A stretch of DNA of 33,932 nucleotides, taken from positions 1-33,932 of the forward strand of contig JACQAD010000277.1 in assembly GCA_016195125.1 (NCBI GenBank), given 5' to 3'. The first letter of the stretch is position 1. Each line of letters begins with the position of its first letter. The DNA is from Magnetospirillum sp. (GTDB lineage: Bacteria > Pseudomonadota > Alphaproteobacteria > Rhodospirillales > Magnetospirillaceae). A program made the position numbers and the translations under genes. Positions 1 to 33,932 of the stretch are shown piece after piece. The notes under the pieces were generated by a model. That model had not been told where the DNA came from and made no database searches. It worked only from the letters and a program-made list of their open reading frames with translations.

Positions 1-2
1 AG

Positions 3-3000
3 GCGGCCGATCCGTCGCTGGACGGCGGCAAGACCGAGGTGGTGTTCGTCGATACCAGCATTGCCGATTACCAACATCTAGTGGCGGCGGTGAAGACGGG
101 CATCGAGGTCGAGCTTATTGATGGCAATCAGGACGGTTTGGTGCAGATGGCGGCGTGGGCTGGCAGCCATTCCGGCTATGACAGCATCAGCCTGCTGTCG
201 CACGGATCCGAGGGAACGGTGCGGGCCGGCAGCTTCGTTATCGATGATTACAACATATCTGTTCCGGAAATCCGGGCACGACTGGCGCAGGTCGGCGCGG
301 CGCTGAAACCTGGTGGCGACCTGTTGCTATACGGCTGCAATGTGGCCGAGGGCGCCGACGGACAGCAGTTCGTCAACGATTTGGCTGCTGTCACCGGCCG
401 TACCGTTGCCGCTTCCAGCCATGTTGTCGGTTCCGACGGCACCTGGACCCTGGACGATACCACCGGCACCGTCACCGCCACCCTGTTCAAGGATTCAGGA
501 TTCAAGGGGGATCTGGCCGATAGCCAATATGTGCTCAACGAAGGCACCGTTGTCGCAGGCGCTATCCTGCAAGACACCTATAACGGCGCCCCATTTTCCG
601 ACGAGGATGTCAGCGGTCTGCCGACGGGCTACACCTTCGGCTACATCAATTCTGCCAACCACCAGTTTTATGCCCTGAGCTCAGGTGTTTTCGTCAATCG
701 TGGCGCCGTGATCGCTCTTCAGACCTCGACCACCTGCTACAACGGCTACCACGAGTTCACGGTTCATATCTCGGCGGCGAATACGGGGACTGTGTCGGTC
801 GACATCGTCTACGGTATCATCATGACCGGCGGTTTTACGCCGACTCTGTCCAACCCGACCATTGCCGCCAACGGGCTGAAGACCTCGACCAGCGTGGTGA
901 TCGATGGCTCGTCCAGCAGTACCGATGCCGGTGCCACCATCACGGTCTATGACAACGGATCATCCATCGGCACCACCACCGCCGACAGCAGCGGCAATTG
1001 GAGTTATACCGCCAACCTGGCGGCGGGCTCCCATCCCATCACCGCCAAGGCGACGGAAACCGGCTACAACGCTTCCGGCCTTTCCAATACCGCCAACATC
1101 ATCGTCGATACCGGGCCGACCTTCACCAATGCCAATTCGGTAACGGTCAATAATTCCTCGCCCTTCGCCCTGACGGCCACCGTCACCGATCCGGCTTCGG
1201 CCAGCATCACCTACAGCGTCTCGACCGCGGCCGGACACGGCACCGCCGGCATCAATTCCAGCAGCGGCGTCATTTCCTATACGCCCACCGGCGGATACCT
1301 GGGCTACGACACCTTCGTCATCAGGGCGGTGGACGGCTATAATGTCGCCTCGACCCAGACCATCACCGTACTGAACGACAATCCGCCGACCCTGACCACC
1401 ACCAGTTCCAGCCCGATGTACATCGTCGGCAACGCGCCGGTGGTGGTGGACAGCGGCATCACTCTCAACGACGCCGATACGCCCAGCAGCATCGCCGCCT
1501 TTGGCGGCGGCAGCCTGCGCGCCCATTTGTCCAACAGCGATACCGCCAACGACAGCCTGTCGGTGGTGGCGCAGACCCTGGCCAACAGCCACGTCATCGC
1601 GGTCACCGGCAACACCATCACTGACAACGGAACCACAATCGGCACATTCACCGGCGGCAGCAACGGGACCGATCTGGTCGTCACCTTCGCCAGCGGGGTG
1701 ACCAGCACCCAAGCCACCGATATCGCCCGCGCTATCGAGTTCAGCGGCGGTAACACCAGCAGCACGGCGCTTCGCACCATCACCTTTACCGCCAGCGATG
1801 GCCTGGGAGTGTCCGCCAACGGCTCGGACACCGCTCGCGCTCTTCTGGGGCCGACCATTCTGAGTGCGACCTACGATCCGGCAACGGGCAACCTGGTCCT
1901 GAACGGTGGCGATTTCACCACCAGCACCGGGGATTACACCTTGTCGGGCCTGACCCTGTCAGGCGAAGGCAGCGGCACCTACACATTGGGCAACGGTGAT
2001 GCCATCACCGGCACCCCGACCTCCACCAGCGTCACCATCCACATCGCCAGTGCCAACCAAGCCTCCGTGGACGCCCTGTTCGACAGGAACGGCACCACCG
2101 CGCTCACCAACGGCCATGCGTTCAACATCAACGCGGCGCTGAACTGGGACCAGCACGGCACCACCCACGCCCCGGCGGTGGCGACCAACGGAGTGACGGT
2201 GACCAGCAGCGGCACGCCGACGCTGGGCAATGCCAACAGTCCGGCGCCGGGGCTGGCTTCGACCGATACCACCACGGTATTGACCCTGGAAAGCGGCTCC
2301 GTCCTGGTGGCCGACGCCCCCGATCTGTCCGGGGCCGGCATGTGGAACGGCGGGACTCTGTCGGTGGCCATGGCCGCCACCAACCGTGACAGCGCTCATG
2401 ATCAGCTGAGCATCGCCGCCAGCGGCGGCATCACCGTGTTCGGTTCAGTGGTGTCCTACAACGGCAATGCCTTCGCCACCCTTCAAGGCACCGCCACCGG
2501 CACCAGCCTGCAATTCACCCTGAGCGGCGCGGCTGCCAATGATGCCGCCATCGCCGCCTTGGCAAAGGCGATCCGTTACCAGGAAACCGGCACCACCACC
2601 GGCGGCGACCGCACCATCAACTTCACCGTCACCGATGCCTATGGCCGCAGCAGCGCGCCCCTGGCCGCCGTGGCACACGTCTATACGCCGCCAGCAATCA
2701 CGGGCGTCGCCTACGATGCCAATACCGGCCTCCTGAGCATTACCGGCACCAACCTGACCCTGAACCCCACCGATTTCACCCTGTCCAAGCTGACCATCAC
2801 CGGCGAGGGCAGTGGGTCGTACACGCTGAATAATGCCGATTCCATCAACAGCACCAGCACCACCCAGCTGGTGATTCAGATCGATCCGGCCAATCAGCCG
2901 ACCCTGGACGCCATCCTGGACAAGCAGGGCACTACGGCGGCAATCAACACCACCCACACCTTCAATCTGGCGCTGGCGGCCGGCTGGGATGCCAACGTCA

Positions 3001-6000
3001 TCGTCACCGAGGCTGTCTCGGCCACCAACACCGTCACCGTCAGTTCTTCCGCCACCCCGACACTGACCACCACCGGCGCCACCACCATCTATGACACCAA
3101 TGTGGGCAGTAATCCCGGCACGGTGATCACCACCTCGGTCACCGCCACCGACATGGCGCTGGTGACGGCGTGGAATACCGGCAACCTGACCGCCAGCGTC
3201 GCCGCCGCCAGCGGGGGCGTCTATGATTCCAACGCCGATCAGCTGACCATCGCCGTCACCGGCGGCATCACCACCTCGGGCGCCACCGCTGGCTCGACGG
3301 TCTCTTATAACGGCACCGTCATCGGCACCATCAAGAGCGGCGCCACCGGCATTCCCGGCCAAAACCTGACCATCACCCTGAACGCCAGCGCCACCAGCAC
3401 CGCCATCGGCGCCCTGGTCAACGCCATCCAGTTCAGCGATTCCACCGCCACCTCGACCGGCAACCGCGCCGTATCGTTCAGGGTCACCGACGCCTACGGC
3501 GCCACCAGCGCCGCGCTTTCCAATACCGTCTCGGTGGTTCCGGCCCCGGCCATCACCAGCACCGGCGCCATCGCCGGGGGGTGGAGCCCGCTGGCCGCCC
3601 TGCCCAGCGGCACCGCCCTGGGCGATGAATTCTTCCGGGTGGTACCCGGCCAGAACGGCGCCCTGTACGCCGCCTATAACGATGCCGGCAACCTGGGGCA
3701 CGTCTACAAGTATGCCAACGGGGCGTGGACCCAGTTGGGCGCCACCTTCTCGTTCCAGATCACCGATCTCGAGGTCGCCCCCACCGGCGCGGCCGATGCG
3801 GGAACGCCCTATGTCATGAGCGCGGTCGGGGTCAATCCGACGGTCTATGTCGACAAATACAACGCGACGACCTCGACCTGGGCAAACGCGCTGATCGGGA
3901 CGAGTTCCTTCAGCCCGCTTTCAGTCGTGGGAAACTCTTGCACGATCACCAATTTTGCCATCGACACAAGTAGTAAGTTATATTTTGGAGGAACATATGT
4001 ATCAGGATCTAGTTGGAGCGTAGTTGCATATGAATATTCAGCTTACCGGTCAGGATACTATATCTTATCTTCTAGCGCCGGCTTTCTCTGGGGGCTGCAG
4101 AGCTGGGCGGTAATGGGCAAGGGTGATGGCCTTATCACTTATTACGGGGCAATTGGACAGGTTGCTCAACAAGCGGCCGTTAATATGGGTGGCTATCCAA
4201 CCAGTTATTTTTATGGAACCGCGCGCGTCAACTCCGACGCCGGCAGCATTCCGAACCTGAACATGCCGGATCAAGACCCCAGCGTCACTCTGTCCGGGGG
4301 CGGCTCGAACTACTCGGGCATTGCATCCGCCAACGGCCAATACGTGTTTTACGCCAGCAATTACGGCAGTGCCGGCGAGACATCGACGGTTACGGACGAG
4401 GGCACCGGCACCAGTATCTCGGGGCCGCCGGTGGCCTCGGGCGGTATTCCGGTGGGCATCACGGTGACGCCAAGCGGCACCCTCTATGCCGCCGTCGCCT
4501 ATAATTCCAGTTCGGAATCCATCCAGATCTATCGATACACCGGCAGTTCCTGGGTGGCCTACGGGACGGCGGTGAGCCTGGCCGCCAACACCTGGTCGGA
4601 CCTGATCAGCGACACCAACGGCAATATCAGTCTGGCCACGGTGGGATCGGGCAGCGGCAGCGCGCCCTACACCGCCCAGGTCTATCACTACGCGGCGCCG
4701 GGGGTGTTCTACGACCCCTACACCGCCAACCTGACCATCACCGGCACCAACTTCACCACCAACACCACCAACACCGCCGACTACACCTTGTCCAAGATGA
4801 CCATCAGCGGCGAGGGTGGGGTGTCGGCCTATACCCTGGGCAACGGCGATGCCATCACCAGCCTCAGCTCCACCCAGATCGTCATCCATATCGCCAGCGC
4901 CAACCAGGCGTCGGTGGACGCGCTGCTGGACGCCAAGGGCGCCAACGCGGCGGTGACCACCGGCAATTACTTCAACCTCTCGGCGGCGCAAGGCTGGGAC
5001 ACCAGCGGCGGCATCATCGCCCCGGCCGAGACCATTAACACCATCAACGTAACCAGCACCGGCACTCCGACCCTGACCAATTCCAACCCCATCGCGCCGG
5101 TCGAGGTCTATAACGCACCAACGCCGAAGGTGGTGGACAGCAGCACCATCACGGTCACCGACCAGCCGGACTTCTCGGGCAACGGGGTGTGGGCCAGCGG
5201 CAGCCTGACCGCCAGCATCACCGCCGGCCAGGACACCAGCCACGACGAATTACTGGTCGGTAATGTGGGCGCGATCACCAATTCCGGCGGCACCATTTCG
5301 TACAACGGCAACCTCATCGGCACGGTGGACGGCACCGCCAACGGCACGCCCAGCCATGCGCTGACCATCAACTTCGCTCACAATTCCTATATCACCGACG
5401 CGGCGATCCAGGCACTGGTCAACGCCATCCAGTTCACCGACACCGGCACCACCACCACCGGCGACCGCACCATCAGCATCGTCGCCACCGACGCCTACAG
5501 TCGAGCCACCACCGCCGTGACCGACACCGTGCACGTGGTGACGGGGCCGACCATTTCGGGCGCCACCTACGATCCTTATACCGGGATACTGACCATCCAG
5601 GGCGGCGCCTTCGTCGGCGGTACCGCCAACGTCACCCTTTCCAGCCTGGGCATCACCGGCGAGGCGGCGGGCGGCACTTTCACCCTGTCGGGAGCCAACG
5701 CCACGGTGACCAACGTCACCTCCTCGGCGGTAACCATCCAGATCAGCCCGGCCACCCAGCAGACGCTGAACGCCATCCTGGACAGGAACGGCCTGTCTGC
5801 CGTCACCAGCGGCACATTCAACCTGAATGCCGGGGTGGCATGGGATTCGTTCGGCGGCGTCAACGCGCCTGCCGCTGCCACCAACGTCATCTCGGTGACC
5901 AGCAGCGGCACGCCGTCCTTCACCCACACCCTCACCACCACCACCGACACCAACTTCCAGAGCAGCCTGGACACGGTGGACAGCAGCACCGTCACCGTCA

Positions 6001-9000
6001 ACGACGTCAATTCCGGCGCCAGCGCCTATTTTGCCTCCAGCCTGGGGGCGTGGACCAACGGCAATCTGACCGTGTCGATCAGCGGCGCCAGCGCCGATAC
6101 GGCCCATGACCAGTTGAGCATCGGCGCCATCGGGCTGATCACTACCTCGGGCGCCACTGCCGGTTCGACAGTGTCCTATAACGGCCACCAGATCGGTACC
6201 ATCGCCACCGGGGCGGCCGGCACCCCCGGCCAGATGCTGACCATCAAGCTCTCCGGCCAGTACGCCACCAACGCGGCGGTGCAGGCCCTGGTCAACGCCA
6301 TCCAGTTCAGCGACAGCGGCACCACCAACAGCCTCGGCAACCGTACCGTCACCTTCACAGCCACCGATGCCTACGGCAAGAGCGCCTCGGTCACCGATAC
6401 GGTCACGGTGGTGGGGGTTCCGGCCATCAGCGGTGCCAGCTACGATCCCTTTACCGGCATCCTGACGATCACCGGCACCAACTTCACCACGGTGGCCGGT
6501 AATTACACCCTGGCCAACCTGACCCTGTCGGGCGAGGGCAGCAGCACCTACAGCCTGGGCAATGGTGACGCCGTCACCGGCACGCCCACCGCCACCAGCG
6601 TTCAGATCCAGATCGCCAGTGCCAACCAATCGGCGGTGGATGCCCTGTTCGACAAGAGCGGCACCACGGCGCTGGTCTCCACCACTCACAATTTCAACGT
6701 CGCCGCCTTGGCCGGCTGGGACGCCAACGGCTCGGTCTCGGCCTTCGCCCAGGCGACCAACACGGTAAGCGTGGCCAGCACCGGCACGCCGACGCTGACC
6801 AACAACAGCCCCACCATCGCGTCCGGCACCACCATCGGCAGCACGGCGCAATTCATCGACACCAGCACCATCACCGTCACCGACGCTCCCGACCTGTCGG
6901 GCAGCGGCATGTGGGCGGGCGGCAACCTGACGGTGGCGTTCGGCGCCACCAACCGCGACACCGCCCACGACATGCTGAGCGTCGGGACCGGCGGCGGCAT
7001 CACCGTTTCCGGCAGTAATGTCTCCTATAACGGCACCGTGATCGGGACACTGCAGACCGGGGCCACTGGTGCCCCCAACCAGAACCTGACCATCAAGTTC
7101 AGCGGGGCGGCCGTCAATGACGCCGCAATCGCCGCGCTGGTCAACGCCATTCAGTTCAGTGACACCGCGACCACCACCGCCGGCACCCGCAAGCTGACCT
7201 TCACTCTGACCGACGCCTACGGGCGCAGCAGCTCCGGTCTGGCCGAGAAGGTCTATGTGACGCCGGACACGCCGCCTGCTTACGTCAACGGCAACGGCAC
7301 CCAGACCGTCAATACCGGCCGCGACACGGCGGTGACCATTTCCTCCGCCACCCTGTCGGTCAGCGATACCGATGCCAATCAGAACGAGACCTGGTCGGCC
7401 AGCGTCGCGCCCTCGCACGGCACGCTGTCCTTCTCCATGACCAATGCCGGTTCGGGCAGCACCAGCATCGCCGGGCCGGTAGTCACCTATACGCCGGCTG
7501 GCGGCTATGTGGGCAGCGATACCTTCACCATCCAGGTCAGCGACGGCCAGGGCGGCGTGGTCGCCAAGATGTTCAACGTCAACGTCATCGCCCCGGTGAT
7601 CCAGAGCATCGTGCGGGTCGGATCGGCCGCGCCGACCAAGGCGACCACCGATTCCTTCACCGTCACCTTCAACGAGACGATCAGCGGTCTCTCCGCCGCC
7701 AATTTCAGCCTGGGCACCACCGGTTCGGTGACCGGCACCATCGGCACGCCCACCAGCAGCGATGGCGGCAAGACCTGGAGTGTGGCGGTGACCGGCGTCA
7801 GCGGCACCGGCACCCTGGGCCTCAACCTGCTCAGCAATCTGACGTCCATCACCGACAGCTACAGCCTGTCGCCCAGCAGCGGCTATACCGATACCGCCAG
7901 CCTTTACACCATCGACAACACCGCGCCGGTGGTCACCGGCGTCACCTTGAATGCCGCCGCCTACAAGGTCGGCGATACGGTGACCGCCACCATCACCACC
8001 GATGCCTATGACGGCAACGGCGCCTATGCCTTAAGCGCCGGCACTATCGACGGCGCGACCTTGGCGGGGTGGACCTACAACACCGGCACCCATTCGGGCA
8101 CCGCCACCTTCACCGTGACCACGGCGCTGACCGACGTGCTGAGCGGCTTGGTGCCGCTCAGTGTCCAGGTGGCCGACGTGGCGGGCAATGTAAGCACCGC
8201 CTATACGACCGGCGTGGCCGGAACGATCATCGACAGCCATGCCCCGAGCGCGGTCGCTTTGTCCAACACAGTGGCGCCGCTGGCGGCCAATGGCGTGGTC
8301 GGAACTCTGACCTCCACCGATGCCAGCACGGGGGCGGAAAGCTTCACCTATGCCATCACCGGCGGAGCGGACGCGGCGAAGTTCCAGGTGGTCGGCAACA
8401 CCCTGCAGGTGGCCAACGCCACCACGCTGGTCGGCAATACCAGCTACACCGTCACCGTGCGGTCCACCGATCTTGGCGGCAACAGCGTCACCCAGACGCT
8501 GACCCTGACCGGCGCCAGGGGGCCGACCGCCTCGGCCGGCGGCACACTGACCTACAACGAGCGGTCGGCGGCGGCGGTGATCGATACGGGCGTCACTCTG
8601 GTCAACGCCACCGGGGCGGCCAATATGACCGGCGCCACAATCTCCATTTCATCAGGCTTCGTGGCCGGCGACGTGCTGGCCTTCACCAGCCAGAACAACA
8701 TCACCGGCAGCTATAATTCCGGCACCGGCGTGCTCATCCTCTCCGGCGCCGATTCCTTCGCCAACTATCAGGCGGCGCTGCGCTCGGTGACCTTCGCGGC
8801 GCCCTCGCTCTACGAGACGGCGACCACGCCCCGCACAATCACCTGGGCGGGGACCGACACCAACGGCACCGGCGGCACCGCCACCAGCACGGTGAGCGTG
8901 GTCTATGTCAATGCGTCGCCGACCCTGTCGCTGACCGGCACCGCCAATGCCAGCATCAACACGGCGGCAGGGGCCAGCGGCGGCACGGCCCTGTTCACCG

Positions 9001-12000
9001 GCGCCAATGCCTCGACCCTGGAAGCGGGCCAGAGCATTACCGGGCTCACCCTGGCGGTGAGCGGCCTGGCGGATGTGGGGGCCGAGCAGTTGCGCATCGG
9101 CGGCACCTGGGTCTCCCTGACCTCGGGGGCCAGCGGCACGGCCGGCGGCATCGCCTACACGGTCGGAACCATCACCGGCGGCGCCACCACGGTAACGCTG
9201 AGCAAGAGCGATACGGCCGCCAACTGGAACACCACCATCACCGGCCTGTCTTACAAGGATACCGCCGCCGGCTCATCCTCGGTGGGGGCGCGCAGCTTCA
9301 CCCTGACCAAGATCTCGGATAGCGGCGGCACCGGCGCGGGCGGCAGCCCCGACACCACGCTGAGCAATCAGGCCATTGTCACCCTGTCGGCCAACGACAC
9401 CCCGGTGATCACGGTTCCGGGCGGCCAGACCATCAACAATGCCGGGGCCAACGCCATCACCGGTGTCAGCGTCTCGGACACCATCGTTGGGGGGGCGGTG
9501 ACCGCCACGGTAAGCGCCGGTCACGGCACGCTGGGCTTCACCGGCGCCGGGATCACCGGCAACAATTCGGCGTCGGTGACCATTTCGGCGGCCAGCGTCA
9601 GCGCGCTCAACACCATCCTGGGGACGCTCAATTACACCACCAGCCTGACCACCTCGGGAGCCGATTCCATCACCGTGTCGGTCAACGATAATGGCGGCAG
9701 CTATATCGGCGGCGCCAAGAGCGCGTCCGGCACCATCGCGGTCAGCGTCACCAACGGCACCCCAGTGGTGAACGCGCCGTCCAGCGTCACCGATACCCTG
9801 AGCGGCCAGTATGCCGTCACCGGCATCAGTGTGGCCGAGGCCTTGTCGGGTCCGTCCATGACCGCCACGCTGAGCGACAGCCGCGGCAATCTGCATGTCA
9901 CCGCCGGTGGCGCCACGGTCGGCGGCAACGACAGCGCCAGCGTCACCATCACCGGCACCCTGGCACAGCTGAACACGGCGCTGGCCAGCCTTAAATACAC
10001 CACCACCCTGACCGATACCGGCGCCGACGTCATTTCCATCAGCGTCAACGACAATGGCAAGAACGCCAGCGGCGCGGTCAACGTCACGGTGACCGGAAAT
10101 GACACCCCGGTGCTGGCGTTGGCCACCACCCAGAGCTTCCATGACACCAATTACCATGGCCTCACCGGAGTGGCGGTGACCGACACGCTGGGCGGTGCCA
10201 GCGTCACCGCCACCCTGGCGGCTACCAGCGGCAATCTGCGGGTGACGGCGGGCAGCGGCGTCACAGTCACCGGCAACGGCACCGGCAATGTGAGTATCTC
10301 CGGCTCGCAAGGTTCGGTGAACGCGGCGCTGGGGACGCTGCAATACGCCACGACGGCCACCAGTACCGCCAACGACACCATCACGGTGAGTTACAACGAC
10401 AATGGTGGCAATCTGGTGGGTGGGGCCAAGAGCGCGTCCGGCACCATCGCGGTCAGCCTGATCGGCAACCAGCCGGCAACCATCACCACTCCGGCGTCGC
10501 AGAGCTATACCGACGCGGTGCAGCACGCCATTTCCGGCCTGGCCCTGGCCGATACCTACAGCAATTCCAGCGTCACCGCGACGGTCAGCGACCTGCACGG
10601 TAATCTGAACTTTACCGCCAGCGGCAGCGCCAGCATCGGCGGCAACGACAGCGGCAGCGTCACCATCACCGGCAGCCTTGCGGATGTCAGCAGCACGCTG
10701 AACAGCCTCAAATACACCACCACGGCGACAGGGACGACCAGCGACACCATCAGCCTGTCGATCAATGACAACGGCGCCACCGCCAACCTGATCGGCGGCG
10801 ACAAGACGGCATCCACCAGCATTGCCGTCTCGCTGACCGGGAACGACATTCCGGTGGTGACGGCGCCGGCGTTGCAGAGCTTCACCGATACGAACCAGCA
10901 CGCCATTTCCGGCGCTGCGGTGGCCGATACCCTGTCGGCCGCCTCGGTAACCGCCACGGTGGCGGCGCAATCGGGTAACCTCAACTTCACTGCCAGCGGC
11001 GCGGCCGGTATTGGCAGCAACAACAGCGGCAGCGTCACCATCACCGGCACCCTGGCCGACGTCAACGCCACGCTCGCCAGCCTGAAATACACCACCACCG
11101 CCACCGGCACCGCCGGCGACACCGTGACGGTTTCGGTCAATGACAACAACACCAACGGCATCGGCGGCGCCAAGACCGGAAGCAACAGCTTCCAGATCAA
11201 CCTGACCGGCAACGACGCGCCGGTGGTCACGGTCCCCGGCACCCAGGATATCTCTGACCTCACCGCTCATGCCCTGTCCGGCATCAGCCTCAGCGACACC
11301 TATAGCGGTGCCACGGTCACCGCCACCGTTTCAGCAAGCGTGGGGACGCTGACCGGGACCGGCTTCACGGGAAGCGGCACCGGGTCGATGACCATCACCG
11401 GCACCCAGGCCAATGTGAATGCCGCGTTGGCCACCGTGCAATACACGGCCGCCGATGATGGTTCGGGTGGCGCTTCCGCCGACGTGGTCACCGTCCAGGT
11501 CAACGACAACAACACGAGCGGAGTGGGCGGCGCCAAGACCACCAGCCGCACGGTGGCGATCACCCTGATCAATAACGACACGCCGTCCATTGCGGTACCG
11601 GCCCAGCAGACCATCAACGATACGACGACCCATGCCATTTCCGGCATTTCGGTGACCGACAGCCTGGACGGCACCAGCTACGTCGCCACCGTGTCCGACA
11701 CGGCGGGCATCCTCACCATGACCACCGGCAGCGGCGGGGCCACCATCAGCGGCTCGGGCAGCACCAGCGTCACCGCTTCGGGCAGTACGCTGGCGGATGT
11801 GAATTCGGCCCTTGCCACCCTGACCTATGCCACCACCGCCACCAGCACCGGCGGCGAGACCATTACGGTCTCCATCAATGACAACGGCAGCACCAAGGCC
11901 CGCATCACCGGCGACAAGACCGGCACCACCACCCTGGATGTGGCGCTGATCGGCAATGACACGCCGGTCCTGACCATGCCGGCCACTCAGACGGTCACCA

Positions 12001-14459
12001 CCAGCGCTGCCAATGCCATTTCCGGTATCGCGGTGGCCGATACCTACAGCGGCAGCAGCCTGACTGCCACGGTGAGCGCCAGTCACGGAACACTGTCGTT
12101 CACCGGCAGCGGCGTCACCGGCAACAATTCCGCCTCGGTGAGCATTTCGGCAGCCAGCGTCAGCGCGCTCAACACCATCCTGGGGACGCTCAATTACACC
12201 ACCAGCCTGACCGCCAGCGGCAGCGATTCCATCACGGTCACCGTGGATGATGGCGGCGGCAGCCGAATCGGCGGCGCCAAGACGGCGACCTCCTCGGTCG
12301 CGGTCAATGTCGTCGGCAACGACACGCCCGTCGTCAATGTCGCCACCGAACAGACCATCAGCGACACCAACGCCCATGCCCTTTCCGGCGTCGGGCTTAC
12401 CGATGGGGCCAGCGGTACCACCGTCACCGCCACGGTGACCGCCCAGCACGGCAACCTCACTTTCACCGGCGGCGGCGTCACCGGCAACGGCACCGGCAAC
12501 GTCACCATCAGCGGCACGGCCTCGGCGGTGAACACTATCCTGGGGACGCTGCAATACACCACGACAGCGACCGCCACCGGGTCGGACACCGTCTCGGTCA
12601 CCATCAACGACGGAGCGACCTCCCTGGTCGGCGGCGCCAAGAGCGCCACCAATACCTTCCAGATCGACCTGATCGGCAATGACACCCCGACGCTGTCGCT
12701 GGCCTCGGCACAGGGCTTAAGCGACACCAACGCCCATGCTCTGTCCGGCATCGGGGTCACGGATGGCTACAGCGGTGGCACCGTCACCGCCACCTTGCAG
12801 GACACCACCGGGCATCTGCACGTCACCACCGCCGCCGGCCTGACGGTGACTGCCAACGATACCAACAGCGTTTCCCTGTCCGGCACGCTGTCGGCGATCA
12901 ATACCGCGCTGGGGACGGTGACCTACAGCGCCACCACCTCGGGCAACGACAACATCACCATCTCCGTCGACGACGGTGGCAGCACGCTGATCGGCGGACA
13001 CAAGACCACCAGCGGCACGGTGGTGGTCAACGTGGCCGGCAATGACGCCCCGACCATCACCGTGCCGACGACGCAGACCATCAATGATACCGCCCAGCAT
13101 GCCATCGGCGGCGTCGTGGTCTCCGACACCTATCACAACACCACGGTGACGACGACGGTGAGCGCCCTTTACGGCAACCTCAACGTCACCAATGGCGGCG
13201 GCGCGGCGGTGGTCACCAACAACGACACCGGCACGGTGACCATCAACGGCTCATTCGCCGATGTGAACATCGCGCTGAGCACCATCAAGTACACCACCAC
13301 CCGCGCTACAGCGGGTAGTGACGATATCTCCATCGCCTTCAACGATAACGGCACCACCGCCAATCTGCTGGGCGGCAGCAAGAGCAGCACCGCCTATGTA
13401 TTCGTGGCAGCCACCAAGCCGCCGACCGGGCCGGCCACCTCCGGGGCACCATCAGTTCCGCTGGGGGGTTCGGGTGGAATACCCGGCTCGACCGTGACCA
13501 TCCGCGACGGCGGAACCACGGTAGGGACCGCGACGGTCGACAACAATGGCAACTGGACCTTCACGGCACCCGCCGGGGAGGGCAGTCACAGCTACACGTC
13601 TCAGGAGACCGATCCGCACGGCAAGGTCGGGCCGCAATCCATCCCCCTGACCACCGTCGTGTCGCTGCCGAAGCCTCCGCCGCCACCCCCGCCGCCACCG
13701 CCGGCACCGGTGGTCGAGGCTCCCAAACCACCCCCGCCCCCAACCGAGGCCCCGGTTCTGGTTACGTCCATCCGGGCGGCGGTCAGTGATGCAGGTGCCT
13801 TCAATCAAGGCAGCCAAGGTGGTGGTGACGCGGTTGCTGCCAAGGTTGCCGCCCTGACAACCGGTGGCGGCTTCCAGGTGGTGGTTTCCACCGCCGCCGT
13901 GAATGCGGTGCGCGACGGCGCCCTGTTCGTCGCCAAGGGCATTCCCACCATTGATGCCACCAGCAATGCCATCAGCTTTGCGGTGCCGGCCGACGCCTTC
14001 GGCCATACCAATGCGGATGCCGGCATCCAATTGGCCGCGAAAATGACCGATGGTCGACCCCTGCCTCCTTGGGTGTCGTTCGATCCGACCAAGGGAACTT
14101 TCGTCGGCGAAGCCCCTGAAGGGTTCAAGGGAACCCTGTCGGTGGTGGTGGTGGCGCGTGACAGTTCCGGGCATGAAGTGGCAACCACCTTCCGCATCCG
14201 TGTGGGAGGGGGAGCGGCACAGGATGCCGCGCCGACCAAACCCCAGGCTCAAGGTGAAGCCGGCGAACGGCCTTCGACCGGCGCTCCCCGGCAAGGCGAT
14301 TCTGGCCCGGCACTTGACGGCAAGCCGGCCAAGCTGGGGCAGCGTCACGGTGACAAGCAGGTCGGTAAGGTTGCCTTCACCCAACAACTGAAACTGGCCA
14401 GCCGTAATGCGGCCTTTGCCCGCCATGCCACTCTGGCGGCCCGCGCGGTGAGGTCATGA
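3..14459 (+). CDS. Giant DUF4347-domain repeat protein, putative secreted adhesin (5'-partial)
   Basis: The reading frame is open from the first complete codon at 3. The GTG codons at 39 and 42 lie inside the conserved start of the DUF4347 domain, so the true start is outside the window; 4,818 residues are visible. Order of parts: DUF4347-type domain (about 15-520), with SHG at 198-206 and GCN at 333-341; an Ig-like and a cadherin-like domain (about 840-1375); five long repeats (about 1857-7265) interrupted by a beta-propeller-like segment (about 3550-4700); cadherin/Ig-like domains (about 7270-9390); eleven repeats of about 122 residues (9393-13410); another Ig-like domain; a proline-rich hinge (13668-13758); a putative-Ig domain (about 13930-14205); and a basic C-terminus. 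It is very rich in Thr, Ser, Gly and Ala and poor in Cys. I infer a secreted or surface adhesin carried by the exporter genes that follow. No RTX nonapeptides are visible near the C-terminus. Confidence 0.93.
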   Translation, partial: AADPSLDGGKTEVVFVDTSIADYQHLVAAVKTGIEVELIDGNQDGLVQMAAWAGSHSGYDSISLLSHGSEGTVRAGSFVIDDYNISVPEIRARLAQVGAALKPGGDLLLYGCNVAEGADGQQFVNDLAAVTGRTVAASSHVVGSDGTWTLDDTTGTVTATLFKDSGFKGDLADSQYVLNEGTVVAGAILQDTYNGAPFSDEDVSGLPTGYTFGYINSANHQFYALSSGVFVNRGAVIALQTSTTCYNGYHEFTVHISAANTGTVSVDIVYGIIMTGGFTPTLSNPTIAANGLKTSTSVVIDGSSSSTDAGATITVYDNGSSIGTTTADSSGNWSYTANLAAGSHPITAKATETGYNASGLSNTANIIVDTGPTFTNANSVTVNNSSPFALTATVTDPASASITYSVSTAAGHGTAGINSSSGVISYTPTGGYLGYDTFVIRAVDGYNVASTQTITVLNDNPPTLTTTSSSPMYIVGNAPVVVDSGITLNDADTPSSIAAFGGGSLRAHLSNSDTANDSLSVVAQTLANSHVIAVTGNTITDNGTTIGTFTGGSNGTDLVVTFASGVTSTQATDIARAIEFSGGNTSSTALRTITFTASDGLGVSANGSDTARALLGPTILSATYDPATGNLVLNGGDFTTSTGDYTLSGLTLSGEGSGTYTLGNGDAITGTPTSTSVTIHIASANQASVDALFDRNGTTALTNGHAFNINAALNWDQHGTTHAPAVATNGVTVTSSGTPTLGNANSPAPGLASTDTTTVLTLESGSVLVADAPDLSGAGMWNGGTLSVAMAATNRDSAHDQLSIAASGGITVFGSVVSYNGNAFATLQGTATGTSLQFTLSGAAANDAAIAALAKAIRYQETGTTTGGDRTINFTVTDAYGRSSAPLAAVAHVYTPPAITGVAYDANTGLLSITGTNLTLNPTDFTLSKLTITGEGSGSYTLNNADSINSTSTTQLVIQIDPANQPTLDAILDKQGTTAAINTTHTFNLALAAGWDANVIVTEAVSATNTVTVSSSATPTLTTTGATTIYDTNVGSNPGTVITTSVTATDMALVTAWNTGNLTASVAAASGGVYDSNADQLTIAVTGGITTSGATAGSTVSYNGTVIGTIKSGATGIPGQNLTITLNASATSTAIGALVNAIQFSDSTATSTGNRAVSFRVTDAYGATSAALSNTVSVVPAPAITSTGAIAGGWSPLAALPSGTALGDEFFRVVPGQNGALYAAYNDAGNLGHVYKYANGAWTQLGATFSFQITDLEVAPTGAADAGTPYVMSAVGVNPTVYVDKYNATTSTWANALIGTSSFSPLSVVGNSCTITNFAIDTSSKLYFGGTYVSGSSWSVVAYEYSAYRSGYYILSSSAGFLWGLQSWAVMGKGDGLITYYGAIGQVAQQAAVNMGGYPTSYFYGTARVNSDAGSIPNLNMPDQDPSVTLSGGGSNYSGIASANGQYVFYASNYGSAGETSTVTDEGTGTSISGPPVASGGIPVGITVTPSGTLYAAVAYNSSSESIQIYRYTGSSWVAYGTAVSLAANTWSDLISDTNGNISLATVGSGSGSAPYTAQVYHYAAPGVFYDPYTANLTITGTNFTTNTTNTADYTLSKMTISGEGGVSAYTLGNGDAITSLSSTQIVIHIASANQASVDALLDAKGANAAVTTGNYFNLSAAQGWDTSGGIIAPAETINTINVTSTGTPTLTNSNPIAPVEVYNAPTPKVVDSSTITVTDQPDFSGNGVWASGSLTASITAGQDTSHDELLVGNVGAITNSGGTISYNGNLIGTVDGTANGTPSHALTINFAHNSYITDAAIQALVNAIQFTDTGTTTTGDRTISIVATDAYSRATTAVTDTVHVVTGPTISGATYDPYTGILTIQGGAFVGGTANVTLSSLGITGEAAGGTFTLSGANATVTNVTSSAVTIQISPATQQTLNAILDRNGLSAVTSGTFNLNAGVAWDSFGGVNAPAAATNVISVTSSGTPSFTHTLTTTTDTNFQSSLDTVDSSTVTVNDVNSGASAYFASSLGAWTNGNLTVSISGASADTAHDQLSIGAIGLITTSGATAGSTVSYNGHQIGTIATGAAGTPGQMLTIKLSGQYATNAAVQALVNAIQFSDSGTTNSLGNRTVTFTATDAYGKSASVTDTVTVVGVPAISGASYDPFTGILTITGTNFTTVAGNYTLANLTLSGEGSSTYSLGNGDAVTGTPTATSVQIQIASANQSAVDALFDKSGTTALVSTTHNFNVAALAGWDANGSVSAFAQATNTVSVASTGTPTLTNNSPTIASGTTIGSTAQFIDTSTITVTDAPDLSGSGMWAGGNLTVAFGATNRDTAHDMLSVGTGGGITVSGSNVSYNGTVIGTLQTGATGAPNQNLTIKFSGAAVNDAAIAALVNAIQFSDTATTTAGTRKLTFTLTDAYGRSSSGLAEKVYVTPDTPPAYVNGNGTQTVNTGRDTAVTISSATLSVSDTDANQNETWSASVAPSHGTLSFSMTNAGSGSTSIAGPVVTYTPAGGYVGSDTFTIQVSDGQGGVVAKMFNVNVIAPVIQSIVRVGSAAPTKATTDSFTVTFNETISGLSAANFSLGTTGSVTGTIGTPTSSDGGKTWSVAVTGVSGTGTLGLNLLSNLTSITDSYSLSPSSGYTDTASLYTIDNTAPVVTGVTLNAAAYKVGDTVTATITTDAYDGNGAYALSAGTIDGATLAGWTYNTGTHSGTATFTVTTALTDVLSGLVPLSVQVADVAGNVSTAYTTGVAGTIIDSHAPSAVALSNTVAPLAANGVVGTLTSTDASTGAESFTYAITGGADAAKFQVVGNTLQVANATTLVGNTSYTVTVRSTDLGGNSVTQTLTLTGARGPTASAGGTLTYNERSAAAVIDTGVTLVNATGAANMTGATISISSGFVAGDVLAFTSQNNITGSYNSGTGVLILSGADSFANYQAALRSVTFAAPSLYETATTPRTITWAGTDTNGTGGTATSTVSVVYVNASPTLSLTGTANASINTAAGASGGTALFTGANASTLEAGQSITGLTLAVSGLADVGAEQLRIGGTWVSLTSGASGTAGGIAYTVGTITGGATTVTLSKSDTAANWNTTITGLSYKDTAAGSSSVGARSFTLTKISDSGGTGAGGSPDTTLSNQAIVTLSANDTPVITVPGGQTINNAGANAITGVSVSDTIVGGAVTATVSAGHGTLGFTGAGITGNNSASVTISAASVSALNTILGTLNYTTSLTTSGADSITVSVNDNGGSYIGGAKSASGTIAVSVTNGTPVVNAPSSVTDTLSGQYAVTGISVAEALSGPSMTATLSDSRGNLHVTAGGATVGGNDSASVTITGTLAQLNTALASLKYTTTLTDTGADVISISVNDNGKNASGAVNVTVTGNDTPVLALATTQSFHDTNYHGLTGVAVTDTLGGASVTATLAATSGNLRVTAGSGVTVTGNGTGNVSISGSQGSVNAALGTLQYATTATSTANDTITVSYNDNGGNLVGGAKSASGTIAVSLIGNQPATITTPASQSYTDAVQHAISGLALADTYSNSSVTATVSDLHGNLNFTASGSASIGGNDSGSVTITGSLADVSSTLNSLKYTTTATGTTSDTISLSINDNGATANLIGGDKTASTSIAVSLTGNDIPVVTAPALQSFTDTNQHAISGAAVADTLSAASVTATVAAQSGNLNFTASGAAGIGSNNSGSVTITGTLADVNATLASLKYTTTATGTAGDTVTVSVNDNNTNGIGGAKTGSNSFQINLTGNDAPVVTVPGTQDISDLTAHALSGISLSDTYSGATVTATVSASVGTLTGTGFTGSGTGSMTITGTQANVNAALATVQYTAADDGSGGASADVVTVQVNDNNTSGVGGAKTTSRTVAITLINNDTPSIAVPAQQTINDTTTHAISGISVTDSLDGTSYVATVSDTAGILTMTTGSGGATISGSGSTSVTASGSTLADVNSALATLTYATTATSTGGETITVSINDNGSTKARITGDKTGTTTLDVALIGNDTPVLTMPATQTVTTSAANAISGIAVADTYSGSSLTATVSASHGTLSFTGSGVTGNNSASVSISAASVSALNTILGTLNYTTSLTASGSDSITVTVDDGGGSRIGGAKTATSSVAVNVVGNDTPVVNVATEQTISDTNAHALSGVGLTDGASGTTVTATVTAQHGNLTFTGGGVTGNGTGNVTISGTASAVNTILGTLQYTTTATATGSDTVSVTINDGATSLVGGAKSATNTFQIDLIGNDTPTLSLASAQGLSDTNAHALSGIGVTDGYSGGTVTATLQDTTGHLHVTTAAGLTVTANDTNSVSLSGTLSAINTALGTVTYSATTSGNDNITISVDDGGSTLIGGHKTTSGTVVVNVAGNDAPTITVPTTQTINDTAQHAIGGVVVSDTYHNTTVTTTVSALYGNLNVTNGGGAAVVTNNDTGTVTINGSFADVNIALSTIKYTTTRATAGSDDISIAFNDNGTTANLLGGSKSSTAYVFVAATKPPTGPATSGAPSVPLGGSGGIPGSTVTIRDGGTTVGTATVDNNGNWTFTAPAGEGSHSYTSQETDPHGKVGPQSIPLTTVVSLPKPPPPPPPPPPAPVVEAPKPPPPPTEAPVLVTSIRAAVSDAGAFNQGSQGGGDAVAAKVAALTTGGGFQVVVSTAAVNAVRDGALFVAKGIPTIDATSNAISFAVPADAFGHTNADAGIQLAAKMTDGRPLPPWVSFDPTKGTFVGEAPEGFKGTLSVVVVARDSSGHEVATTFRIRVGGGAAQDAAPTKPQAQGEAGERPSTGAPRQGDSGPALDGKPAKLGQRHGDKQVGKVAFTQQLKLASRNAAFARHATLAARAVRS
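1380..7265 (+). repeat. Five tandem long protein repeats (about 280 residues each)
   Basis: Diverged in-frame repeats start near 1857, 2694, 4700, 5550 and 6421. Half of an extra unit precedes them from about 1380. Each unit opens with a YDPxTGxLxIxG-like motif, continues with YTL..LTxSGEG and a VDALxD segment, and closes with a half containing VxYNGxxIGT, ALxxAIxF and a TDAYGRS-like motif. Units two and three are separated by the propeller-like insert. The alternation of two sub-domains suggests stacked beta-sandwich modules. Confidence 0.8.
3550..4700 (+). other. Beta-propeller-like insert within the repeat array
   Basis: This in-frame segment breaks the repeat pattern. It has blade-like signatures with aromatic strands: GALYAAY near 3657, HVYKYANGAWTQLG near 3699, TLYAAVAY near 4482 and IYRYTGSSWVAYG near 4528. 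Such blades are typical of kelch or WD-like propellers and would form a globular head within an otherwise rod-like protein. The middle (about 3955-4215) is clearly AT-richer than the surroundings, with codons that are rare elsewhere in this window. The propeller assignment is inferred from pattern only. Confidence 0.5.
9591..9650 (+). repeat. 60-nt exact direct repeat, copy 1 (repeat unit 1)
   Basis: These 60 bases are identical to 12153-12212 in unit 8, while flanking bases differ on both sides. They encode the segment containing SALNTILGTLNYTT. Such identity within an otherwise diverged array suggests recent exchange between units. Confidence 0.85.
9714..9746 (+). repeat. 33-nt exact direct repeat, copy 1 (repeat unit 1)
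   Basis: This tract encodes AKSASGTIAVS at the end of unit 1 and is identical to 10425-10457 at the end of unit 3. It is a second sign of sequence exchange within the array. Confidence 0.8.
10425..10457 (+). repeat. 33-nt exact direct repeat, copy 2 (repeat unit 3)
   Basis: This is the second copy of the tract at 9714-9746, about 0.7 kb away and in the same frame. Confidence 0.8.
12153..12212 (+). repeat. 60-nt exact direct repeat, copy 2 (repeat unit 8)
   Basis: This is the second copy of the 60-base tract at 9591-9650. The two copies lie about 2.56 kb apart in the same reading frame. Confidence 0.85.
13668..13758 (+). other. Proline-rich hinge of the giant protein
   Basis: The frame encodes two runs of prolines (about ten and five in a row) separated by an APVVEAPK-like linker. 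The hinge sits between the repeat stalk and the C-terminal putative-Ig domain. It may act as a flexible or envelope-spanning spacer near the end that would be held or recognised by the exporter. Confidence 0.85.
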
Positions 14460-14537
14460 TCATGTGCTGGAACAGCAATTCCATACAGTCGGGCGTCGTG
14501 TCGCCGGCTGCAGACGTTCGTTCAAGGGATTAAGGTA

Positions 14538-16190
14538 ATGACTATCGGAACAGCATCCCGCCGCATGGCCCATCTTTTGGCCGCCGTTTCCACCATGGCC
14601 CTGCTGACGGCCTGCGCGGTGACGCCGACGCCTTACAGCCAGGATGAGTTCATGGCTCGAGCCAAGGCCGACCGCGCCGCCATGTTCGACGGGCAAGAGG
14701 TTCTGTCGAAGCCGCTGACCTTGCCCGAGGCGGTGGCCCGGGTGCTGAAATACAATCTGGACAAGCGGGCCAAGATGATGGACGAGGCGCTGGCCTTGGG
14801 CCAGCTTGACCTTGACCGCTTCGATCTTCTGCCAAAGCTCACCGCCAATGCCGGCTATACCGAGCGCTCATCGCCCAACGCCACAAGGTCGCGCGACCTC
14901 TATACCCAGACCACCAGCACCTCCAATCCCAGCTATTCGGCGGATCGCTTCTCCATCACCAGCGATCTGGGACTGACCTGGAATATCCTCGATTTCGGCG
15001 TCAGCTATTTCTCCGCCCAGCAGAATGCCGACCGCGCCCTGATCGCTTCGGAACGCCGCCGCAAGACGGTGGCCAATCTGGTCCAGGAGGTGCGCTTCAC
15101 CTTCTGGCGGGCCGCCGCCGCCCAAGTGCTGAAGAGTAAGGTCACCGATATTATCACCACCGCCGAGAAGGCCCTGGCCGATTCCGAGCGGGTCGAGAAT
15201 GAACGTCTGCGCAATCCGACCGAGTCGCTGCGGGTCCAGAAGACTTTGCTGGAAAGCATCCGTCAGCTGGAGGCCATCGATCAGGAACTCACTACCGCCA
15301 AGGCCGAACTGGCGGCATTGATCAACGTGCCGCCCGGCAGTGATTTCCAGCTCGATATCCCCGAGAACGGCGGCATGACCGTTCCGGAATGGTCGCTGCC
15401 CATCGAGCAGATGGAAGAGGCGGCCCTGATCAACAATCCCGACCTGCGCGAGCAGGATTATCAGAGCCGTATCGCCGTCGATGATACCCGCAAGGAAATC
15501 CTGAAGCTGCTGCCGGGCATCACCTTCAGTCTGTCACGGCAATATGATCAGAACTCGTTCCTGATGGATAATCGCTGGAATGAGGTGGGGACCAAGATCA
15601 CCTGGAACCTTCTCAATCTTCTGTCGGGGCCGGATCGTATCAAGCATGCGGATACCGCCGAGGATGTCGCCACGGCCAAGCGCGTCGCCCTTAGGATGGC
15701 GGTGCTGGCCCAGGTCCATGTGATCTCGCACCAATTCCTGAGTGCCGCAAAGCAGTACGAGCGGGCCGACAAGCTGTGGAAGATCGAGCAACGTCTGGCG
15801 GAGGCGTCCGGCAACCAGAGCCGGGGCGGCACCCAGAACGAGATCGAGCGGGTCAGCACCGAGACTTCGGCCATCGCCGCCGAGCTGCGCCGCTTCCAGA
15901 CTTACGCCCAGATGCAGTCGTCCTACGGCAAGCTGCAATCGACCATCGGCGCTGACACGATCCCCGAGCGCCTTGCCACCCACACGCTTGACGGTGTGTC
16001 CGGGGCTATTGCCGTGAACTTCGGCGGTAAGACGCCGTCGCCCGATCCGGTTCCCACGGCGGTTCCCGCCGGGAAAGAGACGGTCGCGCCCGTGGCGGCG
16101 CTTGAACCGGGACGCCAGGACGTGGTGCGTGATGGCCTGGTCTGGCTGGGCGGCAAGATCGCCAGTCTGGCCGATCAGGTCGGCAAATAA
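14538..16190 (+). CDS. TolC-family outer membrane efflux lipoprotein
   Basis: The 550-residue product should form the trimeric outer-membrane channel of the exporter. The N-terminus has a signal peptide ending in a lipobox (LLTAC, Cys at about residue 26). The body has the two-fold pattern of outer membrane factors: long Ala/Glu/Arg-rich helices (residues about 175-260 and 380-450) alternating with strand segments such as GLTWNILDFGVSYF and the paired TKITWNLLNLLSGP. The ATG at 14538 follows an AAGG at 14532-14535. It lies 78 bp after the giant gene and overlaps the next start by one base (TAATG), so it is almost certainly cotranscribed. The C-terminal 60 residues are Pro/Ala-rich and extend beyond the usual fold. 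Its exact substrate is inferred from context. Confidence 0.9.
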   Translation: MTIGTASRRMAHLLAAVSTMALLTACAVTPTPYSQDEFMARAKADRAAMFDGQEVLSKPLTLPEAVARVLKYNLDKRAKMMDEALALGQLDLDRFDLLPKLTANAGYTERSSPNATRSRDLYTQTTSTSNPSYSADRFSITSDLGLTWNILDFGVSYFSAQQNADRALIASERRRKTVANLVQEVRFTFWRAAAAQVLKSKVTDIITTAEKALADSERVENERLRNPTESLRVQKTLLESIRQLEAIDQELTTAKAELAALINVPPGSDFQLDIPENGGMTVPEWSLPIEQMEEAALINNPDLREQDYQSRIAVDDTRKEILKLLPGITFSLSRQYDQNSFLMDNRWNEVGTKITWNLLNLLSGPDRIKHADTAEDVATAKRVALRMAVLAQVHVISHQFLSAAKQYERADKLWKIEQRLAEASGNQSRGGTQNEIERVSTETSAIAAELRRFQTYAQMQSSYGKLQSTIGADTIPERLATHTLDGVSGAIAVNFGGKTPSPDPVPTAVPAGKETVAPVAALEPGRQDVVRDGLVWLGGKIASLADQVGK

Positions 16191-16915
16191 TGTCAATCCG
16201 CCTGGGATGGGCGGTCCCGGCCCTGTGCCTGTTGCCCTTCGGGGTGGCGGCACAGGAGCCGGTGATTCCGGTGCAATTGGTGGCGGTCAACTTCACCACC
16301 CTATCGTCGGAACTGCCGGCCAAGATCGACCGGATCACGGTGAAGGAAGGTGATCGCTTCAAGGAGGGCCAGCCGCTGGTGGTGTTCGACTGCACCATCC
16401 AGCGGGCGCAACTGGACGAGGCCAATGCGGTTCTGGCGGCGGCCGAGAAGTCCAAATCCGTCCATAAGCGCCTGCTGGAGCTGAATTCCACCGGCAGCCT
16501 GGAGGCGGAAAAATCGGTCTCCGATGCCGCCGTGGCCCAGGCCAAGCTGAACTCGGCCCGCGCGGTGACCAGCAAATGCGCCATTACCGCTCCGTTCCCC
16601 GGTCGGGTGGTCGAGCAGAAGGCTCGCGCTCATCAATATATCCAGGCGGGCCAGCCGATCCTCGACATCCTCGACGATTCCGCCCTCGACGCCGAATTCA
16701 TCGTGCCGAGCAATTGGGGGCAGGGACTGAAGGTCGGCCAGACCATGCAGATCGCGGTGGACGAGGTCAGGAAGACCTATCCGGCCAAGCTCGGCCGCAA
16801 GGGGGCCAAGGTCGATGCGGTCAGTCATTCGGTCAAGATGATTGCCGAGATCCGGGGGGATTATCCTGAGTTGATGGCCGGGATGACCGGCCGGGTGCTG
16901 ATGTCTCCGCCATGA
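16190..16915 (+). CDS. Short periplasmic adaptor (HlyD/RND membrane-fusion family)
   Basis: This 241-residue protein has a cleavable signal peptide (likely cut after GVAA near residue 21). A lipoyl-like half motif follows (KIDRITVKEGDRFKEGQPL, residues about 44-62), then a short helical hairpin (about 70-125), the second lipoyl half (CAITAPFPGRVVEQKA) and a beta-barrel region (DAEFIVPSNW onward). It is shorter than most adaptors (usually 350-450 residues), with a reduced hairpin and membrane-proximal domain. It probably bridges the TolC-like channel to inner-membrane parts. The start overlaps the preceding stop by one base and its stop overlaps the next start as ATGA. Confidence 0.88.
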   Translation: MSIRLGWAVPALCLLPFGVAAQEPVIPVQLVAVNFTTLSSELPAKIDRITVKEGDRFKEGQPLVVFDCTIQRAQLDEANAVLAAAEKSKSVHKRLLELNSTGSLEAEKSVSDAAVAQAKLNSARAVTSKCAITAPFPGRVVEQKARAHQYIQAGQPILDILDDSALDAEFIVPSNWGQGLKVGQTMQIAVDEVRKTYPAKLGRKGAKVDAVSHSVKMIAEIRGDYPELMAGMTGRVLMSPP

Positions 16916-18204
16916 GTGATAATCCGCTGGTCGCCCTGCTGGGGCTGGAGGAACATGCCCGCCAGGCCGCCACCGTGGATGAACTGGGCTTCGTCATGGT
17001 CAACGACACCCGCTCGCTGGTGGAGTACCGCCAGGCGGCGCTGGTGATCGACGACCGGCTGAAGGCGGTATCGGGCGTGGCCGCGGTGGAAAAGGGCGCC
17101 CCCTTCACCCTGTGGCTGGAGCGGATGGTGCAGCGTCTGGCCATCGACCGGCCGCGTGCCGCCGGTCCCGACGATCTGCACGGTCCCGATGCCGACGAAT
17201 GGTCGGAATGGCTGCCGCCCCATGTTCTGCTGTTGCCGCTGGCAGATAAGGGCACCCTGCTGCTGGCCCGTGATGGAGAGTGGCAGGAGGGCGAGGTCGC
17301 GCTCCTCGCCCATGCCTCGGGCGCCTTCGCCCATGCCTGGGCCTTCCTCCACAAGCCGTCACCGGTGACGGAATTGCGTGCCCGCCTGACCGCTATCCCG
17401 AAATGGCGGCTGAAACTCGCTGCCGGTATCGTTCTGATCCTGCTGTTTCCCGTACGGCTGTCGGTGCTGGCGCCATCCGAGGTGGTGGCCCATGATCCGG
17501 CGGTGATCCGCTCGCCCATGGAAGGCGTTGTCGAAAAGGTGCGGGTTACGCCCAATCAGGCGGTGGCGGAAGGCGATCTGCTGTTCGAACTGGACCGCAC
17601 CACGCTTTCCGGCAAGCTGGAAGTGGCGAAGAAAGCCCTGTCCACCGCCCAGGCCGAATTCGATCAGGCCACCCAGCAATCCTTTTTCGATCCCAAGGCC
17701 AAGGCGTCGGTGGCCATCGTCAAATCCCGTATCGACGAGCGCCAGGCCGAGGCGACGCAGTTGGAAGACCTGCTCGACCGCTCTCAGGTCAAGGCACCGC
17801 GCGCCGGAATCGCCGTGCTGGATGATCCCGCCGAATGGCAGGGCCGTCCGGTGAATGTGGGCGAGAAGGTGATGGCGGTGGCCGCCTCCGACGATGTGGA
17901 GGTGGAGGCCTGGCTGGCCCCCGCCGATGTCATCGCCCTGGAACCCGGCAATCCGGTGGTCGTATTCCTCAATTCCGATCCGCTGTCGCCGGTCACCGCC
18001 CGGCTGCTCTACGTCGCCTACGAGGCGATCCCCCAGCCCGATGGCACGCTGGGCCATCGGGTGCGGGCCAGACTGGACAAGGGGAGCACGCCGCCCCGGC
18101 TGGGCCTCAAAGGCACCGCCCGGCTCGACGGCCATCGGGTGGCCTTGATCTATTGGCTGGCGCGGCGGCCCTTGGGGGTGATTCGCACCTATCTGGGTCT
18201 GTGA
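16912..18204 (+). CDS. Membrane-anchored HlyD-like adaptor with a cytoplasmic N-terminal domain
   Basis: This 430-residue product has an unusual architecture. About 160 soluble N-terminal residues, possibly a GAF-like fold, contain no signal peptide. One membrane segment follows at about 167-186 (AAGIVLILLFPVRL). The periplasmic part has a lipoyl half (SPMEGVVEKVRVTPNQAVAEG), a helical hairpin with KALSTAQAEFDQA, the second lipoyl half (SQVKAPRAGIAVLDDP) and a beta-barrel. The N-terminal domain would be cytoplasmic and could sense a ligand or hold the substrate; that is inference. The ATG overlaps the preceding stop (ATGA) and the stop lies one base before the next ATG. This tight packing argues that the product works with both neighbours. 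Confidence 0.87.
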   Translation: MSDNPLVALLGLEEHARQAATVDELGFVMVNDTRSLVEYRQAALVIDDRLKAVSGVAAVEKGAPFTLWLERMVQRLAIDRPRAAGPDDLHGPDADEWSEWLPPHVLLLPLADKGTLLLARDGEWQEGEVALLAHASGAFAHAWAFLHKPSPVTELRARLTAIPKWRLKLAAGIVLILLFPVRLSVLAPSEVVAHDPAVIRSPMEGVVEKVRVTPNQAVAEGDLLFELDRTTLSGKLEVAKKALSTAQAEFDQATQQSFFDPKAKASVAIVKSRIDERQAEATQLEDLLDRSQVKAPRAGIAVLDDPAEWQGRPVNVGEKVMAVAASDDVEVEAWLAPADVIALEPGNPVVVFLNSDPLSPVTARLLYVAYEAIPQPDGTLGHRVRARLDKGSTPPRLGLKGTARLDGHRVALIYWLARRPLGVIRTYLGL

Positions 18205-18205
18205 C

Positions 18206-20305
18206 ATGGACGCCGTCGCCCTACCGCCGCTCCGCGACGAGCTTTCCCTGCATCAAGGCCCGGCCGGTCTCGACGGCGCTCCCACCTGGACCATCCGTGA
18301 TCCGGTGCGCAACAAGTATTTCCGTATCGGCTGGGCCGCCTTCGAGGCTCTATCCCGCTGGGGCGGCACGCCGGAGGCGGTGGCCGAGGCAGTCAATGCC
18401 GAGACCACCCTGGACCTCGAGCCAGAGGATGTGGTGGAGGTCGCTAAATTCCTCCTCGGCAACCAACTGACCCGGCCCGGTAATCACGGCGACACGCTAC
18501 GCATCGCCCAACAGGCGGCGGCCGAGCATCAATCCCTGTTCCACTGGCTGCTGCATCATTACCTGTTCTTCCGTATCCCGCTGGTGCGGCCGGACCGGCT
18601 TCTGACCGTCACCGCCCCCTGGGTGTGGTGGCTGGGCGGCGCCTGGTTCCGCTGGGCGAGCGTGGCGGCCCTGGTGCTGGGCTTGGGCCTGATCGCCCGT
18701 CAATGGGAGGTCTTCTCCGCCACCTTGGTGGACAATCTCAGCCTGTCGGGAATGCTGAGCTATGCCGTCGCCCTGTCGCTGGTCAAGGTCGTCCACGAAT
18801 TGGCTCATGCCTACACCGCCAAGCGGATGGGGTGCCGGGTGCCGACCATGGGGCTGGCCTTCCTGGTGATGTGGCCGGTGCTCTATACCGATGTCAACGA
18901 GACCTGGACCCTGGCATCGCGCCGCCAGCGGCTGCTGGTGGGCGGGGCGGGCATCCTGGCCGAACTGGCGGTGGCCGCCTGGGCGACCCTGCTCTGGGCC
19001 TTCCTGCCCGAGGGCGGGTTGCGCCAGGGCGTCTTCGTGCTGGCGACCCTGACTTGGGTCAGTTCGCTGGCCATCAACTTGTCGCCCTTCATGCGCTTCG
19101 ACGGCTATTTCCTGGCCATGGACGCGTTGGAGATGCCCAATCTCCACCCCCGTTCCTTCGCCATGGCGCGGTGGTGGCTGCGCGAAATTCTATTCGGCCT
19201 GGGCGAAGCGCCGCCCGAACCCATGGCGCCGAGGCGACGCCTCGCCATGGTGGTGTTCGCCTTCGCCGTCTGGATCTATCGGCTGACCTTGTTTCTCGGC
19301 ATCGCCGTGCTGGTCTACCACTTCTTCATCAAGGCGGTCGGCGTGCTGCTGTTCGCAGTCGAGATGGGCTGGTTCGTCTTCCTGCCGTTCTGGACCGAGT
19401 TCCGCGAATGGGCCAAGCGCAAGGATGACATCAGGGCCAGGACCAACTGGCGCCGCCCCGCCATGGGATTGGGGCTGGCCTTGCTGGTGGCGATCATCCC
19501 CTGGCGCACCCGGATCGAAGCGCCCGCCATGCTGTCGGCCGAGGTGATGACGCCGCTGTTCCTGCCCGGTCCGGCCCGGCTGGAGGCAGTGCTGGCGACA
19601 CGCGGCCAGCATGTGGAGAAGGGGGCCAAGCTGCTGGCCTTCATCTCTCCCGATATCGACCACCGCCGGGCTGGCACCGCCGCGCGTCTGGCCGGCAAGT
19701 CGGCCGAGCTGGAAGCGGTCAAGCTCGACCCCTTCGGCCGCGAGCGATTGTCGGCGCTCACCGAGGAGGTGTCGCGCCTCGCCGCCGAGCAGGCCGCCTT
19801 GGATGCCGAGGCCGAACGGCTGAACATCACCGCCCCCCAGGAGGGCAGCTTTCTCGACCCGCTGCCCGATCTGAAACCGGGCACCTGGCTGTCGCCGAAG
19901 AGCCAATTGGGCCTGATCCGCGCCGACGGCAAGGTCCAGGCCCTGGCCTATGTGGCCGAGGACGATCTTGCCCGCATCACCGAGGGCGACATGGCGTCCT
20001 TCGTGCCCCACGGCCTGGACTTTTCCCGATTATCCGGCACGGTGACCGCCATCGACCGCAACCCGGCCAAGATATTGACCGAACCCGCCCTGGCCTCGAC
20101 CCATGGTGGCGATATTCCGGTGCGGGTGGCGGGGCAGGCATTGGTGCCCCAGGGCGGATTCTACCGTGTCGTCATTACCCTCGACGGCGTCCAACCCGAC
20201 CTCAAGCTGGCTGGCCATGTCATGATCAACGGCCAGGGCCAGAGCACGGTGGGGCGGCTGGCCCGTTCCGTCCTGGTGGTGCTGGTCCGCGAATGGGGCG
20301 CCTGA
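18206..20305 (+). CDS. PqqD-like / M50 site-2-type metalloprotease / HlyD-like fusion
   Basis: This 699-residue inner-membrane protein combines three modules. Residues about 10-90 resemble a PqqD-type peptide-binding domain (WTIRDPVRNKYFRIG, then a helical stretch). Residues about 130-390 carry several membrane segments with the M50 zinc site: HELAH gives H197, E198 and H201, and NLSPFMRFDGYF gives the likely third ligand D299. After a further membrane segment near 415-435, residues about 440-699 form a lipoyl/hairpin/barrel region like HlyD adaptors. Proteins of this layout occur next to adaptor and TolC genes in other bacteria, but their reaction is poorly defined. It could clip, tether or release the giant substrate during export. 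All zinc ligands appear intact, so I expect it to be active. Confidence 0.88.
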   Translation: MDAVALPPLRDELSLHQGPAGLDGAPTWTIRDPVRNKYFRIGWAAFEALSRWGGTPEAVAEAVNAETTLDLEPEDVVEVAKFLLGNQLTRPGNHGDTLRIAQQAAAEHQSLFHWLLHHYLFFRIPLVRPDRLLTVTAPWVWWLGGAWFRWASVAALVLGLGLIARQWEVFSATLVDNLSLSGMLSYAVALSLVKVVHELAHAYTAKRMGCRVPTMGLAFLVMWPVLYTDVNETWTLASRRQRLLVGGAGILAELAVAAWATLLWAFLPEGGLRQGVFVLATLTWVSSLAINLSPFMRFDGYFLAMDALEMPNLHPRSFAMARWWLREILFGLGEAPPEPMAPRRRLAMVVFAFAVWIYRLTLFLGIAVLVYHFFIKAVGVLLFAVEMGWFVFLPFWTEFREWAKRKDDIRARTNWRRPAMGLGLALLVAIIPWRTRIEAPAMLSAEVMTPLFLPGPARLEAVLATRGQHVEKGAKLLAFISPDIDHRRAGTAARLAGKSAELEAVKLDPFGRERLSALTEEVSRLAAEQAALDAEAERLNITAPQEGSFLDPLPDLKPGTWLSPKSQLGLIRADGKVQALAYVAEDDLARITEGDMASFVPHGLDFSRLSGTVTAIDRNPAKILTEPALASTHGGDIPVRVAGQALVPQGGFYRVVITLDGVQPDLKLAGHVMINGQGQSTVGRLARSVLVVLVREWGA

Positions 20306-20311
20306 TCCATG

Positions 20312-20317
20312 AAGGAG
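20312..20317 (+). promoter_or_regulatory. Ribosome binding site deciding the start of the small secreted protein
   Basis: AAGGAG lies six bases before the ATG at 20324. An upstream in-frame ATG at 20309 overlaps this site and has no comparable site of its own, so 20324 is the better start. Confidence 0.75.
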
Positions 20318-20323
20318 AACATC

Positions 20324-20611
20324 ATGAAACGATTGATCACTCTACTGGCGGCGTTGCTGCTCTGGACCGGGGCGGCCCTGGCCCAATCCGGCCCCATCGA
20401 CAAGGCCTATGAGGACGGTAAGGCCGCCGAAATCTCTGCGGCTCGGCTTCGGTTGGCCACACGCCCAGCGGCAACCGGCGTGCAGGAGTTGAACGAGGCG
20501 GAAGGATTGTTGCGGCACCTGAAGGCCGCCGTGGACATTAAAGCCCGCCGTAAAATCGCCACCGAACTCGAACTGGCAGTGACCCGCCTCAATATCCTTG
20601 CGAATGAATGA
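20324..20611 (+). CDS. Small secreted protein, last gene of the exporter operon
   Basis: The 95-residue product starts with a clear signal peptide (LITLLAALLLWTGAALA, cleavage before QSGP). The mature part of about 75 residues is predicted to be mostly helical and charged, with Leu/Ala heptad-like spacing (LNEAEGLLRHLKAA and KIATELELAVTRL). I do not recognise a family. Its position 18 bp after the M50/HlyD gene, with a strong ribosome binding site, places it in the same operon. A periplasmic accessory or chaperone for the exporter is plausible but unproven. Confidence 0.75.
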   Translation: MKRLITLLAALLLWTGAALAQSGPIDKAYEDGKAAEISAARLRLATRPAATGVQELNEAEGLLRHLKAAVDIKARRKIATELELAVTRLNILANE

Positions 20612-20861
20612 AATCAGATGGTCACGGGATGGTTTTGGACAACTGGTGCCACCGTTATGAAAAGTGACGCGCCATCGCGGCATTGACCGCATTGCGGCCA
20701 TGAGGGGCCTCTACGATTCTCAAGAACGGATGTTGTGCTGAGTTGCCATATGGAAGATCGCGTCGGCTCTCTCCATATTTGGCGGCTGATGCGTCCTTTG
20801 CCACCCTTCAAGCCTGTGCGCAGTGCCGTAGGATGAATTCGGCAGTGGTACAGCCAGCAGC
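20612..20861. other. Gene-poor spacer without a recognisable gene
   Basis: I see no convincing gene here. A minus-strand open frame at 20614-20868 (84 codons) has no recognisable motif, no good ribosome binding site and a Trp/Arg/Ser-rich composition unlike its neighbours. The stretch ends in a stop codon in the frame of the integrase relic. It may be a decayed remainder of an inserted element, with no identifiable ends. Confidence 0.5.
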
Positions 20862-20864
20862 TGA

Positions 20865-21098
20865 TCAACAGACTTGGATGGCGGCAGGAAGATCATGGGG
20901 TTCCGCGTGACCCCCGTTACCTTCCATGAAATTCGGCCGCAGGCCGCCCGGCAGTGGAGCGAGCGGCGGGGAGAGGGATTCGCGAAGGCCCTGTCCGGTC
21001 ACAAGTCGGCCGTAAAGGCACAGCAATCCGTACCAATGGAATTCGATGCCCCGATTTTCGGCAGTGCTCGTCTTCGCAACGTGCCTAGATCAAGCTGA
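20865..21098 (+). pseudogene. Decayed C-terminus of a lambda-type tyrosine recombinase (integrase)
   Basis: The frame encodes TPVTFHEIRPQAARQW followed by GFAKALSGHKSAVKAQ. This matches the C-terminal catalytic part of lambda-like integrases, where TFHELRSLSARLY and a LLGHKS segment hold the His-x-x-Arg pair and the second conserved His. The catalytic Tyr region (normally ASQYRD-like, shortly after GHKS) is not preserved. A stop codon lies upstream in frame at 20862, and no N-terminal part is visible. There is no good start codon (TTG at 20874). The tail overlaps the 3' end of the TraT-like gene by 14 bases. I read this as the relic of a phage or island integrase. Confidence 0.6.
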
Positions 21099-21840
21099 TG
21101 AGGGATCGAATCTGGCGCTCACGGATATCCTGTGCGATTTCGGTCTGCGTCACGCCACGTCCACCCCCGTAATTGGCGATCAGCACCCGGTGGACGCGGT
21201 GGAAGGAGCCGTAGCTGCTTTCCTCCCATTCCTCCACCCGAGGGCTGCCGTCGAAGGTGACGACACGGCGTGGCCTGGAGGCGTTGCGCCTGACGGCGAA
21301 GATGGCCTCGGTAATCACCACGTAGATGCTGTCACTGGTGAAATAGCCGGCCAGAATGCCAAGAGCTGCTCCCGACGCCATGCCAATTCCTCCGCCCACG
21401 CCCGTTCCGGTCGCTCCGCCGATGGCGCCCCCCGCCGCGCCACCGATCAGTCCGCCGCCGGCGGAGCCGAGGAAGCCAAACTGGGCCATCATGTCGCTGT
21501 CGAATTGCTGGCTGCGGACGACGTTGAGATCGACCTTGAGCCCGAAATCATTGCCGTCCGAGCGCTCGTAGCCCTTGCTTACGTATCCCTGGTAGAGCCG
21601 CTCGCGGGTGGCATCCAGATCCCAGACCTGATCACCCGACATGTTGCGCAGGGCCAGCTTCAGCCGCCGGTTGGGAAACAGGGAGGAATCGGTGAACACC
21701 GACGAATCCGAACGCATGCCGTACATGCGGTCAGTTTTGGGATCGACCACCATGTCTGCGCGATTACCGCGCTGGCAGGCGCCTAGGGCGACGGCCAGGC
21801 CGGTGGCCAGGAACAGGCGCCGATCGATGCTCATGCTCAT
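21085..21840 (-). CDS. TraT-family outer membrane lipoprotein
   Basis: The 251-residue product has a signal peptide with a lipobox (VALGAC, Cys at about residue 22). A region like the TraT family follows (LKLALRNMSGDQVWDLDATRERL, then GYVSKGYERSD and LKVDLNVVRSQQFDSD). A long glycine-zipper stretch (residues about 126-165, repeated GGxxGG) is the family's putative membrane hairpin, followed by YVVITEAIFAVR. TraT proteins are surface lipoproteins of conjugative plasmids that block mating and resist complement; chromosomal relatives have less clear roles. The ATG at 21840 overlaps the stop of the upstream protease gene (ATGA), which implies coupled translation. A second ATG at 21834 is possible. 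Similarity to TraT is by pattern, not by search. Confidence 0.75.
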   Translation of the reverse strand: MSMSIDRRLFLATGLAVALGACQRGNRADMVVDPKTDRMYGMRSDSSVFTDSSLFPNRRLKLALRNMSGDQVWDLDATRERLYQGYVSKGYERSDGNDFGLKVDLNVVRSQQFDSDMMAQFGFLGSAGGGLIGGAAGGAIGGATGTGVGGGIGMASGAALGILAGYFTSDSIYVVITEAIFAVRRNASRPRRVVTFDGSPRVEEWEESSYGSFHRVHRVLIANYGGGRGVTQTEIAQDIRERQIRSLISLI

Positions 21841-23378
21841 TCTCCCCCCCTCAGGGATTCTTCAAGGAAGCGCTTGGCTTCGGAATAGTGGATGGCGAAA
21901 TTCAGGCCGGGGATCCGTGTCTTCACCGCCGGATCATCGCCGACAGGCTCGTACTTGATCAGGGCGTTCACGCCCACCACCTTGCTGCCTTTAAACAGGG
22001 GGCCGCCGGAATTGCCATGATTGATTTCGGCATCGGTCTGGACGTAGTAGACGTCGCGATTCTTATGGGTTGGGTTGCCCCATCCCGGTTGCTTGCGGAT
22101 GGCGCTGACCACGCCCCTGGTAATGGTGAAAAGCTGGCGTTTGGGATGGCCGATGGCGTCCAGTTGCTCACCGGGCAGCAGATCCTTGCCCTGATAGAAC
22201 TCCACCGGGCGCCCCCGGTCCTGGACCTTGACCAGGGCCAGGTCCAGCAGCACGTCCTTGGCGATCACCTGCCCGAAGGTCTCGCGCTTGTCGTAGAGGC
22301 GAAGCTCGACGATGGGGCGATTGTCCACCACATGCCAGTTGGTCATGACGATGTTGGAGCGCACGAAAAAGCCGCTGCCCATGCTGCCATCACCGTTATA
22401 GATGGCGACCACGCTGTCGAAGCGCGGATCGTTCAGGGGGCGGTCCTCGTAGCGTTCGGCCTCGGCGCGGGCCACCGCCCGGCTGCGGTCGCGGGCCACC
22501 TCGTCCAGCAGGGCGGAGAGATTGCCGGCCGGCAGGCCGGGGCCACCCTGGGCCTGGGCATGGCCGAGAAGCTGGGTCAGGGAGATCATCACCGGGGCGC
22601 GCTCCCAGTACTGCACCTGTTTCTCGCGGGTCACGTCGCTGCTGAGCTGGCTTTGGCCGGGATCGGTGGGATCCATGTCGTAGGCGATGGTGAAGCGCTC
22701 GCGCTCGACCACGTCGAACAGCGACTTCATGTAGCGGCCCGTGTTCCGGTCAAGCAGGTAATAGTTGACGGTCAGGGTCTTGGCTCCCTCCACGTCGGCC
22801 AGCTTGTAGGTGTAGGGGGCATAGACGGGCAGTTCGATGAATTGTGGCGTATTGGCCAGCTTGGCCCGGGAATCCTCCATCAGCTTCTGCAGCTTGGGGT
22901 GGTTGGATTGCTTCTCCAGCTTGATGGCGGCCTTGTCGAACTGGCTGACGGCGCGGGCAAAGGCAGGATTCCCGATCTTATTGACCTCGATTACTTTCTT
23001 CGACGCCTGCTCCTTCATGTCGCGGACCCGCCGCGTCGCCTTGGCCAGGGCCACGTCGAAAATCACCACATAGCGTCCCGTCTCGTCCACCGGGCCTTTC
23101 AGCGCCGTTCCCAGGCTGCGGGGCTGGGCGTCCACCGGCAGGTCGATACCCACCTGGAAGGGGAAGTCGATGTCGCCGTCGATGCGCTTGAGATATCGGG
23201 AGGTGGCGTCCACCAGGGTCATCTTGCCCAGGCTGGCGCCATCCACCTCTCCCGTCATCTTGGCGGCCTCTACGAGGGTCTTGAGATCGGGATCAGCCGC
23301 CTTGGCTGCAAAGGGCAGGGCAAGCGCAGCCGTCAGAAGGAGGCCGCCGATGACCTTTGTGACCCGATTGTTGCTCAT
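21837..23378 (-). CDS. Periplasmic trypsin-like serine protease with a large N-terminal region
   Basis: The 513-residue product has a Sec signal peptide (GGLLLTAALALPFAAKA). About 300 N-terminal residues that I do not recognise follow. The trypsin-like domain (S1 family, DegP-like core) covers about 315-505, with an intact triad: H349 in TNWHVV, D379 in LLDLALVKV and S457 in GNSGGPL. No PDZ domain follows, unlike DegP/DegS. The N-terminal region contains YTYKLADVEGAKTLTVNYYLLDR and a DxxERERFTIAYD segment, with a beta-rich appearance. It is cotranscribed with the TraT-like lipoprotein through a four-base overlap, so the two probably act together in the envelope. The start codon follows only a weak GGCGG-like site. 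Confidence 0.88.
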   Translation of the reverse strand: MSNNRVTKVIGGLLLTAALALPFAAKAADPDLKTLVEAAKMTGEVDGASLGKMTLVDATSRYLKRIDGDIDFPFQVGIDLPVDAQPRSLGTALKGPVDETGRYVVIFDVALAKATRRVRDMKEQASKKVIEVNKIGNPAFARAVSQFDKAAIKLEKQSNHPKLQKLMEDSRAKLANTPQFIELPVYAPYTYKLADVEGAKTLTVNYYLLDRNTGRYMKSLFDVVERERFTIAYDMDPTDPGQSQLSSDVTREKQVQYWERAPVMISLTQLLGHAQAQGGPGLPAGNLSALLDEVARDRSRAVARAEAERYEDRPLNDPRFDSVVAIYNGDGSMGSGFFVRSNIVMTNWHVVDNRPIVELRLYDKRETFGQVIAKDVLLDLALVKVQDRGRPVEFYQGKDLLPGEQLDAIGHPKRQLFTITRGVVSAIRKQPGWGNPTHKNRDVYYVQTDAEINHGNSGGPLFKGSKVVGVNALIKYEPVGDDPAVKTRIPGLNFAIHYSEAKRFLEESLRGGE

Positions 23379-23426
23379 CCGCCAAAGAGTCTCACTGGTT
23401 GTGATGGACGGTCATCATATGGAATT

Positions 23427-24059
23427 TCAAGTGTATGTGCAAACGCCGGAGATGGCCCCGATGGCGGTGGTCAGCATGAACCCGGCCTTGGTGGTGAAGG
23501 GCAATGGTGCCCAGGCGACGGCAATATGCGCATTTCCCAGTTTGCGGTGTGTCGCGACCCAAACGCCATTGCCGCAAAGCCCATTCCTCCCGGCGATAAT
23601 GGCGGCACCGTCCAGGGCTAGGGCGGCGGCGAGGCCATCCTGCCCCAGCTTGGCCACAGCCTCGCGCAGGGTCCAGAAGGCCAGGAAGGCGTCTTCGCCG
23701 TCCGCTGCCACGGCCCGGATTTCCTCGGGGGAGAAATAGGCCTCGGCCATGGCCGCATAGTTCCGGTGGCGGTGGGGAACTTCCAGGTCGATGCCGATCC
23801 GGCCGTTCTCGGCCAGTGCCGCCGCCGCCCAGTCGCCGGAATGGCTGAGCGAGATGTCGGGACAGGCCAAGCCATGGGCATTGGTGACGTGCGGCCGCGT
23901 CTGTCCTCCGCCGCCCAGATCCCATTGTCCCGGAGGCAGAAGGTTGCGGACCAGGGTGCGGGTGCGCAGGTCAATACTATCCGGATAGTTGTCTTTCCGG
24001 TCGTTTCCCGGTTTATTGGTCGGCGCAGCAACCGCCAGACGAGGCGGCCTCACGGTCAA
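23427..24059 (-). CDS. apeB: Sfp-type 4'-phosphopantetheinyl transferase
   Basis: The product should transfer the phosphopantetheine arm of coenzyme A to the Ser of the two carrier proteins encoded downstream on the other strand. Typical motifs are LSHSGDWAAAAL, GIDLEV (magnesium-binding Asp and Glu) and FWTLREAVAKL (the W-x-x-KEA-x-K motif with Arg in place of Lys). The length of about 210 residues fits the family. The start is uncertain: only TTG at 24059 or GTG at 24053 is available and the first 30 residues look unstructured. It is divergent from the polyene operon with about 41 bases between. The symbol is given by analogy with the APE cluster of E. coli and Xenorhabdus. Confidence 0.8.
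   Translation of the reverse strand: MTVRPPRLAVAAPTNKPGNDRKDNYPDSIDLRTRTLVRNLLPPGQWDLGGGGQTRPHVTNAHGLACPDISLSHSGDWAAAALAENGRIGIDLEVPHRHRNYAAMAEAYFSPEEIRAVAADGEDAFLAFWTLREAVAKLGQDGLAAALALDGAAIIAGRNGLCGNGVWVATHRKLGNAHIAVAWAPLPFTTKAGFMLTTAIGAISGVCTYT
23989..24017 (+). promoter_or_regulatory. Possible sigma-70-like promoter for the polyene operon
   Basis: TTGTCT (23989-23994) and TTTATT (24012-24017) are separated by 17 bases, each matching the consensus at four of six positions. The site lies in the 5' coding part of the divergent phosphopantetheinyl transferase gene, about 85 bases before the first polyene gene. The support is weak and based on pattern only. Confidence 0.25.
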
Positions 24060-24100
24060 GACATCTTCTCCGCGTCCCTGGAAAGGCGATATCTCTCATC

Positions 24101-24808
24101 ATGGCAGGTCCGGCACCGGAAGTCCCTCGGGCTTTGAGCCTTGGAATCATCGCCTGGGCCGCCTGGAGCGGGATGGGTGGGGCCATGGCCTCCGGTGGCG
24201 AGATTCATGCGGCGTTGCCGTTGCCCGCCTCCCTGCGCCGGCGGATTACCCCCATCGGACGCAAGGCGCTCGAGGCGGCCTGGGCGGTTCTTGCCGGACG
24301 GCCGGGGCTGGAGCCCCGCATTATCCTGTCGTCGCGTCATGGCGAATATGCCCGAACCCTCGGCCTGCTGTCGTCCCTGGCCGAAAGTGGCGAGGTGTCT
24401 CCCGCCGAGTTCAGCTTGGCCGTGCACCATGGTTTGGCCGGATTGCTGTCCATCGTCACCGGCAATCGCGCGGGCCATACGGCCGTTGCCGCCGGAATCG
24501 ACAGTTTTGGTGCCGCCCTTTGGGAGGCCGCGGCCTGCCTGGCCGATGGCGACGGGACGATCTTGCTGTTGCATTTCGACGAGGCGCTCCCCGAATTCTA
24601 TGGTCAGGTGGGCGGCGGTTCCGAGCCGGCTCAGGCCCTGGCCTTGTTGTTGAGCGCGGGCGAGGGAATTCATCTGGACTGGCGGAAGGCGGAGGTGGCG
24701 GGAACGGAAAGTGCCGCCGGTGCTCTGCTCGACCTGCTGGCCGGCGGTACGGATCGGGCCAGCGCGGCCGGTGAACGCATGATCTGGAGTTTCCGCCGTG
24801 TGGCCTAG
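24101..24808 (+). CDS. apeC: Beta-ketoacyl-synthase-like chain-length factor
   Basis: The 235-residue protein matches the short ketosynthase-like family found at the start of APE clusters. Signatures are LGIIAWAAWSGMGG at the N-terminus, SSRHGEYARTLGLL, and FSLAVHHGLAGLLSIVTGN followed by HTAVAAG. The nucleophilic Cys expected near that last segment in a true ketosynthase is absent, so it should act as a chain-length-factor-like partner of a catalytic ketosynthase encoded elsewhere, probably to the right of the window. It is about half the length of full ketosynthases. It overlaps the next gene by 11 bases. The ribosome binding site before 24101 is poor. The symbol is by analogy. Confidence 0.78.
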   Translation: MAGPAPEVPRALSLGIIAWAAWSGMGGAMASGGEIHAALPLPASLRRRITPIGRKALEAAWAVLAGRPGLEPRIILSSRHGEYARTLGLLSSLAESGEVSPAEFSLAVHHGLAGLLSIVTGNRAGHTAVAAGIDSFGAALWEAAACLADGDGTILLLHFDEALPEFYGQVGGGSEPAQALALLLSAGEGIHLDWRKAEVAGTESAAGALLDLLAGGTDRASAAGERMIWSFRRVA

Positions 24809-25634
24809 GCCTGAACGGTTATGGCGGGCCTTCGGCACCGGCCTGTTCCTGGCGATCATCGGCGTGGGCGGATCCTTCCTGGCCATGACGGTGTTTCCCC
24901 TCATCGCGCTTGTGACTCGGGATCGGGAAAAGTGCCGACGGCGAATCCAGCGGGTGTTGCATCGGAGCTTCCAGCTCTATTGCGGTTCCATTCGCGTCCT
25001 GAAGGTCGCCGATGTTCGGATGGAGGGGCGCGAACGTCTGAAGGGTCTGCGCGGCGCCATGGTCATCGCCAACCATCCTTCGCTGCTGGACGTGGTCATG
25101 ATCATGGCGGCCATTCCCAACATCCAGTGCGTGGTCAAGGGAGGGCTGTGGAAGAACCCGTTCTTCCGCCTGACCGTCGAGGGTGCGGGCTATATCCGCA
25201 ACGACCTGGAGCCCGAGGCACTGTTGCAGGCCTGCGTTAATACGCTGAAGGCTGGCAACAACCTGATCGTGTTTCCCGAGGGCACCCGTACCGTGCGGGG
25301 AAAGCCCATGAAACTGCATCGGGGCTTCGCCAATATCGCCATCCTGGCGGAGGCGGACCTCCAGATGATCCGCATGTCCGTCGAACCTCCCCTGCTGCAC
25401 AAGGGGAACCCCTGGTGGAAGGTGCCCGAGACGCGGACGGAATTTTGCATGCAGGTTTGTGACCGTCTGGACATCGGTCGGTTCCTGGGCTATCGCTTCC
25501 GCTCGCAATCGTCGCGACGGATTGTCGCATTCATTGAGGACTTTTACGCGGAACCTTCCCATCATGGACACGTTGGAACTGGACCTGAAACGGCTGATCG
25601 TCTCGGCGCTGAAGATCGAGGACTTGTCGCCTGA
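24798..25634 (+). CDS. apeD: PlsC-type 1-acyl-glycerol-3-phosphate acyltransferase-like protein
   Basis: This membrane-associated acyltransferase has the two hallmark motifs of the PlsC family: NHPSLLD with H93 and D98 (HX4D) and FPEGTR at 159-164. One N-terminal membrane segment is present (FLAIIGVGGSFLAMTVFPLIAL). In APE clusters this enzyme is thought to take part in building the lipid anchor of the pigment. It starts with GTG at 24798 inside the preceding gene, and its 3' end overlaps the first carrier protein gene by 71 bases. The last 25 residues, encoded in the overlap, look non-homologous (GHVGTGPETADRLG) and may be a tail created by loss of an earlier stop. Confidence 0.85.
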   Translation: MWPRPERLWRAFGTGLFLAIIGVGGSFLAMTVFPLIALVTRDREKCRRRIQRVLHRSFQLYCGSIRVLKVADVRMEGRERLKGLRGAMVIANHPSLLDVVMIMAAIPNIQCVVKGGLWKNPFFRLTVEGAGYIRNDLEPEALLQACVNTLKAGNNLIVFPEGTRTVRGKPMKLHRGFANIAILAEADLQMIRMSVEPPLLHKGNPWWKVPETRTEFCMQVCDRLDIGRFLGYRFRSQSSRRIVAFIEDFYAEPSHHGHVGTGPETADRLGAEDRGLVA

Positions 25635-25833
25635 AGATATCGCCTCGGACGAGCCGCTGTTCGGCGATGCCGGGCTCGGCCTCGATTCGATCGATGCGCT
25701 TGAACTGGGAGTGGCCATCCGCAAGGTCTACGGCGTCAAGATCGAAACGGTTTCCGAGGAGGTCAGGCGGCACTTCGCCAATATCCGCAATCTGGCCCAG
25801 TTCATCCGCTCCCATAACGAGGTGAAGCCGTGA
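25564..25833 (+). CDS. apeE: Acyl carrier protein 1
   Basis: The 89-residue carrier protein contains GLGLDSIDALEL, with S42 as the phosphopantetheine attachment site and a four-helix, acidic composition. The ATG at 25564 is preferred because residues from there match the usual carrier-protein start; a longer frame back to 25459 would add 35 residues with no similarity. It lies partly inside the acyltransferase gene and ends in TGATG, overlapping the next start by one base. Two adjacent carrier proteins are a hallmark of APE clusters. Confidence 0.9.
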   Translation: MDTLELDLKRLIVSALKIEDLSPEDIASDEPLFGDAGLGLDSIDALELGVAIRKVYGVKIETVSEEVRRHFANIRNLAQFIRSHNEVKP

Positions 25834-26075
25834 TGCGCGAGGAAATTTTCGCCACTCTGTCCGAATATCTTCAGGAGATGTTCGAACTTCCGGCCGACAA
25901 GGTGACGCCCGACGCCAAGTTGTTCGAAGATCTGGACTTGGACAGCATTGACGCCGTCGATCTGGTGGTGCGGCTGCAAGACCTCACCGCCCGCAAGATC
26001 AAGCCTGATCAGTTCAAGACGGTACGCACGGTCTCCGACGTAGTCGACCGCGTCCATGATCTCATCGCCGAATAG
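25833..26075 (+). CDS. apeF: Acyl carrier protein 2
   Basis: The 80-residue carrier protein has LDLDSIDAVDL with S38 as the attachment site. The ATG at 25833 shares one base with the preceding stop (TGATG); a GTG three bases earlier is possible but less likely. Its sequence is clearly distinct from carrier protein 1, which suggests that the two play different roles, for example starter loading and elongation. Confidence 0.9.
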   Translation: MREEIFATLSEYLQEMFELPADKVTPDAKLFEDLDLDSIDAVDLVVRLQDLTARKIKPDQFKTVRTVSDVVDRVHDLIAE

Positions 26076-26637
26076 GCCCGGTCTTTCCGTCGTGGTGCTG
26101 GCGGCTCTCGGGCTCGCCTATCCCTTTGTCGTCTATTTTTCTCAGGGACGCATTCCCGCCGGTGCCCTGGTACTGGCGGCCCTGATCCTGGTGGCCGCGC
26201 GGCTGTGGGCACTTCGCCGTGCCGCTTCCGCCCATGCGCTGATGCCCGCCCTGGCCATGGTCTTCGCCATTACCGGTATCCTGGGACTGGTCAAGTCCGA
26301 GACGGCAGCCCTGGCCTATCCGGTGCTGATGAGTCTGGGCATGTCGGTGGCCTTTGGCCTGTCGTTGCTGCGTCCGCCTTGTCTGGTTCAGTGCTTTGCC
26401 GCCCTGACCGAGCCTGACCCCAGTCCCGCGGCGACGGCCTATATGCGCAAGGTAAATCTGGTCTGGACCCTGTTTCTCGGCACCAATGCCGCCGTGTCGG
26501 CGTTTACGGCCTATCTCGGGGACATGGCGGTGTGGACTCTTTACAACGGCCTGGTCAGCTATCTGCTGATGGGGATTCTGTTCGCGGTGGAATACGCGGT
26601 ACGCCGCCGTGCGAGGGCGCGGGAGGCAAGGCCGTGA
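26056..26637 (+). CDS. apeG: COG4648-type integral membrane protein of APE clusters
   Basis: The 193-residue product has about five or six membrane segments (VVVLAALGLAYPFVVYF, GALVLAALILVAARLWAL, LAMVFAITGILGLV, LMSLGMSVAFGLSLL and two more near 135-180). The cytoplasmic loop contains FAALTEPDPSPAATAYMRKVNLVW, typical of this family. The biochemical role is unknown; its constant place between the carrier proteins and the AMP-ligase suggests a membrane anchor or accessory to synthesis. It begins 20 bases inside the second carrier protein gene and its stop overlaps the GTG start of the next gene. Confidence 0.8.
   Translation: MISSPNRPGLSVVVLAALGLAYPFVVYFSQGRIPAGALVLAALILVAARLWALRRAASAHALMPALAMVFAITGILGLVKSETAALAYPVLMSLGMSVAFGLSLLRPPCLVQCFAALTEPDPSPAATAYMRKVNLVWTLFLGTNAAVSAFTAYLGDMAVWTLYNGLVSYLLMGILFAVEYAVRRRARAREARP
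26621..26626 (+). promoter_or_regulatory. Ribosome binding site deciding the AMP-ligase start
   Basis: GGGAGG lies seven bases before the GTG at 26634, which overlaps the preceding stop (GTGA). It supports this start over an in-frame upstream codon at 26532. Confidence 0.7.
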
Positions 26638-28259
26638 TCCGCCTTGAAGACCTTTCCCCCTCTGCCTTCGCCCCGGACCATGTGGTTCTGCCGGGCGGGG
26701 AGGGGGGCGTGCTCTGGTCCCAATTTTGCGCCGAAATCGGCGGTGCGGCCCGGCAATTGGCAGGTTGCCGCCGGGTTGCCGTGGTCGACGAGGATTGCCG
26801 GCGCTTCGCCGTGGGTCTGCTGGGAGGTTTGAGCGCGGGGGCCGAGATCGTGCTGCCCGCCAATACCCAGCCCGCAACCCTGGCCCTTCTGGCCGAAGAG
26901 GTGGACCGGGTTGTCGACGACACCTTCATTCCTGGGACGGCGGAATGGAAGCCGGGCCTTTCGGCCGAAGACTCAAGGCTGGTTTTCCACACATCAGGCT
27001 CCACGGGTGCCGCCAAGCGGGTCGAGCGCAGCTTGGGAACCCTGAGCGCCGAACTGACGGCGTTGCATGGCCTGTGGGGGGATTGTCTGGCCGGTGCCGT
27101 GACGACCTCCACCGTTCCCCATCACCACGTCTACGGACTGGTCTTCAATTTCCTCTGGCCACTGGCTGCCGGGCGGCCGTTCCTGGCCGGTCGGTTCGAC
27201 CTGTGGGAGACGCTGCTGGCCGAGATGCCCGAGGGTGCCGTGCTGGTCACTTCGCCCGCCCATCTGGCCCGGCTGGGCGGGTTGGAGCCCTTGGCGCCGG
27301 ACCGTCGCCCTCGCATGGTTCTGTCGGCAGGCGCGCCGCTGTCCGAGGCGGCAAGCCTGGACGCCCGGCGAGTGCTGGGGACCACCGTGACCGAGATCTA
27401 CGGCAGCACCGAGACCGGGGCCATGGCCACCCGGTCGCGTGACGGGGTGGGACAGCCGCCCTGGCGGCCCTTGCCCGGCTACAGGATTACGTCCGACGCC
27501 GAGGGGCTGCTGCACCTGGACTCGCCGGTCGGCAACCTTCGGATCGCCGACCGTGTCGAGGTGATGGACGACGGCGGCTTCCACCTGCTGGGCCGCGCCG
27601 ACCGTATCGTCAAGATCGAGGGCAAGCGTGTCGGCCTGGACGAGGTGGAGCAGGCCCTGGAAGGATTGCCCGAGGTCGAGCGGGCGGCGGTTGTGGTTCT
27701 GGACGGACGGCTGGCCGCCGTGCTGGTGCTGGGCGACGAGGGGCGCGAGGCTTTGGCCGCCTGGGGAGCGTATCGTTTTGGGCGCCGGTTGCGCGCAACG
27801 CTGTCGGCTGGGCTGGAGCCCGTTTGCCTGCCGCGCCGCTGGCGCTTTGTGGCGGCTTTGCCGGAAAGCGTGATGGGCAAGCGGCGGGCCGAGGATCTGG
27901 CGGAGTTGTTCACCGCCCCGGAGCGGCTGCCCAAGGTTCTCGACCGCCGTCGGAAGGGGGAGGCGGAGTTGGAACTGGAGTTGGAGATTCCACCCGCTCT
28001 CCTGTGGTTCCAGGGACATTTTCCCGGCCGGCCCATCCTGCCCGGCGTGGTGCAGATGGATTGGGCCGTCCATTTGGGCCGCGAGGAGTTGGGGCTGCCC
28101 CTTCAGGCCGCCCAGGAGTTCCAGATCAAGTTCAAGTCGGTTGTCGCGCCCGGCGACCGGCTGACCCTCGGTCTGCGCCACGACCGGGACAAGCGCCGCC
28201 TGTCGTTTGAATATCGGCGGGGACGGGATGTATGCTCCTCCGGGACGGTCTTCCTATGA
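26634..28259 (+). CDS. apeH: AMP-ligase fused to a FabZ/FabA-type hot-dog dehydratase
   Basis: The 541-residue product joins two enzymes. The first 430 residues are an adenylate-forming ligase expected to activate the aromatic starter acid: P-loop-like SGSTGAAK (121-128), EIYGSTETG (254-262), GRADRIVKIEGKRVGLDEVE, and K416 in ESVMGKRRAED as the probable catalytic Lys. After a linker, residues about 440-541 are a dehydratase-like hot-dog domain with HFPGRPILPGVVQMD (H462 and D476 at the His/acid active-site positions). In E. coli these functions are separate genes (apeH and apeI). The GTG start at 26634 has a good ribosome binding site; the stop overlaps the next start (ATGA). The symbol covers the first half only. 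Confidence 0.87.
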   Translation: MIRLEDLSPSAFAPDHVVLPGGEGGVLWSQFCAEIGGAARQLAGCRRVAVVDEDCRRFAVGLLGGLSAGAEIVLPANTQPATLALLAEEVDRVVDDTFIPGTAEWKPGLSAEDSRLVFHTSGSTGAAKRVERSLGTLSAELTALHGLWGDCLAGAVTTSTVPHHHVYGLVFNFLWPLAAGRPFLAGRFDLWETLLAEMPEGAVLVTSPAHLARLGGLEPLAPDRRPRMVLSAGAPLSEAASLDARRVLGTTVTEIYGSTETGAMATRSRDGVGQPPWRPLPGYRITSDAEGLLHLDSPVGNLRIADRVEVMDDGGFHLLGRADRIVKIEGKRVGLDEVEQALEGLPEVERAAVVVLDGRLAAVLVLGDEGREALAAWGAYRFGRRLRATLSAGLEPVCLPRRWRFVAALPESVMGKRRAEDLAELFTAPERLPKVLDRRRKGEAELELELEIPPALLWFQGHFPGRPILPGVVQMDWAVHLGREELGLPLQAAQEFQIKFKSVVAPGDRLTLGLRHDRDKRRLSFEYRRGRDVCSSGTVFL

Positions 28260-29884
28260 TCCGCCCTTGCGCCTTGATTCCCAGCCACAATCACTGGCGG
28301 GTCTTGCCTGAGGTGGTGAGACGCCTGCGGGAGCTCGGTCTTCCTGTCCTGATCATCGATGACGGCAGCTCCGAGCCCGCCGCCTCGGCCATGGCCGCGC
28401 TTCACCACCCCGACGACGGAGTCACCGTCCATCGCAGGCCGGTGAACGGCGGTAAGGGCACGGCCGTGATGGACGGGTTTCGCCTTATCGCTCAGAGGGA
28501 CTTCACCCATGCGGTGCAGGTGGACGCTGACGGACAGCATGATCTGAACGCGCTGCCGCTCTTGCTGGCAGCCGCCGAGGCCCAGCCCGACGCGGTAGTA
28601 AGTGGTAAGCCGGTCTATGACGAGTCCGTGCCGCTGGGGCGGCGGATCGGCCGTTGGGTGACCCATCTCTGGGTCTATGTGGAGACGCTCAGCCTTCGCA
28701 TCAGCGACAGCATGTGCGGCTTTCGCGTCTACCCCCTGGCGCCCTGCCTTGCCTTGATGGACGAGGAGCATATCGGCGGGCGCATGGATTTCGACACCGA
28801 GATCATGGTGCGTCTGTTCTGGCGCGGTATCGCACCGGTCATGGTGCCTGTGCGGGTGATCTATCCCGAGGGCAACACCTCCAATTTCCGGATGGTGCGG
28901 GACAATGTCCGCATCACGCTGATGCATACGCGCCTCGTGCTGACTATGCTGAGCCGGCTTGCCCGCAAACACTGGCCTGCCGGACCCTCCCACTGGGCAG
29001 GTTTGGGCGAGCGAGGGGCCTTGTGGGGGCTGGCCTTCGTCGCCGGTAGCTATCGGCTGCTGGGGCGCAGGGCCTGCACCTGGGTGATGGCGCCTATCGT
29101 CCTCTATTTCTTTCTGACGGGGGGCGAGCAGCGGCGGGCCTCGCGCTCCTATCTTGGCCGGGTGCTGAACCGCCAGCCATCCCTTGCCGAGGGTTTCCGT
29201 CATCTGATGGACTTTGCCGGCCGCGCTCTCGACGCGTTTGCCGCCTGGAGTGGTGCCGTCCCGCTTCGGGCCATGGAGATTAAAGGCCTCGCCGCCGCCG
29301 CCGATCCCCGTGGCGCCTTGCTGCTGGTCAGCCATCACGGCAATGCCGAATTATCCCACGCCCTGATGGATCCGGCGCTCCGCCGGCGTCTGACCGTGCT
29401 GGTCCATACCCGCCACGCGGAGAACTACAACCGCCTGCTGGAGGTCCATCGTGGCGAGGCGGCCTCGCGTATGCTCCAGGTCACCGAGATGGGGCCTGAA
29501 ACGGCCATTCTGCTGCGCGAGCGCATCGAGGCCGGCGAGTGGGTCGCCATGGCGGGCGACCGGGTGCCGGTACTGTCCCAGGGGCGGACCTGCAGTATTC
29601 CGTTCCTGGGCGAGGCGGCTGAGTTCTCGCAAGGCCCCTGGCTGCTGGCCTCGTTGCTGGGCTGTCCGGTCTATTTGCTGTTCTGTCGTCGCACGGGCGA
29701 CGGAACCTGGACGCTCAGCCTTGAACCCTTTGCCGAGCGGGTGGACCTGCCGCGCGGACGGCGCCAGGAGGCCATCGCCCAGTGGGCCGGACGCTATGCG
29801 GCGCGGCTGGAGCGGGAGTGCCGGGAGGCTCCGTTCCAATGGTACAATTTTTTCGACTTCTGGGCGAAAGGGGTCGCCGAATGA
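28256..29884 (+). CDS. apeJ: Family 2 glycosyltransferase fused to an LpxL-type acyltransferase
   Basis: The 542-residue product has an N-terminal GT2 domain (residues about 1-240) with DDGSS (35-39) and the DxD motif in VDADGQHD (D90 and D92), then a transmembrane region (about 260-290), then a C-terminal lipid A acyltransferase-like domain. That domain holds SHHGNAE with H360 and E365 (HX4E) and GDRVPVLSQGRTCSIPFLGE. The fusion is characteristic of APE clusters and should help attach the polyene to a glycolipid at the inner membrane. ATG at 28256 overlaps the preceding stop. The stop also overlaps the next start, as ATGA. Confidence 0.88.
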   Translation: MIRPCALIPSHNHWRVLPEVVRRLRELGLPVLIIDDGSSEPAASAMAALHHPDDGVTVHRRPVNGGKGTAVMDGFRLIAQRDFTHAVQVDADGQHDLNALPLLLAAAEAQPDAVVSGKPVYDESVPLGRRIGRWVTHLWVYVETLSLRISDSMCGFRVYPLAPCLALMDEEHIGGRMDFDTEIMVRLFWRGIAPVMVPVRVIYPEGNTSNFRMVRDNVRITLMHTRLVLTMLSRLARKHWPAGPSHWAGLGERGALWGLAFVAGSYRLLGRRACTWVMAPIVLYFFLTGGEQRRASRSYLGRVLNRQPSLAEGFRHLMDFAGRALDAFAAWSGAVPLRAMEIKGLAAAADPRGALLLVSHHGNAELSHALMDPALRRRLTVLVHTRHAENYNRLLEVHRGEAASRMLQVTEMGPETAILLRERIEAGEWVAMAGDRVPVLSQGRTCSIPFLGEAAEFSQGPWLLASLLGCPVYLLFCRRTGDGTWTLSLEPFAERVDLPRGRRQEAIAQWAGRYAARLERECREAPFQWYNFFDFWAKGVAE

Positions 29885-30291
29885 TTTCGGCCGAGATCGA
29901 GCTTAAGGCGCAATTCTATGACCTGGACCCCATGCAGGTGGTCTGGCACGGCAATTATCCCCGCTTTCTGGAAGAGGCCCGCTGCGCCCTGCTGGACAAG
30001 ATCGGCTACAACTACCCGGAGATGGAGCGCTCGGGCTATGCTTGGCCCATCGTCGATATGCGCCTCAAATATGTGCGGCCGATCCGCTTCGCCCAAATGG
30101 TACGGGTCATCGCCACTCTGGCCGAGTACGAAAATCGGCTGCGCATCGAATACCGCATCCTCGACGCCCAAAGCGGCGAGACTCTGACCAAGGCCACCAC
30201 CATTCAGTTGGCTGTGGCCATGCCATCGGGAGAGTTATGCCTGGAGACGCCGCCCGCCCTGGTGGATCGGGTGCGGAGGTTGCTGTCATGA
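29881..30291 (+). CDS. apeK: YbgC-type acyl-ACP/CoA thioesterase
   Basis: The 136-residue hot-dog-fold thioesterase has FYDLDPMQVVWHGNYPRFLEEAR at residues 12-34, the 4-hydroxybenzoyl-CoA thioesterase-type motif, with D16 as the likely catalytic Asp. In APE clusters it is thought to release or edit acyl chains. Overlaps of four bases at both ends link it to its neighbours. Confidence 0.87.
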   Translation: MISAEIELKAQFYDLDPMQVVWHGNYPRFLEEARCALLDKIGYNYPEMERSGYAWPIVDMRLKYVRPIRFAQMVRVIATLAEYENRLRIEYRILDAQSGETLTKATTIQLAVAMPSGELCLETPPALVDRVRRLLS

Positions 30292-30854
30292 TCCGCCTGA
30301 CGCTTCTGCTTCTGCTGCTGGTCTCCCCGGCCTGGGCCGAGACCGCCGTCTTGAAGGACGGAGACGTGCTGCGCGGCCGCTTCGTGCAGGAGCGGTACAT
30401 GCAGGGCTTCGCCGCGCCCTTGCGATCCGAAGGCGGCTTCCTGGTGGCGCCCGGGCGCGGCCTGATCTGGCGGGCGGAGACTCCCTTCGCCATCACCACG
30501 GTCGTGACCCCCGGCGGATTGGTGCAAAGCGTCGATGGCGCCGAGACATCGCGGCTTTCCGTCGCCCGGCTGCCGTTTCTGGCCCGGCTTTACGACATGC
30601 TGGCCGCCGCCCTGGCCGGGGATTGGCGTGGACTGGACGGCGCCTTCGCGGTGAGCCGCAGGGGCGACGTTGTTTCCCTGCGCCCGCTGCGGGCCGATGA
30701 TCCCAACATGCCCGCCATCGCCGCGCGGGTGGGACGCTTCGTCGAAGAGGTGGAGATCACCAAGCCGGGCGGTGACCGGGACCGGCTGCTTTTCAGCGAT
30801 CAGGTTCTCAATGCGCGCCCCCTGGATGCCGCCGAGGCGGCGTTGCTCAGGTGA
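30288..30854 (+). CDS. apeL: LolA-like periplasmic lipoprotein/lipid carrier
   Basis: The 188-residue product has a short signal peptide (LTLLLLLLVSPAWA, cut before ETAVLK). The LolA-type half-barrel signature follows: GRFVQERYMQGFAAPLRSEGGFLVAPGRGLIW, and later LRADDPNMPAIA. A shuttle for the hydrophobic polyene lipid across the periplasm is the expected role. The ATG at 30288 overlaps the preceding stop, and GTG at 30851 of the exporter overlaps its own stop. Confidence 0.83.
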   Translation: MIRLTLLLLLLVSPAWAETAVLKDGDVLRGRFVQERYMQGFAAPLRSEGGFLVAPGRGLIWRAETPFAITTVVTPGGLVQSVDGAETSRLSVARLPFLARLYDMLAAALAGDWRGLDGAFAVSRRGDVVSLRPLRADDPNMPAIAARVGRFVEEVEITKPGGDRDRLLFSDQVLNARPLDAAEAALLR

Positions 30855-33128
30855 GGAAGGCTCTCGCTCTGCTGTGGCTGGCCGTGGTGCTGGCCGCCTG
30901 TGTCCATGTGGCTTGGCTGTCGCGCGACGGCTTGCCGCGCGAGACCGATATCATGGCTCTGCTGCCGCGCGAGGAACGTGAACCGGAGCTTCAGGCCGCC
31001 AAGGACAGGGTGGCGCGCTGGCTGTCGGGCCGGGTGGTGGTGCTGGTGGGCCATAAGGACCGGGACAAGGCCCGTGCCGCCGCCCTGAGCCTGCGTGCCG
31101 CCCTGGTGGAGGGTGGGTTGGTGCGGCCCGAAAGCGATATCCCCGGTGAGGACGCGGTCAAGCGGCTGGGCGCCGCCTATTTCGCCCATCGGGCTGGCTT
31201 ACTGGCCGAGGAGGACCGGCAGAGGCTGTTGCGCGGCGAAGGCGAGGCTTTGGTCAAGCGGGCGCTGTCGCAGATCTACGGCTTTGGCGGCGCGGTGGAT
31301 TCAAGGCTGTTGGTCCGCGATCCCTTCCTGCTGTTTCCCGCCTTCCTGGGCGGCTTGCCCAATCCGGCCAGCCGGGTGAGCATGGACGAAGGGCTGCCCG
31401 GTCTGGTCGAGGACGGTGTCACCTGGGTTTTGCTCAGCCTGCGGACCCAGGGCGAAGCCTTTGACCTGGAGTTCCAGAACCGCTTCGTCGCCGCCTTCGA
31501 CACTGCCAGCTCGGGAGTCCCCGAGGGGACGAACGTCCTGCGCCTGGGCGCCGTGTTCTTTGCCCAGGCGGGGGCGGAGCAGGCCATGGCCGAATCGGCG
31601 CGTATCGGTCTGGTGTCCCTGGCCGGCACGGTGTTGCTGGTGGTGCTGACCTTCCGCTCCCTGCGTCCGCTACTGCTCTCCCTGGCCGCGATCGGGGCCG
31701 GTTTGGCGGCGGCGTTGTCGGCATGCCTGTTCCTGTTCGGCTCGCTGCATGTGGCGGCCCAGATGTTTGGTGCCGCCCTGATCGGCATCGCCGTCGACTA
31801 CGCTCTGTTATATTTCGGCCAGATCTTCACGCCGCGAACCGATCCAGCCGCCCGGCTCGCCCATGTGCTGCCGGGCATTGCCCTGGGGGCAGCCACCACC
31901 ATCATCGGCTATGGCGCCCTGGCGCTGTCGCCCTTTCCCGGCCTGCATCAGGTGGCGGTGTTCTCCGCCATCGGGCTGGTCGGATCGTTTCTATCGGTGA
32001 TTCTGTGGTTTCCCCTGCTGGACCGCGTGCCGGCCGCCAAGCTGAACCGGTCCTGGGCGGCGGCGGCCGCCGGGCTGTGGCGATTCTGGGGCGAGGCGGG
32101 ATGGGCGCGGGCGCGGAGGATCGTGCTGGCCGTTCTCGTTCTGGTGGGCGTGCTGGGGCTGGCCCGGCTGGAGGTGGATGACGACATGCGGCGCCAGCAA
32201 GGGCTTGACCCAGCAGGCCGAGATTCAGCGCCTTGCCGGGTTCGGTCAGGCCGGGCGCTTCTTTCTGGTGCGAGGGGACGACGGGCAGCAGGTGCTGGAG
32301 CGGGAGGAGGCGCTGGACGAGCGGTTGGACGGGCTGGCCAATCGGCAATCCGTGGCGCGGTTCGTGCCTTCGGCCAAGCGTCAGGTGGAGAATGCCGCCC
32401 TGGTTCTGCGGGCGCTGTACAATCCTCATCTGGCAGCCTACCGGGCGGGCCTGGGCATGGCTGAGCCCGAGGCCGCTCCTTACGGTACACCTCTGTCCCT
32501 GGCCCATATTCAAGCCACCGGAGGCTTGCCTTTCCTCGACGCCCTGGTGCTGGACGACACCATGCATGTGGTCAGCGTGGATGGCGGCGTGGAATCCGGC
32601 ATTCTGCGGCAGGCGGCGCAAGGATTGGACGGTGTGCGCTTTGTCGATCCCACCGGCGATCTGAACCTTTTGCTGGAAAGCTATCGCCGCCGCGCCCTGA
32701 TGCTGGTGGCGGCCTCGACCCTGCTGATGGTGCCGCTGCTGGCCTGGCGCTATGGAATGAAGAGGGCGGTACGGGTGATGATCCCCGCGGCGGCGGCCGT
32801 GGCGCTGACCCCACCCCTGCTGGCGCTGGCGGGATTGGGGTTTTCCTTCTTTGGCGCCATGGCTCTGGTGCTGGTGCTGTCCATCGGTACCGATTACGCC
32901 GTGTTCTGCGCCGAGGATGGCCAGCGTGATCCCGTCACCCTGGTGTCGGTCAGCCTGGCCATGCTGACCACCCTGCTGTCCTTTGGCCTGCTGGCGGCCA
33001 GTCAGGCGGTGGCAGTCCGGGCCTTCGGCGCCACCATGCTGGTGGGGGTGGCGCTGGCCTTCCTGCTAGCTCCATCCGTCAGAGCAAGGCCTTCTGAAGC
33101 TCCGGGGCGTTCAGCAGATCGGCCATGA
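30851..33128 (+). pseudogene. apeM: MMPL-family exporter, apparently frameshifted
   Basis: The gene should encode a proton-driven inner-membrane exporter of about 758 residues with two RND-like halves. The first half is in frame from GTG 30851 (membrane segment LALLWLAVVLAACVHVAW, periplasmic domain, then several segments including GIAVDYALLYFGQ). After DDDMRRQQ the frame is lost, and reading runs on to a stop at 32462. The expected continuation (GLTQQAEIQRLAGFGQAGRF, then SIGTDYAVFCAED) is in the +1 frame, up to 33128. Removing one G from the GGG at 32201-32203 restores a continuous protein. The rest looks undamaged, so this is either a fresh mutation or a sequencing error. If real, the second half would need its own start. 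Confidence 0.85.
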
Positions 33129-33672
33129 TCGCCTTGAAGTGGACCAGCACCTCGGCGGCGGTGGTGCTGGGCAGGTTGTTGAAGGTGGAGAATGTGCGTT
33201 CGTTCTTGACGGCGTTGCTCGCCAGGACGGTTCCCGCAGCATCCATCACCTCGGCCCGCAGGTCATAGCGGATCAGCGTGTTCATCATGGTGTCCGACCG
33301 CCAGTCCTTGATGGTGACCGACAACTTGCGCTGCTGGGGGGAGGCCGCCGTCTGGCTCGAGGCCACCACCGCATTGACGCCCTTGGCCCGCAAGCCGGCG
33401 ACCAGCGCCACGGCCACGTCCTCGGCGAGAGGGGCGCCGGACGCGGTGTGGGCGCCGAACGGATTGCCGAACCCGCCCCGGAACATGCCCACCCATTGTG
33501 GCGTGTTGTCTCCAGCCAGGACATACGGGCGCTGGTCGATGGTCACCACAACCACCGCCTTTTCGGTGGTCGCGGCCAGTTCGGGAACCGCATTACGGTA
33601 ATCGAAGGTGTTTCCGACGGCGCATCCCGCCAGAAAGAAGCAAAGTCCGATTGCCGCTATCGTCCGATTCAT
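33079..33672 (-). CDS. Envelope lipoprotein of unknown function
   Basis: The 197-residue product has a signal peptide and lipobox (CFFLAGC, Cys at about residue 17). The mature part has an alternating beta pattern (KAVVVVTIDQRPYVL, then VAVALVAGLRAKGVNAV, QRKLSVTIKDWRSD and IRYDLRAEVMDAAGTVL) with overall resemblance to YajG-like lipoproteins; that resemblance is weak. The gene is on the minus strand inside the polyene block, and its 3' end overlaps the exporter tail by 50 bases. It has its own AT-rich upstream region with a promoter-like sequence, so it is probably transcribed alone. Whether it belongs to pigment export is unclear. Confidence 0.8.
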   Translation of the reverse strand: MNRTIAAIGLCFFLAGCAVGNTFDYRNAVPELAATTEKAVVVVTIDQRPYVLAGDNTPQWVGMFRGGFGNPFGAHTASGAPLAEDVAVALVAGLRAKGVNAVVASSQTAASPQQRKLSVTIKDWRSDTMMNTLIRYDLRAEVMDAAGTVLASNAVKNERTFSTFNNLPSTTAAEVLVHFKAIMADLLNAPELQKALL

Positions 33673-33711
33673 GGTGTGCCCTTATTAAAAGGAAATATTA
33701 ATGTTGCCATA

Positions 33712-33739
33712 TTTCTACCATAGTGATGTGTGGTGTCAA
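33712..33739 (-). promoter_or_regulatory. Candidate sigma-70 promoter of the inverted lipoprotein gene
   Basis: On the minus strand a perfect TTGACA (33739-33734) is followed after 16 bases by TAGAAA (33717-33712), which matches four of six positions of the -10 consensus. It lies about 40 bases before the lipoprotein start, in a clearly AT-rich stretch. Confidence 0.45.
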
Positions 33740-33810
33740 GGTTCGGCGGTGGAGGTCGTGGGGAAAGTCGTGTAGGATCCCTCCCCTTTGTCAGAATCGT
33801 CTTTCTACCG

Positions 33811-33932
33811 ATGCGTTTGCCCTTTCTCTGCTTCGTTGCCGCACTTCTGACCGGCTGCTCGGTCCCGCCCCCCGTCTCTGACCAGGTGATGGTGGCGCCC
33901 GGCATTACCCTGGCGCTTCCCGCGCCGGGCGA
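33811..33932 (+). CDS. Partial lipoprotein, probably the DUF3261-type member of the APE cluster (3'-partial)
   Basis: ATG at 33811 opens a frame that runs off the right edge after 40 codons. It has a signal peptide with a lipobox (VAALLTGC, Cys at residue 16). The start of the mature part, VMVAPGITLALPAPG, resembles DUF3261 lipoproteins that follow the exporter gene in APE operons. No strong ribosome binding site is seen. The frame and signal peptide are clear; the family is tentative because so little is visible. Confidence 0.6.
   Translation, partial: MRLPFLCFVAALLTGCSVPPPVSDQVMVAPGITLALPAPG

Follow-up and report, generated by a model that had tools for sequence, protein, structure and literature searches.

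Several described systems share parts with the locus presented here. In type I secretion (HlyB/HlyD/TolC; LapBCE, SiiCDF), HlyD adaptors and a TolC channel serve giant repeat adhesin cargo, and known TolC/HlyD protein exporters depend on an energised transporter. LapA-type giant adhesins possess an N-terminal retention module that is cleaved by a periplasmic protease. Site-2 proteases usually cleave membrane-held segments, and the substrate of SpoIVFB is pro-sigma-K. In daptide biosynthesis, an intramembrane site-2 protease fused to an RRE accompanies precursors with the motif ELExMEAP near their N-terminus, the leader is described as being removed by this RRE-dependent M50 peptidase, and a second RRE protein requires the leader residues L(-7) and M(-4) (PMC10036551).

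A window of 33,932 nucleotides from Magnetospirillum sp. (assembly GCA_016195125.1, contig JACQAD010000277.1) was analyzed in this study, which revealed a gene encoding an RRE, an M50 protease and an HlyD adaptor in one polypeptide (RRE-M50-HlyD). This protein is probably the inner-membrane hub that reads the leader in an export cassette dedicated to the giant surface protein, whose gene lies just upstream. Similar to the daptide peptidase MpaP (NF041824), the closest described relative of its N-terminal two thirds, it carries an N-terminal RRE fused to an M50 domain. The NF041824 model matches all of 58 homologues (best 8e-53) and gives 152.6 bits with the window protein, which is alignable over residues 34-387, against an equivalog cut-off of 300. 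Different from MpaP, the window protein adds a C-terminal HlyD domain, its cargo is giant rather than a peptide, and modifying enzymes are missing. The daptide motif ELExMEAP and the motif aLEPRxMFDGAA of the giant proteins share an LE...M...acidic pattern, a likeness that is only suggestive.

The HlyD adaptors, the TolC channel and the giant repeat protein resemble type I secretion, whereas the window cassette has no ABC transporter, its cargos bear an N-terminal leader, and an RRE-protease is built into an adaptor. The LEPR-XLL domain (NF012209) likewise represents an N-terminal LEPR motif on giant proteins, but LEPRxMFDGAA leaders fall below or outside this model. RseP and SpoIVFB have the same M50 core, HExxH...D residues and membrane topology, to which the window protein adds the RRE and HlyD domains. 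Residues 434-680 share the fold of MacA/EmrA adaptors (Z 14-16); where these use a lipid or a single helix as anchor, the window protein uses its M50 domain, and a partner transporter was not found. Within the open-licence literature, we found no description of a leader-reading protease-exporter and nothing relevant on the combination of M50, HlyD and TolC.

Domain Architecture of the RRE-M50-HlyD Protein

The original prediction for this gene was a fusion of PqqD-like, M50 and HlyD modules at residues 1-100, 130-390 and 440-699, with the zinc ligands H197, H201 and D299 and the catalytic E198 intact. Fold comparison and conservation, together with a Pfam match for M50, confirmed the fusion, and the boundaries were good. 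In Pfam, M50 reached 36.1 bits, above its cut-off, and two HlyD families scored slightly below theirs (HlyD_D23, 27.9 vs 30; HlyD_3, 21.6 vs 22.2). PqqD (PF05402) matched none of the 58 homologues at E <= 0.1, so the PqqD assignment in the window protein rests on fold.

An AlphaFold2 model was built from the 58 homologues (mean pLDDT 88.7). The proposed check of the N-terminus by structure prediction did return a PqqD-like fold: the alignment to 6jx3_B (Table 1), the lasso-peptide RRE protein B1 with its leader bound, covers 81 of 85 residues with an rmsd of 2.7. In the model, this domain is a winged helix whose three strands (14-17, 28-32, and 37-41) and three helices (43-50, 56-66, and 73-85) follow the order seen in PqqD-like RRE domains. 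A profile search of the PDB with the RRE of this subfamily gave no relevant match. The M50 domain matches SpoIVFB (8vjl, Z 10.2) over residues 130-313 and RseP (7w6x, Z 10.1) over residues 179-371, and the match to MacA 9qgy_G comprises 217 residues between 434 and 677, with a barrel-sandwich and beta-barrel fold and a coiled hairpin.

All four predicted active-site residues are unchanged throughout the 58 aligned homologues. The three-module architecture is kept from end to end in every one of them, down to approximately 41% identity, and therefore the fusion is not a product of chance. The fold matches together with the invariant catalytic residues indicate that the three modules are real.

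Gene Content and Distribution of the Cassette

The giant gene of the window is followed by genes for a TolC-type channel, a short HlyD adaptor and a membrane-anchored HlyD adaptor, and RRE-M50-HlyD comes last (Table 1). The membrane-anchored adaptor has an N-terminal domain of about 165 aa without family assignment.

Table 1. Features of the export cassette and its downstream neighbour in the window.
Feature	Position	Strand	Basis or remark
Giant protein, likely cargo	3..14459	+	>= 4818 aa; N-terminus and leader beyond contig start
DUF4347 domain of the giant protein	39..488	+	PF14252 E 2.3e-43
Conserved C-terminal tail of the giant protein (GKVAFTQQLKLASR...)	14364..14456	+	G[RK]xSLSEQLRxA in 65/65 matching cargo C-termini
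TolC-type outer-membrane channel	14538..16190	+	Pfam OEP E 1.6e-26
Short periplasmic adaptor, HlyD/RND-mfp type, signal-like N-terminus	16190..16915	+	TIGR01730 109 bits, above cut-off
Membrane-anchored HlyD-type adaptor	16912..18204	+	HlyD_3 E 2.4e-16; homologue in 78/81 loci
RRE-M50-HlyD fusion	18206..20305	+	699 aa, ATG start
PqqD/RRE-like domain, residues 5-91	18218..18478	+	VIA-align to 6jx3_B, Z 10.6
M50 membrane domain, residues 146-432	18641..19501	+	Seven predicted helices; RseP and SpoIVFB fold matches
HELAH zinc motif, H197-H201	18794..18808	+	Invariant in 58/58 homologues
Third zinc ligand D299	19100-19102	+	Invariant in 58/58 homologues
HlyD/MacA-type periplasmic adaptor domain, residues 434-680	19505..20245	+	MacA 9qgy_G Z 15.9
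Small secreted protein, 100 aa, Sec-type signal	20309..20611	+	Homologue in 7/81 loci

At least 586 relatives of RRE-M50-HlyD were found in a scan of genome contigs covering 84,980 species. The 80 best relatives and the window formed a set of 81 loci, many of them cut by contig ends, in which comparison established the gene set of the cassette: the cargo C-terminus was found in 65 loci and the membrane-anchored adaptor in the number given in Table 1. The order of genes varies while the parts are constant, and the cargo gene of Beta- and Gammaproteobacteria often comes after those for TolC and the short HlyD adaptor. Cassettes occur in Alpha-, Beta- and Gammaproteobacteria and Magnetococcia, and annotated examples include those of Azospirillum brasilense Sp7, Burkholderia anthina, a Magnetospirillum gryphiswaldense plasmid, and plasmids of Escherichia coli and Citrobacter. 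About a quarter of the sampled Rhodospirillales genomes carry the RRE-M50-HlyD gene, as do 24 of 5,426 complete E. coli genomes (identity >= 99%). On the E. coli plasmid NZ_CP081687 (L094), the cargo and four machine genes form a five-gene unit between two IS elements.

The IS-flanked cassettes of E. coli plasmids are complete with five genes, including a 13-kb Ig-like giant gene, and are followed by a gene annotated as malT. In pMSR-1, a small plasmid of M. gryphiswaldense (L092), the cargo position is occupied only by a 1.5-kb gene for an ELWxxDGT repeat protein, possibly a minimal or decayed cargo. Two loci titled Akkermansia muciniphila (L041 and L087) have copies that rank among betaproteobacterial ones, e.g., Limnohabitans, and are probably mislabelled bins.

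Elsewhere in the window, a gene for an HtrA/DegP-like protease of trypsin fold (21837-23378, minus strand) is convergent with the cassette; no homologue of it was found near the cassette in the 80 other loci. By eye, open reading frames resembling an AMP ligase, a glycosyltransferase-acyltransferase and an MMPL-like exporter are present at 26532-33128, a region that may belong to a cluster of the aryl-polyene or fatty-acyl type.

Leader and Tail of the Giant Cargo

In cargos whose 5' end is intact, a basic stretch at the N-terminus leads into A-L-E-[PQ]-R-x-M-F-D-[GA]-A-A, behind which comes a low-complexity spacer; the distance from the likely start to this motif is usually no more than about 15-40 residues. 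The motif is partly set by the search patterns themselves; residues that the search expression left free are also well conserved (A at -1, M at +5, and A at +10). These leaders contain no Sec-type hydrophobic core, with a median best 15-residue hydropathy of 1.0 vs 2.1 for the small secreted protein of the window. The leader is present on cargos both with and without DUF4347, and a second cargo carrying it was identified in the genome of the window (contig C294, locus L116). One complete chromosome (G140) encodes nine leader-bearing cargos vs three machines, a ratio that agrees with recognition in trans.

At the C-terminal end of the cargo, a cadherin-like domain and a variable linker precede the tail G[RK]xSLSEQLRxA, which was seen in each of the 65 cargos matching the C-terminal query of the window. 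This conserved tail is a candidate second signal.

Co-occurrence of Leader and Machine

A machine profile built from the 58 homologues was applied to 297 genomes of the window's order. Of these, 76 had the machine, 74 had DUF4347, and 66 matched the leader DNA pattern, whereas a control with the pattern reversed had no match in any of the 297. Machine and leader were found together in 63 genomes, the machine without the pattern in 13, the leader without the machine in three, and neither in 218 (p 2e-47, a value that is overstated because phylogeny was ignored and the genomes counted are related by descent). The 13 genomes that have the machine but lack the pattern comprise seven with a variant leader (LEPRIMLDAA, LESRLMLDAA, LEPRLLFDGA, LEPRLMYDGA in two genomes, LEPRILLDAA, and LEPRLTFDGA), three in which the cargo N-terminus is off the contig, two with broken M50 or machine genes, and one with a member of a sister subfamily. 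As these seven do have a leader and the other six are accounted for, 70 of 70 readable carriers possess one. The three leader-positive, machine-negative genomes consist of an incomplete bin (66%), a case at a contig end, next to an adaptor gene, and a 3.6-kb contig.

Whether it is DUF4347, and not the leader, that goes with the machine was also considered and rejected: the DUF4347 proteins of two machine-free genomes (G130 and G251) start without any leader, and another genome (G107) has leader and machine and no DUF4347.

In a second sample of 250 genomes of the order of Variovorax, for which the leader pattern was slightly relaxed, machine scores split into those above 700 bits (27 genomes) and those of 220-315 bits only (21 genomes, in which the sister subfamily is the only one present). 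The leader was present in 25 of the 27 former genomes and in none of the 21 latter. The full table of both, machine only, leader only and neither reads 25/2/2/221 (p 7e-30, again overstated since phylogeny was ignored). One of the two leader matches outside the carriers resembles a chance match. As for the two misses, one cargo begins beyond its contig, and in the other genome (G418) no leader was resolved within the stretch examined. The pairing of leader and machine is thus well supported by comparison of genomes.

A Sister Subfamily With LEPR-XLL Leaders

Comparison also separates two sub-classes of machine and leader. The N-terminal domain of the sister subfamily matches Pfam PqqD in 10 of 10 members (28.0 bits vs a cut-off of 23.4 for the member shown), and its RRE profile matched PqqD 3g2b in the PDB at E 0.003. 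The catalytic residues are kept in 18 of 18 alignment rows, a set from which four antisense ORFs were excluded and which includes some divergent members of the main subfamily. When the RRE profiles of the two subfamilies were compared directly, no more than 30 columns aligned, with low probability. Giant cargos of the sister subfamily whose N-terminus could be reached carry LEPRxLLSAD leaders, five of five scoring above the cut-off of NF012209, while this model was below cut-off or absent in three LEPRxMFDGAA cargos, one of which (L011) was queried with an A-to-N change. The leader type therefore changes with the RRE-M50-HlyD subfamily, as a docking model predicts, and the sister subfamily apparently represents a second, parallel export class.

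At the sister-subfamily loci L145, L154, L155, L157, and L158, other giant proteins carry LEPR-XLL-type leaders, one of them with DUF4347. The papers found in the open-licence literature give no export function for LEPR-XLL or DUF4347.

Proposed Export Mechanism

The domain architecture, the gene set and the leader lead us to propose the following model. The cytosolic RRE would dock the short RiPP-like leader aLEPRxMFDGAA near the N-terminus of the cargo. The adjacent M50 site, likewise cytosolic, would most likely remove the leader, as described for MpaP in daptides, and by analogy with SpoIVFB the substrate of the protease is likely this cytosolic leader. Passage through the envelope would be by a conduit made up of TolC, the two partner adaptors and the HlyD domain, with the conserved tail of the cargo acting as a second signal. 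Binding of the leader by the RRE, its cleavage, the direction of transport, the energy source and the order of these events are what we infer from the parts.

Recognition, cleavage and transport had been predicted to be united in this protein, with either the giant protein or the small secreted protein as substrate. The modules for these activities are real; that M50 cuts the giant protein and that the fusion moves it are steps it may perform. With regard to the substrate, the conserved operon, the matched leader and the conserved tail point strongly to the giant protein as the likely one, and the small secreted protein was rejected, as it has an ordinary Sec-type signal and occurs in few loci (Table 1, the window included), all of them Rhodospirillales.

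Energy Source and ABC Transporters

The strongest alternative is that the cassette is an accessory to type I secretion, in which export by way of the C-terminal tail is driven by an ABC transporter from another locus, and the role of RRE-M50-HlyD is limited to tailoring or retaining the N-terminus. The need of known TolC/HlyD exporters for an energised partner and the conservation of the cargo tail are in its favour, as is a large ABC exporter encoded immediately downstream of one cassette (L072). ABC exporters matching an LssB-type T1SS model at E <= 1e-120 are encoded by 49 of 50 carrier Rhodospirillales, only eight of them above the curated cut-off. A test of independence from T1SS ABC transporters within Rhodospirillales was uninformative, since nearly every carrier has such exporters.

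Against this explanation, ABC, RND or MFS transporters are normally not encoded in the cassette; none of the ABC type is present in the window operon or on the five-gene unit of the E. coli plasmid, and an ABC signature is absent from the stretch examined around 71 of the 81 loci. For three T1SS ABC families, moreover, no match above cut-off was obtained in a Variovorax genome whose cassette is complete (L086/G314) or in a Polynucleobacter genome (L064/G297), an absence judged by cut-off in genomes whose completeness was not reported. Export is thus likely independent of an ABC partner, and we regard the accessory role as unlikely, with some weight left to it. The bolder proposal, a secretion system distinct from type I with RRE-M50 as the inner-membrane part of a TolC conduit, a cleavable RiPP-type leader and no dedicated ATP-driven transporter, is put forward tentatively, as a possibility with somewhat less than even prospects.

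Predicted Membrane Topology and Possible Timing of Cleavage

The seven helices predicted for the M50 region (146-165, 180-207, 239-266, 271-291, 342-373, 376-404, and 416-432) have consequences for an explanation in which M50 is a protease of post-export release or quality control, the leader serves as an inner-membrane anchor, and cleavage sheds the adhesin in a LapG/LapA-like manner. General knowledge on site-2 proteases and on LapA speaks for it, rather than any specific result of this analysis. An odd number of spans, however, pairs a cytosolic N-terminus with a periplasmic HlyD domain, and the charges of the loop 405-415 agree with a cytosolic side. According to the model, HELAH would, as in RseP, lie close to the cytosolic face of the membrane, the side that also holds the RRE. 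With both predicted to be cytosolic, the leader would be read prior to export or while it proceeds; a LapD-type regulator is also missing from the window cassette. Post-export release by M50 is accordingly considered improbable.

The Caspase-Like DUF4347 Domain

The DUF4347 domain has a caspase-like (clan CD) fold in a model with pLDDT 95.8, and its alignment contains a near-invariant His (SHG) and Cys (YGC), i.e., a His/Cys dyad. The nearest solved structure is 9qpe_G (Z 13.4), Tce1, a type VI effector of Pseudomonas, followed by CHAT, caspases and legumain (Z 6-9). In giant cargos, DUF4347 directly follows the leader after a short spacer. The domain may be a self-processing protease, and M50 and DUF4347 are both candidate leader peptidases. 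The position, fold and dyad would suit a scheme in which DUF4347 cleaves its own leader and RRE-M50 only docks and guides the cargo; yet the cargo of G107 lacks DUF4347 and still has leader and machine, and the HExxH of RRE-M50-HlyD is invariant, a site that a pure tether would not need. We judge this scheme quite improbable.

Kinship to daptide and epipeptide M50 peptidases suggests that the fusion could mature RiPPs, with the small secreted protein or a different small peptide as its substrate; this is extremely improbable given the rarity and own Sec-type signal of the small gene, the conserved giant cargo, and a window cassette in which no RiPP-modifying enzyme was found.

Implications

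A leader-reading inner-membrane hub would give a testable role to LEPR-XLL and LEPRxMFDGAA, motifs carried by very large proteins that had no assigned route of export. A further question is by what means a TolC/HlyD conduit could operate when no ABC, RND or MFS transporter partners it. If this reading is true, the LEPR-XLL domain would be the signal peptide of a secretion system other than type I, and leader-peptide recognition, known for small modified peptides, would extend to proteins of thousands of residues.
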